Shown here one piece after another: positions 1 through 64,000 of a stretch of 64,000 nucleotides of DNA. A model generated the notes under the pieces. That model did not search any database and had not been told where the DNA came from. It saw nothing but the letters and a program-made list of their open reading frames with translations. Source of the DNA: Pandoraea pneumonica. GTDB taxonomy: Bacteria; Pseudomonadota; Gammaproteobacteria; Burkholderiales; Burkholderiaceae. How positions within the stretch are numbered: position 1 is the first letter of the stretch; every line of letters starts with the position of its first letter. Location of the stretch: positions 62,001 through 126,000 of the forward strand of contig NZ_CABPSK010000006.1 in assembly GCF_902459645.1 (NCBI RefSeq), read 5' to 3'. The position numbers were made by a program, and so were the translations under genes.

Positions 1-753
1 CAGGCGCTGGAGATGGTGCACTTGCCGCACGTGGCCGAGCGCTATCCGCGCGAGCTCTCGGGCGGTCAGCAGCAACGTATTGCGCTTGCGCGCTGCATGG
101 TCTACCGGCCGTCGATCATTCTGATGGACGAGCCGCTGGGGGCGCTCGACAAGAAGCTGCGCGATCACATGCAGCTCGAAATCAAGCGCATTCACCGCGA
201 GTTGGGCACGACCATCGTGTACGTGACCCACGATCAGGAAGAGGCGATGACGATGTCCGATCGCATCTGCCTGATGAATGCGGGCGAGATCGCGCAATTG
301 GGCACGCCCGACGATTTGTACTTCCGTCCGAAGAGTGTGTTCGTGGCCGACTTCCTCGGCGAATCGAACTTGCTCGATGCAACCGTGCTCGATCGCAGCG
401 GCGATCAGGTGCGCGTGGCGATGGCCGGTGTCGAAGGTGGCGCGGCGATGGTCTACGACCCGCAAGTCGAGCGCGGCAAGCCCGTGAAGCTGATGTTGCG
501 TCCGCAGAACCTGCACGTGCACGACGGTGCTGCGAGCGCCGACGGCGTGGCGACGATCTCGGCGAAGCTGACCGACATCATGGTCACGGGCGGCATGACC
601 AAGCTGTACCTGCAATCGCAGGCGACGGGCACGGACGCGAGCAAATCGCTGATCGCGGCCTTCCCGACGCATCGCCGCGGCAACCGCTTCGAGATCGGGC
701 AGACGCTCGGCCTCGCGTGGCGTGCCGACGATGCCGTGGCCATTGCGGGGTAA
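1..753 (+). CDS. ABC transporter ATP-binding protein, C-terminal part (PotA-like)
   Basis: Nucleotide-binding subunit of an importer for polyamine- or opine-type solutes, acting on the cytoplasmic face of the inner membrane. The reading frame is open from base 1, so the Walker A part lies outside the window. Visible are the signature LSGGQQQR, Walker B (IILMDEP), the D-loop and the H-loop region VTHDQEEAMTMSDR, followed by a TOBE-like regulatory domain. The stop is 3 nt before the ATG of the permease gene, so they form one operon. Subfamily is inferred from similarity to PotA; the substrate is unknown. Confidence 0.93.
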   Translation, partial: QALEMVHLPHVAERYPRELSGGQQQRIALARCMVYRPSIILMDEPLGALDKKLRDHMQLEIKRIHRELGTTIVYVTHDQEEAMTMSDRICLMNAGEIAQLGTPDDLYFRPKSVFVADFLGESNLLDATVLDRSGDQVRVAMAGVEGGAAMVYDPQVERGKPVKLMLRPQNLHVHDGAASADGVATISAKLTDIMVTGGMTKLYLQSQATGTDASKSLIAAFPTHRRGNRFEIGQTLGLAWRADDAVAIAG

Positions 754-756
754 GTC

Positions 757-2583
757 ATGAGTGCTTCCGCCGTGGTCCGTCCTTCCGTTCCTTCATCGAG
801 CCCCGCGCAGCCCACGCCACGCCGCCCGCGCTGGCGTGCCCGGTTGCGCCCGGTGCTCATGGCCGCGCCGATCGTCATCTTGCTGATGGTGATGCTGGTG
901 TATCCGGTCGGCCAGTTGCTGCTCTTGAGCATTCGCGGCGAAGCGGGCTTCACGCTCGCCGAATATCAGCGTCTGTTCGCCTCGTCGGTGTATATCGAGG
1001 TGCTGCTCATCACGCTGAAGGTGTCGCTCTACACCACCTTCTTCGCGGTGCTTACCGGCTACCCGATTGCCTACCGGCTCTCGACGCTGACCGGTGCGCG
1101 CAAGCAGCGGCTGCTGTTCTGGGTGCTGCTGTCGTTCTGGACGAGTTTTCTCGTGCGCACGTTCGCGTGGGTGGTGCTGCTCGGCCGTAACGGCGTGGTC
1201 AATCGCACGCTGATGGATCTGGGCATCATCGACGCGCCGCTCTCGCTGCTCTACAACTTCCCCGCCGTGATCGTCGGCATGGTGCATGCGCTTATGCCGC
1301 TGGCCGTGCTCACTATGCTCTCCGTGATGGAGAACATCGACCGCCGTCTGCCGAGTGCCGCCTCGACGCTGGGTGCGCGTCCGGGCACGGTGTTCTGGCG
1401 CGTGTATTTCCCGTTGTCGCTGCCCGGCGTGGCGGCCGGTGCGCTGATGGTGTTCGTCACGTCGATCGGCTTCTTCATTACGCCGACGCTGCTGGGCGGG
1501 CGTCACGAGACGATGATTACGCAGCTCATCATCGATCAGGTGATGCAGGCACTCAACTGGGGCTTTGCAGGGGCGATTTCGGTCTTGCTGTTGGCCGTGG
1601 TGCTCGTGGTGTTCTTCATCTACGACCGCATGGTGGGGCTCTCGACGATGGCTGGCGGTGCGGGCGACGCGAAGCAGGGCAAGCGCCGTGGCGGCTGGAC
1701 GCGCGTGCTGGGCGAGACCGTGTTGGCAGCGCTCGGCAATGTGACCGATCTGGTCTTGCGTGCGTTGCCGCGCAGCCGTCGTGCGCAAGGCGATGGACTG
1801 GCATTGCGTGGCGTGGTGTTCCTGCTGATCGTGTTCTTGGCCGCACCGGCCATGCTGATGATTCCGATCTCGTTCGATTCGGCGTCGGGTTTGTCGTGGC
1901 CGCCCAAGGGCTTCTCGTTGCAGTGGTACCAGATGATCTGGGAATCGCCGCTGTGGATGCAGGCGATCACGCGCTCGATGCTGGTCGGTATCGGCGCTGG
2001 GTTGCTGTCGATGCTGATCGGCACGCCTGCGGCGTTCCTGCTGGTGCGCGGCGGCATGCGAGGCAAGGCGGGCATGTTGGCATTCGTGCTGGCGCCGATC
2101 GTCGTGCCGCGCATGATTCTGGCGGTGGGCGTTTTCTACTTCTTTGCCAAGATAGGGCTGGTGGGATCGAGCATCGGCTTGACCATCGCACACACCGTCG
2201 TGGCCGTGCCGTATGTCGTCATCACGATGATGGCCGTGCTGCGTAACTACGACACTCGTCTCGATCTGGCCGCGTACAGCTTGGGCGCACGCCCTTGGGC
2301 GACGCTGCGCCGTGTGACGTTCCCGATTCTGGGGGCGGGCTTGCTGTCTTCGTTCCTGTTCGCGTTCGCCACGTCGTTCGACGAGCTCACGATTGCCCTG
2401 TTTAGCTCGGGCGGTTTGTCGACCACCTTGCCCAAGCAGTTCTGGGACGAAATCACGATGCAGATTTCGCCGGTGATTGCCGCCGTCTCGACCTGTCTGT
2501 TCCTTTTCATTGCCGCACTGATCTGGGTGGCCGAACGGTTGCGCCGTCGCAGTCTGACGACGGCACCGGCCGAGGCCGCCTGA
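757..2583 (+). CDS. ABC transporter permease with two fused permease domains
   Basis: A 608-residue inner-membrane protein made of two binding-protein-dependent permease domains in tandem, residues about 25-290 and 345-600, joined by a basic hydrophilic linker near residues 295-335. Each half carries the typical EAA-type cytoplasmic loop (ASTLGARPGTVFWRV in the first, AYSLGARPWATLRRV in the second). In the PotB/PotC scheme these halves are separate proteins. It starts 3 nt after the ATPase gene. The solute-binding protein is presumably upstream, outside the window. Confidence 0.93.
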   Translation: MSASAVVRPSVPSSSPAQPTPRRPRWRARLRPVLMAAPIVILLMVMLVYPVGQLLLLSIRGEAGFTLAEYQRLFASSVYIEVLLITLKVSLYTTFFAVLTGYPIAYRLSTLTGARKQRLLFWVLLSFWTSFLVRTFAWVVLLGRNGVVNRTLMDLGIIDAPLSLLYNFPAVIVGMVHALMPLAVLTMLSVMENIDRRLPSAASTLGARPGTVFWRVYFPLSLPGVAAGALMVFVTSIGFFITPTLLGGRHETMITQLIIDQVMQALNWGFAGAISVLLLAVVLVVFFIYDRMVGLSTMAGGAGDAKQGKRRGGWTRVLGETVLAALGNVTDLVLRALPRSRRAQGDGLALRGVVFLLIVFLAAPAMLMIPISFDSASGLSWPPKGFSLQWYQMIWESPLWMQAITRSMLVGIGAGLLSMLIGTPAAFLLVRGGMRGKAGMLAFVLAPIVVPRMILAVGVFYFFAKIGLVGSSIGLTIAHTVVAVPYVVITMMAVLRNYDTRLDLAAYSLGARPWATLRRVTFPILGAGLLSSFLFAFATSFDELTIALFSSGGLSTTLPKQFWDEITMQISPVIAAVSTCLFLFIAALIWVAERLRRRSLTTAPAEAA

Positions 2584-2658
2584 TGGGTTGACGAGGCGTC
2601 GTGACCGACGCCTAGCCGATACCTGACAGATTGCACCGATTGATCCGATTCACGCTTG

Positions 2659-3579
2659 ATGGACGTAAAACTCATGCTTCGCTCTGCACAACTCAAAGGC
2701 ATCTTGCCGGCCATTCCCACGCCGGTGCATGCCGACGACACGATTCACATGGACGCTGCGCGCGCGTTGCTGCGCTACCTGCTGGGGCAGGGCATCGACG
2801 GCGTCGTGCCGCTGGGTGGTACCGGCGAGTACGGTGCGCTCTCGCGCGCTGAGCGTGTGCGCATGGCCGAACTCACGGCGCAGGAAGTCGAAGGCCGCGA
2901 CGTGCCGGTGATTGCAGGGGTGCTCGATCCCGGCTATCACGACGCGATTGCCGCTGGTCGCGACTTCGCCGCTGCGGGTGCCGACGGCCTGCTCGTGCTC
3001 ACGCCGTACTACACCAACCCGACGCAAGCCGGTATTCGCGACTACTTCCTGCGCTATGCCGACGAATCGCCGGTGCCGATTCTGATCTACGAGATTCCGT
3101 ATCGCACCCGTATCGCCATCGCCCCCGAAGTGCTGCATGAGCTCTCGCGTCACGAGAACATCATCGGTATGAAGGCGTGCAACACCGACATGTGGCACTT
3201 CCTGCGCACGGTGGCCGGTGTGGACGAGTCGTTTGCTGTGTTGAGCGGCGAAGACACGCTGTTCCCGCTGCATGTGGCGGCGGGCGCGCGCGGCGGCATC
3301 GTCGTGACGGCCTCGCTATTGCCGACGGCATGGCAACGCATCTTCGCGCTGGCGTCCGAAGGCAAGACGGCCGAGGCACTGGCGCTGCATCGTTCGCTGA
3401 TTCCGCTGATGAATCTCGCATTTGCCGAGACGAACCCGGGGCCGATGAAGTCGGTGATGGATCTGATCGGTGTCGACGCGCCTGCGATGCTCGCACCGCT
3501 CGTGTCCGCCGCACCGGCCTTGTCGGCCGAGTTGCGCACGGAACTGACGAAGCAACTCGCGATTTTCGAAGGGCGTTGA
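2659..3579 (+). CDS. Dihydrodipicolinate synthase/N-acetylneuraminate lyase family protein
   Basis: A 306-residue class I aldolase-fold enzyme of the DapA/NanA family. The N-terminal PAIPTPV and the GTGEYGALS segment match the pyruvate-binding loop, and the Lys in GMKACN is the expected Schiff-base residue. It follows the ABC transporter by about 75 nt on the same strand. This suggests a catabolic lyase or dehydratase acting on an imported sugar-acid or amino-acid derivative rather than lysine biosynthesis. TTG at 2656 directly precedes the chosen ATG, and ATG 2674 is another possible start. True substrate unknown. Confidence 0.87.
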   Translation: MDVKLMLRSAQLKGILPAIPTPVHADDTIHMDAARALLRYLLGQGIDGVVPLGGTGEYGALSRAERVRMAELTAQEVEGRDVPVIAGVLDPGYHDAIAAGRDFAAAGADGLLVLTPYYTNPTQAGIRDYFLRYADESPVPILIYEIPYRTRIAIAPEVLHELSRHENIIGMKACNTDMWHFLRTVAGVDESFAVLSGEDTLFPLHVAAGARGGIVVTASLLPTAWQRIFALASEGKTAEALALHRSLIPLMNLAFAETNPGPMKSVMDLIGVDAPAMLAPLVSAAPALSAELRTELTKQLAIFEGR

Positions 3580-3679
3580 TTCACTGCACCGGCTGACGTC
3601 GCGGTAGGTCACGCGCCGTCAACTGGGGTGATCGACGTGGACGCTTTCGGCGTCTCACGGACCGAGTGACGAGAACGCG

Positions 3680-4558
3680 TTAGCGCCGGAACGTCGACAG
3701 CCGCGACTTCGAGATCGAGGTTGCGGCCACTTGAATGTGCGGGGCGAGTTCGGATTCGACACGTTCACGCGACCAGCGCGAGGTCGGCACCGAGATGTTG
3801 ATGGCCGCGACCGCGTGACCGTCGTGATCGGTGATCGGGGCGGCGACGGAGATGTCGCCCATCACAGTTTCGTTCTCGACGATGGCGTAGCCGCGGCGCG
3901 CAGTGAGCGCAATGCGGTCGAGCAGCTTGCGCTCGTCGGTCAACGTGTACGGCGTCATCGGTTCGAGCGACGTGCTGGCGAGTATTTCGCGCACGCGCGG
4001 TTCCGGCAGACGGGAGAGGATGGCAATGCCAGACGCCGTGAACATGGCAGGCAAGCGGGCGCCCACCACGATGTCGATGTTCACCAGATGCTGACCGGGG
4101 AAGCGCGCGACGAACACGATTTCGTGGCCGTCGAGCTCTTGCAGGTTGGTCGTCTCGCCCACACGGCGGCTGATGTCGAGCAGATACGGCGACGCCTTGT
4201 CGACGAGTTCGTTCGCGCGAATGTAGTTGTACGAGAACTGCAACACCTTGGTCGTCAGGCCGTAGGTGCGGGTCTCGGGCACACGGAAGAGGTAGCCCAG
4301 CGCTTCGAGCGTATGCACCACGCGTTGCGTGGCGCTGCGGTCCAGATCGGCGGCTTTGGCAATGTCGCTGAGCGTCATGTAACGCGCCGGGCCGTCGAAG
4401 GCGTGCAGCACCTGAAATGTCTTCTCGGTCGAGCCGATGAACAGCGACGAGCGCGTGGCGTCTCGCTCGGGTTTGGCGGCGGACGTGGCAGGCGTTGCAA
4501 CGGAAGAAGCGGCAGTGTCGTCGGTGCGACGGGACGACCGGGCGGGTAAGCGCGGCAT
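3680..4558 (-). CDS. IclR family transcriptional regulator
   Basis: A 292-residue regulator with a winged helix at about residues 45-110 (KTFQVLHAF ... LSDIAKAADLDRS ... VHTLEALGYL) and the C-terminal IclR effector domain. The start at MPRLPARSS is preferred. The longer frame to 4606 would add only an Asn/His/Thr-rich stretch translated from ATTGT repeats that look like promoter DNA. It is divergent from the alpha-hydroxy-acid dehydrogenase gene and convergent with the DapA-family gene, so it probably controls one or both. Effector unknown. Confidence 0.9.
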   Translation of the reverse strand: MPRLPARSSRRTDDTAASSVATPATSAAKPERDATRSSLFIGSTEKTFQVLHAFDGPARYMTLSDIAKAADLDRSATQRVVHTLEALGYLFRVPETRTYGLTTKVLQFSYNYIRANELVDKASPYLLDISRRVGETTNLQELDGHEIVFVARFPGQHLVNIDIVVGARLPAMFTASGIAILSRLPEPRVREILASTSLEPMTPYTLTDERKLLDRIALTARRGYAIVENETVMGDISVAAPITDHDGHAVAAINISVPTSRWSRERVESELAPHIQVAATSISKSRLSTFRR

Positions 4559-4579
4559 GAGCGGTTCGTGAGTGTTCGT

Positions 4580-4611
4580 ATTGTAATGATTGTGATTGTA
4601 ATGCAATTGTT
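4580..4611. promoter_or_regulatory. ATTGT-rich repeats between IclR and dehydrogenase genes
   Basis: ATTGTAATG occurs at 4580-4588 and again at 4595-4603, with further ATTGTG (4589) and ATTGTT (4606) copies. The stretch is AT-rich in a GC-rich neighbourhood and lies between divergent genes. This is the expected place for the promoter and an IclR operator. The function is inferred. Confidence 0.5.
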
Positions 4612-4641
4612 TGTGCGCAAGTCATGAGAATAGGGGGAGCG

Positions 4642-5817
4642 ATGGGCGCGTTGTCGTGCGTGGACGATTACCGGAGTGCCGCGCAGCGGCGGTTGTCGAA
4701 GCTGGCGTTCGACTATCTGGAGGGCGGGGCGGAGGATGGTCATGCGCTGCGCCGCAATCGCGATGCCTTCGCGCAATGGGGCTTTTGCCCGCGGGTGCTT
4801 ACCGATACGTCGCAAGTCTCCAGTAGCACATCGTTTTGGGGACGTGAGGCTGCTGCGCCGATGGCGGTCGGTCCCACAGGGTTGAATGGCTTGTTCTGGC
4901 CGCGTGCGGACGAACTGCTCGCGCGGGCGGCGGCTGACGCCGGTTTGCCGTTTGTGTTGTCGACGGCATCGACCTCGCTGCTCGAAGACGTGCGTGCGGC
5001 GGCGCCCGAGGGCGAGATGTGGCTGCAACTCTATGTGCAGCAAGACCGCAGCATTGCCGAGAGCATGATGCGGCGCGCGCGCGAAGCGGGTTTTCGCACG
5101 CTATTGCTGACCGTCGACACCCCCGTGCACGGCAAGCGCGATCACGACACGCGCAACGGCTTCAAACTGCCGCTGCGCTTCACGCCCAAGCTGGTGGCCG
5201 ACTGCATGCGGCATCCCCACTGGAGCTGGCAGATGATGACGAATGGCGCGCCGCAACTGCGCAACATCGCCAAGAGTGTGGGCGAGCGGGCCGATCTGGC
5301 GCGCCACGCCGCGATGCTCAGCCGCCAGATGGACTTGTCGCTCGGTTGGGACGATCTGGCGTGGGTGCGGCGTCATTGGCCGGGCGAAGTGCTCGTCAAA
5401 GGCATTCTGACGGCCGACGACGCGAAGCTGGCCCAAGCCCATGGCGCTGACGGCATCGTGGTGTCGAACCACGGTGGCCGCCAATTGGGCAACACGCTGG
5501 CACCGATTGAAGCGCTCACGCAAATCGTCGATGCGGTGAACGGGCGCGGTCCGTCGCTGGACGTTTTCGTCGATGGCGGCGTGCGGCGCGGTGCCGATGT
5601 GGCCAAGGCGGTGGCGCTAGGCGCGAAAGGGGTACTGCTCGGGCGTGCGCCGTTGTATGGCGTGGCGGCACGCGGCGGGGCGGGCGTGGCCGAGGTGCTG
5701 GCGTTGTTGCTGGGCGAGTTGCGCACTACGATGCAATTGCTGGGTTGTGCGCAGGTTGGCGCGCTCACGCCGCAGTGCGTGGCCCGGCTGCCGGCCCTTG
5801 GGGCAAACCCGCTATAA
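4642..5817 (+). CDS. FMN-dependent alpha-hydroxy-acid dehydrogenase (LldD/MdlB family)
   Basis: A 391-residue TIM-barrel flavoenzyme that oxidises 2-hydroxy acids (lactate, mandelate or glycolate type) to 2-oxo acids. The N-terminal VDDYR...AFDYLEGGAEDG is family-typical. The active-site His and Arg are in SNHGGRQLG, and the FMN phosphate site is near DGGVRRGAD and GAKGVLLGR. ATG 4642 is preferred over 4624 because AGGGGGA (4632-4638) precedes it and the length before VDDYR fits the family. Substrate specificity is not determined. Likely controlled by the divergent IclR gene. Confidence 0.9.
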   Translation: MGALSCVDDYRSAAQRRLSKLAFDYLEGGAEDGHALRRNRDAFAQWGFCPRVLTDTSQVSSSTSFWGREAAAPMAVGPTGLNGLFWPRADELLARAAADAGLPFVLSTASTSLLEDVRAAAPEGEMWLQLYVQQDRSIAESMMRRAREAGFRTLLLTVDTPVHGKRDHDTRNGFKLPLRFTPKLVADCMRHPHWSWQMMTNGAPQLRNIAKSVGERADLARHAAMLSRQMDLSLGWDDLAWVRRHWPGEVLVKGILTADDAKLAQAHGADGIVVSNHGGRQLGNTLAPIEALTQIVDAVNGRGPSLDVFVDGGVRRGADVAKAVALGAKGVLLGRAPLYGVAARGGAGVAEVLALLLGELRTTMQLLGCAQVGALTPQCVARLPALGANPL

Positions 5818-5818
5818 T
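5813..5818 (+). promoter_or_regulatory. Putative -10 element for ppa
   Basis: A perfect TATAAT overlaps the TAA stop (5815-5817) of the preceding gene. It lies about 100 nt before the ppa ATG. No good -35 hexamer is visible at 16-18 nt spacing, so this is only a candidate. Confidence 0.4.
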
Positions 5819-5919
5819 GTTCCGCGCCCGAATACCCTCGGGCGGCGCGGCATCCGGCAGGTGAGCGGGGGAGCGCGCCGCACGGCGGTATGCCATCTTT
5901 CATACACAGGAACGTCATC

Positions 5920-6447
5920 ATGAGCTTCAACCACGTGCCGGCCGGCAAGGATATCCCCAACGATTTCAACGTCATCATCGAGATCCCGGCGCAAAGCGAC
6001 CCGGTGAAGTACGAAGCTGACAAGGACCTGGGCCTGCTGGTCGTCGACCGCTTCATCGGCACGGGCATGCGTTACCCGGCCAACTACGGTTTCATTCCGC
6101 AAACGCTGGCTGGCGACGGCGACCCCGTCGACGCGTTGGTTGTGACGCCGTTCCCGCTGCTGGCTGGCTCGGTCGTGCGTTGCCGCGCGCTGGGCATGCT
6201 CAACATGACCGACGAGTCGGGCGTGGACGCAAAGCTGGTGGTCGTGCCGGTCGACAAGATCTGCCCGATGACCGCGCACATGAAGTCGATCGACGACGTG
6301 CCGGGCTATCTGAAAGACCAGATCAAGCACTTCTTCGAGAACTACAAGGCGCTCGAGAAAGGCAAGTGGGTCAAGATCGAAGGCTGGGAAGGCATCGAAG
6401 CCGCCCACAAGGAAATCGTCGAAGGCGTGGCCAACGCCAAGAAGTAA
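5920..6447 (+). CDS. ppa: Inorganic pyrophosphatase
   Basis: A 175-residue family I soluble pyrophosphatase that hydrolyses PPi to phosphate in the cytoplasm. The signature DGDPVDALV (metal-binding aspartates) and NYGFIPQTLAGDGD are present, and length is normal for bacterial enzymes. The start at MSFNHVPAG fits the family; an in-frame upstream ATG at 5890 would add 10 atypical residues. CAGGA precedes the start. A strong terminator follows. Confidence 0.97.
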   Translation: MSFNHVPAGKDIPNDFNVIIEIPAQSDPVKYEADKDLGLLVVDRFIGTGMRYPANYGFIPQTLAGDGDPVDALVVTPFPLLAGSVVRCRALGMLNMTDESGVDAKLVVVPVDKICPMTAHMKSIDDVPGYLKDQIKHFFENYKALEKGKWVKIEGWEGIEAAHKEIVEGVANAKK

Positions 6448-6495
6448 GCGGCGTTTGCGCTTACGGCGTCTTGGCTGCGGCCATGACGCCATCGA

Positions 6496-6521
6496 AACCC
6501 GGCATCTTTGCCGGGTTTTTT
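6496..6521 (+). terminator. Rho-independent terminator after ppa
   Basis: CCCGGC (6498-6503) pairs with GCCGGG (6510-6515) across a 6-nt loop and is followed by six T residues. Confidence 0.88.
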
Positions 6522-6621
6522 GTTGTCTGTCTGAAAGCAACGGCAAGTTCGGCGACAATGACGCACAGTCCGGCAGCGACGTAGCGATGCTTCGCCGGCG
6601 GCTTCACGAACGAGGTGACGG

Positions 6622-7752
6622 GTGAGCAGCGACGTAGTGATTCGGGTAGTGCAATCGATTGAAGACGTGCCGGCCGACCAGTGGAACGCGCTCGCGGGCA
6701 CCAACCCCTTCGTGCAACACGCGTTTTTGCACGCGATGCATACCAGCGGCTGCGCCAGCAAAGGCACCGGTTGGCAGCCCGCGTATCTGCTCATGCACGC
6801 CGCCGACACACTCGTCGGCGCCATGCCGCTCTACGTGAAGTCGCACTCGCGCGGCGAATACGTATTCGATCATGCGTGGGCCGACGCGTTTGCGCGCCAC
6901 GGGCTGCGCTATTACCCCAAGCTGCTTTCCGCCGTGCCGTTCTCGCCCGTGACTGGGCCGCGTTTGCTCGCCCGTACACACGCCGACCGTGTGGCGCTGG
7001 CCCGTGGCGCGATCGCGTTTGCGAAGCAATTGGACGTGTCGTCGATTCACGTGCTCTTCACGCACGAGGACGATCTGGCGGCGCTCACCGAAGCGGGTTA
7101 CATGCTGCGCGAGGGCGTGCAATTCCATTGGGAAAACCGGGACTTCGCCACGTTCGACGATTTTCTTGCGCAGATGAATCAGGAAAAGCGCAAGAAGCTG
7201 AGACAAGACCGCCGGCGCGTGAGCGAAGCGGGCGTGACCTATCGCTGGCTGCGCGGCGCCGATATCGATGACGCGGCGCTCGACTTCTTCTATCAGTGCT
7301 ACGAAAACACCTACCGCGAGCATTGGAACGCGCCGTATCTGTCGCGCGAATTCTTCGGGCAAGTGCATGCCACGATGCCCGATACGCTGCTGCTGGTCAT
7401 GGCGATGCGCGACGACGCGCCGCTCGCCTGCGCCCTCAATGTGGTGACCGGCGACACGATGTTCGGCCGCTACTGGGGCACCACCGATTTCGTCTCCGGG
7501 ATGCACTTCGAGACCTGTTATGCGCAGGGCATCGAGTACTGCATCGTGCATGGACTGAAGAGCTTCGAGGGCGGTGCACAGGGCGTGCATAAGATGTCGC
7601 GGGGCTTGCTGCCCACGCCGACGTGGTCGGCGCACTGGATTGGCGACGCGCGGTTTGCCGATGCGATTGCCGAGTTTCTCGACGCCGAAACCTCGGCGAT
7701 GGACGAGCATATCGGCGAGTTGGAGGCTCACACGCCTTTCAAGCGCGCGTAA
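6622..7752 (+). CDS. FemAB-like/GNAT-fold acyltransferase (DUF482 family)
   Basis: A 376-residue cytoplasmic protein resembling the DUF482 (peptidogalycan) family: N-terminal NPFVQHAFLHAM, LPLYVK-like strand (MPLYVKSHSRGEYVFD), KRKKLRQDRRRV and the C-terminal FEGGAQGVHKMSRGLLP. The family has the double GNAT fold of FemA/FemX transferases, but its reaction is not established. The GTG start is chosen because GAGGTG lies 4 nt upstream and the frame begins cleanly there. It appears monocistronic after the ppa terminator. Confidence 0.85.
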   Translation: MSSDVVIRVVQSIEDVPADQWNALAGTNPFVQHAFLHAMHTSGCASKGTGWQPAYLLMHAADTLVGAMPLYVKSHSRGEYVFDHAWADAFARHGLRYYPKLLSAVPFSPVTGPRLLARTHADRVALARGAIAFAKQLDVSSIHVLFTHEDDLAALTEAGYMLREGVQFHWENRDFATFDDFLAQMNQEKRKKLRQDRRRVSEAGVTYRWLRGADIDDAALDFFYQCYENTYREHWNAPYLSREFFGQVHATMPDTLLLVMAMRDDAPLACALNVVTGDTMFGRYWGTTDFVSGMHFETCYAQGIEYCIVHGLKSFEGGAQGVHKMSRGLLPTPTWSAHWIGDARFADAIAEFLDAETSAMDEHIGELEAHTPFKRA

Positions 7753-7861
7753 TATACTGGCGATCTGACCGCCCGCCGGTCGCGCCGGGCCTGCCTGCAC
7801 AGCGTTGCTGGTCAGTCTGCCCTCGCACCGGCCCACGAGCGATGCATGGGTAGCCGCCGAC

Positions 7862-9973
7862 ATGACCAACCGATTTCTCAATCTCTATAACCACGATTTC
7901 GCACGCGTCGCCGTTGGCGTGCCGCGCTGCCGCGTCGCCGATCCGGCGTACAACGCGCAACAGACCATCGCGCTGGCGCGTGAAGCCGACGCCGAAGGTG
8001 CGGTGCTCGTGGCGTTCCCCGAACTCGGGATTCCCGCTTACAGCTGCGAAGACTTGTTCCAGCAACGCGCGTTGCTCGACGCGTGCAACGCGGCGCTCGC
8101 CGACATCGTTGCCGCGAGCCGGGAACTGGGCGCGGCCCTCATCGTCGGCATGCCGGTGCGCGTGCAACAGCGCTTGTTCAATTGCGCGGTCGTCGTCGCA
8201 CGCGGACGCGTTCACGGCGTGGTGCCCAAGACTTATCTCCCGAATTACAGCGAGTTTTACGAAGCGCGCCAGTTCAACGCGGCGGATGACGCCGGTGTCG
8301 ACACGGTCACGCTGCTGGGCAATGAAGTGCCCTTCGGCAACCTGATTTTCGAAGCCGCCGATCAGCCGCTGCTGCGCTTTCACTGCGAAATTTGCGAAGA
8401 CGTTTGGGTGCCGGTGCCGCCGTCGTCGTTTGCGGCACTCGCGGGTGCGACGGTGCTCGTCAATTTGTCGGCATCGAATGTGGTCGTCGGCAAGTCGGCG
8501 TATCGCCATCAACTCGTCGGTCAGCAGTCGGCGCGTTGTCTCGCCGCGTATCTGTACACGTCGGCCGGGCAGGGCGAGTCGACCACCGATCTCGCATGGG
8601 ACGGGCAAGCGCTGATCTATGAGAACGGCGACATGCTGGCCGAATCGGCTCGCTTTGCCAGCGATTCGCATTTGATTTATGCAGACGTGGATTTGGAGCG
8701 CCTCGCCCGCGAGCGCATGCACCAGACCACGTTTGGCGTGTCGGTGCGCCGCCATGCCGAAGAAGTCGCGCGCTTTCGCACGATCAAGGTCGATGTGACG
8801 ATGCCGCGCGATGCCGAGTTGCCGCTTGCGCGCAATATCGGACGTTTTCCATATGTGCCCGCCGACCCGCGCCTGCGCGACGAGCGCTGCCACGAGGTCT
8901 ACAACATTCAGGTGCAGGCGCTGATGCAGCGTCTCGCGTCGTCGAAGATTCAGAAGGTGGTCATCGGCGTGTCGGGCGGGCTCGATTCGACCCACGCGCT
9001 GCTGGTGTGCGCCAAGGTCATGGACCGTCTGGGGCTGCCGCGTACGAATATCCTCGCCTATACGATGCCGGGGTTCGCGACGAGCGAGCGCACGCTGCGT
9101 CAGGCGCGCGAGTTGATGGAGGCCGTGGGCTGCACGGCGCGCGAGATCGATATCCGCCCGAGCTGCATGCAGATGTTGAAGGACCTCGACCATCCGTTTG
9201 CGAAGGGACAGGAAGTCTACGACGTCACGTTCGAGAATGTGCAGGCGGGCGAGCGCACGAATCACTTGTTCCGTCTGGCGAACCATCTTGGCGCGATTGT
9301 GATCGGCACGGGCGACTTGAGCGAGCTGGCGTTGGGCTGGTGCACGTACGGCGTAGGCGATCACATGTCGCACTACAACGTGAATGCCAGCGTGCCGAAG
9401 ACGCTCATCATGCACCTGGTGCGCTGGGTGGCCGAGACCGGGCAATTGGGTAATTCGGCAGGGCAAACGGCACCGGCGAAAGCGGCCAAAGAAGGTAAGG
9501 AAGCCACGGGCCGTCGCAATGTGCTGATCGACATTCTCGAAACCGAAATCAGCCCGGAACTCGTGCCGGGCAAGGCCAATGGCGCACCGGAACAGCGCAC
9601 CGAGCATTTCATCGGTCCGTACGAATTGCAGGACTTCAACCTGTACTACACGCTGCGTTTTGGCTACGCGCCGCGCAAAGTGGCGTTCCTGTCGTGGAGC
9701 GCATGGCACGACGCGTCGGCCGGAAGGTGGCCGGACGAGGGGCATCTCGCTCACCATGCCTATGACATGGTCGCGATCAAGCGCAACCTTCGCATCTTCC
9801 TCGACCGGTTCTTCCGTACCAGCCAGTTCAAGCGTTCGTGCGTGCCCAACGCGCCGAAGGTCGGCACGGGCGGCTCGCTCTCGCCGCGTGGCGACTGGCG
9901 CGCGCCGAGCGATTCGGAGTCGGTGGTGTGGCTGGCCGATCTGGAGACGGTGCCCGACGATCCGCACGCGTGA
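7862..9973 (+). CDS. nadE: Glutamine-dependent NAD+ synthetase
   Basis: A 703-residue two-domain enzyme that converts deamido-NAD to NAD with glutamine as nitrogen donor. The N-terminal nitrilase-type glutaminase domain (about 10-280) shows the Glu-Lys-Cys triad in [19 protein letters not shown] and [10 protein letters not shown]. The synthetase domain carries the PP-loop SGGLDST near residue 371. The length matches the long Mycobacterium-type NadE rather than the shorter E. coli ammonia form. The start at [13 protein letters not shown] is preferred over the longer frame from 7805. Located just before the PII gene. Confidence 0.95.
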
Positions 9974-10015
9974 CGTTGCTGTCATCGGCATGCCGCTGCC
10001 GGACCGGTACAATAG

Positions 10016-10399
<384 letters not shown>

Positions 10400-10449
10400 G
10401 GTCGGCATTGCCGCAGCCTGACTGCGGCAACACCAAGGCAAGATATGAC

Positions 10450-10484
10450 AAAGGGCGACGGCTGCAAAAGCAGCGTCGCCCTTT
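10450..10484. terminator. Bidirectional terminator between glnB and the TRIC gene
   Basis: AAAGGGCGACGGCTGC pairs with GCAGCGTCGCCCTTT, with one bulged base, around an AAAA loop. The A and T ends allow function on both strands between convergent genes. Confidence 0.8.
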
Positions 10485-10517
10485 GGCGTTTCTTGGCGCG
10501 GGAGCGAGGCCCGTCGA

Positions 10518-11153
10518 TTACTCGGACTTCAGCCGGACGTCGAACGCGACGGTAATCAGTCGCACGAAAATGACCGACAGCGCGCTGATCGATAGCGTGT
10601 ACAACGGGTCGAGATCGGCGTAGGTGAGGGCGATGTAGATCCACCCGCCGATGAAGGCGCACACGGCGTAAGGGCGCGTGTCGCGCAGCACCAGCGGCAC
10701 TTCGTTGCAGAGAATGTCGCGCATCACACCGCCGCCAACGCCAGTAATCACGCCCATCATCACCGACATGAACGGCGACATGCCGGTCTGAAGCGCTAAC
10801 GACGTTCCCGACGCACTAAAGAACCCGAGCCCGATGGCGTCTGTGATGAGCAGCACGCGCTCGGTGGCGACACGCGAGACGAGCCGCAGCACGCCCGAAG
10901 TCGAGAGCGAGAGCACGAGAATGATGATGGTGTACCACTGATGCTGCACCCAGTAGAACGGGCGGTGGTCGAGCAGCACGTCGCGTAGCGTGCCGCCGCC
11001 GAAGGCCGTCGCAAAGGCCAGCACGAACGCGCCAACCGGGTCGAGGTGCTGCTTACGGGCTTCGGCGAAACCGGAGATGGCGCACGACATCACGGCGATG
11101 GCCTCGGCAACGGCCAGAATCGTACGGAGCTGGTCGCTCATCTCCAAAACCAT
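10518..11153 (-). CDS. Trimeric intracellular cation channel family protein (YicG/UPF0126)
   Basis: A 211-residue inner-membrane protein with about seven hydrophobic segments arranged as two repeats. Each repeat holds the glycine motif of the family (FGGGTLRDVLL and GVGGGVMRDILC). Prokaryotic TRIC homologues are K+ or cation channels; the physiological role here is unknown. The start at 11153 is supported by AAAGGA about 7 nt upstream. It is convergent with glnB. Confidence 0.87.
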   Translation of the reverse strand: MVLEMSDQLRTILAVAEAIAVMSCAISGFAEARKQHLDPVGAFVLAFATAFGGGTLRDVLLDHRPFYWVQHQWYTIIILVLSLSTSGVLRLVSRVATERVLLITDAIGLGFFSASGTSLALQTGMSPFMSVMMGVITGVGGGVMRDILCNEVPLVLRDTRPYAVCAFIGGWIYIALTYADLDPLYTLSISALSVIFVRLITVAFDVRLKSE

Positions 11154-11243
11154 CGGCGAATCCTTTGAGTGAAACGTCGTGATTAGCGTCGGGGCCGACG
11201 TCGAGACGAGAGGACCGCAATGTGACTTAGCGCCTCGCCTGCG

Positions 11244-11927
11244 TCAGTCGCCTGCGCGCGACGGTCTGCCGGGCGAAGGCTGTAGCAATACTACCAGTGC
11301 ACCGGCGCCGCCGTCGCGTCCTTGTGCTTGCGCCCAAGCCAGAACTTCGTTCTTCTGCGCAAGCCAACTGCGCACTTTGTCCTTGAGCACCGGCTCGCGC
11401 CCGATCGATCCGAGCCCCTTGCCATGAATGACGCGCACGCAGCGCAGGCCGCGCTTGACGGCGTCGTGCAGGAAAGCCGAGAGCGCTTCGCGGGCTTCGT
11501 CGCGGCGCATGCCGTGCAAGTCCACCTGGGCCTGAACCACCCAGTCGCCGCGCTGGAGCTTGAGCACCGTGTCGTGGCTGATGCCGGGGCGGCGGTACGA
11601 CAGACGGTCGTCCGTATCGAGCAGTGCCTCGGGGTCGAACTCGTCGGAGAGCGATTCGTAGAGCACGGCCGCTTCGTCTTCCTGCGTCTGGCGGGCGACG
11701 GGGGCGGGCGGCTGGCGCGGATGTTCGACGCGTTCGACGGCACGTTTGCTACTGAGCGGGGCGATGTCGCCGATGCTGTCGCGAAACACGTTGGCGTCGC
11801 GTGCGGCCTGTGCGGCGCGCTTGGCCGCTTCGACGCGTTCGGCTTCGCGGGCGGCCGTTTCCTTGGCGAGCGTGTCGCGCAGGCCGGCGAGGTCGTTGAG
11901 ACTAAGCTTGGGGGGCTTTTTGCTCAT
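11244..11927 (-). CDS. Smr-domain protein (putative nuclease)
   Basis: A 227-residue protein with a charged coiled-coil-like N-terminus (residues about 10-60, Ala/Glu/Arg rich) and a C-terminal Smr domain. The domain shows the DLHGMRRDEA and HGKGLGS motifs typical of MutS2-type Smr endonuclease or nicking domains. The start at MSKKPPKLS is preferred over an upstream ATG three codons earlier. It lies downstream of trxB on the same strand, 74 nt away. Substrate unknown. Confidence 0.87.
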   Translation of the reverse strand: MSKKPPKLSLNDLAGLRDTLAKETAAREAERVEAAKRAAQAARDANVFRDSIGDIAPLSSKRAVERVEHPRQPPAPVARQTQEDEAAVLYESLSDEFDPEALLDTDDRLSYRRPGISHDTVLKLQRGDWVVQAQVDLHGMRRDEAREALSAFLHDAVKRGLRCVRVIHGKGLGSIGREPVLKDKVRSWLAQKNEVLAWAQAQGRDGGAGALVVLLQPSPGRPSRAGD

Positions 11928-12001
11928 GGCGTGCACAAATGCAGAGAGGCGGAGGCTGGGGGGTGCCGCCCGGGAGCCCGGACGGCACCGTCGGTCAGCG
12001 A

Positions 12002-13300
<1,299 letters not shown>

Positions 13301-15625
13301 ATGACGACGAAATCTTCCTACTCTGCTGGTGCCGGATCGTCGTTACCCAACCGGGTGACGCATCTTTTCCATGAAATCCGCTGGATGGCGCAAGTCGCGC
13401 TGATGGTGTTCCTCTTGATGGCACTGTTCTCTTACAGCCGTCTGGACCCCAGCTGGACACATGCGGCGCACGTGGAGCGCATCGCCAACTGGGCGGGGCG
13501 CGTCGGCGCTTGGGTGGCCGACATGCTGCTGCTCATGCTGGGTTTGTCCGCTTACTGGCTGGTCGTGTTCATCGCCCGCCGTGTCGTTTCCGGTTATCGC
13601 CGTATCGCAACCAAGCGCGAAGCGCCCCCGCTGCGCGAGCGGCTGGCGAGCGGCGGCTGGGTCGAGATCGTCTCCTTCCTGATGGTGCTGCTGGCCAGCG
13701 CCGGTATCGAATCCCTGCGTTTGTATCGTTTGAAGGCCCAACTGCCGCGTGCGTCGGGCGGCGTGATCGGCGAGACCGTCGGTGGGTTCTTCCAGCACGC
13801 ACTTGGCTTTACCGGCGGCACGCTCGCCCTGTTGCTGATTTTTGCGTTCGGCTTGTCGCTGCTGTTCCACTTCTCGTGGTTGTCGGCGGCGGAAAAGCTC
13901 GGCGCGCTGATTCTTGACACCGGCACCGTGATCCGCCGTCGCCGCGAAGCGCGTCAGGACCGCCGCCTTGGCGAAGAAGCCGCCATCGCCCGCGAAGGTG
14001 CCGTGGTGCAGAACCGCGTGCGTGCCGACGTGCACGAGCCTGTGCAGATCGTGCCGCCGGTGAAGGTGGTGCCGAAGAGCGAGCGCGTAGAGAAGGAAAA
14101 GCAGGCGCCACTCTTCGCCGACTTGCCGGATTCCATCCTGCCGCCGCTGGCGTTGCTCGATGCCGCGCCTGTCGCGCAGGAAACCGTTTCCGGCGAGACG
14201 CTGGAATTCACGTCGCGTCTGATCGAGAAGAAGCTCAAGGATTTCGGCGTCGAAGTGAACGTGGTGGCGGCGTATCCGGGGCCGGTCATTACGCGTTACG
14301 AAATTGAACCGGCGACGGGCGTGAAGGGCAGCCAGATCGTGGGTCTGGCGAAGGATCTGGCGCGTTCGCTCTCGCTGGTGTCCATCCGCGTGGTGGAAAC
14401 CATCCCCGGCAAGAATTTCATGGGACTGGAGCTGCCGAACCCGCGCCGCCAGACCGTTCGCCTGACGGAGATTCTCGGCTCCGAGGTCTACAACGATTCA
14501 TCGTCGTTGCTGACGCTGGCGCTCGGCAAGGACATCGGCGGCAAGCCGGTCGTGGCCGATCTGGGCAAAATGCCGCACTTGCTGGTGGCCGGTACGACCG
14601 GCTCGGGCAAGTCGGTGGGGATCAACGCGATGATTCTGTCGCTGCTCTACAAGGCCACGGCCGAGCAGGTACGACTCATCCTGATCGATCCGAAGATGCT
14701 CGAAATGAGCATGTACGAAGGCATTCAGCATCTGTTGTGCCCGGTGGTCACCGACATGCGCCAGGCGGGCCATGCGCTGAATTGGGTGGTCTCGGAAATG
14801 GAGCGCCGCTACAAGCTGATGAGCAAGCTTGGCGTGCGCAACCTCGCGGGCTACAACAACAAGATCGATGATGCGGCCAAGCGCGAAGAGCACATTCCGA
14901 ACCCGTTCTCGCTGACGCCGGAGGCACCGGAGCCGTTGCAGCGTCTGCCGTACATCGTCGTGGTGATCGACGAATTGGCCGACCTGATGATGGTGGTCGG
15001 CAAGAAGGTTGAAGAGTTGATCGCCCGTATTGCGCAGAAGGCACGCGCGGCGGGTATCCACCTGATTCTGGCCACGCAACGCCCGTCGGTGGACGTGATT
15101 ACCGGCCTCATCAAAGCCAACGTGCCGACGCGTGTGGCGTTCCAGGTGTCGTCGAAGATCGACTCGCGCACCATTCTTGACCAGCAGGGTGCGGAAACGC
15201 TGCTCGGCATGGGCGACATGCTCTACATGCCCCCGGGTACTGGCTTGCCGTTGCGAGTGCACGGCGCGTTCGTGGCCGACGATGAAGTGCATCGCGTGGT
15301 CGAACGGCTCAAGGAGCAGGGCGAGGCGAATTACGTCGAAGGCCTGCTCGACGGCGCGATCGAAGGTGAAGAAGGCGGCGTCGATGGTGTCGGCGGTGCA
15401 GGAACCGGCGAGGGGGGCGGCGAGTCCGACCCCCTGTACGATCAGGCGGTGGCGGTAGTGCTCAAGCAGCGCCGCGCGTCGATCTCGCTGGTGCAGCGGC
15501 ATTTGCGCATCGGTTATAACCGGGCGGCGCGGCTGCTCGAACAGATGGAACAGTCCGGCGTGGTGTCGGCGATGGCGAGCAACGGCAACCGGGAAATTCT
15601 GGTGCCGAATCGCGAAGGAGAATAA
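13301..15625 (+). CDS. ftsK: DNA translocase FtsK
   Basis: A 774-residue septal DNA pump that segregates chromosome termini and activates XerCD. The N-terminus has about four membrane segments (residues 25-200), followed by a short linker and the alpha/beta motor with Walker [11 protein letters not shown] near residue 430 and Walker [11 protein letters not shown] near 553. A gamma winged-helix domain (about 705-770, [20 protein letters not shown]) would read KOPS-type sites. The linker is far shorter than in E. coli FtsK (1329 aa), as in SpoIIIE-like forms. ATG 13301 is chosen over the TTG just before it. Confidence 0.96.
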
Positions 15626-15630
15626 AGAGC

Positions 15631-16281
15631 ATGCTGGGATTCAAGCGCGGCTTGCCGCTGATGGCGGGTGTGGTCGGCGTGCCGCTGGCAGCGCTGGTCG
15701 CTCCGGCGTATGCCAGCGGCACGGCGCAACTCAAGGCATTCGCGGCGCAGGTGAAAACCGCGCGTGGCGAATTCGAGCAAAAGCAGGTCAAGCAGGGGCA
15801 GGACGGCAATGTGAAGGTGTCGAACGTGTCGTCGGGCACGTTCGAGTTCTCGCGCCCGGGCCGCTTCATCTGGCGCTACGTCAAACCTTACGATCAACTG
15901 CTGCAAGCCGACGGCGAGACGCTCTTTATCTACGACAAGGATTTGAATCAGGTCACCGAGCGTAAGCTTGGCGCGTCGTTGGGCGCGAGTCCGGCGGCGA
16001 TTCTGTTCGGCAGCAACGATATCGAGAAGAACTTCACCCTCAAGGATGCTGGCGTGAAGAACGGTATCGATTGGGTCGAGCTCACGCCGAAGGCGCAAGA
16101 CACCCAGTTCCAGCGCGTGGGCATCGGCTTTCGCGATGGCAATCTCGCCGCGATGGAGCTCTACGACGCGTTTGGCAATGTGACGCTGCTCACGTTTGCC
16201 AACATGCAGAAGAACCCGCCGATGTCGCCGGACCACTTCAAGTTCACCGTGCCCAAGGGCGCGGACGTCATCAAGGGATAA
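15631..16281 (+). CDS. lolA: Outer-membrane lipoprotein carrier protein LolA
   Basis: A 216-residue periplasmic chaperone that carries lipoproteins from the LolCDE complex to LolB. It has a signal peptide (hydrophobic [18 protein letters not shown], cleavage near AYA-SG). The LolA fold is suggested by [27 protein letters not shown] and the [12 protein letters not shown] strand. It starts 5 nt after ftsK, matching the ftsK-lolA-rarA order common in proteobacteria. Confidence 0.94.
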
Positions 16282-16362
16282 GCGATCGAAGGGATCGGCT
16301 GTCCCCAGAGATCGGCCCCGATGCCGGTGGACTGGCATAATGGGGCATCCGAAATCTGATCT

Positions 16363-16385
16363 GCGGCCGGGCAATCCCCGGCCGC
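16363..16385 (+). other. GC-rich hairpin upstream of rarA
   Basis: GCGGCCGGG (16363-16371) pairs perfectly with CCCGGCCGC (16377-16385) across a 5-nt loop. There is no T-run, so it is not a clear terminator. It lies 13 nt before the rarA ATG and could attenuate or mask translation. Confidence 0.45.
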
Positions 16386-16398
16386 ACTGCTTCTTACC

Positions 16399-17844
16399 AT
16401 GCCTGACGCACCTCTTTCAGCCTCGGTGCCCCTCGCCGAGCGCTTGCGCCCCCATACCATTGACGACGTGATCGGCCAGCGCCATCTGCTCGGCAAGGGG
16501 AAGCCTCTGCGCGTGGCGTTTGAAGCAGGGCGTCCGCATTCGATGATTCTGTGGGGCCCGCCCGGTGTTGGGAAAACCACGCTCGCGCGGCTCATGGCCG
16601 ACGCCTTCAAGGCGTATTTCATCTCGCTCTCGGCGGTACTTTCCGGCGTGAAAGACATTCGCGACGCGGTCGAAGCGGCGCAGATTCAGCGCGGCCAAGG
16701 CCGACAAACGGTCGTGTTCGTCGACGAGGTGCATCGCTTCAACAAGGCGCAGCAGGATGCGTTCTTGCCGCACGTCGAGTCCGGCCTCTTCATTTTCGTG
16801 GGCGCGACGACGGAGAACCCGTCGTTCGAAGTGAACGGCGCATTGCTCTCGCGTGCCGCCGTGTACGTGCTCAAGAGTTTGAATGACGACGAGCTGGGCG
16901 AGATGGTCACGCGTGCCGCGCAGGAGCTTGGCGGCATCACGTTTACCGACGAAGCGCGTCAAGGGCTGATCGATTCGGCCGACGGCGACGGGCGTAAGCT
17001 GCTTAACAATGTGGAAATCGTGGCGCAGGCGGCAACGTCGCAAGCCCTCGACACGATTGACGATGCCTTGCTCGCGAGCGTGCTGGCTGAGAACCTACGC
17101 CGATTCGACAAGGGCGGCGATGCGTTTTACGACCAGATCAGCGCATTGCACAAATCGGTGCGCGGCAGCTCGCCGGACGGTGCGCTGTACTGGTTCTGCC
17201 GCATGTTGGATGGCGGCGCCGATCCGCGCTATATGGCGCGACGCATTGTGCGCATGGCATGGGAAGACATCGGGTTGGCCGATCCGCGCGCGGCGCGTAT
17301 TGCGCTGGACGCGGCCGAAACCTACGAGCGTCTCGGCACGCCGGAAGGCGAATTGGCGCTGGCGCAGGCCGTGCTCTATTTGGCTGCTGCCCCCAAGTCG
17401 AACGCAGGCTACAACGCTTACAACCAGGCGCGAGCCTTCGTTAGCAAAGACAAGTCGCGCGCGGTACCGGTGCACTTACGCAATGCGCCGACCAAGCTGA
17501 TGAAGGAACTGGGCTACGGTCACGAGTACCGGTATGCACACGATGAGCCGGATGCCTACGCCGCTGGCGAGACCTATTTTCCGGACGATTTGCGAACCCA
17601 GCAGTGGTATCGTCCGGTGCCGCGCGGGTTGGAAGGCAAGATTGGAGAGAAGCTGAACTGGCTCAAGTCGTTGGATGCGGAGTGGCGTCGCGCGAATGCC
17701 AAGGGGCGGAAGGCCGGGGCCGCAGGGAGCGATGCTCCAGCCCCAGCTAAGGCGTCCGGCAGCGCATCTTCCGCTTCCGGCGGCGTCGCTTCCAACCCAT
17801 CTTCCGAAAAATCACCCCCGCCCGACACGAGCGACGACGAGTAA
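16399..17844 (+). CDS. rarA: Replication-associated recombination protein A (AAA+ ATPase)
   Basis: A 481-residue RarA/MgsA/WRNIP1 family ATPase acting at stalled forks with SSB and RecA. Walker A GPPGVGKTT is near residue 52 and Walker B is VVFVDEVHRF. Sensor GATTENPSFEV and the C-terminal MgsA_C tetramerisation region (LYWFCRMLDGGADPRYMARR) are intact. The last 45 residues are an Ala/Ser/Pro-rich tail beyond the usual family end. It follows lolA. Confidence 0.95.
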   Translation: MPDAPLSASVPLAERLRPHTIDDVIGQRHLLGKGKPLRVAFEAGRPHSMILWGPPGVGKTTLARLMADAFKAYFISLSAVLSGVKDIRDAVEAAQIQRGQGRQTVVFVDEVHRFNKAQQDAFLPHVESGLFIFVGATTENPSFEVNGALLSRAAVYVLKSLNDDELGEMVTRAAQELGGITFTDEARQGLIDSADGDGRKLLNNVEIVAQAATSQALDTIDDALLASVLAENLRRFDKGGDAFYDQISALHKSVRGSSPDGALYWFCRMLDGGADPRYMARRIVRMAWEDIGLADPRAARIALDAAETYERLGTPEGELALAQAVLYLAAAPKSNAGYNAYNQARAFVSKDKSRAVPVHLRNAPTKLMKELGYGHEYRYAHDEPDAYAAGETYFPDDLRTQQWYRPVPRGLEGKIGEKLNWLKSLDAEWRRANAKGRKAGAAGSDAPAPAKASGSASSASGGVASNPSSEKSPPPDTSDDE

Positions 17845-17968
17845 GCAAAGGTTGGTTTGGCGCCCGTTTGGCGTGGTTTCGCCGTGATTCAGGCGGTCAA
17901 AACAGCGGCGACTGGGCCAATACGCCGGGCAAGACGCTGTAAATGACGAAATCGCGTTGCGCGTTTGG

Positions 17969-19380
<1,412 letters not shown>

Positions 19381-19399
19381 AAAATTTCAAAAAAAGGAC

Positions 19400-19427
19400 T
19401 TGGCAGCTGAAGAAATTCGGCTATAAT
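19400..19427 (+). promoter_or_regulatory. Sigma-70 promoter of tRNA-Ser
   Basis: TTGGCA (19400-19405) and TATAAT (19422-19427) are separated by 16 nt. They lie about 57 nt upstream of the mature tRNA. Confidence 0.75.
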
Positions 19428-19483
19428 CTCTTTCTCGCTGCTTGAGGCCACTCAGGCAGCGACTCAAAGCAGCAAGTGTGCTT

Positions 19484-19574
<91 letters not shown>

Positions 19575-19586
19575 AGCAAACAAATC

Positions 19587-19618
19587 AGCCCTTGATCATT
19601 CAAGGGCTTTTTTGTTTT
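19587..19618 (+). terminator. Rho-independent terminator after tRNA-Ser
   Basis: AGCCCTTGA pairs with TCAAGGGCT around a TCAT loop and is followed by TTTTTTGTTTT. Confidence 0.9.
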
Positions 19619-19632
19619 CTGCGTCCCAAACG

Positions 19633-20289
19633 TCATCGAGCCCGCAACATCGGCATTGGCACATTGCCGTCCACGCAGCACACAATGGCGTCAACGCCGC
19701 CATCGTGTTCGCTCAAATAGACATGCCCCACCGCACTGTCGAAATACAAACTATCTCCCGGCGCCAGCCGGAATTTGTTGCCATCTTCAAACTGCAACAA
19801 CAAGCTGCCCGATAAAACGAAAACAAACTCTTCGCCTTCGTGGCGAATGTAGTCGGGAAAATCTTCCAACTTACGCGCGCGAATGTGGGCACGCATTGGC
19901 ACCATGCGCTTATTGGCGAGATCGGAAGCGATCATGCCGTAGCGATAGTTAGGCGTCTCATAGATCGCTTGCTTCCCCGCCTCGGTAAAGCATGGGCTGA
20001 TCCCGCCACTGAGTTCGGCATTGCCTTGCCCGAAGAGACTGGCGTAATCCAGACCAAGGGCCGAGGCCAGCGCGCCGAACTTGTCGTAGGTCAGCGCAAT
20101 ATCGCCGCGCTCCGCCTTCGAGATCGTCGACACGGCAACCCCTGAGCGCTCGCTCAACGCCTTGAGCGTCAGCCCGTTCGCTTTGCGTGCGTCGCGCAGT
20201 CGTGCGCCCACGGTTTCATGACTGACTTGACTGTCGTTGCGCTTCTGTTTGCCAGCCGAAGCCGATTTCTTTCGTGTCGTTGACGTCAT
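19633..20289 (-). CDS. XRE-family regulator with cupin domain
   Basis: A 218-residue repressor-type protein. It has an HTH of the phage lambda repressor type at about residues 26-80 (RLRDARKANGLTLKALSERSG ... SKAERGD) and a C-terminal cupin sensor (about 130-210, GEEFVFVLSGSLLLQFED, PGDSLYFDS). PuuR-like proteins of this design sense small metabolites. It is divergent from the RidA/D-amino-acid dehydrogenase operon, and two matching operators lie between them. Confidence 0.9.
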   Translation of the reverse strand: MTSTTRKKSASAGKQKRNDSQVSHETVGARLRDARKANGLTLKALSERSGVAVSTISKAERGDIALTYDKFGALASALGLDYASLFGQGNAELSGGISPCFTEAGKQAIYETPNYRYGMIASDLANKRMVPMRAHIRARKLEDFPDYIRHEGEEFVFVLSGSLLLQFEDGNKFRLAPGDSLYFDSAVGHVYLSEHDGGVDAIVCCVDGNVPMPMLRAR

Positions 20290-20301
20290 TCGCTTAGTAT
20301 T

Positions 20302-20339
20302 TTCTCGTATACGAGAATGAAAATTCTCATATATGATAA
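20302..20339. promoter_or_regulatory. Double palindromic operator of the XRE-cupin regulator
   Basis: TTCTCGTATACGAGAA (20302-20317) is a perfect 16-bp palindrome. A second, slightly degenerate copy, TTCTCATATATGATAA, is at 20324-20339. Their 22-bp spacing equals two helical turns, so two dimers could bind on one face. It lies between the divergent regulator and ridA-like gene. Binding by this regulator is inferred. Confidence 0.7.
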
Positions 20340-20418
20340 CTGAAATAGCCGCAGCCCCTTGGTGTCTGCGTCGACGGTCGCATCGTCATTCCATCGTCCT
20401 TCTTTTCCGAGTCCAGCA

Positions 20419-20772
20419 ATGAAGAAAGAAATCACGCGTTTGCAAACCAATGCCCGTATGAGTCAGGTGGTCATCGCTGGGGGCGTCGTCTATCTGGCGG
20501 GCCAAGTGCCGATGACGCAACATGCCACGATTACCGAGCAGACGATCGAAGTTCTGAAGCAAATCGATGCGTTGCTCGAATCGGCGGGCGTCGATAAAAC
20601 CCATCTCCTCACGGCGAACATTTGGCTTTCCGACGCGCGATATTTCGAGGAATTCAACCGCATTTGGGATGTTTGGGTTCCGGAGGGCAACGCCCCCACG
20701 CGCGCATGCGTGCAGTCGCCCTTGATGCGAGCGGGTTTCGACGTAGAAATTGCCGTCACGGCGTTGGCCTAA
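20419..20772 (+). CDS. RidA family protein
   Basis: A 117-residue YjgF/YER057c/UK114 family protein. RidA enzymes hydrolyse reactive enamine/imine intermediates released by amino-acid-oxidising or PLP enzymes. The sequence shows VYLAGQVP, a long central helix (TEQTIEVLKQIDALLESAG) and a C-terminal TRACVQSPLMRAGFDVEIAVTA in which the family Arg is present. The stop is 1 nt before the dehydrogenase ATG, so the two form an operon, which points to disposal of 2-imino acids made by that enzyme. Confidence 0.92.
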   Translation: MKKEITRLQTNARMSQVVIAGGVVYLAGQVPMTQHATITEQTIEVLKQIDALLESAGVDKTHLLTANIWLSDARYFEEFNRIWDVWVPEGNAPTRACVQSPLMRAGFDVEIAVTALA

Positions 20773-20773
20773 T

Positions 20774-22006
20774 ATGAAATTCGATGTTCTCGTACTTGGC
20801 GGCGGGATCGTAGGCACCTCGACGGCGATCCATCTCCAGCGTCGTGGCCTGATAACCGCGCTTATCGACCGTGAAGCGCCCGGCCGGGAAACGTCATATG
20901 GCAACGCGGGCTTGATACAGCGTGAAGGGGTGTACCCCTATGCATTTCCAAGAGACCTCGGCACGCTGCTTCACTACGCGCGCAATCGATCGACAGACGT
21001 GCGCTATCACCCATCAGCGCTGCCGAGCATCGCCCCGTTCCTCGCGCGCTACTGGCATCACTCCGCGCCAGATCGCCACGCGCGCATCGCCCGCCAGTAC
21101 AGCACGCTGATCGAACATTGCTTAACCGAGCACAAAGCGCTCATCGGTCTTGCGGGCGCAGACGAACTGCTACGCGAAGGTGGGTGGCTCAAGGTCTTCC
21201 ATCACAGTGGAGCGCTCGACGCTGCGCATCTCGAAGCTGAGCGTTGGCACCGTGAGTACGACGTACCTTTCGAGCGGCTCGATGCCACGCAACTTCAGCG
21301 CGATGAGCCTTCACTGTCGTCAACGCTCGCCGGTGCCATTCGATACACCGCGTCGAATTCGATACGCGATCCGGGCGAGTTGGTGACCCGCTACGCAAGC
21401 TACTTTACGTCGCTAGGCGGGCATATCATTCGCGGCGATGCGACCACGCTAAGCCCGCATTGGCGCGTACAGACTGCCGAGGGAGAGGTGGAAGGCCGAC
21501 AGGCCGTCGTGGCCATGGGCCCATGGTCCGACACGGTCACGCGTGCGCTGGGCTACCAGCTGCCGCTGGCGGTCAAGCGCGGCTATCACCGGCACTTCAA
21601 ACCCGAACCGGGGGCAAGTCTGAATCAACCGGTACTCGATGCCGAAAGTGGCTTTTTGATCGCACCGATGCAGCAAGGTATTCGTCTGACCACGGGCGTC
21701 GAACTTGCTTGGCGCGATGCACCACGCACACCGGTGCAGCTAGCGGCAGTCGAGCCAATGGCGAGACAGTTGTTCCCATTGGGAACGCCCATCGAATCGA
21801 CGCCATGGATGGGCAGCCGCCCCTGCACGCCAGACATGCTGCCGATCATCGGCCCGGCACCGAACCATCGCGACCTCTGGTTCGCATTTGGTCACGCTCA
21901 TCACGGCCTGACGCTCGGTCCTGTGACAGGACGTTTAATCGCCGAGATGGTGACTGGCGAGCCGACGTTAGTCGACCTCACACCCTTCCGCGCCGATCGT
22001 TTCTGA
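20774..22006 (+). CDS. FAD-dependent D-amino-acid dehydrogenase-like oxidoreductase
   Basis: A 410-residue DAO/DadA-family flavoprotein. The dinucleotide motif GGGIVGTSTAIHLQRRG begins near residue 8, an ETSYGNAG flavin loop follows, and the C-terminal FGHAHHGLTLGPVTGRLIAEM is typical of DadA-like enzymes. These oxidise D-amino acids to imino acids and pass electrons to quinones. RidA next door would hydrolyse the imine product. The exact amino acid is not known; glycine or sarcosine oxidase-like activity is an alternative. Confidence 0.87.
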   Translation: MKFDVLVLGGGIVGTSTAIHLQRRGLITALIDREAPGRETSYGNAGLIQREGVYPYAFPRDLGTLLHYARNRSTDVRYHPSALPSIAPFLARYWHHSAPDRHARIARQYSTLIEHCLTEHKALIGLAGADELLREGGWLKVFHHSGALDAAHLEAERWHREYDVPFERLDATQLQRDEPSLSSTLAGAIRYTASNSIRDPGELVTRYASYFTSLGGHIIRGDATTLSPHWRVQTAEGEVEGRQAVVAMGPWSDTVTRALGYQLPLAVKRGYHRHFKPEPGASLNQPVLDAESGFLIAPMQQGIRLTTGVELAWRDAPRTPVQLAAVEPMARQLFPLGTPIESTPWMGSRPCTPDMLPIIGPAPNHRDLWFAFGHAHHGLTLGPVTGRLIAEMVTGEPTLVDLTPFRADRF

Positions 22007-22063
22007 CTCGGCGTAGCGCCACTCCCTCGTTCGACACGCGCCGCCCCCCGGCGGCGCGCCACG

Positions 22064-22090
22064 AAAAAAAAGCCCTTCGATAAGAAGGGC
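22064..22090 (-). terminator. Terminator of the M81 peptidase gene
   Basis: Read on the minus strand, GCCCTTC-TTATC-GAAGGGC is followed by eight T residues. It also lies after the D-amino-acid dehydrogenase gene on the plus strand but has no T-run in that direction. Confidence 0.8.
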
Positions 22091-22163
22091 AAAATTTGCC
22101 GAGGTTTTGGCGATTCCCGGCAAATGATCGGATCGACCGTCGGAGGCGCCAGCGCGCCTCGAA

Positions 22164-23621
22164 TCACGCGAACGGGTTTTCGACGCGTGGCCAGTAATTG
22201 AGATTGCGGCGGTGGTAGGGGATTGCCGCGAAGTCAGGCGTCAGCGCGCCCGGTGCCGCGACGTGGACGATCGCCTTCGCCCGAGGGGCAAACTCCGCTT
22301 GAAAGTGCTGCGTCGATTTCACGATCACGAGCCGTTTGGCGTCCATGGCGATACCGATGCCGGTGAAAGCGTCCACACCGATGACTTGTGTTCGCACGGA
22401 GACAAGCACGATGTCCAATCCGTTGGGCCCTTCGACCCAGACCGAGCGTCCCAACGGAATCGACATCCCGTGGATGCTCTGCGAATGCGCATCATGCACA
22501 GCCCGGACGGTGACACGCAGATCGATCGGGTCGCCTGAAGTGACACCGCATTTGCCGCCGATGCGAAGGTCGAGCGTGGCGCCGACACCGGCATCCGCAC
22601 AGATTTGAATCGCCCCCAGATCCCAGAAGCAACCCAGCGCAACATTGGGGATACCTCGCTCCACGATGCGCCGAAGCACAAACGTGCTGTCCCCTGGGGC
22701 ACCGCCGCCGGGGTTATCCGCAACATCCGCCACGACGACCGGACCATCCCCCACCGCCAACGCGGTATCGAGCCCGTGATCCAGATCGAGCCATTTGGGC
22801 TGAACCTCGTGCCGCATCGCCCAGAACTCACTACCGAGTTGATCCGCTAACGCACTGGCAAGCTCGGGGTCGCGGTCTGCAACCACCCAAAGCTTCGCGC
22901 CTGCCTCGGGAACGTCTCCCCAGGGGAAGCCGTGACCGAGCGACACGGAGAGAATGCCGTCGCGCCCCTCGAAGGACTTCATGCGCCGCACGAAGCCCGC
23001 CATCGGTTCCGACGTGGTATGCCATGCGCCCACCAAGCGGCACTCGTGCACGGCCGTGACTGGCGTGACTTTGCCATCGGCAGCTTGCGTCACCAGCCGG
23101 TAGGCTTCGCGCAACCGATCGATCGCATCCGTATGCGGATACTCTTTGTAAGCGATGAGAATGTCGGCCGCACGCTGCATTTGCGCGGTGAAATGACAAT
23201 GCGGATCGAGTGTCGCGGCAATGGGCACGTTGGGGCCGACGACTTCACGAATGCGTGCGAGCAGGTCGCCTTCGCAATCGTCGTAATGCTGCGCCACCAT
23301 CGCACCGTGAAGCATGAGCACCACGGCGTTGATCGGCAGTGCGGCGCGCACCCCGGCGACGATCTCGTCGCGCAACGTCTCATAGACCGCTCGAATCACA
23401 GGGCCCGATGGCTGTGCTTCCGCGCTCAGCCCCTCAGCCAATGCGTTGCCATCGGCGTGAATGAGTCGCCGCAGTTCCGCCATCAGATAGCCCACACTTT
23501 CGGGCGCGCGCAGACTTGCGTCGCCCCGGAAAATGCCAAATTCCTGAAACCCGCCCCAGCCCGTGGGGCATGGCGCGAAGGTGTTGGTTTCTGTCGATAG
23601 CTGTGCCGCGAAGATCTTCAT
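22164..23621 (-). CDS. M81 family metallopeptidase (MlrC-like)
   Basis: A 485-residue protein of the MlrC/DUF1485 family. The best-known member, MlrC, cleaves the linear tetrapeptide formed during microcystin breakdown; most members have no known substrate. Family features are the start MKIFAAQLSTETNTFAP, LHGAMVA, DPHCHFT, YKEYPHTD, the HGFPWGDV segment and DVADNPGGGAPGDST. The start at MKIFAAQ is preferred over a frame to 23657. It sits between the D-amino-acid dehydrogenase operon and the sensor kinase, and a candidate regulatory site lies 73-90 nt upstream. Confidence 0.9.
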   Translation of the reverse strand: MKIFAAQLSTETNTFAPCPTGWGGFQEFGIFRGDASLRAPESVGYLMAELRRLIHADGNALAEGLSAEAQPSGPVIRAVYETLRDEIVAGVRAALPINAVVLMLHGAMVAQHYDDCEGDLLARIREVVGPNVPIAATLDPHCHFTAQMQRAADILIAYKEYPHTDAIDRLREAYRLVTQAADGKVTPVTAVHECRLVGAWHTTSEPMAGFVRRMKSFEGRDGILSVSLGHGFPWGDVPEAGAKLWVVADRDPELASALADQLGSEFWAMRHEVQPKWLDLDHGLDTALAVGDGPVVVADVADNPGGGAPGDSTFVLRRIVERGIPNVALGCFWDLGAIQICADAGVGATLDLRIGGKCGVTSGDPIDLRVTVRAVHDAHSQSIHGMSIPLGRSVWVEGPNGLDIVLVSVRTQVIGVDAFTGIGIAMDAKRLVIVKSTQHFQAEFAPRAKAIVHVAAPGALTPDFAAIPYHRRNLNYWPRVENPFA

Positions 23622-23694
23622 GACGAGTCCAGAGGTGTGAAGAAAACCGTGACACACACTCTATGGGGACCGCGTTGCCTGATTGTGAGCAATG

Positions 23695-23712
23695 TGTATC
23701 GACATTGACACA
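23695..23712 (-). promoter_or_regulatory. Third candidate copy of the TGTNTC-N5-CGATACA operator
   Basis: On the minus strand, upstream of the M81 gene, the sequence reads TGTGTC-AATGTC-GATACA. It matches the core found before the receptor and tonB genes, in the same orientation relative to the downstream gene. Confidence 0.5.
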
Positions 23713-23759
23713 GAGCCCCGCTAGCGCTCTCCGAACGCGGTCGTCATTGCCGAAAGCAC

Positions 23760-24797
23760 CTATCGCCTCGGCAGCACGACACGTGCGATCAAGCCGCCTT
23801 CTTTGCCGTTAAGCAGCGTCAACGACCCGGCGTGCCGCTTCACCACATCGTGCGCAATGGCTAGCCCGAGCCCGGTACCGCCGGTGTCGCGGCTACGCGA
23901 TTGTTCGAGGCGAAAGAACGGCTCAAGCACCCGCTCGAGATCGCGCTCCGGAATGCCCGGGCCGCGATCGACGACGTCGATTTGAACCGCGTCGTTGCCA
24001 TCGATCAGTTCAATGCGCGCCTCGCCGCCATAACGAATGGCATTCGCCACCAGATTGCTCAGACAACGCTTCAACGCCAGCGGCTGCGCGAGCAGCGGTG
24101 CGATCGCGCCCTGCACTGAGACTTTCTGGCCGCGTTCCAGCGCGTCTTCCGCAATGGCATCCACGAGCGCATCGATGTCGATGGGGCTGAGTTCTTCCGT
24201 GACGGCCTCATTGCGCAGAAACGAGAGCGTTGCGTCGAGCAACTGCGTCATTTCATCGATATCCGAGACCATTCGATCGCTGAATTCCGATGCTTCGAGC
24301 GTCCGCACTCGAAGGCGCATGCGCGTGAGCGGTGTGCGCAAATCATGCGAGACGGCGGCGAGAAAGCGATTGCGATCGTTTACCTGACGGCGGATGGCGG
24401 CCTGCATCGAGTTGAAAACACGCGCCGCTTGCCGCGCTTCGATGGGCCCCGCTTCGGGAATGGGGGGCGCGTCCATATTGCGGGACAACTCCGCCGCCCC
24501 CGCGGCCAGCGACTTGAACGGCACCGACAGCATTCGCGCGCCGACCCAGGAAGAAACGAGTAGCGGAACGAGCTGCACGGCAGTGGCAATCCCCCATTGC
24601 AGCCCGGCCGACATGCCGGGCGGTGGCTTGAAGGCGGCCGACGAGTACAGCGTGTACATCAGTATTCCGGTGCCAGCTTGCGTGAGCGCCACCATGACGA
24701 GCATGACAAACAGCAGCCGATAAAACGCGGAGTCGAACGATGGCTTTTGCATGGTGGTGGCGGACGTCGTAGAAGAGAACTCGAACATGGCCGCCAT
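23760..24797 (-). CDS. Sensor histidine kinase (EnvZ-type)
   Basis: A 345-residue inner-membrane kinase. Two membrane helices (LLFVMLVMVALTQAGTG and LQWGIATAVQLVPLLVSSWV) flank only about 20 periplasmic residues. A HAMP-like linker, the phosphoacceptor box SHDLRTPLTRMR, N box NLVANAIRYGG, D box VDRGPGIPE and G box GGTGLGLAIAHDVV follow. The start is uncertain: TTG 24827, ATG 24797 or ATG 24788. No regulator gene is adjacent; the best partner is the OmpR-type regulator at 36037. The short loop suggests sensing within the membrane or through a partner. Confidence 0.9.
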   Translation of the reverse strand: MAAMFEFSSTTSATTMQKPSFDSAFYRLLFVMLVMVALTQAGTGILMYTLYSSAAFKPPPGMSAGLQWGIATAVQLVPLLVSSWVGARMLSVPFKSLAAGAAELSRNMDAPPIPEAGPIEARQAARVFNSMQAAIRRQVNDRNRFLAAVSHDLRTPLTRMRLRVRTLEASEFSDRMVSDIDEMTQLLDATLSFLRNEAVTEELSPIDIDALVDAIAEDALERGQKVSVQGAIAPLLAQPLALKRCLSNLVANAIRYGGEARIELIDGNDAVQIDVVDRGPGIPERDLERVLEPFFRLEQSRSRDTGGTGLGLAIAHDVVKRHAGSLTLLNGKEGGLIARVVLPRR

Positions 24798-24920
24798 TAT
24801 CCCGCGCCCATGTAGCGCCTTCGTCAACAGATTGTTTCAAGACAGACACATCCGCGCGCACGTCCACACACACATACGCCGCGCGCCAACTCCGCAGGGA
24901 TAAGCCACCGCGTTCACGAG

Positions 24921-24960
24921 GCTATGTTTCACGCGCGATACAAAGTCCACATGAACCAGA
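24921..24960 (+). promoter_or_regulatory. 40-bp regulatory block upstream of the receptor gene
   Basis: The core is TGTTTC (24925-24930), six spacer bases, then GATACA (24937-24942). The whole 40 bp matches 32 of 40 positions, without gaps, in the minus-strand sequence 35900-35861 upstream of tonB. It lies about 160 nt before the receptor GTG. Confidence 0.65.
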
Positions 24961-24990
24961 AATGTCGCGCAAATAACGTCTATCCCGGAA

Positions 24991-25010
24991 TTAGGGCGAA
25001 CTGGCCCTAA
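24991..25010. promoter_or_regulatory. Inverted repeat upstream of the receptor gene
   Basis: TTAGGGC-GAACTG-GCCCTAA has perfect 7-bp arms. It lies between the shared 40-bp block and the receptor start and is not found upstream of tonB. The protein that would bind it is unknown. Confidence 0.45.
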
Positions 25011-25103
25011 GACTCGAATGAGCGTGGACACACAACGCTTGACGACCCATACCGCGAAGGCATTCGTGATGACCGACGTGCGGAAATCCCGGAGGAGACG
25101 ACA

Positions 25104-27497
25104 GTGGCAATCAGACAGCATCGCAGGCATACCGCAGTCACTTGGCATCGATTCAGATTATGTCCGCGCGGCGGAACCTGGTTGGTCGGCTCGCTGCTGG
25201 GGCTAGCGTCAGCCTATGGACATGCGCAAACCGTAACGCTACCAGGTGCCGCGTCTGCGGTGAGTGCCGACGCAGAGAGCGCCAACCCAACGCCTCAGAC
25301 AAACGCAAACCCGGGCGGAACCGCTGGAAGCGCCGGAAGCGCAGAAGCCGCAGCAAGCGCAGAAACCAAGACCGCAGCGTCGGCGAAAGACGGCGCAACG
25401 CTCAATACCGTGGTGGTGACGGCCACGCGTCGTCGCGAGCCTGCGCGCGAAGTGCCGATGCAGATCAACGTCATTTCCGCCGATGACTTGCAGAAGAGCG
25501 GCGCGAAAACGATGTCCGATTTTCTCGCGGCCGAGCCGGGCGTCGATCTCAACACCCAAGGCGGCAGCGGTGCCGGACAGATCAGCATGCGCGGCGTGAC
25601 GACCGGCGAGCAGACCGGCCCCACCGTCGGTGTCTACGTCGACGATGTCGCCTTCGGCGGCAGCACGGTCTTCTCGCAAGGCGCCTCGTTCGCGCTGGAC
25701 ATGAGCCTGTTGGATCTGAATCACATCGAAGTGTTGCGCGGGCCGCAGGGCACGCTCTACGGCGCGGGGGCGATGGGCGGGCTGTTGAAGTACGTCACGA
25801 ACGAGCCGAATACCAATGAATTCTCCGGCCAGGCGAGCCTCGGCATGTCGTCGACCAAACACGGCGGCATTGGCAATAGCGCGAACGCGGTGCTCAATAT
25901 CCCGATCAAGAGCGACGTAGCGGCGGTGCGCGTCTCTGCGTTCAGCCAACACGACGCCGGGTACGTCGACGCCGTCGGACCGCAGGCAGGCAACCGAATC
26001 GACAGAGGCGATACGTACGGCGCGCGCGCGTCGTTGCTCCTGACGCCAACGAGTCAATTCACCGTGCGCCTGAGCGCGATCACGCAGAACATCAATCGCA
26101 ACGCCCCCAACTATGTTGCTTACGACAGCACTGGCAAACCCGTCGATGGCGATCTGACGACGCGGGTGTATGCCCCGGAGCCGTTCCATCAAAACGTTCA
26201 GCTCTACTCGCTTGGCGTGGAGTACGACTTCGGCTGGGCACGCTTGAACTCGATCACGTCGTATCAATCGGTCAAGACAGACCAGCCGCAGGATCTGTCG
26301 GTGGTCTACGTGCCGGCGCTCGCGGCTCAAGGGCTCAATTTGAACTCGGTCGTCGCGGCAAACTTTGCGAAGACGAACAAGGTGACGCAAGAGTTTCGTC
26401 TGACATCGGCGGCGAACCAGCGCCTCGAATGGTTAGGCGGGCTCTTCTTTACCCGTGAACGAAGCGAGTCGGATCAGGGCATTCTCGCCGGATTCCCCGA
26501 CGGGACGTCGGCCACGCTCTCCGGACTGGTGGCACCGAGCACCTATACCGAATACGCCGCGTATGGCGACGTGACCTACCACCTGACGCCGCGTTTGGCG
26601 CTCACGGGCGGTATCCGAATCGCCCACAACCAGCAGAACTACGACCAAACGACATCGGGCATTCTGGGCGGACCGCCCCAATCGACTTCCTCGCCGTCGT
26701 CCGACACCAGCAAGACCTACATGTTGACGGCCAGCTATCGATTGACCGAGAACAGCAACGTGTACGTTCGCGCGGCTAGCGGCTATCGCCCCGGTGGGCC
26801 GAACGCGCAGCTCATCAGCCCAATCACGGGGCTTCCCGGCAATGGCAATCCAACGTTTCAGCCCGATACGCTTTGGACATACGAGGCAGGCTACAAGGCC
26901 GATTTGTTCGACAAACGGCTTTCGTTCTCGGCCACCGTCTACGACATCGAGTGGAAAAACATCCAGCAGCTCGGCGCCATCGATGGTGTGAATCAGGTGC
27001 TCAACGCGGGGGATGCGCGCGTGAAGGGGTTCGAGTTGGCGAGTAGCTTCCGCCCCGATCAGCACTGGACGTTTGGCTTGGGCTTTTCCTACATCGACGC
27101 AAGGTTGACGCAGGGAAATACCGCCACTGGGACACAAACAGGCGACCCGCTGCCGAATTCCGCCAAGTTCGCGGCCACGCTGACGGGGACATACCACTTC
27201 TCGATCGCCTCGTATGCCTCGTACGTGGGGATTGCGCAGCGATTCGTCGGCAGTCGCCACTCCGGGTTTAGCGGCAGCAGCGGCCGACCCGATTACCCGC
27301 TGCCGGGTTATGCCGTGACCGACCTTCAGGCGGGGATCGACTTCGGCCGCGCCAGCCTGAACTTCTACGTGCGCAACGTGTTCGACCGCCGCGCGCTGCT
27401 TGCCGCAGGGACCGCCCTCATGCCGCTCGGCGGACCGGCGCTCGTCAGTGTGGAACAGCCGCGCACCATCGGCGCTGTGCTCACCGTGCCGTTCTGA
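25104..27497 (+). CDS. TonB-dependent outer-membrane receptor
   Basis: A 797-residue ligand-gated porin. A long basic N-terminus and hydrophobic core ending near AYGHA-QT look like a signal peptide. An Ala/Ser-rich stretch precedes the TonB-box-like LNTVVVTATRR, then the plug (PMQINVISADDLQKSG, IEVLRGPQGTLYGAG) and the beta-barrel, ending in a terminal Phe (AVLTVPF). The GTG start has GGAGGAG 7 nt upstream. No haem or siderophore genes are nearby; the linked peptide-processing genes suggest a peptide ligand. It is followed after 45 nt by a D-aminopeptidase-like gene. Confidence 0.94.
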   Translation: MAIRQHRRHTAVTWHRFRLCPRGGTWLVGSLLGLASAYGHAQTVTLPGAASAVSADAESANPTPQTNANPGGTAGSAGSAEAAASAETKTAASAKDGATLNTVVVTATRRREPAREVPMQINVISADDLQKSGAKTMSDFLAAEPGVDLNTQGGSGAGQISMRGVTTGEQTGPTVGVYVDDVAFGGSTVFSQGASFALDMSLLDLNHIEVLRGPQGTLYGAGAMGGLLKYVTNEPNTNEFSGQASLGMSSTKHGGIGNSANAVLNIPIKSDVAAVRVSAFSQHDAGYVDAVGPQAGNRIDRGDTYGARASLLLTPTSQFTVRLSAITQNINRNAPNYVAYDSTGKPVDGDLTTRVYAPEPFHQNVQLYSLGVEYDFGWARLNSITSYQSVKTDQPQDLSVVYVPALAAQGLNLNSVVAANFAKTNKVTQEFRLTSAANQRLEWLGGLFFTRERSESDQGILAGFPDGTSATLSGLVAPSTYTEYAAYGDVTYHLTPRLALTGGIRIAHNQQNYDQTTSGILGGPPQSTSSPSSDTSKTYMLTASYRLTENSNVYVRAASGYRPGGPNAQLISPITGLPGNGNPTFQPDTLWTYEAGYKADLFDKRLSFSATVYDIEWKNIQQLGAIDGVNQVLNAGDARVKGFELASSFRPDQHWTFGLGFSYIDARLTQGNTATGTQTGDPLPNSAKFAATLTGTYHFSIASYASYVGIAQRFVGSRHSGFSGSSGRPDYPLPGYAVTDLQAGIDFGRASLNFYVRNVFDRRALLAAGTALMPLGGPALVSVEQPRTIGAVLTVPF

Positions 27498-27542
27498 TAC
27501 GCCCGACCGAATGACTGAATGACCGAATACCGGAGACTCTCA

Positions 27543-29177
27543 ATGACTTTGCAGCACCAAGACGTGCACGATCGGCTTGACGCCCATCTTGCGAAATTCA
27601 ATCGAAGTGATTCCCCAGGGCTAGTGGTCGGCATTGCCCGCGCGGGGCGTGCGCTGTACCGGAAGGGGTTCGGCATGACGAGCCTCGAACACGGCGTTGC
27701 CAACAGTCCGGCCACCCGCATGCGTATCGGTTCGACCAGTAAGCATTTCACCTGCCTTGCCGTGCTGCTCCTTGCCGAGGACGGCAAACTGGATATCGAT
27801 GCGGGCGTTCGCACTTACCTTCCCGAATTACCCGAATTGAAGGGCGTACCGACGCTGCGTCAGTTGATGACGCATACCGGCGGCTATCGCTGCTATCTCG
27901 ACTTATCGGTGATCACGCAAGGTGTTGCCACCATCGGTCCGGGCGTGCCGTTAGCGATTGAGTTGCGTCAGCAGGATGTCAACTTCGCACCGGGCGAGCG
28001 CATGATTTATTGCAACGGGGGATATCACCTCCTGTCGCAAGTCATCGCACGGGTGAGCGGCATGCCGTTCGAGCAATTCCTTGCGCAACGAATCTTCCGC
28101 GTGATGGGCATGAACGACACGGAGTCCGTCAGCGACGACCTGCGAATCCGGCCGCGCATGGCCACGCAGCACGTGCCGGACGGCGCGGGCGGATATTTGC
28201 GTGGATTGTTTCCGAGCGTCGATGTCTTGGGCGAGGGCGGTATCGTCTCCACGATTGACGACATGCTGACGTGGACCGCACACCTCCGTCACCCGACCAA
28301 ACTCGGCAGCCCCGACACGTGGAGAGAGATGCTGACGATGCCGCGATACTCGAGCGGTGAAGTTGGCGTCTATGCGTTGGGATTGATGCGCACCCGCTAC
28401 CGCAACGTCGACACCATTCATCATGCAGGCGGTGTTTTCGGCGGATGCAGCCAGATGTTGACGGTGCCCGCGCACGACTTGGACATCGTGTTGATGAGCA
28501 ACGGTGCAGCGGTCAATCCCGTGGCGTTGGCGACCGAGATCGTCGATATCGTCCTGGGCGACGAAGTCCTCGGCGCACCGCGGCAAGCCCCGGCAGAGAC
28601 GTCGGACAACCCCGGCTTGCGCGGTAAATATCTTTCCGTCGAACCGCTTCAGTGGGTGGAAATCGCGGAGCGCGACGGCGCGTGGTACGCAACGACACAC
28701 AATCAATCGCATCATCCGGAGCCGCTCATCGCCGATGAATTTGGCTACCGAATCGACGATGGCGCGGGGGCGCAGACGCGCGTCGTGCCGCATGCACGTA
28801 CACCGGCGGGCGACGTTTCGGCCATCGATGTCATCGAGAGCGGGCATGCCGTCACCTTGCGTCGACACGACATCGTGCTGCCGACCGAGGCGTTAAAAAT
28901 GGACGAAATCTGCGGTCGATACTTCAGTCACGATGCCGACGCACACGCCGTCGTCTCGATTGAGGATGAGGGGCTGACGCTCGCCATTCGCGGGGCTACG
29001 GGAAGTGCACGCTATCGACTGAATGCCTTGACCCGCGATGTCTGGACCTTCGCGCCTGCCGACGCTTCGGCAATGGCGACGGGCACGGCACGGGTGGAAC
29101 GCAGCGCGGACAAGGCTACGCGCTTTTTCCTTTCCACATCCCGCACGCGGGGACTAGCGTTCGCTCGAGTCGAGTGA
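27543..29177 (+). CDS. D-aminopeptidase-like serine hydrolase (1)
   Basis: A 544-residue member of the beta-lactamase/DD-peptidase fold group resembling Ochrobactrum D-aminopeptidase (DAP). It shows SxxK as STSK (Ser64-Lys67), YxN as YCN in MIYCNGGYH, and HxG as HAG in IHHAGGVFGG. The C-terminal 200 residues fit the extra beta-barrel domains of DAP. DAP releases N-terminal D-residues from peptides. No signal peptide is seen, suggesting cytoplasmic action. CGGAGA precedes ATG 27543, which is preferred to ATG 27519. It forms an operon with the receptor. Confidence 0.87.
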   Translation: MTLQHQDVHDRLDAHLAKFNRSDSPGLVVGIARAGRALYRKGFGMTSLEHGVANSPATRMRIGSTSKHFTCLAVLLLAEDGKLDIDAGVRTYLPELPELKGVPTLRQLMTHTGGYRCYLDLSVITQGVATIGPGVPLAIELRQQDVNFAPGERMIYCNGGYHLLSQVIARVSGMPFEQFLAQRIFRVMGMNDTESVSDDLRIRPRMATQHVPDGAGGYLRGLFPSVDVLGEGGIVSTIDDMLTWTAHLRHPTKLGSPDTWREMLTMPRYSSGEVGVYALGLMRTRYRNVDTIHHAGGVFGGCSQMLTVPAHDLDIVLMSNGAAVNPVALATEIVDIVLGDEVLGAPRQAPAETSDNPGLRGKYLSVEPLQWVEIAERDGAWYATTHNQSHHPEPLIADEFGYRIDDGAGAQTRVVPHARTPAGDVSAIDVIESGHAVTLRRHDIVLPTEALKMDEICGRYFSHDADAHAVVSIEDEGLTLAIRGATGSARYRLNALTRDVWTFAPADASAMATGTARVERSADKATRFFLSTSRTRGLAFARVE

Positions 29178-29242
29178 TGTGGCGCGGCGGTGGGAACTCA
29201 GCACGTGAGCGCCCACCGCCGCGATATAGCTAACGAGAAAGC

Positions 29243-30931
29243 TTACGAGAAAGCCTTGGCGAATCGCAGATGCCGCGTCCGGGGTGTGTTGACAGCAAAT
29301 CCCTCGACACTCCCCGAGCTGGGGCACCTGACGATGGAAATCGTGCCTGTTGTGATGGCGTTCGGGCCGCGGGGCGAGAAGCGAAACAGATCGGTGTCGA
29401 GCGGAAAGACGTCGTAGTGGCATTCCCCCGCGCGCCCCACGATCGCTAACGACATGATTGCGCAAACGTCGCCAGACGCTTCTTTCCCCGGCACCACACG
29501 ACACAGCGTGGCGCGAGCGTCGGCTTCTTCGCTAGCATAGTCACCGCGTAGCGAATCGACGACATCGAGACTCACCGATGACGGTATCTCAATCCGACGA
29601 TAAGTCCTTGCATGACCGCAGTGCGAGATGCGCAATTGCGCTGCATCGTCCGGCGCGATGGCGGCCCCCCACTGAAGCAGGAAGGTGCCGTCGCCACTCG
29701 ATTCCAAGGCGAACTCGCACGTGCCGGTTGCCGGGGCGTCGACCGCGTAGAGCGTTGGATTGCTCGGTTCAAGCGGACCGCTGAGCGTCATGGTCTCGCC
29801 ACGCTCGGCGATGGCGTAGACGATGTCGCTGTTTGCCTCGCGGTAGGTTCCGGCGCGTTCGCGCCAAGGGGCCATGATGGCGGGCGTCGGGGCGGCGCAT
29901 TCCTTCAACTCGTCAGCCAACAGGATGTCCAGCATGCGAAGCGACAACGCCGTCGGTGCCGAAATCGCCCCGTTGCTAAGCAGCACGATATCGATGCCGT
30001 ACTCGGGGACGCATAGCATCTGGCACGATCCCCCGACGACACCCCCGGCGTGGTGGATCAGCTCACACCCGCGATATTGCGTGCGTTTCAACCCCATCAT
30101 GTAATCGCTGCGCCGGCCACTGGTGAATAGGGGCGACGAAAACATCATGTCCCATGTGGCGGTGCTTCCCACGCGTTTTGCACCGCGCAGATGGGCACAC
30201 CATTTCAGCATGTCGTCCACGCACGAGACGACGCTGCCCTCGCCGAGTATCTCGCGCGAAGGGAAGAGTCCCCGGCCGTAAGCGCCGTCGCCGTGATCGA
30301 CATGGCAAGCGGCCATCCGGCTGTGAATCCGATAATCGTCGGGCAGGCAAAACGTATCGTTCATGCCCAAGGGTTCGAATATTTCAGACGCCAGAAACGC
30401 CGCGAACGATTGCCCACTGACACGCTCGATCGCCAGCGAAATCAGGTGATATCCGCCGTTGCAGTACATCATCCGCTCGCCAGCAGGAAAATTGACGCCG
30501 GTTTGTCTGCGCTGAATGTCGAGCAGATAGCCCGGCGACGGTGCCGCCAGCCCGTTGGTAAGCAGCGAGATGTCGAGCGCGCAGCGTTGCCCGCTTGTGT
30601 GAAACATGAGCGAGCGTATCGTCGCCTCGCCTGCGATTCCCGTCAGCTCGGGAAGATAACGCCGGATCGGCACATCGATATCCAGCGCTTTCGCTTCCTG
30701 AAGCAGCAGCGTGGCGAGGCAGGCCATGTGCTTGCTTGTCGAGCCGATGCGCAGCCGCGTCTGCGCGTGCAATGCCAGTCCCAGACCAACATCCGACATA
30801 CCAAAGGCTCGGCGCAACGCGATCTCGCCGTTCATCACCACCCCGGCAACGACGCCCGGTGCGTCGCTTCGGTTGAACGGCTCAAACAGCGCCATCAGCG
30901 CTTTGCCATCGAATCGCGCTTGTGTCGACAC
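29243..30931 (-). CDS. D-aminopeptidase-like serine hydrolase (2), GTG start
   Basis: A 562-residue paralogue of the neighbouring hydrolase, with STSK at the same residues (64-67), YCN in MMYCNGGYH and HAG in IHHAGGVVGG. The GTG at 30931 is chosen because GGAGGA lies 7 nt upstream and it places FNRSDAPG exactly 18 residues from the start, as in the paralogue. Longer frames overlap the epimerase gene. The start lies 16 nt after the epimerase stop. It is tail-to-tail with paralogue 1 across a 65-nt gap with no clear terminator. Confidence 0.86.
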   Translation of the reverse strand: MSTQARFDGKALMALFEPFNRSDAPGVVAGVVMNGEIALRRAFGMSDVGLGLALHAQTRLRIGSTSKHMACLATLLLQEAKALDIDVPIRRYLPELTGIAGEATIRSLMFHTSGQRCALDISLLTNGLAAPSPGYLLDIQRRQTGVNFPAGERMMYCNGGYHLISLAIERVSGQSFAAFLASEIFEPLGMNDTFCLPDDYRIHSRMAACHVDHGDGAYGRGLFPSREILGEGSVVSCVDDMLKWCAHLRGAKRVGSTATWDMMFSSPLFTSGRRSDYMMGLKRTQYRGCELIHHAGGVVGGSCQMLCVPEYGIDIVLLSNGAISAPTALSLRMLDILLADELKECAAPTPAIMAPWRERAGTYREANSDIVYAIAERGETMTLSGPLEPSNPTLYAVDAPATGTCEFALESSGDGTFLLQWGAAIAPDDAAQLRISHCGHARTYRRIEIPSSVSLDVVDSLRGDYASEEADARATLCRVVPGKEASGDVCAIMSLAIVGRAGECHYDVFPLDTDLFRFSPRGPNAITTGTISIVRCPSSGSVEGFAVNTPRTRHLRFAKAFS

Positions 30932-30947
30932 GGCATATCCTCCGGAA

Positions 30948-31967
30948 TCAATGCGCCTCATGCTGTAAGGCGTCATCGCGCCCCCAAGGACTCTCCGGGC
31001 CGAACAGATACCCATCCCGATATTGAAACGAGGGCGTGCGGTCTTCTGCCAGAAAGCAGGGCCCGTCGAGGTCGATGCGGTCGCACAACTGTCCCAGAAT
31101 GTAGGCCGGTGCGACGCCAAGCGATGTGCAGGGCATGCAGCCGACCATGACCGAGCGTCCGCGCTCTCGAATCGCGCTGACGAGCGAAAGCGCGCGCGTG
31201 AGGCCACCGCATTTATCGAGCTTCACGTTCACAACGTCGTACCGGCGCGCGACCGATGCGAGATCGTCCAGATCTTGAAACGACTCGTCTGCGGCCAGGC
31301 GAATCGGATATCGCATCGACTCAAGACATTCGTCCTCACCCACCGGCAGGGGTTGTTCGAGCAGGTCGATACCCACGTGCTGCATAACTGGCAGCATCTG
31401 GCGCATGTGGTCTTGTGTCCAACCCTGATTGGCGTCAACCGACAGTGCGACGCTGGGGCATGCGGCGCGAATGGCGAGAAGTCGATCGGCATCGGCCGCA
31501 TTCCCGTCGAGTTTGATCTTCAATGCCACGGCACCTTCGTATCCTCGCGCTGCCTCGGCCATGGCGGGTGCCGTGTCCACGCCGACGGTAAACGTTGTGC
31601 GCAGCGGGCGCAGGCGCGCGCGTCCGGCCAATCGCGCGACCGTCATGCCACAACGCTGAGCGGCGAGTGACCACATCGCCGCGTCGACAGCATTTCTCGC
31701 ACCCCCGGCAGGCAGCAGCCCGATGAGCGCCTCACGCGATATACCGCGCTCGATTTGCGGGCGTACGGCGGCAATTTGCTCGGCCATGTTCTCGGGCGTT
31801 TCTGCCCGGTAGTAGACACCGGCGGCCTCGCCTCGGCCTCGATGCTGACCGGATCGCAACGCAACGACCAGTACGCGAGCGGCGTCGACGGTATGACCCG
31901 AGACGTGAAAGGGGGCGGCCAGTGGCCAGTGTTCTATGCGAACGGAAAGCGTGCAGGGAATCGTCAT
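30948..31967 (-). CDS. Dipeptide epimerase (enolase superfamily)
   Basis: A 339-residue mandelate-racemase/MLE-type enolase resembling L-Ala-D/L-Glu epimerases. Lys150 and Lys152 (ALKIKLDG), metal ligands Asp178 (SVDANQGW), Glu204 (LLEQPLP) and Asp227 (AADES), and Lys249 (NVKLDKCGG) form the expected active site. The DGPCFLAEDR segment is typical of dipeptide epimerases. Such enzymes convert L-Ala-D-Xaa dipeptides, for example from peptidoglycan, to L,L forms that normal peptidases can cut. It is 6 nt after the MFS gene in a seven-gene operon. Confidence 0.88.
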   Translation of the reverse strand: MTIPCTLSVRIEHWPLAAPFHVSGHTVDAARVLVVALRSGQHRGRGEAAGVYYRAETPENMAEQIAAVRPQIERGISREALIGLLPAGGARNAVDAAMWSLAAQRCGMTVARLAGRARLRPLRTTFTVGVDTAPAMAEAARGYEGAVALKIKLDGNAADADRLLAIRAACPSVALSVDANQGWTQDHMRQMLPVMQHVGIDLLEQPLPVGEDECLESMRYPIRLAADESFQDLDDLASVARRYDVVNVKLDKCGGLTRALSLVSAIRERGRSVMVGCMPCTSLGVAPAYILGQLCDRIDLDGPCFLAEDRTPSFQYRDGYLFGPESPWGRDDALQHEAH

Positions 31968-31973
31968 AGGCGC

Positions 31974-33326
31974 TCAGGTGTAGCGTTCGATGGCCGCGCG
32001 TACGGCATTGGCCGCACTGCGCATGAGGAGACAGGCCGCGACGAATCCCGACACGGCTACGGCCACGATGGCCCAGATAAGCCCCGAGGCGGTGCCATGC
32101 AGGTGATCCGACATCAGGCCGATGGCGACGGGACTGCCGGACTGCATCAACACCGTAGTCAGCACCCCGATCGCCGCCACTCTCGAGCGCAGATAAGGCG
32201 GGCAAATGCTCTGCATCAGTCCCGGGAACATGATCATGCCCGCCACGACGCACATGAACTGCGCGCCGAACAGCACGTAGACATACGACACCGACGGCGC
32301 GACCAAATAGGCGAGGCTGACGACGCACGCGCCCAAGGCCCCCCACTCGCAAACGCGTAGCGGGGCAAGCACGCCGAGCCGCGAGCTCAGGCGGCGAGCG
32401 ACTAGCCAGCCGAGCGCACAGCCGATAACGCTGCCGACCATGGCGGCGCTGCCGAGTCCGGCACCCGCCGTAGCCGGTGTTGCGCCGAAGAAGCGCACGG
32501 CGACGACCGGCATCCAGGTGGTCACGCCAGCAAACGCCATGTTGATCAGCGCGATGGCCCCGAAAAAACGGATCATCATCGGCATTTCGCGGCGGAAGTA
32601 TTGCCCCGCAGCGAGCCCGGGCGCCGACACGTTCCCGGTCGCGCGCTGAGTGTCCGAATGGGCATAGCGCGGCCGGATCATCGCGACGATCAACACCAGC
32701 AGCGGCGCGGGTATGGCGACGGCGAAGAAGGCCATCCGCCACGTGGAAGCGTTGCCCAGACCGAACGGCATCACGCCGTGCAAGGTGTCGATGCCTTGGA
32801 TGAGCAGCCCGCCAAGCGCCATACCTGCACCGGCGCTCAACAAGTTGACCAACGCGAAGACCGAGTTGGCGAGAATGCGTTGGCGTGCAGGGAAGAGGTC
32901 GGGGAGCAAACCGTAGATGATCGGCATGAGCCCCGCTTCGCCGATACCCAGACCGATCGATGCGATGAAGAGCGTCCAGAATCCGGTCGCCAAGCCGCAC
33001 GCGGCCGTCGCAGCGCTCCAGAGAAGGATGCACAGCGCCAGCACGGCACGGCGATCCACGCGGTCGGCGAGCCAGCCGATAGGAATGGCCGCAGCGCCTG
33101 CAAAGAGCGCAATGCCAGCGCCTTGCAGAAGCCCGACCTGAATGTCGGCAAGGCCGAATTCTGCGCGGATGAGTTCGGCCAACAGCACCAGCATCTGGCG
33201 ATCGACGTTGGCGAAGAAGGTCACGACGACTAGGGCGAGCAGCCCGAGCCACGCCCCAGCGCCCGCATATTGCTCGCGGCGTGAGGCGGCGGCATACCGT
33301 GGCGTTTCGGTATTCGAATCGAACAT
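31974..33326 (-). CDS. MFS transporter, probable peptide or amino-acid permease
   Basis: A 450-residue inner-membrane protein with 12 predicted helices and the MFS motif A GWLADRVDRRAVL between TM2 and TM3. Its place between the ExbD genes and the dipeptide epimerase suggests that it carries the imported ligand, or its fragments, across the inner membrane, as AmpG does for muropeptides. That role is inferred from position. The start at MFDSNTETP is chosen over a longer frame to 33365. Confidence 0.87.
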   Translation of the reverse strand: MFDSNTETPRYAAASRREQYAGAGAWLGLLALVVVTFFANVDRQMLVLLAELIRAEFGLADIQVGLLQGAGIALFAGAAAIPIGWLADRVDRRAVLALCILLWSAATAACGLATGFWTLFIASIGLGIGEAGLMPIIYGLLPDLFPARQRILANSVFALVNLLSAGAGMALGGLLIQGIDTLHGVMPFGLGNASTWRMAFFAVAIPAPLLVLIVAMIRPRYAHSDTQRATGNVSAPGLAAGQYFRREMPMMIRFFGAIALINMAFAGVTTWMPVVAVRFFGATPATAGAGLGSAAMVGSVIGCALGWLVARRLSSRLGVLAPLRVCEWGALGACVVSLAYLVAPSVSYVYVLFGAQFMCVVAGMIMFPGLMQSICPPYLRSRVAAIGVLTTVLMQSGSPVAIGLMSDHLHGTASGLIWAIVAVAVSGFVAACLLMRSAANAVRAAIERYT

Positions 33327-33383
33327 GTGAAGTCCAGTATTGAGTGCGTCAGCGTGCAAGGGCACGGGCGCAGAGACGAGATG

Positions 33384-33812
33384 TCATTGCGCGAAGCGCT
33401 CGTTACCCACGAGTCCGATGCGCGTCACGCCCAGCCGCTGCGCCGACGCCATGACCGTTGCGACCGACCGGTAGGGCGCTGTCGCATCGGCGCGCAGGTG
33501 CAGTTCGGTCGGCGGTGTGGACGTCGCGGCTTCGGTGAGGCGGGTCTCCAATTGCGCGCGGTCGCTAAGCGGCAAACCGTTCCATGCCACGATGCCGCTC
33601 GCGTCGACATCGATTTGCACGACGAGCGGAGGCGTCGCGGGTGCGGCATTGGAAGGTGCGGGCATGTCGAGCTTCACGGCATGCGTCTGAATCGGAATGG
33701 TGAGAATCAGCATGATCAGCAGCACCAGCATGACGTCGATGAGTGGCGTCGTGTTGATCTCCACCATGATGTCGCTGTTCTCGCCAGCGCCCGAGGGCAT
33801 GGTCATTGCCAT
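33384..33812 (-). CDS. exbD: ExbD-type biopolymer transporter (second copy)
   Basis: A 142-residue inner-membrane protein with one TM helix (LIDVMLVLLIMLILTIP) whose Asp is the proton-pathway residue of ExbD/TolR, then a periplasmic domain. It partners ExbB to energise TonB. The start is supported by CAGGAG 7 nt upstream. It lies 28 nt after the first exbD. Confidence 0.92.
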   Translation of the reverse strand: MAMTMPSGAGENSDIMVEINTTPLIDVMLVLLIMLILTIPIQTHAVKLDMPAPSNAAPATPPLVVQIDVDASGIVAWNGLPLSDRAQLETRLTEAATSTPPTELHLRADATAPYRSVATVMASAQRLGVTRIGLVGNERFAQ

Positions 33813-33840
33813 GGCAGTCTCCTGAGAGGTGCGCGTCGCG

Positions 33841-34275
33841 CTATTGGCGCGGCGGCGCTTCGGTAATGAAGTCGACCTTGGCGATGCCCGCGCGCTGGCA
33901 GGCGAGGACAACCCGTCCGATCGCGGCATAGCGAGCATCGAGATCGCCGCGAATTTGGACTTCGGGCTGGGGTGTCAACACGGCGACCGTCTTGAGTTTT
34001 TCCATCAACGTCGCCGCGTCGGGAATGTGCCGTTCGTCCCAGTACACCTCGCCGTCGCGTGTGACGGCGAGGACAACGTTCTGAGGCGTGGTCTGCAAGG
34101 GTTGCACTGCTTCCTTCGGAAGGGTGACGGGCACGGTGTGCGAAACCACGGGAATGGTGATGAGGAAGATGATGAGCAACACCAGCATGACGTCCACCAG
34201 CGGCGTCGTGTTGATGGTCGCCATGACCTCGTCGTGCTCTGCGCCACCGCTCCCGCCAGATAGGGACATCGCCAT
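33841..34275 (-). CDS. exbD: ExbD-type biopolymer transporter (first copy)
   Basis: A 144-residue ExbD/TolR family protein with NTTPLVDVMLVLLIIFLITIP as its membrane helix and conserved Asp. The periplasmic domain (about 50-140) differs clearly from the second copy, so the pair is an old duplication. It begins 4 nt after exbB. The tonB-exbB-exbD-exbD order is known from Xanthomonas. Confidence 0.93.
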   Translation of the reverse strand: MAMSLSGGSGGAEHDEVMATINTTPLVDVMLVLLIIFLITIPVVSHTVPVTLPKEAVQPLQTTPQNVVLAVTRDGEVYWDERHIPDAATLMEKLKTVAVLTPQPEVQIRGDLDARYAAIGRVVLACQRAGIAKVDFITEAPPRQ

Positions 34276-34279
34276 GGCA

Positions 34280-35110
34280 TCACCCCACACGCGCGACTTG
34301 CGACGACCGGGTCGCGACGATGGCCGAGGCCGTCGTCTTGCCGGTGAGCAGCACGTTGTGCATTTCGCAGCCGAAGTCGCGCACGCGCTCCATGACGGCT
34401 TTGTTGCGACGCACGAGCCAGTTGTAGCCGAGCACGGCGGGCACGGCGACCGCCAGGCCAATGGCCGTCATGATCAGCGCTTCGCCCACGGGCCCTGCGA
34501 CCTTGTCGATCGACGCCTGCCCGGCAATACCGATCGCGGTGAGCGCGTGATAGATGCCCCAAACGGTGCCGAAGAGGCCGACGAACGGGGCCGTCGAGCC
34601 GACGGTGCCCAAGAACGACAGGCCGTCCTGGAGCCGGTTCGACACGCCGGTCATGGCACGCTCGATAGCGCTGGCGATCCAGGTATTCAAGTCGACCTGA
34701 TCGAGCAGGGCACCGTTGTGATGATCGCGTGCCGACAGCGCGGTTTCAGCGATATATCGAAACGGGCTACCCGCATCGAGCGACCGGATGCCTTCGGACA
34801 GCGACGTGGCGTTCCAGAAGTTCTTTTCGGCGGCGCGGGCGCGACGCAAGACTTTGGCTTGTTCGAGCAATTTCGCGACGATGATGTACCAACTCCCCAT
34901 CGACATCACCACGAGAATGAGCAGGGTCCCGCGAGCGATCATGTCGCCGCCTTCCCACAGCGCTTGCAGCCCGTAGGGGTTGGTCACGGTCGATGCGGCA
35001 TGCGCGGCGGGCGAGGTGAGCGCCGCAAGGGTCGACATGACGGCCATGAGGGCCAAGGCGCCCGAAGGGCGGCGCTTACGCGGTGCGGCACGATACTGGA
35101 ACTGAAACAT
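34280..35110 (-). CDS. exbB: ExbB (MotA/TolQ/ExbB proton channel)
   Basis: A 276-residue inner-membrane protein. After a signal-like N-terminus (residues 15-38) come three TM segments: LLILVVMSMGSWYIIVAKL, GSTAPFVGLFGTVWGIYHAL and GEALIMTAIGLAVAVPAVLGYN. These form the ExbB channel core around ExbD. It lies 51 nt after tonB. Confidence 0.94.
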   Translation of the reverse strand: MFQFQYRAAPRKRRPSGALALMAVMSTLAALTSPAAHAASTVTNPYGLQALWEGGDMIARGTLLILVVMSMGSWYIIVAKLLEQAKVLRRARAAEKNFWNATSLSEGIRSLDAGSPFRYIAETALSARDHHNGALLDQVDLNTWIASAIERAMTGVSNRLQDGLSFLGTVGSTAPFVGLFGTVWGIYHALTAIGIAGQASIDKVAGPVGEALIMTAIGLAVAVPAVLGYNWLVRRNKAVMERVRDFGCEMHNVLLTGKTTASAIVATRSSQVARVG

Positions 35111-35161
35111 AGTCGTCTCCTTGACGTGAGTTCAGAGGGGGCGGGGCGGTTGAAGACCGCC

Positions 35162-35800
35162 TCAATTGAGTTGAAAGTCGAACGGCACTTGCACGCGCAC
35201 TTCCTGACCTTGTGCGACGCACTGAAACTGCCGGACGGCGCTCTCTGCCGCGCGGTCTAGCACCGGGGCGGCAGAACGGGCGACGCGAAGTTGTTTGACC
35301 TGTCCATCGGTGCCGACCACGAATTCGATGAGGACGTTGCCGGTGATGTTGTCGCGCAGCGCTTCACGCGGGTACCGGATACCGGCGCGAACTTGCGCAG
35401 AGTTCGGGCAAACGACGCCGACGTTGCCCGCCACAGGCTTGCTCTCGGCAGGGGCCGGAGGCGCCACCGGTGCGGTGGCGACAGGCTTGTCGGACTGCAC
35501 CGCGATCGCATTGGGTTGCGGCGTGGTGGGCACCTGCACTTCGGGCGGCGGCACGTAGGCCTTCGGCTGGACGACAGGGCGTGGTGCCGGGGCGATCTTC
35601 TTTACCGGCGGTGGTGGGGGCGGCGGCGGAGGCGGTTTGAGTTCCTCGATGATGCGTGTCTCGATGGGGGCCTGAATGATCGTCGCGACACGGGTTGCGA
35701 GCCCGCTAAGCAGGGCATACAGAATCAGGGCGTGCAGCAGCAGTGCCACGCCGATTCCGAGCAGTCGCCGGGCGGGCGGTTTGGGCTGGGCGTAATTCAT
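35162..35800 (-). CDS. tonB: TonB energy transducer
   Basis: A 212-residue protein anchored by one N-terminal helix (LLGIGVALLLHALILYALLS, with the conserved His). A polyproline stretch (ten Pro near residue 55) and Pro/Ala-rich spacer cross the periplasm. The C-terminal TonB domain has YPREALRDNITGNVLIEF and two Cys. First gene of a seven-gene operon. The 40-bp block shared with the receptor gene lies upstream, so this TonB probably serves that receptor. Confidence 0.94.
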   Translation of the reverse strand: MNYAQPKPPARRLLGIGVALLLHALILYALLSGLATRVATIIQAPIETRIIEELKPPPPPPPPPPVKKIAPAPRPVVQPKAYVPPPEVQVPTTPQPNAIAVQSDKPVATAPVAPPAPAESKPVAGNVGVVCPNSAQVRAGIRYPREALRDNITGNVLIEFVVGTDGQVKQLRVARSAAPVLDRAAESAVRQFQCVAQGQEVRVQVPFDFQLN

Positions 35801-35860
35801 GGACTACGTGTCTCCTACCGGCATCGGTCTTGTGTGGAGCCACGTTACGGCGCAGGTATT

Positions 35861-35900
35861 TCTGTTTCATCTCGACTTTGTATCGGGTTTGATACATAGG
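35861..35900 (-). promoter_or_regulatory. 40-bp regulatory block upstream of the tonB operon
   Basis: Read on the minus strand it contains TGTATC (35896-35891), AAACCC and GATACA (35884-35879), a perfect inverted repeat. It also contains a conserved ATGAAACAGAAAT-like extension. It matches 24921-24960 at 32 of 40 positions, in the same orientation relative to its gene. It is also upstream of the divergent response regulator. Confidence 0.68.
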
Positions 35901-36036
35901 CGATGCGATGGACCGGCGCCGAATGTTTCAGGACTGCAACAATGCCGCAAGATTGCTGGCACGTTTGTCGCGGATAATCGCGCAGTGGGGGACTGGGAAT
36001 CGATGTAGCGAAAGATAAAAAGAGGGGAGAGCGAAC

Positions 36037-36756
36037 ATGGCAACGCACGTACTGGTAGTCGACGACGATGCGCAGATTCGTAGTCTGCTTTGCGATTGTC
36101 TTGCCGGCTTTGGCATGACCTGTATGCAGGCGGCCAGCGGCGAGGAGATGCACGATGTGCTGGCACACAACGATATCGACATCGTCGTGCTCGACTTGAT
36201 GCTGCCCGACAGCGACGGCCTGACGCTATGCCGGGAATTGCGCACCTCGTCGGAAATTCCCATCGTGATGCTCACCGCACGTGGCGAGATGACCGACAGA
36301 ATTGTCGGCCTCGAACTTGGCGCGGACGATTACGTCGTGAAGCCGTTCGAGCCGCGTGAGTTGGTGGCGCGCATTCAGACGATTCTTCGCCGCACCCGCG
36401 CGCAGGCGAAGGCGGTACCCGAGCCGAAGGACGAGCGGCGGTTTGCTGGATGGCGCCTCAGTTTGATCGGTCGCCATCTCATTGCGCCCGACAATACGGT
36501 CATTCCGCTTTCCAACGCTGAATTTCGACTGCTCAATGCCTTCCTGTCTGCGCCGGGGCGCGTGCTGAGCCGTGAGTACCTAATGGATACGGCGCGGGGA
36601 AAGTCGATCGATGCGTTCGACCGCAGCATCGACGTGCAGATATCGCGGCTGCGGCACAAGCTCCGAGAAGACATCAAAGAGCCCCGGTTACTGCGCACGA
36701 TTCGCGGCGAAGGCTACATGCTCGATGTTCGCGCGCGCTCGGACGTCGACGGCTAG
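36037..36756 (+). CDS. OmpR-family response regulator
   Basis: A 239-residue regulator. The receiver domain has the acidic DDD (9-11), phosphoacceptor Asp53 (VVLDLMLPD), TAR and VVKPFEP. The C-terminal winged helix (about 140-232) has LSNAEFRLLNAFL and RTIRGEGYML. A strong GAGGGGAG site precedes the start. It is divergent from tonB and has no adjacent kinase; the EnvZ-type kinase 11 kb away on the far side of the receptor gene is the best partner. It may bind the TGTNTC-N5-CGATACA sites. Confidence 0.93.
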   Translation: MATHVLVVDDDAQIRSLLCDCLAGFGMTCMQAASGEEMHDVLAHNDIDIVVLDLMLPDSDGLTLCRELRTSSEIPIVMLTARGEMTDRIVGLELGADDYVVKPFEPRELVARIQTILRRTRAQAKAVPEPKDERRFAGWRLSLIGRHLIAPDNTVIPLSNAEFRLLNAFLSAPGRVLSREYLMDTARGKSIDAFDRSIDVQISRLRHKLREDIKEPRLLRTIRGEGYMLDVRARSDVDG

Positions 36757-36780
36757 GTGCTGACGGCTAGGTGTTGACGG
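36748..36780 (+). repeat. 14-bp tandem repeat at the end of the response regulator gene
   Basis: GACGGCTAGGTGCT (36748-36761) is followed by GACGGCTAGGTGTT (36762-36775) and a partial third GACGG. The first unit contains the TAG stop of the regulator gene, so the duplication sits on the 3' end. Confidence 0.75.
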
Positions 36781-36797
36781 TATTACGCCGCACGCGA

Positions 36798-38453
36798 CTA
36801 CACCGCCAGCGCCGCACCATCGCTGCGCGGGTCATGCGCACCGGTCGCGAGACCGTCCTCGGCGATAGCGATCACCCCGGCCTGCCCCGCGAGTGCGCTG
36901 TGTTTCGGCAATGCCGCAACGGCATGCCCGCGTTCAGCGAGCGCTGCGAACACGGCTTCTCCGGCATCGCTTTCCAGCTTCAGATTGTCCCGACTGTCGG
37001 AGAACGTGCGTCCCAGCAGAAAGCGCGGATGCGACAACGCCTCATCCGGGGCCATCCCGTAGTCGATCAATCGCGTGAGCAATGCGCTTAGCGTCTGGGG
37101 CTGACCATCTGCGCCTTGTGTCCCATATAGCAACCGCGCTCGGCCACCTTGCAGATACATGCCCGGATTGAGGGTGTGGAATGGCCGCTTGCCGGGCATC
37201 AATGCGTTCGGGTGAGCGCTACCGGTGGGGCGAAACGCTGCGCCACGGTTGTGCCACAACACCCCGGTATCGCCCGCCATCACGCCGCTGCCCCAATCGA
37301 AATAGATCGTCTGCAACACGCTCACGGCGCGACCTTCGGCGTCTGTCGCTGCGAAGTACACCGTGTCGCCTTCGCGAAAACGGTGCGGCCATTCGAGCGC
37401 GACGTTGTCGTCGATGCGTGCCGCCGCCGCGCGTAAATGCGCATCCGATAACAGCCTCTCCACGGGAACCTCGGCAAACGCCGGATCGGCGACGTACTGG
37501 TCGCGATCGATAAACGCCTGCTTCACCGCTTCGACCAGCCGGTGGTAGTACGTCGCGCTGCCATGCCCGCAGTCCTTCAACCCCAGACGCGCAAGGATCC
37601 CCATGATTTGCAACGTCGTCACCCCCTGCGTCGGCGGCGGCAGCGTCGCCAGCACACCTTCGCCATAGGGCATCGTCAGCGCGGGCGACACATGCACGCG
37701 CGTGTCGGCAAAGTCGTCGCGCGTGAGCGGTGACCCCGCCGACTGCAAGCCCGCCGCCACCCGCGCCGCCAACTCGCCTTCATAGAATTCTCGTGGCCCG
37801 CTATCGGCCAGCCGCCGCAGCGTGGCCGCCAATGCCGGTTGCCGGAACCGTTCGCCCACGACCGGTGCACGGCCGTCAGGCAGAAACGTCTCGGCAAAAC
37901 CGCGCCATATCGACGCCTCACACATCTCACCGGCGCGATACGTGTACCAGAAGTCCTGCGAGCGGCTGATCGCAAAGCCCTCCTCGGCGGCCTCAATGGC
38001 CGGTGCGAGCAGCGAGGCCCACGACAGGGTGCCGCCCCATTGCTCGCGACTCACTTGATACGCGGCTTCCCATGCGGCAACCGTAGCGGCGGTCGTCAAC
38101 GCGGAGACCGGCCCGCGCGTGGGAATCGCATTGCCGTCACGTAACGCCGACGGCAGATGTCGTGCCGCCTGACCGATGCCGGAGATGGCAAGCGGCGCGG
38201 CATCGCCAGCCTCGTCGTTTTTGCCGTTAGCGTCCGCCACCAGCCAAAAGCCGTCGCCACCCAGTCCGGTGAAGTGCGGCATCGTCACGCACAGCATGGC
38301 CGCGATGGCGATAGCCGCCTCGATGGCGTTGCCACCTTGCTGCAACACATCACGGCCCGCAGCGCTTGCCATCGTATGCGGGCTTGTCACCAGCCCTGCG
38401 CGTCCGCTGGCGGCGACGCACGAGCGGCCGTCCATCACGTCGCGCGCCGTCAT
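36798..38453 (-). CDS. Gamma-glutamyltransferase-family amidohydrolase (HpxW/oxamate-amidohydrolase-like)
   Basis: A 551-residue Ntn-hydrolase proenzyme. Self-cleavage is expected before the Thr in EGDTVYFAATDAEGRAVS, which becomes the nucleophile. This pattern, plus FDWGSGVMAGDTGVLWHNRG, resembles oxamate amidohydrolase HpxW more than classical GGT, which has TTHFSV. No signal peptide is seen, again unlike periplasmic GGT. Its ATG overlaps the stop of the triple-fusion transporter gene by 4 nt, so it belongs to that operon and probably acts on the transported amide. Confidence 0.85.
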   Translation of the reverse strand: MTARDVMDGRSCVAASGRAGLVTSPHTMASAAGRDVLQQGGNAIEAAIAIAAMLCVTMPHFTGLGGDGFWLVADANGKNDEAGDAAPLAISGIGQAARHLPSALRDGNAIPTRGPVSALTTAATVAAWEAAYQVSREQWGGTLSWASLLAPAIEAAEEGFAISRSQDFWYTYRAGEMCEASIWRGFAETFLPDGRAPVVGERFRQPALAATLRRLADSGPREFYEGELAARVAAGLQSAGSPLTRDDFADTRVHVSPALTMPYGEGVLATLPPPTQGVTTLQIMGILARLGLKDCGHGSATYYHRLVEAVKQAFIDRDQYVADPAFAEVPVERLLSDAHLRAAAARIDDNVALEWPHRFREGDTVYFAATDAEGRAVSVLQTIYFDWGSGVMAGDTGVLWHNRGAAFRPTGSAHPNALMPGKRPFHTLNPGMYLQGGRARLLYGTQGADGQPQTLSALLTRLIDYGMAPDEALSHPRFLLGRTFSDSRDNLKLESDAGEAVFAALAERGHAVAALPKHSALAGQAGVIAIAEDGLATGAHDPRSDGAALAV

Positions 38454-41059
38454 GCCGCTGCTCCTGCCTTGTGACCTGCCTCATGCGCACCACCGAGGTA
38501 CGCCGCCGCGAGCCGCGCATCTCCGGCAAGTTCGCCAGCCGAGCCGCTCACCGTCACGCGACCTTCTTCGAGGACATAACCCCGGTCGGCAATCGACAAC
38601 GCCATCGCGGCCATTTGGTCGACGAGCAACATCGACAGCGACTCGCGGCGTAGTGCATCGAGCGACGCGAACAATTCCGCGATGACCTTCGGTGCGAGGC
38701 CCAGCGACGGCTCGTCGAGCAGCAGCACACGCGGCGCTGACATCAACGCCCGCGCAATGGCGAGCATCTGCTGCTCGCCGCCGGAGAGCAGACCGGCGCG
38801 CTGATGTTGCCGCTCGTGCAAGCGTGGATATCGCGCAAACATCTGTGCGATGCGCGCGTCGAGCGTGGCACGCGGCAAACGTCCGCACGGGAACGCGCCG
38901 AGCCGCAGGTTATCGAGCACCGACAACTCCGGAAATACCTGACGCCCTTCGGGCACGAGCACTACGCCTAGCGCGGCGATCTTCGCGGCGTCCAGTCGTG
39001 ACAGGTCGCGTCCGTTGAACGTAATGCCGCCGCTAACCGGACGATGCAGCCCAGCCAGCGCACGCATGAGGGTCGATTTGCCAGCACCGTTGGCACCGAG
39101 CAGCGCGACGAGTTCACCATCGCGCACCTGAATCGAGACGTCATGCAGCACCGGCGCGGCACCATAGCCCGCCGTCAGCTTGCCGACGCCGAGCACCTCC
39201 GGGGTGGAGACGGCGACGCGCTCCACCGGCACCGCCGCATCGGCCGCCGCTGCGCCGAGATAGGCCTGCCGCACACGTTCGTCGTGCCGAATCGCGGTGG
39301 GGGTGCCTTGCGCGAGAAAGCGCCCGGCGTCGATCACGACGATGCCGTCCGACACGCCCATCACCAGCGACATGTCATGCTCGACGAGCCCCACAGCCAC
39401 ACCACTGTCGGCGATTTGCCGCAGCAGCTTGCCAAGCTTTTCCTTGTCTTGCGTCGACAAACCGGCAGCCGGTTCATCGAGCAGCAAGACGGCGGGGCGA
39501 GTGGCCAACGCCCGGGCAATTTCCACCAAACGGCGGTCGACGTGCGCGAGATCGGCGGCCATGAGATCGACATCGCCGTGATAGCCACACGCCCGCAACA
39601 AGGCCAGCGCCTCATCGCGTTGCGTTGCGCTCTGCATGCGGGCAACGCCGAGCAACCCGCCAAGACGCCCCGCGCTCAACGCCAGCGTGACGTTATCGAG
39701 CACGCTCATGCCGCCGAACAGTTGCGACGTTTGATACGTGCGCGCCACGCCGTGCCGCGCACTGTCGCAAGCGCCTTTGGCCGCTAGCTCGTCAGTACCG
39801 AGCGAGCGCGTACCCGAGAGCGGACGGTAGAAGCCGGAGAGCATGTTGAGCACGGTCGACTTGCCTGCACCGTTCGGGCCGATCAGACTCGTGACCCGCG
39901 CCGAGGGAAGGTCGAAGGACAAGTCGGCCACGGCCTTCACGCCACCGAACGTCATCGCTAGCCCATGCGCCGCCAGTCCTTTGCGCTGCGCCGGATCGAG
40001 CACCGGCAAGGTCAGCGCCGATGCCGTGTCGCTGCCGCCATGACCTGCCCCGGCGCGCCGCCGCGATTGCCACCACTGCCCCAGCACGCCGATCACGCCG
40101 TTGGGCGCGCCCCACAGCACCACCAGCAAGAGCACGCCGAAGCACAGCAGCCGCAGGTTCTCGAGACTGGCCAGAAATTCCGGCAACAGGCCGACGATCA
40201 CTGCGCCGACCAGCGGTCCGGCAATGGTGCCCGCACCACCGATCATCACGACGAGCACGAACAAAATCGATTGCAGAAACGAGAACATGCCCGGCGTGAC
40301 CATGCCTTGCAACGGTGCGAACAATCCGCCCGCTAACCCGGCGAGCGCCGCAGAGAAAGCGAACGCCACGGCCTTCACAACGAGAGGATTGACGCCGATC
40401 GATGCCGCCGCCGTCTCGCTGTCTCGCACTGCGCGCATGGCGGCGCCCCATGCGCCGCGAGAGATGCGCGCATAGATCAGCAACGCGACGGCAAGCACGG
40501 CCAGCGCTGCGACGGCGACAACGCGTTCGCTGCCGCCAATGCCGAAGACGCCCGGCGGCATCACGCCCATCAGCCCGTTCTGGCCGCCCGTCAGGCCACG
40601 CCATTCGACGGCACCGTGTTCGACGATGAAGCCGAAGGCAATCGTCACCATCGCCAGCCCCGGCCCGCGCACGCGCAGCGCAGGCAGCGCCAACAAACCA
40701 CCGGTGAGTGCCGCGATTGCGCCACCTGCCAGCCATGCGGGCCAGAACGGCCAGCCCGCTTGCGTGGTCAGAATCGCTACCGCATACGCACCGATGGCGT
40801 AGAAGCCGACGTGGCCGAACGACACCTGTCCGGTAAGCCCCAGCAAAAGATTCAGACCGACGCCGCAGATCGCGAGCAACGCGACACCGGCGATCACCAC
40901 GACGAAATAGCCGTTCACGACACACGCAGCACCGGCCATCGCCAACAACGCGACGCCGAGCGCGGCAGCAAGCGCGAGGCCGTCGCGCGAGGTCCGGCGC
41001 TTTTGCAACGCTTGCGCTTTGGAAGGTTGCGACGCCAGCCGCAAAGAAGAATCGCTCAT
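38450..41059 (-). CDS. LivM-LivG-LivF fusion: ABC permease with two ATPase domains
   Basis: An 869-residue protein joining three subunits normally made separately in branched-chain-amino-acid (HAAT) transporters. The LivM-type permease is about residues 28-335 (GLTGQVSFGHVGFYAIGAY), the LivG-type ATPase about 352-590 (Walker A GPNGAGKST near 393, LLLDEPAAGL), and the LivF-type ATPase about 618-860 (GANGAGKST near 654, LSGGEQQMLAIARAL, LLLDEPSLGLAP). The LivG signature is degenerate (LAHVDRRLVEIARAL). ATG 41059 overlaps the livH-like stop by 4 nt. Confidence 0.92.
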   Translation of the reverse strand: MSDSSLRLASQPSKAQALQKRRTSRDGLALAAALGVALLAMAGAACVVNGYFVVVIAGVALLAICGVGLNLLLGLTGQVSFGHVGFYAIGAYAVAILTTQAGWPFWPAWLAGGAIAALTGGLLALPALRVRGPGLAMVTIAFGFIVEHGAVEWRGLTGGQNGLMGVMPPGVFGIGGSERVVAVAALAVLAVALLIYARISRGAWGAAMRAVRDSETAAASIGVNPLVVKAVAFAFSAALAGLAGGLFAPLQGMVTPGMFSFLQSILFVLVVMIGGAGTIAGPLVGAVIVGLLPEFLASLENLRLLCFGVLLLVVLWGAPNGVIGVLGQWWQSRRRAGAGHGGSDTASALTLPVLDPAQRKGLAAHGLAMTFGGVKAVADLSFDLPSARVTSLIGPNGAGKSTVLNMLSGFYRPLSGTRSLGTDELAAKGACDSARHGVARTYQTSQLFGGMSVLDNVTLALSAGRLGGLLGVARMQSATQRDEALALLRACGYHGDVDLMAADLAHVDRRLVEIARALATRPAVLLLDEPAAGLSTQDKEKLGKLLRQIADSGVAVGLVEHDMSLVMGVSDGIVVIDAGRFLAQGTPTAIRHDERVRQAYLGAAAADAAVPVERVAVSTPEVLGVGKLTAGYGAAPVLHDVSIQVRDGELVALLGANGAGKSTLMRALAGLHRPVSGGITFNGRDLSRLDAAKIAALGVVLVPEGRQVFPELSVLDNLRLGAFPCGRLPRATLDARIAQMFARYPRLHERQHQRAGLLSGGEQQMLAIARALMSAPRVLLLDEPSLGLAPKVIAELFASLDALRRESLSMLLVDQMAAMALSIADRGYVLEEGRVTVSGSAGELAGDARLAAAYLGGAHEAGHKAGAAA

Positions 41060-41934
41060 ACCTTGCGCACCTCCGCGCGGCCGAACATGCCGTCCGGTCG
41101 CATCGCCAGTAGCACGATGACCAGACCGAACGTGATGATTTGCGTGTAGCCCGAGCCGAGCGTCGCGGTGATCATCGCCTCGGTGATGCCGAACAACAGG
41201 CCTGCGATCATCACGCCCCACGCGCTGGACAATCCACCGAGAATCGCCACCGCAAACGCCTTGAGACCGAACACAGTGCCCATGTCCGCCTGCACATTGA
41301 ACAGCGGGGCGATCAGCACCCCGGCGATACCGGCGAGCAGCGTCGAGATCGCAAACGCGCCCGCGATGGTGCGCTGGATCGGAATGCCCATAAGCCGGGC
41401 GGCGTCACGGTTCTGCACCACGGCGAGCATGGCCACGCCCCAGCGCGAGCGGCGCAACACGTAGTGCAGCAACGCGGCCAGCGCGAGTCCCACGACCGGA
41501 ATCAGCAGTTGTAACGGATAGACGCCGAGTCCCGCGTCACCGATTTGCAGCGAGCTTTGCGCGAGCGGCGAGGGCAGGCTGCGCGGCTCCGTGCCGAAGG
41601 TCAGCATGACGAGGTTGTCGAGCACGATGCCGAGCGCCACCGTCGCCATCAACCACGCGCTCGACTTGCGCCGCACGAACGGCTGCACGGCGAGCCGCTC
41701 GACGACGAGTCCGTAGACGGCGCACAGCGCCAGCGCTGCGACGATGGCCAGCGGCATCGGCCAGCCGAGCGTCTGCGCAAACGTGTACGCCAGGACTGCG
41801 CCCAGCATCATCGAGCTGCCCTGCGCGAAATTGACCGTCGCGCTCACAGCGAAAGTCAGATGAAAGCCGAGTGCCATGAGGCCGTACATACTGCCGAGCC
41901 CCAGGCCGGCGACGAGCGCCGAGATCCATTGCAT
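41056..41934 (-). CDS. Branched-chain-amino-acid-type ABC permease (LivH-like)
   Basis: A 292-residue inner-membrane permease with about eight hydrophobic segments. It shows the LivH-family ALGFHLTFAVSATVNFAQGSSMMLGA and GLKAFAVAILGGLSSAWGVMIAGLLFGITEA. It pairs with the LivM domain of the fusion. ATG 41934 is chosen over a longer frame to 41958. The substrate could be an amide or ureide rather than leucine, given the amidohydrolase in the operon. Confidence 0.93.
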   Translation of the reverse strand: MQWISALVAGLGLGSMYGLMALGFHLTFAVSATVNFAQGSSMMLGAVLAYTFAQTLGWPMPLAIVAALALCAVYGLVVERLAVQPFVRRKSSAWLMATVALGIVLDNLVMLTFGTEPRSLPSPLAQSSLQIGDAGLGVYPLQLLIPVVGLALAALLHYVLRRSRWGVAMLAVVQNRDAARLMGIPIQRTIAGAFAISTLLAGIAGVLIAPLFNVQADMGTVFGLKAFAVAILGGLSSAWGVMIAGLLFGITEAMITATLGSGYTQIITFGLVIVLLAMRPDGMFGRAEVRKV

Positions 41935-42016
41935 GAGAAGTCCTCCGGGACGCCGCATGGCGGCGCCCGTTCATTGCCGGTGTCGTGTGTTCGTGTCGTG
42001 CCGTCGGTTGCGAGAA

Positions 42017-43279
42017 CTACTTCGCTGCGACCTTCGCGCCAGCGGGTGCCACCGGCACGATGCGGTTGTCGATGAACTGCGCCCACACATAGTCCTGTGC
42101 CGAGAGGGCGTCGTGTTGCGCTTCGCTGAACGGCTTCACATACGTCTTGATGAGCCCTTCGTAGCGATCGATTTTGTAGAAGCCAGTACGGATGGCGTCG
42201 CCGTTGGTCGACCCAGCGCGATCGATCGCGAGCGCCGTGAGACGCATGGCGTCGTAGGCGTTGGCGACACCGACGGCCGGGGTAATGTCGTCCGGTCCCT
42301 TGATGTCCGGATACTTCGCCTTGAGCGCGGCGACGACACGCGTGCTCACTGGCGACGTCGCGCCGAAGAAGCTATACGTCTGCACGAAATGCACGGTCTT
42401 GGCGTTCGGGCCTGCGAGTTCGGTGAAGCGCCCGCCTGCCGGGCCCCAGTGCGAGACGATGGGTACCTTCCAGCCCATGCGGTCGAGCGACTTCACAACC
42501 TGTGCCGACGGCCCGACGTTGCCGACCATCAGCAGCGTGTCTGCCCCCGCTGCCTTCAGGCGTCCGAGTTGCGGCGTCACGTCCACGTCGTTCGCCTCGA
42601 ACTTCTCGACGGCGGCGGGCTTCATGCCCTTTGCCGCAAGCGCTGCCACGATGCCTTTCTCGTTCGATTCGCCCCACGGGTTGTTCACGAGAATCAGGCC
42701 AAGTTTCTTCGCGCCGAAGGTCTGCTGCGCGTAGTTCACCATCGCGCCGTCGACGATTTCATCCACCGCCGACACCCGGAACACGAAGTTCGGATTGGCA
42801 CCGTTGTGGGTAATCGGCGTACCAGCCGCCCACGGTCCCATGAACGGCACTTTCTCCTGATTGGCGATAGGGACGATGGCCATCGAGACCGGCGTATCGA
42901 GACCGCCGAAGAGCACGGCCACTTTGTCTTTGTAGATCAATTCGCGCGCCGCGAGCACACCCTTGGCCGGGTTGCCTTCGTCGTCGCGCCGGACCAGTTC
43001 GAGCTTGCGCCCGCCGAGTACGCCGCCACTCGCGTTGATCTCGTCGATGGCGATGGTCATGCCGCGCGTGAGCGCTTCTCCGGCACGTGCCGACTGTCCC
43101 GAGAGCGCCGTGACGAGGCCGATCTTGACCGTGTCCGCGGCGTAGCTCGCGACGCTGGCAAACGACATACCGGCCGCAGCGATGGCGAGCGCGCTCGCAC
43201 GAAGCCAGCGGCGGCGGGAGGGCGTCGACGAGCAGGGGCTGACGGCGTTGTGACGAGCTGAGGCAGACGAAGCAGACAT
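42017..43279 (-). CDS. ABC substrate-binding protein (Leu/Ile/Val-type)
   Basis: A 420-residue periplasmic protein with a twin-Arg-like basic start (SRRRWLRASALAIAAAG) and cleavage near SYA-AD. The mature part has the type I periplasmic-binding fold (VKIGLVTALSGQSARAGEAL, GGRKLELVRRDDEGNP). The start at MSASSASAR has GGAGA 8 nt upstream; the frame extends to 43543 without a better start. First gene of the operon with LivH, the triple fusion and the amidohydrolase. Confidence 0.92.
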   Translation of the reverse strand: MSASSASARHNAVSPCSSTPSRRRWLRASALAIAAAGMSFASVASYAADTVKIGLVTALSGQSARAGEALTRGMTIAIDEINASGGVLGGRKLELVRRDDEGNPAKGVLAARELIYKDKVAVLFGGLDTPVSMAIVPIANQEKVPFMGPWAAGTPITHNGANPNFVFRVSAVDEIVDGAMVNYAQQTFGAKKLGLILVNNPWGESNEKGIVAALAAKGMKPAAVEKFEANDVDVTPQLGRLKAAGADTLLMVGNVGPSAQVVKSLDRMGWKVPIVSHWGPAGGRFTELAGPNAKTVHFVQTYSFFGATSPVSTRVVAALKAKYPDIKGPDDITPAVGVANAYDAMRLTALAIDRAGSTNGDAIRTGFYKIDRYEGLIKTYVKPFSEAQHDALSAQDYVWAQFIDNRIVPVAPAGAKVAAK

Positions 43280-43554
43280 GAGCAATCTCCGAGAGGAAGC
43301 ATCAGAAGCGAAGCGGGAAGGGCGGGCGCCCCAACATCGGGTGCGGCCCACGATGTCTCCGCCGTACGCAAGAGGCATGCCACCTCGTCGACATTTCGAT
43401 ACTGCGACGCCGAACGATAGGAATACCAACGTGTTGACGATCTGGCATTGAAATTGCGAACGATTGCGTAGGACGTTCGTTGACGATGCGCTTTGCGCCA
43501 ACTCGGAACGCGCCCGCACTGCGGCGGTGCGCGAATGTTTCAAGACGACACACG

Positions 43555-44541
43555 ATGACTTCTGCTCTGCCTCTTTCTCTACCCTCGCAACCCGATGCGC
43601 CCACGACTGGTGACATGCGCTTCGGCCCGCTTCGCTCGCACGAGCGCTTCGACTATTTGCCGATTACGGCGCGCGACACCTATCGCTGGCCCAACGGCGC
43701 GCGTCTGGCGGTGTATCTCGGCTTCAATCTGGAGCACTTTGCTTTCGGGGAAGGGCTGGGGGCGAATCTCGGTCCCCTCTCGCCACAGCCCGACGTGCTC
43801 AACTACAGTTGGCGCGAATACGGAAACCGCGTGGGCGCGTGGCGCTGTCTCGATCTGTTTGGCGATCTGGCGATGCGGGCTGGCGTGGTGCTCAATACGT
43901 CGCTGCTCGATCACTGTCCCGAGCTCGTGCGCGCTTGCGTGGAGCGTGGCGATGAGCTGATCGGCCATGGCCATACGAATGCGCATCGGCAAAGCGATTT
44001 CGAGCCCGCGCACGAGCGCGATCTGCTCGCGCATTGCCGTTCCCGCCTGACGGAGATGACCGGCTACACGCCGACCGGATGGCTTTCGCCGTGGATTTCC
44101 GAGACACATCACACACCGGATCTTCTCGTGCGCACCGGCTATCGCTACACATTGAACTGGTGTCACGACGACCGCCCGGTGCGCATGCGTACCGCGCACG
44201 GCACGCTGTGGTCGGTGCCTTATCCGCAGGAGGTGAACGATATTCCGATGATCGTCGGGCGCCAGATGGACGGCGCAGCGTTCGCCGACGTGATTGCCGA
44301 CAATTTCGACGAGATGTACGCTCAGGCCGAACATCCCACGCGTGGGCAGCCGCTCGTGATGGGGATTGCGCTGCATCCGTATCTCGTTGGGCAGCCGTAT
44401 CGCCTGCGGCATTTGCGACGGGTGCTCACACCGATTGCCCAAGCGGCGCAGCGCGGCGAGATTTGGCTGGCCACGCCCGGCGATATCGCCGCGCACGTGG
44501 CGGCGGTTAGCGTTGCCGAGCCCGGCGCTGTCATGGGATGA
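43555..44541 (+). CDS. Polysaccharide-deacetylase-family hydrolase (PuuE allantoinase-like)
   Basis: A 328-residue NodB-fold enzyme. It lacks a signal peptide and carries a metal-type HGHTNAH segment, GWLSPWISETHHTPDLL and WCHDDRPV, as in the PuuE group of cytoplasmic allantoinase-like deacetylases. It probably hydrolyses an amide or ureide. ATG 43555 is taken; an upstream ATG (43480) would add 25 atypical residues. It is divergent from the transporter operon and is followed 7 nt later by a GntR regulator. Confidence 0.82.
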   Translation: MTSALPLSLPSQPDAPTTGDMRFGPLRSHERFDYLPITARDTYRWPNGARLAVYLGFNLEHFAFGEGLGANLGPLSPQPDVLNYSWREYGNRVGAWRCLDLFGDLAMRAGVVLNTSLLDHCPELVRACVERGDELIGHGHTNAHRQSDFEPAHERDLLAHCRSRLTEMTGYTPTGWLSPWISETHHTPDLLVRTGYRYTLNWCHDDRPVRMRTAHGTLWSVPYPQEVNDIPMIVGRQMDGAAFADVIADNFDEMYAQAEHPTRGQPLVMGIALHPYLVGQPYRLRHLRRVLTPIAQAAQRGEIWLATPGDIAAHVAAVSVAEPGAVMG

Positions 44542-44548
44542 ACGCATC

Positions 44549-45502
44549 ATGACGCTCAAGCCGTATTGCCCGGATTGCGAATCTTCGACCCTATTGCCAT
44601 TGCCCCCTATGCCAGCCGACAAGCCCGCCGCCCGTGCGCGCCGTCCTGCCGCTCATGCCGCTAATGCCGCCTCGGACGGAAACGAAACCGAATCCCGCCT
44701 GCTCTCGTTGCACTCGCCCGTCGCGAACGACGACGAGCAGAGTGCCGAGACGCGCATCGAGACTCAGATCTACCGCACCATCGTCGATGGCGTGCTCGCG
44801 CATCGGCTTACCCCCGGCACCAAGCTGCCCGAGCCGGAACTCTGCCAATTGTTCGATGTGGGACGCGCGGTGGTGCGGCGCGTGCTGGAGCGTCTAGCGC
44901 ACGACGGCATCGTGACGCTCAGGCCGAACAAAGGCGCTGTCATCGCCGAGCCGACGCCGGAGGAAACCCGCGAGATTTTCGAAGCCCGGCGTGCGTTGGA
45001 GCGTTCGCTCGTGGAGCTTGCCGTGTCGCGCGTGACCGAAGACGATCTCGCCATGCTGCGCCGCCAACTCGATGCCGAGCACGAAGCCATGCACCGTTTC
45101 GATCAGCCGTCGTGGGCACGGCTGGCGAGCGACTTCCACCTGCGTGTTGCCGCGCTTGCGGGCAATGCGGTGCTGTTGCGCTATCTCACTGAATTGATTT
45201 CGCGGTGTTCGCTCATCGTGGGCTTGTACGAGCCGCCGGGTTACGCGCCGTGCGAACACGACGAGCATGCGGCCATTGTGGCCTGCATCGAAGCGCGCGA
45301 CGCCGCGGGGGCTATCGCCCGCATGCAGTCGCATCTCGAGGAACTTGAGCGCCGCATCGAGACGACCCGCATGCGAGGACAAAAGAGTCTGGCGTCGTTG
45401 CTGGGTTTGCCGGAGGTGCCGGAAGTGTCGCTTGCCGGGGACGACGAACCGCCTGCCGCGTCTGTAGCGCCTGCCAAGCGCACTAGCCGCAAACGCGCCT
45501 GA
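44549..45502 (+). CDS. GntR-family regulator (FCD subfamily)
   Basis: A 317-residue regulator. A Pro/Ala-rich leader of about 70 residues precedes the winged helix (TQIYRTIVDGVLAHRLTPGTKL ... GRAVVRRVLERLAHDGIVTLRPNKGA) and an all-helical FCD sensor (about 150-285) with metal-ligand His residues (DFHLRV, HDEHAAIV). Start may be 44549 or ATG 44609. It probably controls the deacetylase and the divergent transporter-amidohydrolase operon. Confidence 0.88.
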   Translation: MTLKPYCPDCESSTLLPLPPMPADKPAARARRPAAHAANAASDGNETESRLLSLHSPVANDDEQSAETRIETQIYRTIVDGVLAHRLTPGTKLPEPELCQLFDVGRAVVRRVLERLAHDGIVTLRPNKGAVIAEPTPEETREIFEARRALERSLVELAVSRVTEDDLAMLRRQLDAEHEAMHRFDQPSWARLASDFHLRVAALAGNAVLLRYLTELISRCSLIVGLYEPPGYAPCEHDEHAAIVACIEARDAAGAIARMQSHLEELERRIETTRMRGQKSLASLLGLPEVPEVSLAGDDEPPAASVAPAKRTSRKRA

Positions 45503-45511
45503 GGACATCGC

Positions 45512-46147
45512 ATGGAAATCGACTTCCGTGAAATCACGGCGTATCAGCGATACAAACTGATGGCCAGTCTGATCGTGCCGCGTCCGATCGCGCTCGTGAC
45601 CACGATCAGCGATGGCGGCACCGTCAATGCGGCGCCGTTCTCGATGTTCAACATGCTCGGCGAAGAGCCGCCGATTGTGATGCTATCGATCAACCGGCGC
45701 GACGACGACTCGCTGAAGGACACCGCGACGAACATCCTGCGCGACCGGGAGTACGTCGTGCATCTGACCGACGAGGCGATGGCGGCGCGCATGCACGCGT
45801 GCGGAGACAGTCTGCCGCCGACCGAGAGCGAGTTGGTGCACGCAGGACTCACGCCGGTAGCGAGCAGCCTTGTCGCGCCGCCGCGCATTGCCGAAGCCCC
45901 GGTTGCGTTCGAATGCACCTTGTGGGAAACGCTGGAGACACCGAGCCGTCACATCTTCATTGGCCGTGTCGAGCGCATGCACGCCCGCGACGAGTTGATC
46001 GATACGCAGCATTGGCGCGTGCGCTTGCAGAACTACTTCCCTGTTGGCCGCTTCGGTGCGAGCTTCTACGTCGACACGCGCAATCGATTCTCGCTGGAGC
46101 AACGCGACGGGCAGCCCACGGCGGCGACGGCCGTCGACGAGATGTGA
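45512..46147 (+). CDS. Flavin reductase family protein
   Basis: A 211-residue FMN-binding split-barrel protein (RYKLMASLIVPRPIALVTT, VNAAPFSMFNMLGEEPPIVMLSI). It begins 9 nt after the GntR gene and is likely cotranscribed. Members reduce FMN for a monooxygenase or act as FMN oxidoreductases in catabolism. The partner is not obvious here. Confidence 0.87.
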   Translation: MEIDFREITAYQRYKLMASLIVPRPIALVTTISDGGTVNAAPFSMFNMLGEEPPIVMLSINRRDDDSLKDTATNILRDREYVVHLTDEAMAARMHACGDSLPPTESELVHAGLTPVASSLVAPPRIAEAPVAFECTLWETLETPSRHIFIGRVERMHARDELIDTQHWRVRLQNYFPVGRFGASFYVDTRNRFSLEQRDGQPTAATAVDEM

Positions 46148-46178
46148 CGACACCGGCCGCCCGCCTTGCGAGGGGCGA

Positions 46179-46913
46179 CTACGCGTGCTGACGCGTCGCC
46201 GCCAGCACGATTTCGCGAATGCAAACGCCTGGCGGCTGGGCGTAGGCGTAATAGATGGCATTGGCCACGTCGTCCGCCGTCAGAACCTTGCCGCCCATCT
46301 CCGACTTCCACGCTTCGTAGCCCGTCTTGATGCTCTCGTCGGTCGTGTGGCTGAGCAGATCGGTCTCGACCGCACCCGGGGCAATCGTCACCACGCGCAC
46401 GTTATGCGCCGAGAGTTCCTCGCGCAGGTTTTCCGACAATCCGTGAACTGCGAACTTAGTGCCGACGTAAGCGACATGGTTGGGGAACGTCTTGCGCCCG
46501 GCCACCGAGCTGATGTTGACGATGGTGCCGCGCTGGCGCTGCACCATGCCAGCAGCAACGGCGTGCACCCCGTTGAGCACGCCCTTGATGTTGACGTCGA
46601 TCATGCGATCCCATTCGGCGGGGTCTTGCCGCGTGATGTCGCCGAGCAACATCATGCCCGCATTGTTGATGATGGCGTCTGCGGGGCCGAACTGCTGTTC
46701 TGCTTCGCGCACCGCGGCAACCAACGCGTCCCGGTCGGTGACGTCCACCGATCGCGTCATCATGTTCGGCAGATCGAGTGCCTGCATTTTTTCCAGGCGA
46801 CGCGCCAGCAACAGCAGCGGGTGGCCGTGAGACGAAAACAGGCGAGCGGTCGTCATACCGATGCCGGAACTGGCGCCGGTGATGATCACGAGGGGTTTTT
46901 GCGCTGCGGTCAT
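46179..46913 (-). CDS. SDR family oxidoreductase
   Basis: A 244-residue classical short-chain dehydrogenase. It has the cofactor motif TGASSGIG, NNAG, catalytic Ser in NISSVAG, and YVGTK with the Tyr-Lys pair, followed by PGAVETDL. The region resembles YdfG/serine-dehydrogenase-like NADP enzymes. The substrate is unknown. It is divergent from the TetR gene, which may control it. Confidence 0.9.
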   Translation of the reverse strand: MTAAQKPLVIITGASSGIGMTTARLFSSHGHPLLLLARRLEKMQALDLPNMMTRSVDVTDRDALVAAVREAEQQFGPADAIINNAGMMLLGDITRQDPAEWDRMIDVNIKGVLNGVHAVAAGMVQRQRGTIVNISSVAGRKTFPNHVAYVGTKFAVHGLSENLREELSAHNVRVVTIAPGAVETDLLSHTTDESIKTGYEAWKSEMGGKVLTADDVANAIYYAYAQPPGVCIREIVLAATRQHA

Positions 46914-47028
46914 GAACTGCCTCCAGAGGTTGGTGTGGCCGATCGTTAAGCGTCGACTGAAATTCTAGGCACAAATGTCGATACAGTTGCCGTGAAGCGA
47001 GGCGGGGTGCGGCAGGTTTGAAGCCGAT

Positions 47029-47057
47029 TTGACATTTAACCAACCAACTAGTAGATT
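47029..47057 (+). promoter_or_regulatory. tetR promoter with overlapping operator
   Basis: TTGACA (47029-47034) and TAGATT (47052-47057) have ideal 17-nt spacing. CAACCAACTAG (47041-47051) fills the spacer and TTGG continues through the -10. This is an imperfect copy of the perfect palindrome at 47795. Repressor binding here would block RNA polymerase. Confidence 0.7.
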
Positions 47058-47144
47058 GGCTGCCATTGAATGTTTTCATCGGCGTCGATGGTGGGTTCGG
47101 AGATTGCGTGCCGAGCCCCGTTGGCCCGAATCGAGCTAAGGACT

Positions 47145-47732
47145 ATGACCGTAACGTTGTCGCCGCGTGCCACCGAAATTGCCGATCACACCAAACAATT
47201 GTTGGCGGCAGGGGGATATCACGGCTTCAGCTACGCCGATTTATCCGAGCGCGTGAACATCGGCAAGGCGAGCATCCATCACCATTTCCCGAGCAAGGCC
47301 GAACTGGTGCTCACTGTCGTCAAACGGCACCGGGAGCAAGCCAGTGAGGGACTGGCGGCGCTGGATCAGCACGTCGCAGACCCCACGGCCCGCCTGAACG
47401 CTTATACCGATTACTGGGCGCAATGCATTCGTGACGGTTCAATGCCGATGTGTATATGCGCCATGCTCGCCGCCGAGCTGCCCATGATCCCGAAAGAGAT
47501 TGCGGACGAGGTGCGCGGCTACTTCGACAGCCTGACCGCGTGGCTCGCAACGGTGCTCGCCGCTGGCGTGGCGAAAGGGCAGTTCAAATTACGCGATAGC
47601 GCACAGGTGGAAGCGCAGACGTTGATGTCCACGGTGCACGGCGCCATGTTGACGGCGCGTGCGTTGGGCAACGCAGAGGCATTTCAGACAATTTCGCAAG
47701 CGGCGATCCGCCGCTTGAGCGCGACGGACTGA
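47145..47732 (+). CDS. TetR family transcriptional regulator
   Basis: A 195-residue repressor. Its N-terminal HTH (about residues 8-55) has GFSYADLSERVNIGKASIHHHFPSKAEL. The helical ligand domain contains a CICAMLAAELP stretch like the AcuR/YxaF-type C-terminal domain. ATG 47145 is chosen because it leaves an 80-nt leader after the promoter; ATG 47070 is possible but would leave almost none. Operators before this gene and the next suggest autoregulation and control of 47851. Confidence 0.9.
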   Translation: MTVTLSPRATEIADHTKQLLAAGGYHGFSYADLSERVNIGKASIHHHFPSKAELVLTVVKRHREQASEGLAALDQHVADPTARLNAYTDYWAQCIRDGSMPMCICAMLAAELPMIPKEIADEVRGYFDSLTAWLATVLAAGVAKGQFKLRDSAQVEAQTLMSTVHGAMLTARALGNAEAFQTISQAAIRRLSATD

Positions 47733-47759
47733 GTATCGTTCGGGCGTGCCAGGAAGGAA

Positions 47760-47782
47760 GGGCGCTACGGCGCCCGATTTTT
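47760..47782 (+). terminator. Terminator after tetR
   Basis: GGGCGC-TACG-GCGCCC is followed by GATTTTT. Confidence 0.75.
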
Positions 47783-47794
47783 GATGCAACAAAC

Positions 47795-47812
47795 CAACCA
47801 ACTAGTTGGTTG
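47795..47812. promoter_or_regulatory. Perfect 18-bp palindrome, TetR operator candidate
   Basis: CAACCAACTAGTTGGTTG is a perfect palindrome located 38 nt before the next gene. The left half is identical to the sequence in the tetR promoter at 47041-47051. Confidence 0.72.
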
Positions 47813-47850
47813 TTATTTCGATCATCGCTACTTAGCGGGAGTTTCTTGCC

Positions 47851-48360
47851 ATGCCTCATCCCATCTCTACCTTGGGCGCGGGTCATACCGCCATCAGTCT
47901 TGTGACATTCGTGGCGGGGCTGGTCAGCTTCGTCCGGTATCAGCGCATCGAAAGCGCCAGCCGCTCGGGCAAGCTGTATCTGGCCGGGATGTTGATCTCG
48001 GTGTTGACGTCGTTTGGCCTATCGAGCACAGGCGGTTTCAATGCCGGTCATGCGCTGGGCATTTTGGCTTTGCTCGCGACGCTGGGCGGGCTGGTCATTC
48101 CGAATATCGGATTCCTTGGTCGCGCACGGCCTTATCTGTCGCAACTGGCGTTCGCGTTCAGCTTCTTCTTGTTGCTGGTGCCGGGCATCAACGAGACACT
48201 CACCCGCTTGCCGGTCAGCCATCCGCTCGCCAGCGGCCCGGAGTCGCCGCTAGTGCGCGGCGCGCTTGCGGCGTGGCTGGGCATCTTCGTGGTTGGCGCT
48301 GTCGTGCAGTTACTGTGGTTGCGTTCGCAGCGCAAACTCCACCGCAGCACTAGCGTGTAA
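47851..48360 (+). CDS. Small integral membrane protein of unknown function
   Basis: A 169-residue protein with four or five hydrophobic segments (AISLVTFVAGLVSFV, GKLYLAGMLISVLTSFGL, GHALGILALLATLGGLVI, LAFAFSFFLLLVPGI, AAWLGIFVVGAVVQLLWL). I do not recognise the family with certainty. The palindrome upstream makes it the likely TetR target. Its last 51 nt overlap the convergent racemase-family gene. Confidence 0.78.
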   Translation: MPHPISTLGAGHTAISLVTFVAGLVSFVRYQRIESASRSGKLYLAGMLISVLTSFGLSSTGGFNAGHALGILALLATLGGLVIPNIGFLGRARPYLSQLAFAFSFFLLLVPGINETLTRLPVSHPLASGPESPLVRGALAAWLGIFVVGAVVQLLWLRSQRKLHRSTSV

Positions 48361-49014
48361 GGCGGTCGTATCGAGCAGCAGCAAGTCGTTGTCCTCGGGC
48401 TTCACCAGCAAGGAAATTTCGGTGCAGCCGAGGACGATGGCTTGTGCGCCGCGTGAGACTAGCCGCGCCATCACGTCCTGATATGCCGCAAGCGACGTGT
48501 CCTTGACGATGCCGACACACAGCTCGTCGTAGATCACGCGGTGGACCACCTCACGATCGGCGGCATCCGGGACGAGCACATCCAGACCGAACTTCTCACG
48601 CAGCCGCGATTTGATGAAGTCCTGCTCCATCGTGAAGGCGGTTCCGAGCAGCCCAACGCAAGTGATGCCATGGGCTTTGGCAGCCTCGCCAACCGGGTCA
48701 GCGACGTGCAGCAGCGGGATAGCAACCGCGTCCTCGATGAAGCTCGCCAGCTTGTGCATCGTGTTCGTGCAGAGCACCACACACTCGGCACCACCGGCTT
48801 CAAGGCGTTTCGCTGCCTGTTGAAGCAGTACGCCCGCATCGTCCCAACGCCCCTCATGCTGGGCGCGCTCGATAGGACCGAAATCGACGCTGAACATCAG
48901 CATCTCGGCCGAGCGCAATGGCCCGAGTCGGGCCTGAACGGCTTCGTTGATGATGCGGTAATACTCGGCGCTGGATTGCCAACTCATGCCGCCGATAAGG
49001 CCGATGGTGCGCAT
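48310..49014 (-). CDS. Aspartate/glutamate racemase family protein
   Basis: A 234-residue PLP-independent racemase-fold protein. GLIGGMSWQSSAEYYRIIN is family-typical and the two catalytic cysteines are in LCTNTMH and LGCTEI. It probably interconverts D/L-Asp or a related acid, or acts as a decarboxylase or isomerase. The 3' end overlaps the membrane-protein gene on the other strand. It lies 42 nt after the XRE-cupin regulator and may be cotranscribed. Confidence 0.9.
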   Translation of the reverse strand: MRTIGLIGGMSWQSSAEYYRIINEAVQARLGPLRSAEMLMFSVDFGPIERAQHEGRWDDAGVLLQQAAKRLEAGGAECVVLCTNTMHKLASFIEDAVAIPLLHVADPVGEAAKAHGITCVGLLGTAFTMEQDFIKSRLREKFGLDVLVPDAADREVVHRVIYDELCVGIVKDTSLAAYQDVMARLVSRGAQAIVLGCTEISLLVKPEDNDLLLLDTTALHASAAVEFALRTQPQ

Positions 49015-49056
49015 GAAAACTCCTGCTGCGATGGTGAGCGTAAGTGGGCCGTAATG

Positions 49057-49623
49057 TTATCGCCGCACCAGCGCGACCACATAAACACAAGGCTGCTTGC
49101 CCGGATTACGGAAGGTGCAAGGCGCGGGCGGTCCAAGCTGAAGGCAGTCGCCTTCCTTAAGCTCATAAGTCAGTTCGCCCTCGTCGAACATCAGCGTGCC
49201 TTTCTGCACCCAGATTTGCTGATGCTGGAACGTGAACGCCGACGACGGATACGACACGTTGACGCCGGGCGGCAGCGTGACTTCCAGCAATTCCAGCATG
49301 CCGCCATTGCGCGGCGACACCGCACGGCGCAGATAGCCCGTCTCCGGGTCTTGCCAGACGAGTTGCTCGTCGGCGCGGCTCAACCGTTCTCCCGACTGTT
49401 CAGCGAGCGAGAGCAGCATGGACAGTTGCAGGCCGAACGCCCCTGACAGACGGCCCAGCAATGCGGCCGTCGGCGAGGCAGCGCCCCGCTCGATCTTGCT
49501 GATCATCGCTTTCGACACGCCGGAGCGCTCGGCAAGGTCGCCCAGCGACCAGCCGCGAGACTCGCGTTCGATACGGATGCGATGCGAAATCGCCGGTGTC
49601 GGATCGACCATCGGGGGCGCCAT
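49057..49623 (-). CDS. XRE-family regulator with cupin domain
   Basis: A 188-residue regulator with an HTH (about 14-68, IRIERESRGWSLGDLAERSGVSK) and a C-terminal cupin (about 110-185, QIWVQKGTLMFDEGE, GDCLQLGPPAPCTF). It is divergent from the flavin monooxygenase operon. On the minus strand TATAAT at 49659-49654 is a candidate -10. ATG 49623 (MAPPMVDP) is preferred to the frame to 49695. Confidence 0.88.
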   Translation of the reverse strand: MAPPMVDPTPAISHRIRIERESRGWSLGDLAERSGVSKAMISKIERGAASPTAALLGRLSGAFGLQLSMLLSLAEQSGERLSRADEQLVWQDPETGYLRRAVSPRNGGMLELLEVTLPPGVNVSYPSSAFTFQHQQIWVQKGTLMFDEGELTYELKEGDCLQLGPPAPCTFRNPGKQPCVYVVALVRR

Positions 49624-49741
49624 GCTGTGATTCCAAAGGTTTCGAGTTGCGAAATTATACAAGCCGACTCCCGCCCAAACCTGCCACACCACCACTGTCT
49701 TTCTCCATCGACCTGCGCGTTAACCCCAATCTGAAACATTT

Positions 49742-49773
49742 TTGATCGTAGTCAAACGTCTACTATAGTAAAC
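49742..49773 (+). promoter_or_regulatory. Promoter and operator of the monooxygenase operon
   Basis: TTGATC (49742-49747) and TATAGT (49764-49769) are 16 nt apart. GTCTACTATAGTAAAC (49758-49773) is a 16-bp inverted repeat with one mismatch covering the -10. The divergent XRE-cupin protein is the likely binder. Confidence 0.55.
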
Positions 49774-49835
49774 GGCAACGACGAGTCGACCGTTGTCGAT
49801 TCCGCTTTCCAATTTGTTGCAGACAAGGAGTCAAC

Positions 49836-51200
49836 ATGCCCCGTGAAATTCGGCTGAACGCTTTCGAGATGAACTGCGTGGGTCATATTCAGCAAGGTCT
49901 CTGGACGCATCCGCGCGATCAATCCACGCGCTATGGCGAGCTCCAGTACTGGGCCGACTACGCGAAAAAGCTGGAGAAAGGGCTCTTCGACGGCATGTTC
50001 TTCGCGGATGTCGTCGGTGTGTACGACGTCTATGGCGGCAACGCCGACGCCGCTCTGCGCAATGCCGTGCAAGTGCCCGTCAACGACCCGCTGATGCTCA
50101 TCCCGGCCATGGCGGCCGCCACGCAACACCTTGGCTTCGGTGTCACGGCCAACCTCACGTACGAGCAGCCGTTCCTGTTCGCGCGCCGCATGTCGACGCT
50201 CGATCACCTGACGGGCGGGCGTATCGGCTGGAACATCGTCACGGGGTATCTCGACAGCGCGGCGCGTGCCATCGGCATCGAAGGCCAGATCGCGCACGAC
50301 GACCGTTACGACCTTGCTGACGAATACATGTCGCTCGTCTACAAACTGTGGGAAGGCAGTTGGGACGACGACGCCGTGGTGGCCGACCGCGCGGGCGGCG
50401 TGTATGCCGATCCGTCGAAGGTTCGCGTCATTCACCATCACGGCAAGCAATACAAAGTCGACGCCATGCATCTGAGCGCGCCGTCGCCGCAACGCACGCC
50501 GGTGCTTTATCAGGCAGGCTCGTCGCCGCGCGGCTGCCAGTTCGCCGCCACGCACGCCGAGTGCGTTTTCGTGAACGGTCAGAAGATGGACGGCGTGAAG
50601 GAGATCGTCGACACGATTCGCGCACAAGCCGTCGCGCATGGCCGTCAAGGCAGCGACGTCAAGGTCTTCATGGGTGCCACGCCCATCGTGGGCCGCACCG
50701 ACGCCGAGGCGAAAGAGAAGTTCGAAGACTACCGCCGCTACGTGAGTTCCGAAGGCGCGCTGGCGCACGCGGCAGCGTCGCTGGGGATCGACTTCGCCAA
50801 GTACGACATCGACGAGCCGATCGACACGGGCAAGAGCCAGGCGATCGTATCGAACGTGACCGCCATGACGCGCGCGGCCGGCCCGCAGTGGACCCGTCGC
50901 AAGCTGCTCGAACAGATGGTGCTCGGCAGCCGCCAGACGCCGTGGGTCGGCTCGGCGCAAAGCATCGCCGACCAGATGATGTCGTGGAGCGAAGCCACCG
51001 GTATCGACGGCTTCAACCTGTCGCGCACTGTCGTGCCGGAGTGCTTCGAAGACGTGATCGATCTCGTGGTGCCGCTGTTGCAGGAGCGCGGCGCGTACAA
51101 AACATCCTATGGTGAAGGTACGTATCGCAAGAAGCTCTTCGGTCACGACCGTCTGCCGAGCACGCACAGCGCCGCGCAGTACCGCTCGGGCGCGAAGTAA
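49836..51200 (+). CDS. FMN-dependent monooxygenase (NtaA/SnaA/DmoA family)
   Basis: A 454-residue TIM-barrel monooxygenase of the bacterial-luciferase superfamily, nitrilotriacetate/dimethyl-sulfide monooxygenase branch. GLWTHPRDQSTRY, PFLFARRMSTLDHLTGGRIGWNIVTG and YQAGSSPRG are family hallmarks. These enzymes use FMNH2 from a separate reductase to oxygenate amines, sulfides, sulfones or heterocycles. The reductase gene follows 46 nt later. The substrate is unknown. Confidence 0.93.
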   Translation: MPREIRLNAFEMNCVGHIQQGLWTHPRDQSTRYGELQYWADYAKKLEKGLFDGMFFADVVGVYDVYGGNADAALRNAVQVPVNDPLMLIPAMAAATQHLGFGVTANLTYEQPFLFARRMSTLDHLTGGRIGWNIVTGYLDSAARAIGIEGQIAHDDRYDLADEYMSLVYKLWEGSWDDDAVVADRAGGVYADPSKVRVIHHHGKQYKVDAMHLSAPSPQRTPVLYQAGSSPRGCQFAATHAECVFVNGQKMDGVKEIVDTIRAQAVAHGRQGSDVKVFMGATPIVGRTDAEAKEKFEDYRRYVSSEGALAHAAASLGIDFAKYDIDEPIDTGKSQAIVSNVTAMTRAAGPQWTRRKLLEQMVLGSRQTPWVGSAQSIADQMMSWSEATGIDGFNLSRTVVPECFEDVIDLVVPLLQERGAYKTSYGEGTYRKKLFGHDRLPSTHSAAQYRSGAK

Positions 51201-51246
51201 GCCTGCCGTGAATCGCAACTGTCACGTTTGGAACGAGGTGAACGAC

Positions 51247-51762
51247 ATGGACAAGTGCACGGTAGATAAATCGATCTTCCGCGAAGCGATGGCAGGGCTG
51301 GGTGCTGCCGTCAACGTCATTACCACCGATGGCCCCGGCGGGCTCGCCGGCTGCACGGCGTCTGCCGTGTGCGCCGTCACCGACGACCCGCCCACGCTGC
51401 TCGTGTGCATCAACCGGGCGAGCCGCAACAATGCCGTCATGCGCGAGAACGCACGCCTTTGCGTGAACGTACTCTCGGCTGACCAGCGCGATATCGCCAT
51501 GCAGTTCGCGACCAAAGACCTCTCCATCGAGACCCGCTTTGCCAGCGGCGACTGGGACACGATGGAAACCGGCGCACCGGCCTTGCGCGGCGCCGTCAGC
51601 GTGCTCGATTGCGAGGTTTCGTCGATCACGGAAGTCGGCACCCACACGGTCTTCTTCTGCGAAGTGAAAGCGGCGCGTTCCAGCAGCGCGCTCGACGGAT
51701 TGATCTACTTCGCACGCGGGTTCCACCGTGTCGGCATGGTCGCGCAAGCGGCCAGCGCCTGA
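51247..51762 (+). CDS. Flavin reductase (HpaC-like, monooxygenase partner)
   Basis: A 171-residue split-barrel FMN reductase (AMAGLGAAVNVITTDGPGG, CTASAVCAVTDDPPTLLVCINR, FHRVGMV). It would supply reduced FMN to the upstream monooxygenase. ATG 51247 has GAGGTG 5 nt upstream. Confidence 0.92.
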   Translation: MDKCTVDKSIFREAMAGLGAAVNVITTDGPGGLAGCTASAVCAVTDDPPTLLVCINRASRNNAVMRENARLCVNVLSADQRDIAMQFATKDLSIETRFASGDWDTMETGAPALRGAVSVLDCEVSSITEVGTHTVFFCEVKAARSSSALDGLIYFARGFHRVGMVAQAASA

Positions 51763-51775
51763 GGACGGACGCGTC

Positions 51776-53014
51776 ATGGACTGGGTGACCACCACTCGCC
51801 ACCATCGCGCACCGCGCGGCAAGGTCGCGTCGCTCGCGATCGTGCTGCTCGCGCAGGTGGCGGCGATGGGCGTCTGGTTTTCGTCGACAACGGCTGTCGC
51901 GCTGATCAAGCGAACGCAGGCAATTGCGTCAGGCGACGAGGCGATGCTCACGGGCGCGGTGCAGCTTGGCTTCGTCATCGGCACCGTCGTGTCGGCCACG
52001 CTGGCGCTCCCAGACCGTTACGACCTGCGCAAGATCTTCGCGGCATCGGCCTTGATGGCGGCGCTCACCACTGGCGCTCTGGCGGTGTTGCCGCCGACGG
52101 GGCCGCTGGTGATCGCACTGCGCCTGTTGACCGGCGTGTGCATGGCGGGCGTGTATCCGGTGGGCATCCGGCTTGTCGCCACGTGGGCGAAAGCCGACCT
52201 CGGGCTGCTGATCGGGCTGCTGGTGGCGGCACTCACGCTGGGGTCTGCCAGCCCGCATCTGATCGGCGGCTGGCAAGACCTCGACTGGCGCTGGGTGTAT
52301 CTCGCCGCAGCGATGCTGGCGGTGGCTTCGGGTGTCGCCATTGGCTTCGCGGCGATCGGTCCGAACATCAAGCGGGCCGTGCGCGTCGATTTTTCAAAGG
52401 TGACGCAAGCGTGGCGCAACCCTGCGGTTCGGCTGGCGAATCTGGGATACCTCGGCCACATGTGGGAGCTGTATGCCATGTGGGCGTGGCTGGGGCTGTT
52501 TCTGCAATACACGCTGAACTTGCACGGCGTTGCCGATTTTCACGAGAAGGCGGAAATGCTGACGTTCGCGGTGATCGCGTTCGGCGCGGTCGGCGCGTGG
52601 GCCGGGGGGCTGCTCGCCGACCGCATTGGCAGAACGCTCGTCACGATTGGCGCGATGGCGACCAGCGCGACGTGCGCCGCCATCATCGGCTGGCTACCGG
52701 GTGCGCCGCTGGCGATCGTCGTGGGCGTGGCGTTCGTGTGGGGCTTCTCGGTGATTGCGGATTCGGCGCAGTTCTCTGCGGCCGTGGCCGAGTTGGCGGA
52801 CCCGACGTCGGTCGGCACGCTGCTCACCGCGCAGACCTGCGCAGGCTTCTTGCTCACGCTCGCCAGCATCAGGCTGGTGCCGGTCATCTCGGCCCATCTC
52901 GGTTGGGCGGGTGCCATGGGCATGCTAGCCATTGGACCGGCGCTGGGCTGTCTTGCCATGTGGCGGCTGCGCCAGCATCCCGAATCGCGCCGAATGGCCG
53001 GCGGCAAGCGATAG
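51776..53014 (+). CDS. MFS transporter
   Basis: A 412-residue inner-membrane protein with 12 predicted helices. It lies 13 nt after the flavin reductase, in the monooxygenase operon, and so probably imports its substrate or exports a product. The family resembles cyanate/nitrate-type MFS proteins (GVWFSSTTAVAL, RLLTGVCMAGVYPVGIRL). Assigned substrate: none. Confidence 0.88.
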   Translation: MDWVTTTRHHRAPRGKVASLAIVLLAQVAAMGVWFSSTTAVALIKRTQAIASGDEAMLTGAVQLGFVIGTVVSATLALPDRYDLRKIFAASALMAALTTGALAVLPPTGPLVIALRLLTGVCMAGVYPVGIRLVATWAKADLGLLIGLLVAALTLGSASPHLIGGWQDLDWRWVYLAAAMLAVASGVAIGFAAIGPNIKRAVRVDFSKVTQAWRNPAVRLANLGYLGHMWELYAMWAWLGLFLQYTLNLHGVADFHEKAEMLTFAVIAFGAVGAWAGGLLADRIGRTLVTIGAMATSATCAAIIGWLPGAPLAIVVGVAFVWGFSVIADSAQFSAAVAELADPTSVGTLLTAQTCAGFLLTLASIRLVPVISAHLGWAGAMGMLAIGPALGCLAMWRLRQHPESRRMAGGKR

Positions 53015-53063
53015 CACGCCTTCGTCTTCTTTCGTTCTCTCCTTTCTGTTTCGAGACGTTGAA

Positions 53064-54497
53064 ATGTATTCCTACCCTGATATCAAGATGCTGATCGGCG
53101 GTCAGTGGCGCAGCGCGCCGGGCCAGCCCGTGACGAACCCTTCGGAAGGCACGACGATCGGCATGGTGCCGACGGCATCGCTCGCAGACCTCGATGCTGC
53201 GCTGTCGGCTGCTGAAAAGGGCTTCCGCGTTTGGCGGCGCACTTCGCCCGCGCAGCGCACCGAGATCATGTTGCGCGCGATTGCCTTGCTCAAGGAGCGC
53301 GTCGAGAGCATCGCCTTCGCTATCTCGCTGGAACAGGGCAAGACGCTGGCACAGGCACGGGCGGAAGTCCTGCGTGGCTGCGATCTGATGACGTGGGACG
53401 CCAACGAAGGCAAGCGCCTGTACGGACGTGTGATTCCCGCCGAGCCGGGCATGCGCCACACGGTGGTGCGTGAGCCGGTAGGGGTGATCGCGGCGTTCAC
53501 GCCGTGGAATTTCCCGATGAGCTCGCCCGCCCGCAAGGTCGGCGGCGCGCTCGCCGCCGGTTGCTCGATCATTCTCAAGGCCGCGGAAGAAACCCCGGCC
53601 GGGGCGGTGCTGATGGCGCAGGCGTTTCAAGACGCAGGCCTGCCGGACGGCGTGTTCAACCTCGTGTTCGGCGACCCGGCGACGATCTCGTCGCACCTGA
53701 TTGCCAGCCCGATCGTGCGCGGCATCACGTTCACTGGCTCGACGCCGGTCGGCAAGCATCTCGCGGGGCTGGCTGCCCAGCACATGAAACCGGCCATTCT
53801 CGAATTGGGTGGCCACGCGCCGGTGATCGTGTGCGACGACGCCGATCCTGACGCCGCAGCGCTCGCCTGCGTCAAAGGCAAACTCAATAACGCCGGGCAA
53901 GTTTGCGTGGCACCTACGCGTTTCTTCGTTCATCGCAAGGTCTACGACGCCTTTGTGAGCGCGTTCGCGCGTCACGGCGGGGCAATCCGTGCAGGGCACG
54001 CGCTGGAGTCGTCGAGCGACATCGGCCCCGTGGTGAACCAGCGCCGTCTGGATGCGCTGCATTCATTGGTCGACGACGCCGTCGCGCGCGGTGCACGTGT
54101 GGTGTGCGGTGGCGAGCGAAACGACGGCCCCGGCTACGTCTTCCCGTTCACGGCACTGGCGGATGTGCCGCCCGACGCGCGCGCCATGCTTGAAGAACCC
54201 TTCGGCCCGCTCTCGCTCATCGTGCCGGTCGACAGTCTGGACGATGCCATCGCGCGCGCCAACAGCGTGCCGTATGGCCTCGCGGGCTACGCCTTCACGC
54301 GCTCGGCAGCGAACGCCTACCGGCTGGGCGACGAACTCGAAGTCGGCAACCTCGCCATCAACCATCTGGTGTCGGCCGTCTCGGAAACCCCGTTCGGCGG
54401 CGTGAAAGACAGCGGCTACGGCAGAGAAGGCGGCACCGAGGGGCTTGAGTGCTACACGCACGTCAAGAGCATCTCTCACTTGATGGAACCGGCGTAA
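53064..54497 (+). CDS. NAD(P)-dependent aldehyde dehydrogenase (succinate-semialdehyde-type)
   Basis: A 477-residue ALDH. The active-site Glu is in LELGGHAP and the catalytic Cys in NNAGQVCVAP; AFTPWNFPMS and TFTGSTPVGK mark cofactor binding. Similarity is to succinate-semialdehyde/GabD-like enzymes. It probably oxidises an aldehyde released by the flavin monooxygenase upstream. ATG 53064 is preferred; longer frames run into the MFS gene. Confidence 0.91.
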   Translation: MYSYPDIKMLIGGQWRSAPGQPVTNPSEGTTIGMVPTASLADLDAALSAAEKGFRVWRRTSPAQRTEIMLRAIALLKERVESIAFAISLEQGKTLAQARAEVLRGCDLMTWDANEGKRLYGRVIPAEPGMRHTVVREPVGVIAAFTPWNFPMSSPARKVGGALAAGCSIILKAAEETPAGAVLMAQAFQDAGLPDGVFNLVFGDPATISSHLIASPIVRGITFTGSTPVGKHLAGLAAQHMKPAILELGGHAPVIVCDDADPDAAALACVKGKLNNAGQVCVAPTRFFVHRKVYDAFVSAFARHGGAIRAGHALESSSDIGPVVNQRRLDALHSLVDDAVARGARVVCGGERNDGPGYVFPFTALADVPPDARAMLEEPFGPLSLIVPVDSLDDAIARANSVPYGLAGYAFTRSAANAYRLGDELEVGNLAINHLVSAVSETPFGGVKDSGYGREGGTEGLECYTHVKSISHLMEPA

Positions 54498-54633
54498 CCC
54501 GGCGACGGATCCGACGCGGGGAATCGTACGGGACACGCTTCGCCGCATTCGTGACGCGCCGCACGGCATCGATCACTTCACGTGATACGCCGTTCGGCAC
54601 GACAAGCAAACGGGAACAAACCAGGAGACGCAC

Positions 54634-54849
54634 ATGCGGTCCATACATCTATTAGCACTCCTACCAGTATTGGCGGTTTTGGTAGGTCCGTTTTTCGTCA
54701 ATCGCGTCACGCCGTACGTGCTCGGCATGCCGTTCCTGCTGGCGTGGCTGGCTGGGGCGCTAGTGCTCACGTCGATCGTGATGGCCATCATTTTCTATGC
54801 TGATCAGGCGCGACTCGCGTCGTCCGATCACGGTGGCGAAGGAGCCTGA
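54634..54849 (+). CDS. Small membrane protein (DUF3311-like), symporter partner
   Basis: A 71-residue protein with two hydrophobic helices (LLALLPVLAVLVGPFFVN and FLLAWLAGALVLTSIVMAIIFY). Small proteins of this kind commonly precede sodium:solute symporter genes and may be accessory subunits. GGAGA precedes the start and it ends 2 nt before the symporter ATG. A second pair of this kind is at 58313-59989. Confidence 0.85.
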   Translation: MRSIHLLALLPVLAVLVGPFFVNRVTPYVLGMPFLLAWLAGALVLTSIVMAIIFYADQARLASSDHGGEGA

Positions 54850-54851
54850 GC

Positions 54852-56327
54852 ATGAATAGCGCATTGATCTTTATTTTTCTGGCGGTGGCGCTCGCGCTAT
54901 TCCTCGGCATTCGGGCGCGGCGCGGCAAGGACATGAGTCTGGAGCAGTGGACCGTCGGCGGTCGCGGCTTTGGCGCGGCCATCGTCTTCCTGCTCATGGC
55001 GGGCGAAATCTATACGACGTTCGTGTTTCTCGGCGGCAGCGGCTATGCCTACGGACACGGCGCAGGCGCGTATTACCTGCTGGGCTACGGCAGCCTGCCG
55101 TTCATCCTGTCGTACTTCTTGCTGCCGCCGATCTGGCGTTACGCCAAGGAGCGCAACCTGATTTCGCAGCCCGACTTCTTCGCCTCGAAATACGACAGTC
55201 CGGTACTGGGCGTGCTCGTCGCCATCGTCGGCTTTGCGGCCCTCGTGCCGTACCTCGTGCTGCAACTCAAAGGGCTGGGCATCATCGTCAGCGTGTCGTC
55301 GTATTCGGCCATTTCGTCGAATCAGGGCGTGCTGATCGGTGCTGTCGTGGTGGCGGTGTACGTTGCGCTGTCCGGCGTGCATGGCTCGGCGTGGACGTCC
55401 GTCGTCAAAGACGCGCTAGTCATGTTCGTCGCCGTGTTCCTCGGCCTCTATCTGCCGTATCACTACTACGGTGGGGTGGGCGACATGTTCGCGGCCATCG
55501 AAAAGGCCAAGCCCGGTTTCCTCGCTCTGCGCGACGTCGGCGAAAGCCCCGTGTGGATGGTCTCGACGGTGATTCTGTCGACGCTGGGCTTCTACATGTG
55601 GCCGCACATGTTCATGGCTACGTACACGGCCAAGCGTGAAGAAGTGCTGCGCCGTAACGCCTTCGTGTTGCCGATCTACCAACTGATGTTGTTGTTCATC
55701 CTGTTCGTGGGCTTCTCGGCGGTGCTGGCGGTGCCGGGCCTGACGGGTGGCGACATCGATCTGGCGCTCTTCAAGGTGTCGCTCAAGACGTTCGATCCGT
55801 GGTTCGTCGGCGTGATCGGGGCGGCCGGGATTCTGACGGCGCTCGTGCCGGGATCGATGATTCTGATGACCTCGGCTACCTTGCTCGCGAACAACGTCTA
55901 TCGTCCGCTGCGTCCGCAATCGAGCGATGCGCATGTGGCCCGTGTGGCGAAGTGGCTGGCACCGGTTGTCATGGCGCTCGCGGTGCTGTTCACGCTTAAC
56001 GGTGGCCAGACCATCGTTGCGCTGTTGTTGATGGCCTATGCGTTGGTGACGCAGTTGTTCCCGGTGTTGCTGGCCAGCCTGATCGGCAAGCACCTGATCA
56101 CGCGTCCGGCGGCGTTCGCCAGCATCATCGTCGGCGTCGCGACGGTCGGCTGGGTGTCGCTCACCAAGAAGTCGGTGGCCGCGCTGTTCCCGTTCTTCCC
56201 CGACGCGCTCAAAGACCTCAACGTCGGCATCGTCGCGCTGGTGTTCAACGTGGTGACGCTGGTGGTCGTGACGTTGCTCACGCGCCGCTCGGCGGGTGCT
56301 GCGCAGTTGTCGGCCGACGCGTCCTGA
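54852..56327 (+). CDS. Sodium:solute symporter (SSS family)
   Basis: A 491-residue symporter with about 13 helices. It shows LGIRARRGKDMSLEQWTVGGRGFG, the sodium-site-like region and the SSS pattern GTNQATLxR replaced by FMATYTAKREEVLRRNAFVLP, which is closer to the PanF/YidK-like branch. It probably imports a carboxylate or amide substrate of this catabolic cluster. Substrate unknown. Confidence 0.9.
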   Translation: MNSALIFIFLAVALALFLGIRARRGKDMSLEQWTVGGRGFGAAIVFLLMAGEIYTTFVFLGGSGYAYGHGAGAYYLLGYGSLPFILSYFLLPPIWRYAKERNLISQPDFFASKYDSPVLGVLVAIVGFAALVPYLVLQLKGLGIIVSVSSYSAISSNQGVLIGAVVVAVYVALSGVHGSAWTSVVKDALVMFVAVFLGLYLPYHYYGGVGDMFAAIEKAKPGFLALRDVGESPVWMVSTVILSTLGFYMWPHMFMATYTAKREEVLRRNAFVLPIYQLMLLFILFVGFSAVLAVPGLTGGDIDLALFKVSLKTFDPWFVGVIGAAGILTALVPGSMILMTSATLLANNVYRPLRPQSSDAHVARVAKWLAPVVMALAVLFTLNGGQTIVALLLMAYALVTQLFPVLLASLIGKHLITRPAAFASIIVGVATVGWVSLTKKSVAALFPFFPDALKDLNVGIVALVFNVVTLVVVTLLTRRSAGAAQLSADAS

Positions 56328-56347
56328 CGACGCGCTAATGAAGTGAG

Positions 56348-56391
56348 CGAGACGCCTGCGCCATCGGGTCACACCGGGTGCGGGCGTCTCG
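56348..56391. terminator. Hairpin between the symporter and ribH2
   Basis: CGAGACGCC (56348-56356) pairs with GGCGTCTCG (56383-56391), and the 26-nt interior can pair further. There is no T-run, so termination would be weak or factor-dependent. Confidence 0.45.
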
Positions 56392-56406
56392 CGTGACAGA
56401 CAAGCT

Positions 56407-56895
56407 ATGACGAATTCCCTAGATATTCACCGCATTGCCTTCGTACAGGCGGGCTGGCACGCCGATCTGCTCGACGGCGCGCGCGACGCCTTTCAGACTC
56501 GTATGACGGAGCTCGGCGTACCCGCCGACGCGATCCGTCATTTCGACGTGCCGGGCGCATTCGAAATCCCCTTGTTCGCGAGACGCCTCGCCCAGAGCGG
56601 GCAATACGACGCCATCGTCGGGGCCGCGCTGGTGGTGAATGGCGGCATCTATCGCCACGAGTTCGTGGCACAGGCTGTCGTCGATGGCCTGATGCGCGTG
56701 CAACTCGACACTGACGTACCGGTGTTCTCAATGTCGCTGACGCCGCATCATTTCCACTCGCACGACGAGCACTACGGCTTCTTTGACGAGCATCTTCGCC
56801 ACAAAGGGCGTGAGGTGGCCGACGCGTGCGTCGGCATGCTGCTTGCCCTCGCCAACCTCGACCACGAGCCAACCCAGAAGGAATCTCAAGCATGA
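56407..56895 (+). CDS. ribH2: 6,7-dimethyl-8-ribityllumazine synthase, type II
   Basis: A 162-residue lumazine synthase that joins ribitylaminouracil and dihydroxybutanone phosphate, the penultimate step of riboflavin synthesis. The type II marks are VNGGIYRHEF (catalytic His region) and SLTPHHFHSHDEH, as in Brucella RibH2. The rest of the rib operon is absent here, so this is a stand-alone second copy placed with flavin monooxygenase genes. Its TGA overlaps the M20 start by 4 nt. Confidence 0.9.
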   Translation: MTNSLDIHRIAFVQAGWHADLLDGARDAFQTRMTELGVPADAIRHFDVPGAFEIPLFARRLAQSGQYDAIVGAALVVNGGIYRHEFVAQAVVDGLMRVQLDTDVPVFSMSLTPHHFHSHDEHYGFFDEHLRHKGREVADACVGMLLALANLDHEPTQKESQA

Positions 56896-58085
56896 TGCCC
56901 TCCAGCGATCTGGACGCATTGCTAGCGCTTTGCGGCGACGAATTGCGCACGCTGCGCCGTGATTTGCACGCGCATCCCGAATTGCGCTTCGAAGAGCGCC
57001 GAACGGCCGACATCGTGGCCGACTATCTGACGTCGCTCGGTTACGCCGTGGATCGAGGGATGGCGGGCACAGGCGTCGTCGCGAGTCTGCCGGGGCAAGA
57101 CCCCACGCGCGGTATCGTCTTACGCGCCGACATGGATGCGTTGCCGATTCAGGAAGCCAACACGTTTGACCACGCGTCGTGCCATCACGGCGTGATGCAC
57201 GCGTGCGGACACGATGGCCACACCACGATGCTGCTCGGGGCGGCGCGCGTGCTGCGAGAACTTCCGCAACTGCCAGGCTCGGTGCACTTCGTCTTTCAGC
57301 CGGGCGAAGAGGGCGGCGCAGGTGCGCAGAAGATGATCGACGACGGCCTGTTCGAGCGATTTCCGACGCAGGCCGTCTTTGGCATGCACAACTGGCCGAC
57401 GCTGCCAGCGGGCGAGTTCGGCCTGCGCACGGGCGCGATCATGGCCGCAGGTGTGCGCTTTCGGATCACCATTCGCGGCAAAGGGGCCCACGCTGCGCAG
57501 CCGCATCTCGGGCTGGACCCGATTCCGCTGGCTTGCTCGATGGTGCTTCAGTGCCAGACGCTTGCCGCGCGGCACAAGGACCCCGTCGCGCCGGCGGTCG
57601 TATCCGTGTGCATGATGCACGCTGGCGACACCGATAACGTGATTCCCGATACCGCGGAGTTGCGTGGCACGATCCGCACGCTATCGTCGGCAGTGCTCAA
57701 CCAGTTGCAAGACGGTATCCGCCGTATCGGCGACGGTCTGGCGTTAGCCTCCGGGGCGACGATCGAGACGGAGTTCTTCCAGTACTACCCCGCGACGGTG
57801 AACACCGCACGCGAGACGGCGTTTTGCGAGCAGGTCATTCGCACGGCGTTCGGCGATGCGGCGACGCATGCCGACGTGCCGCCCAACATGACGTCGGAAG
57901 ATTTCGGTTTCATGCTCGAAGCGAAGCCGGGGGCTTACGTGCTGATCGGCAATGCGCCGCGCGGCGAGACCGGCGTTGGGCTGCATCATCCGGCTTATGA
58001 CTTCAACGACGACATCATTGGCGATGGCGTTCGGTACTGGGTGTCATTAGCGCAGGCGTATTACCTGACGAAAAACGACGATTGA
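56892..58085 (+). CDS. M20 family amidohydrolase (hippurate hydrolase/IAA-amino-acid hydrolase-like)
   Basis: A 397-residue di-metal hydrolase. Ligands are in HACGHDGHTTML, the catalytic Glu pair in QPGEEGGAGA, and the C-terminal MTSEDFGF and GLHHPAYDFND supply the last His. Such enzymes cut N-acyl or N-aryl-acyl amino acids such as hippurate and IAA-Ala. It overlaps ribH2 by 4 nt. It would release an amino acid and a carboxylic acid, fitting a cluster for an amide-linked substrate. Confidence 0.92.
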   Translation: MMPSSDLDALLALCGDELRTLRRDLHAHPELRFEERRTADIVADYLTSLGYAVDRGMAGTGVVASLPGQDPTRGIVLRADMDALPIQEANTFDHASCHHGVMHACGHDGHTTMLLGAARVLRELPQLPGSVHFVFQPGEEGGAGAQKMIDDGLFERFPTQAVFGMHNWPTLPAGEFGLRTGAIMAAGVRFRITIRGKGAHAAQPHLGLDPIPLACSMVLQCQTLAARHKDPVAPAVVSVCMMHAGDTDNVIPDTAELRGTIRTLSSAVLNQLQDGIRRIGDGLALASGATIETEFFQYYPATVNTARETAFCEQVIRTAFGDAATHADVPPNMTSEDFGFMLEAKPGAYVLIGNAPRGETGVGLHHPAYDFNDDIIGDGVRYWVSLAQAYYLTKNDD

Positions 58086-58110
58086 ATTCTGTAAAAAACC
58101 ATTGATGCCG

Positions 58111-58147
58111 ATTTCGGTAAATAAAACCAAAATAAACCGACCGAAAT
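58111..58147. other. AT-rich inverted repeat in the 58086-58312 gap
   Basis: ATTTCGGT (58111-58118) and ACCGAAAT (58140-58147) face each other across 21 nt of A-rich DNA. The 227-nt gap is distinctly AT-rich over its first 90 nt and holds no gene. It may be the promoter region of the second symporter pair. Confidence 0.35.
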
Positions 58148-58312
58148 TCGTTATTAAGTTTTAACACGCACAACATCGCTTCAAATCTCCGAAACCCGCT
58201 GCTGGCGGGCTTTCGGGGGTCTTCAGCAAATCCTACATCGTTCGGCTAGAGTGTATTTACGCGTGATCGACATGCGCCTTCGCCGAATTAAAACAAGAGG
58301 AGACTTGCTGAA

Positions 58313-58492
58313 ATGCGGTTATTGCTATTGCTGCCGTTTATCGGTTTGTTGTGGGTGCCGTTCTACAACAGTGAGCTGCCATCGCTCTGGGGATTTCCGT
58401 TCTTCTACTGGTACCAGTTCGCTTGGGTGCCGGTGACATCGCTGCTGATCTGGATCGTATTTCGCGATGGTCTGAAGAAAGGGGAAGAGTAA
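58313..58492 (+). CDS. Small membrane protein (DUF3311-like), 59 residues
   Basis: A 59-residue gene, easily missed because of its size. It encodes two hydrophobic helices (LLLLLPFIGLLWVPFY and WVPVTSLLIWIVF) and a charged end (RDGLKKGEE). GAGGAG lies 10 nt upstream. It ends exactly where the symporter ATG begins, matching the 54634/54852 pair in layout. Confidence 0.82.
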   Translation: MRLLLLLPFIGLLWVPFYNSELPSLWGFPFFYWYQFAWVPVTSLLIWIVFRDGLKKGEE

Positions 58493-59989
58493 ATGGGCGC
58501 CGCCGGTATCAACTGGACCGCGCTCGCGGTCTTCGTATTTTTCTTTGTCCTCGTCACCGTGATGGGGTTCTGGGCGTCGCGCTGGATGGCGGGCCCCTCG
58601 AACAAAGGCGCGCATCTGGATGAGTGGGGTCTGGGCGGTCGCAATTTTGGCGCGTGGATCACGTGGTTCCTCGTGGGCGGCGATTTCTACACCGCCTACA
58701 CCGTGATTGCCGTCCCGGCATTGGTCTACGCGGTCGGCGCTTACGGCTTCTTCGCGCTGCCTTACACGATTCTCGTCTACCCGATCGTCTTCCTGATCAT
58801 GCCGAAGCTCTGGCATGCGGCGCACAAGGCCGGTCACGTGACCGCGGCCGACGTCGTCTACGGACGCTATCAATCGCGTCCGCTGGAGTTCGCGATTGCG
58901 CTGACCGGCGTTGTTGCGACCATGCCGTACATCGCCCTGCAACTGATCGGGATGGAAGTCGTGATCAAGGCGCTCGGGCTGACAGGTGAGTTGCCGCTGC
59001 TGGCCGCCTTCGTCATTCTTGCGCTGTACACGTATTCGGCAGGCCTGCGCGCACCGGCGCTCATCGCGTTCGTCAAAGACCTGATGATCTACATCGTCGT
59101 GCTCGTGGCCGTGGTTGTCGTGCCTGCCAAGCTGGGCGGCTACGGCGCCGTGTTCGATACGGCGCGCGACGTGTTTGCCAAGAAGGGCGGGGCGACCGGG
59201 CTCACACTCAAGCCGTCGCAATTCCTGCCGTTCGCGACATTGGCGCTGGGCTCGGCCATGGCCGCGTTCATGTATCCGCACACGCTCACCGGCATTTTCG
59301 CAGCGAAGGATGCGAACACGATTCGTAAGAACGCCGTGTTCCTGCCTGCCTACACCGTGCTGCTTGGCCTGATCGCGCTGCTCGGCTTCATGGCCTATGC
59401 CGCAGGGGTAAAGGTGCCGACGAACAACGACGTCGTCCCGGCGCTGTTCAACGGCCTGTTCCCGAGCTGGTTCGCGGGCTTTGCGTTCGCCGCAATTGCC
59501 ATCGGTGCGCTGGTGCCTGCTGCCGTGATGTCTATCGGTGCATCCAACCTCTTTACGCGCAACTTCTGGAAGCCCTACGTCAACCCGAATATCACGAACG
59601 AGGGGGAAGCGAAGGTCGCCAAGGTGGTGTCGCTGGTCGTGAAGCTGGGCGCGCTTGTGTTCATTCTGTTCCTGCCGACGCAGTTCGCGCTGGATCTGCA
59701 ACTGCTTGGCGGCGTGTGGATCTTGCAGACGTTCCCGGCGCTAGTGTTCGGCCTGTTCGTGGGTTGGTTCGGCGCGCGTGCGCTGCTGTGCGGGTGGGCG
59801 TTCGGCATTGTGTGCGGCAGTTGGCTGGCGTTTGCCGATGGCATCAAGCCGGTGCACACCTTCACGCTGGGCGGCGACAAGTACTCGCTCTACACCGGGC
59901 TGATTGCATTGGCGCTGAATATCGTCGTGGCCGTTATCGCCAACGTGGTGCTGGGCAAGGGCTCGCGCCCGGCGCTGCGGAACGCATAA
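58493..59989 (+). CDS. Sodium:solute symporter (SSS family), second copy
   Basis: A 498-residue symporter with about 13 helices. GPSNKGAHLDEWGLGGRNFG and the TMxVGGDFYTAYT-like segment follow the SSS pattern. It also shows GSAMAAFMYPHTLTGIFAAKD. It is a paralogue of the 54852 gene, and the two flank ribH2 and the M20 hydrolase. It may carry a related or breakdown substrate. Confidence 0.9.
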   Translation: MGAAGINWTALAVFVFFFVLVTVMGFWASRWMAGPSNKGAHLDEWGLGGRNFGAWITWFLVGGDFYTAYTVIAVPALVYAVGAYGFFALPYTILVYPIVFLIMPKLWHAAHKAGHVTAADVVYGRYQSRPLEFAIALTGVVATMPYIALQLIGMEVVIKALGLTGELPLLAAFVILALYTYSAGLRAPALIAFVKDLMIYIVVLVAVVVVPAKLGGYGAVFDTARDVFAKKGGATGLTLKPSQFLPFATLALGSAMAAFMYPHTLTGIFAAKDANTIRKNAVFLPAYTVLLGLIALLGFMAYAAGVKVPTNNDVVPALFNGLFPSWFAGFAFAAIAIGALVPAAVMSIGASNLFTRNFWKPYVNPNITNEGEAKVAKVVSLVVKLGALVFILFLPTQFALDLQLLGGVWILQTFPALVFGLFVGWFGARALLCGWAFGIVCGSWLAFADGIKPVHTFTLGGDKYSLYTGLIALALNIVVAVIANVVLGKGSRPALRNA

Positions 59990-60010
59990 GAAGTCTGAAG
60001 TCGTGTTACT

Positions 60011-60069
60011 GCCGCGTTCATACGCGGCGCCCCAGTGCCTCACGTGCGGGATATCCGCCGTGAGGCACT
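60011..60069. terminator. Two hairpins between convergent genes
   Basis: GCCGCG-TTCATA-CGCGGC (60011-60028) is followed by a long hairpin with arms AGTGCCTCACG and CGTGAGGCACT (60034-60069). The loop of the second can pair further (GCGG/CCGC). It lies between the symporter and the AraC-type gene and is likely a shared terminator despite lacking T-runs. Confidence 0.6.
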
Positions 60070-60075
60070 GTCGTT

Positions 60076-61167
60076 TCAGCCTTGCCTGGCAGCGTCGTTC
60101 TGACGGAACTCACGCGGCGATACGCCGTATCTGGCCCGGAAGTCGCGCGAGAAATGCGCCCCGTCGGAGAACCCGCACTCCAGTGCGATATCGGTGATGC
60201 TGCGCGTGTCGTGCCGCAACTGCCAGCGTCCGTAGTCGAGCCGCATGCTGCGCAGAAACGACATGGGCGAGACGCCGAGTGCCTCGTGAAACGCGCGCTC
60301 CAACTGTCGCCGCCCAACGCTCACATAGCGGGCGATGGCGTCGAGCGTGGGCGGGTTGTCGATGCGTTGCTCGATAAAGTGCGCCGCCTGGCGCACGCGC
60401 ACGTCGGCAATATGCGAGAGATCGGCGTAGAAGTGCGCCTGCGGCAGTTTCGCGGGCCGGATGCCTTGCAGCATCATGTGCCGCACCACCTGGTGCGCCT
60501 TGGCCTGACCGCAATGGCGGGCCACAAGATACAGCCCCAGATCGATGGCAGCCGTCGATCCGGCGCACGTAATCAAGTCTCCCTCGTCGACAAACAGATG
60601 ATCGACGACGGCCTTTGTCTGCGTGAATCGCGTGCGAAACGCGTCAAGCACATTCCAATGCACGCACACCGTGCGTGAGCCGACCAGTCCAGCTTGCGCG
60701 AGCGTGAACGTGCCCGTGCAGATGCCGAGCATGCGCACGTGCTTCGCACTCGCCAGTTGCAGCCAGTCGCGCAATGGCGGCGGCAAGTAGGTATTCGGGT
60801 AGTCGTTGCCGCCGCACATGGCGATGTAGTCGAAGCACGACGGATCGTCGGGCAGCGCGCTCTCGACGTTGATCGCCACCCCGGCGCTCGACTCGCGCGG
60901 CAGCCCGTCCATGCTCATTACGCGCCAGTGCACGTCGATTTGACGGCTGCGACCGCCGTGATCGGCCGCCAACCGCAGCACATCGATAAGCCCCGCAAAT
61001 GCCGCCAGCGTGAACTGGTGAAGCAGGACAAGACCGATCGAGAGCTTGGCTTTCGTGCAGGGAGGTGATTCGTCTGTGCTTGGCGCGCGCACGGCATTGC
61101 CGATGTCGTCGCCGCGTGGCGAGACATCGGGCGCCAGCCAGTTCGGTGTGCGCGTCGCAGACTTCAT
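60076..61167 (-). CDS. GlxA-type AraC-family regulator
   Basis: A 363-residue regulator. An N-terminal DJ-1/PfpI-like domain (about 35-210, GLVLLHQFTLAAFAGLIDVLRLA, MCGGNDYP, LGICTGTFTLAQAG with the nucleophile-elbow Cys) is fused to an AraC HTH pair (about 255-355, AIARYVSVGRRQLERAFHEALG, ITDIALECGFSDGAHFSRDFRARYG). Such GlxA/GbdR/ArgR-like proteins activate uptake of betaine, arginine or polyamines. It is divergent from the ABC transporter operon at 61382 and probably activates it. Confidence 0.92.
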   Translation of the reverse strand: MKSATRTPNWLAPDVSPRGDDIGNAVRAPSTDESPPCTKAKLSIGLVLLHQFTLAAFAGLIDVLRLAADHGGRSRQIDVHWRVMSMDGLPRESSAGVAINVESALPDDPSCFDYIAMCGGNDYPNTYLPPPLRDWLQLASAKHVRMLGICTGTFTLAQAGLVGSRTVCVHWNVLDAFRTRFTQTKAVVDHLFVDEGDLITCAGSTAAIDLGLYLVARHCGQAKAHQVVRHMMLQGIRPAKLPQAHFYADLSHIADVRVRQAAHFIEQRIDNPPTLDAIARYVSVGRRQLERAFHEALGVSPMSFLRSMRLDYGRWQLRHDTRSITDIALECGFSDGAHFSRDFRARYGVSPREFRQNDAARQG

Positions 61168-61232
61168 TTTTTTTCCAGTCTCCCGCCGGGCGGTTTTGCC
61201 GTATTGATAGCGTTTCGGATGTCGCGTTTATA

Positions 61233-61258
61233 CAAGTTTTTGACCGGCACTTGCAAGT
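61233..61258. promoter_or_regulatory. CAAGT half-sites between the AraC-type gene and the ABC operon
   Basis: CAAGT (61233-61237), ACTTG (61249-61253) and CAAGT (61254-61258) lie together; the last two form the palindrome ACTTGCAAGT. This could be an operator for the divergent regulator. Weak evidence. Confidence 0.3.
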
Positions 61259-61381
61259 TGGCGACAACCCTTGCTCGCTACCATGCATCACAGTGATTCA
61301 GTGCAAATGGCTGAATGCACGAGATGGACGTAATGCTTGCAAGCGTTGGAATGACTGGCCACACCTTCCTCGAGGGACGAC

Positions 61382-62464
61382 ATGAAATTCTGCAACCGCA
61401 ACACCTTACGGAAGTCCGCCATTGCCTTGGCTGCTACGGCAATCGCGACGACCGCGTCTTTGGTTTCCTTCGGGGCGTACGCGCAATCCTCTCGCGAGCG
61501 CATCACCGTCGCGATGTATGGCGGTAACTGGGGCGACGCCTTCAAAGCCTGCGTGGCCGAGCCGTTCACGAAGGCGACCGGCATCACGGTGACGCCCGAG
61601 ATCGGTACATCCACCACAACGCTCGCCAAGCTGCAACAGCAAAAGAATTCACCGACCATCGACGTGGCATGGCTCGATGGCGGCATCAGCGAACTGGCCT
61701 TTGACGCGGGCGTCGTCGACAACCTCGACCCTGCTGCTATCCCCAATCTGAAGAACGTCAACGCGAAGGGCGTTTATCGCAACGGCAGCACGACGTACGC
61801 GGTGAGTTCCGGCTACTACTCGCTCGGCCTGACGTACAGCACCAAGTCGGTGAAGACCCCGCCGACCAGCTGGAAAGACCTGTGGAAGCCCGAATACGCG
61901 GGTGCTGTAACGGTGCCGTCGCCCTCGAACTCGGCGGGCGTGCCGTTCGTGATCTTCTTGGCGCATGTGTTGGGCGTCGATCCGTCGAACCTCGGCCCGG
62001 TGTACAGCAAGCTGGCGTCGCTCGACGCGTCGCTTTTCTACGATAGCTCGGGCGCGGCGACCAATGCCTTCCAGAGCGGTGAGGCGATCATCGGCGCGCA
62101 CTTCAACGTCGGGGCATGGGATTTGATCGACAAGGGTGTGCCGATTGGCTTCGTCGTGCCCAAAGAGGGTGTATGGGCGACGGATGCCCGCCTGCATCTC
62201 GTGAAGGGCTCGCGCAACAAAGCGGCTGCCGAGAAGTTCATCAACACGGCGCTGACGCCCGAGGCCGCCTCGTGCTTGGCGAGCAAGTTGTATCTCGGCC
62301 CTGCGGTGGCCGGTGTGAAGGTGTCGCCTGATGTCGCTCGCAAGCTGCCGTGGGGCGCGAACGGGTCGGTCGACGATCTGAAGTTGTTCGATTGGAGCAT
62401 GATCAACGCGCGCCGCGCGGAGATCACGTCCGCCTGGAACCGTCAGGTCTCTGCAAAGCGGTGA
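61382..62464 (+). CDS. ABC transporter substrate-binding protein (PotD-like)
   Basis: A 360-residue periplasmic binding protein with a signal peptide (LRKSAIALAATAIATTASLVSFGAYA). The mature part has the type II fold of polyamine-binding proteins (ITVAMYGGNWGDAFKACV, VAWLDGGISE, PPTSWKDLWKPEYAGAV). First gene of an operon with an ATPase and permease. Ligand may be a polyamine or another amine. Confidence 0.92.
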   Translation: MKFCNRNTLRKSAIALAATAIATTASLVSFGAYAQSSRERITVAMYGGNWGDAFKACVAEPFTKATGITVTPEIGTSTTTLAKLQQQKNSPTIDVAWLDGGISELAFDAGVVDNLDPAAIPNLKNVNAKGVYRNGSTTYAVSSGYYSLGLTYSTKSVKTPPTSWKDLWKPEYAGAVTVPSPSNSAGVPFVIFLAHVLGVDPSNLGPVYSKLASLDASLFYDSSGAATNAFQSGEAIIGAHFNVGAWDLIDKGVPIGFVVPKEGVWATDARLHLVKGSRNKAAAEKFINTALTPEAASCLASKLYLGPAVAGVKVSPDVARKLPWGANGSVDDLKLFDWSMINARRAEITSAWNRQVSAKR

Positions 62465-62478
62465 GGAAGGGTAGTGTC

Positions 62479-63549
62479 ATGACAGCATTGCTTTCTCTGG
62501 ACGCGGTCTCCAAGCGCTTTGGCGGCTATCAGGCGCTCGACTGCATCAGCCTCGACGTGCGACAAGGCGAGTTCATCGCGTTGCTCGGGCCGAGCGGCTG
62601 CGGCAAGACGACGCTGCTGCGCGCCATCGCCGGTTTTCAAACGCCCGACAGCGGCCGCATTGCCATCGACGGCGAAGACGTGACCCAGTTGCCGCCGTAC
62701 CGTCGCCCGCTCAACACGGTGTTCCAGCAGTACGCGCTATTCCCTCACATGCGCGTGTTGGAGAACGTGGCGTATGGTCCGCGCCGTCAGGGTGTCGGGC
62801 GCGACGAGGCCGCCAAGCGCTCGCGAGACGCGCTGGCGATGGTCGGGCTCGAAAACTTCGGCGAGCGTTACCCGCGTGAGTTATCCGGTGGGCAACAGCA
62901 GCGTGTCGCCTTGGCGCGTGCCATCGTGAATCGGCCGAAGCTGTTGCTGCTCGACGAGCCGCTCTCGGCGCTCGATATGAAGTTGCGCAAGCGTATGCAG
63001 TTGGAGCTCAAGCATTTGCAAGAGCGGCTCGGCATCGCGTTCGTCTTCGTGACGCACGATCAGGAAGAGGCGATGACGATGGCAGATCGCATCGTCGTCA
63101 TGAACGCGGGGCGCATCGAGCAGGTGGGCACGGGCATCGATATCTATCGCCGCCCGGCGACACGCTTCGTCACTGAATTCATCGGCGATGCCAACATGAT
63201 TGCGTTCGACGTGCGCGACGGCGCTCTGCATCTCGATATGGCGACGCCTGCGCAATGGCCCGCACCGGCTTCGGTGTCGAAGCGCGGTGTCGCGGTGCTG
63301 CGTCCTGAGCAGCTGCATGTGGTGGCAGAGGCTGCCAACGCCGCACCTGACGCTGCGGCCTGCCGCATGCACGGCGTGCTGGCTGACATCGTCGACATTG
63401 GCAGCCATGCGCTGCTGTATGCCGACGTGGGCGCGCAGCGCATCGTGGCGCGCACGACGAGCGGCATCGCCGCCACGCTGCGGGCTGGGGCGCCGGTGCA
63501 TCTCGGCTTCGATCCGGCGGATGTGCATCTGATCGGGGATGCCGCATGA
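62479..63549 (+). CDS. ABC transporter ATP-binding protein (PotA-like)
   Basis: A 356-residue ATPase. Walker A GPSGCGKTT is near residue 39, the signature is LSGGQQQR, Walker B LLLLDEP, and the switch region VTHDQEEAMTMADR. A TOBE domain occupies about 275-350. The start is ATG 62479, 14 nt after the binding-protein stop. Its TGA overlaps the permease ATG by 4 nt. It is closely similar in design to the ATPase at position 1. Confidence 0.95.
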   Translation: MTALLSLDAVSKRFGGYQALDCISLDVRQGEFIALLGPSGCGKTTLLRAIAGFQTPDSGRIAIDGEDVTQLPPYRRPLNTVFQQYALFPHMRVLENVAYGPRRQGVGRDEAAKRSRDALAMVGLENFGERYPRELSGGQQQRVALARAIVNRPKLLLLDEPLSALDMKLRKRMQLELKHLQERLGIAFVFVTHDQEEAMTMADRIVVMNAGRIEQVGTGIDIYRRPATRFVTEFIGDANMIAFDVRDGALHLDMATPAQWPAPASVSKRGVAVLRPEQLHVVAEAANAAPDAAACRMHGVLADIVDIGSHALLYADVGAQRIVARTTSGIAATLRAGAPVHLGFDPADVHLIGDAA

Positions 63550-64000
63550 ACCCGACCCTGTCGCTGCCCGCGCACCGCGAGCCAGCGCGTTCGCTGCGGC
63601 TGGCGCCCGTGTGGATGATCGGCTTGCCGTTGCTGTTCTTCGCGGCGTTCTTTCTCGCGCCGCTGGCAGTCGTCTTGGTGGCGAGCTTTACCGAGGCTCA
63701 CGGTGCAGGGTTTTCGGCGCTGACGTTCGCGAACTACGCCCGCGTGCTCGCGGATAGTTATCACTGGGAGGTCACGCTCGTCACCTTCCGTATTGCGTGT
63801 CTGACGACGGTATTCAGCGTGCTGCTGGGCTATCCGCTGGCGTGGTATCTCGTGCGCATCGTTCGCTGGCAGGCGTGGCGACGCGCGTGCGTGATTCTGC
63901 TGGTGGTGCCGATGCTCACGAGCAACATCGTGCGTTCGTTCGGCTGGATGGTGCTGCTCGGGCGCAACGGCCTCGTCAACGAAACGTTGTTGATGACGGG
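63546..64000 (+). CDS. ABC transporter permease, N-terminal part (PotB-like)
   Basis: The frame opens at ATG 63546 and runs past the window end, giving 151 residues here. It has a signal-anchor helix (MIGLPLLFFAAFFLAPLAVVLVASF), a second helix (IACLTTVFSVLLGYPLAWYLV) and VVPMLTSNIVRSFGWMVLLGRNG, the typical PotB-type start. Overlapping start/stop links it to the ATPase gene. Whether it is a single or fused double permease cannot be seen. Confidence 0.88.
   Translation, partial: MNPTLSLPAHREPARSLRLAPVWMIGLPLLFFAAFFLAPLAVVLVASFTEAHGAGFSALTFANYARVLADSYHWEVTLVTFRIACLTTVFSVLLGYPLAWYLVRIVRWQAWRRACVILLVVPMLTSNIVRSFGWMVLLGRNGLVNETLLMT

Follow-up and report, generated by a model that had tools for sequence, protein, structure and literature searches.

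Five promoters of a TonB-dependent uptake cluster in Pandoraea pneumonica share a putative OmpR-type operator at a fixed distance from the -10 element

A 40-bp block shared by the promoter regions of a TonB-dependent receptor gene and a tonB operon in Pandoraea pneumonica is very probably the operator-promoter of a local regulon, which would be run by an OmpR-family response regulator (the gene starting at position 36037) together with an EnvZ-like histidine kinase (23760-24752). The window throughout is the whole 64,000-nt stretch of DNA analysed, and the reading rests on sequence comparison within it and across relatives. A box occurs at five transcription units—those of an M81 peptidase, the histidine kinase, the TonB receptor, the tonB operon and the response regulator—with the consensus TGTNTC-N6-GNNACA across the five promoters and with 31 bp between its end and a -10-like hexamer downstream. 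Given this shared box and its fixed 31-bp spacing to the -10, the 40-bp block can be read as an operator plus a core promoter. Co-regulation of the five units via a common cis element is strongly supported by these comparisons, and their activation by the regulator is likely.

The two blocks, 24921..24960 on the plus strand at the receptor and 35861..35900 on the minus strand at the tonB operon, are identical at 32 of 40 positions without a gap, a figure from the first-pass annotation that a recount bears out; the runner-up match for either 40-mer on either strand of the window is 24 of 40. The best ungapped 40-mer between the two intergenic regions has 33 identical positions, against a maximum of 28 in 395 random segment pairs of the same sizes as these regions drawn from the window. 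The annotation was likewise right that each copy is oriented toward its own gene and that both share a TAACGT, which lies at equal distance from each. The weaker similarity that it saw running on into this TAACGT is present, but represents promoter sequence, with the TAACGT as a -10-like hexamer at its end; and while both of the copies that it described are real, the total is five boxes, not two. A spaced 22-base motif allowing up to 3 mismatches has 4 matches in the window, with 0.10 expected. The pattern TGTWTCA-N5-GATACA (TGTWTCANNNNNGATACA) has 2 exact matches in the 5.85-Mb genome of the organism, both in this cluster, and with at most 1 mismatch it yields 6 rows from 5 places; the cluster accounts for 4 of these places. 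The sole other place (G000:C4:162080) was rejected as an extra target, having AATCGA at +31, which is no -10. At up to 2 mismatches the scan returned 50 rows against 41 for a reversed-pattern control, and this tier is uninformative on its own.

All five of the 18-mer boxes are followed by a -10-like hexamer after exactly 31 bp. Motif scans and the -10 spacing place the receptor box, TGTTTCACGCGCGATACA, at 24925..24942 on the plus strand with TAACGT at 24974..24979, and the tonB box, TGTATCAAACCCGATACA, at 35879..35896 on the minus strand with TAACGT at 35842..35847. Also on the minus strand are the box of the M81 peptidase gene, TGTGTCAATGTCGATACA (23695..23712, with TAGAGT at 23658..23663), and that of the histidine kinase gene, TGTGTCTGTCTTGAAACA (24833..24850, with GATAAT at 24796..24801), and the box of the response regulator gene, TGTTTCAGGACTGCAACA, lies on the plus strand at 35924..35941 with GATAAT at 35973..35978. 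Scored with E. coli -10 frequencies, the five promoters sum to 19.8 at offset 31, the next best offset giving 0.2. None of 10,000 resampled sets, with downstream sequences generated from first-order Markov chains, reaches 19.8, and their best sum at any offset is at most 12.2. As -10 elements, the hexamers TAACGT and TACCGT are poor, each agreeing with TATAAT at 3 of 6 positions.

The regulator (36037..36756, plus strand) has the architecture of the OmpR/PhoB family, with a Response_reg domain (101.4 bits) and a Trans_reg_C domain (78.7 bits), both above cutoff. Its D53, which we take to be the conserved phospho-acceptor aspartate, is invariant in 14 homologues. The kinase gene (minus strand; HAMP, HisKA and HATPase_c domains) is given its start at 24752 in preference to the longest-ORF start at 24827, because the predicted -10 of its promoter covers the latter. 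For the same reason the M81 metallopeptidase related to MlrC (22164..23621, minus; family profiles) more likely starts at 23621 than at 23657. Family profiles also identify the TonB-dependent receptor (25104..27497, plus) and, 3' of it, a beta-lactamase-fold peptidase related to D-aminopeptidase (27519..29177, plus). On the minus strand the tonB half comprises TonB (35162..35800; family profile), ExbB (34280..35110; MotA_ExbB), two ExbD genes (33384..34461; the ExbD profile in both), an MFS transporter (31974..33365; family profile), an enolase-superfamily racemase (30948..31967) and a second beta-lactamase-fold peptidase related to D-aminopeptidase (29243..31207). The racemase is related to DgcA and to L-Ala-D/L-Glu epimerase, and falls below both cutoffs (357.6 bits against 400 for the DgcA model); the coordinates of the second peptidase are those of the longest ORF, whose overlap with the racemase gene makes a lower true start probable. 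Co-transcription of the genes 3' of the boxed promoters is assumed from orientation and spacing. Judged by gene content, the likely purpose of the cluster is the uptake and breakdown of D-amino-acid-containing peptides.

Genes on either side of the cluster have no box with at most 1 mismatch in the own-genome scan. Those at 19633-22006, which adjoin it, code for an XRE-cupin regulator, a RidA-like (L-PSP) protein and a DAO-family FAD oxidoreductase, and they accompany the cluster in several Pandoraea and Paraburkholderia relatives. Beyond the regulator, 36798-41958 holds a gamma-glutamyltranspeptidase-like gene and what appear by eye to be branched-chain amino acid ABC transporter genes; these could possibly be linked to the cluster in function, through peptide or amino-acid use.

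The same promoter geometry is kept in relatives. A regulator of at least 80% identity is present in 13 of the 200 family genomes searched, the organism's own included, and all 12 of the others carry the cluster. Together with the window and 8 further clusters from named genomes, these make a set of 21 from Pandoraea, Ralstonia, Burkholderia, Paraburkholderia and the record 'Burkholderiaceae bacterium 26'. Left out of the counts were a fragment without promoters (L061), distant matches in Bacteroidota (L068-L072) and loci from genomes already counted (L053-L056, L058, L062, L066, L067). The box, together with a -10-like hexamer at +31, occurs at the tonB promoter in 21 of 21 clusters, at the receptor in 20 of the 20 with a separate receptor promoter, at the M81 gene in 20 of the 20 with that gene in the stretch read, at the kinase in 20 of the 20 with a separate kinase promoter and at the regulator in 18 of 21, orthologous promoters not being independent and L051 and L052 being closely related to each other. 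The three regulator exceptions (L039, L041 and L042) have CATAAT at +32, and hexamers scoring as well make up 1.7% of those in these upstream regions. The kinase and regulator boxes were first chosen with the aid of the -10; with boxes chosen by position and mismatch only, the counts are unchanged except for the regulator, which drops to 12 of 21 because the nearby tonB box scores better in 6 Pandoraea clusters and because of CATAAT at +32 in 3. Beyond Pandoraea the kinase and regulator boxes mostly have 2-3 mismatches to TGTWTC-N6-GAWACA, and the kinase box is weaker to this degree (2-3 mismatches) in 10 of the 20 clusters with a separate kinase promoter.

Rearranged clusters keep the boxes with the transcription units. 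In Burkholderia (e.g., L038, L040) and Paraburkholderia the half that holds the receptor, kinase and M81 genes lies inverted with respect to the tonB half, and every unit still has its box. In P. bronchicola (L057) the tonB operon includes the receptor gene, and the regulator and kinase genes overlap at the end of the former; the boxes occur there at the tonB and regulator promoters only, the receptor and kinase having none of their own, which is the pattern that co-regulation predicts. A 38-bp block pattern, strict enough to miss the Ralstonia clusters, matches at 34 places in 18 of 398 family genomes, and its control matches at 0. Among 32 Pandoraea genomes the block is found in 11, and these are the very ones in which a receptor orthologue reaches 64% identity or more; G117, whose receptor relatives reach 50-52% only, has no block. 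Second or more distant copies of the receptor, 50-57% identical, occur at G082:C6:119375-121558 and G117:C7:187427-199012, and the block pattern is not matched near them. The first-pass annotation had named two observations that would speak against a shared cis element for the receptor and the TonB motor, namely dozens of equally good matches and the loss of the block in relatives keeping the genes. Neither is seen in the own genome, the family genomes or the clusters compared, and the co-regulation that it proposed is upheld by a block that relatives keep and by matches that are not scattered.

The shape of the site emerges from 110 sites weighted over promoter types and genera. Numbered from the start of the box, the conserved columns are the box itself, AA at 19-20, A at 27, AA at 30-31, AA at 37-38 and the -10 at 50-55; across promoter types the box, the phased bases and the -10 are alike and the remaining spacer bases vary. 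An 11-bp recurrence runs through these positions, with A at 16, 27 and 38 and G at 2, 13 and 35, and the strongest repeats of the column profile are those at lags 11 and 22. Of 5,000 permutations of the downstream columns, 2 reach the lag-11 score and 14 reach it when the best of lags 8-14 is taken. The half-sites are thus phased by one helical turn, as expected for an operator of the OmpR/PhoB family. The arms of the 18-mer agree at 5.35 of 7 positions as an inverted repeat and at 3.17 of 7 as a direct one across the 110 sites, which were picked with an inverted-repeat consensus that favours the inverted result. With this selection in mind, we rejected the 18-mer as a pure direct repeat, and the inverted arms are also too strong for a PhoB-type pho box, in which all half-sites are direct. 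Most OmpR-family proteins bind direct repeats, and the more inverted 18-mer to this extent counts against the explanation that we prefer.

The link between the box and the regulator comes from a further genus (g3), in which regulator homologues of 53-59% identity adjoin a kinase gene and the other genes of the cluster were not found in the ~20-kb stretches read around the pair. In 9 of 10 g3 genomes the regulator has directly upstream of it a box that departs from YGTATC-N6-GATACAAA at no more than 1 position, the tenth having a poorer one, and a -10-like hexamer stands at +31 in all 8 pair promoters read. That g3 keeps the box at the promoter of the pair without the cluster indicates that the box follows the regulator and not the uptake genes, and the protein most likely to bind the boxes is the regulator at 36037. 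Three g3 genomes have a second box, with TAGAAT at +31, before a gene that by eye is MFS-like and lies beside a prfC-like gene (L073, 4008-4027, minus; L074, 4154-4173, minus; L075, 4219-4238, plus); in genomes lacking the uptake cluster, this transporter could be the principal target of the pair. Of two further g3 sites, one strand of L077 reads TTTAAT at +31, and L076 has no such hexamer. An OmpR-like paralogue of 54% identity in the organism's own genome shows no such box. In another genus (g11), a paralogue 52% identical to the regulator has GATACA twice as direct repeats 10 bp apart, with TATAAC or TATAAA 20 bp further on; all 7 loci read (L024-L030) show this. These repeats lie ~80-100 bp upstream of the regulator gene, with the same half-site in a different arrangement and a similar phase to the -10.

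The kinase is the probable partner of this regulator, since the adjacency of the two genes in both P. bronchicola and g3 argues that they work together. In the window its two hydrophobic helices are ~15-30 residues apart, leaving almost no extracytoplasmic loop, and the kinase homologues of the other clusters are likewise short-looped (8 of the 13 examined were readable, L042 among them not cleanly resolved); the g3 kinases (n=8) have longer, mostly proline-rich loops. With a loop this short, we conjecture that the kinase may take its signal from within the membrane or from a partner.

Ownership of the box by some other regulator, controlling both the cluster and the regulator-kinase pair, has a certain appeal in that TonB receptors are often Fur targets, TyrR boxes have the same 6-6-6 layout (TGTAAA-N6-TTTACA) and an XRE-cupin gene (19633-20289) adjoins the cluster in the window. 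The letters of the TyrR box differ by eye from those of the cluster box, and a Fur box was rejected: against the 19-bp Fur consensus the three intergenic stretches reach 12 of 19 at best, and other parts of the window 13 of 19. An XRE homologue was not found in the ~20-kb stretches of loci that keep the box (L038-L042, L057, L059, L060), and with the g3 box sitting at the promoter of the regulator-kinase pair, we regard such an owner as quite improbable. It is unlikely, though somewhat easier to entertain, that the regulator binds the boxes and represses, or that it acts in opposite directions at different promoters. Response regulators such as MtrA and CzcR can activate or repress depending on the position of the site (PMC7380067), but a single distance from box to -10, kept at five promoters whose -35 and -10 elements are poor, fits an activator in contact with the polymerase, and a repressor needs no such distance.

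The similarity could also be that of a core promoter alone, served by no dedicated regulator and, for instance, copied within the cluster. The receptor and tonB blocks are indeed the most alike of the five, and one may derive from the other. Such an origin would nevertheless have to account for a box, phased bases and -10 that are alike across promoter types amid other spacer bases that vary, and for a block pattern that 380 of the 398 family genomes lack, among them the 21 of 32 Pandoraea genomes in which no receptor orthologue reaches 64% identity; we give this account hardly any credence.

Under the preferred reading, activation by the regulator at 36037, a phosphorylated regulator dimer would sit on the box and a second dimer on the weaker, in-phase half-sites between the box and the -10. 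This array of dimers would replace the poor -35 element and touch RNA polymerase at a fixed distance, jointly switching on the receptor, the TonB motor, the peptidases, the transporter and both regulatory genes, the latter by positive autoregulation. A more speculative extension, which we put forward as doubtful, is that the whole forms a closed circuit—a self-contained TonB uptake system with its regulatory genes at opposite ends and five units under one rigid operator-promoter, in which the kinase would sense the state of the transport machinery rather than a free ligand.

In kind this would be an ordinary two-component regulon with operators of the OmpR type, and its support from comparison is unusually good; our literature searches found no description of this regulator. 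Sequence by itself supplies the regulator with a probable DNA motif, a promoter geometry, a list of targets and a probable kinase partner. The five promoters are usable as reporters, giving a handle on the signal and the nutrient of a dedicated TonB system, and where similarity alone would miss weak operator copies, a -10 spacing fixed across promoters and genera can confirm them.

Among known systems, OmpR and EnvZ are the closest NCBIfam models for the regulator and the kinase, and both fall short of the equivalog cutoffs (236.3 against 331 bits for the regulator, which is accordingly not OmpR proper, and 205 against 415 for the kinase); unlike in OmpR/EnvZ, the genes of the pair are 11 kb apart in this cluster and the targets are local. 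The pho box of PhoB has 11-bp phasing, an operator that replaces the -35 and a fixed distance to the -10, all of which the cluster box resembles; it consists purely of direct repeats, whereas the upstream pair of the cluster is mostly inverted. The mlr cluster for microcystin degradation is similar in having, as reported, genes for an M81 and a beta-lactamase-fold peptidase close together, and differs from the present cluster, which has a receptor, a dedicated TonB motor and a two-component pair; the M81 peptidase here is not MlrC by the curated cutoff (322.2 against 999 bits). The nearest described precedent is the box of AgrR, an OmpR-family regulator of Cupriavidus metallidurans, which belongs to the same bacterial family and regulator family and has the same mixed type of site, an inverted-repeat core with in-phase direct half-sites, both being needed for activation (PMC7380067). 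The likeness extends to a position typical of a type II activator and to autoregulation, which in our case is inferred (PMC7380067). The AgrR core is ATTACA-N4-TGTAAT, with a 4-bp spacer (6-4-6), and the core here, TGTWTC-N6-GAWACA with 6 bp (6-6-6), is not an AgrR box; AgrR serves silver and copper resistance (PMC7380067), and the present cluster has up to two further weak half-sites before the -10.
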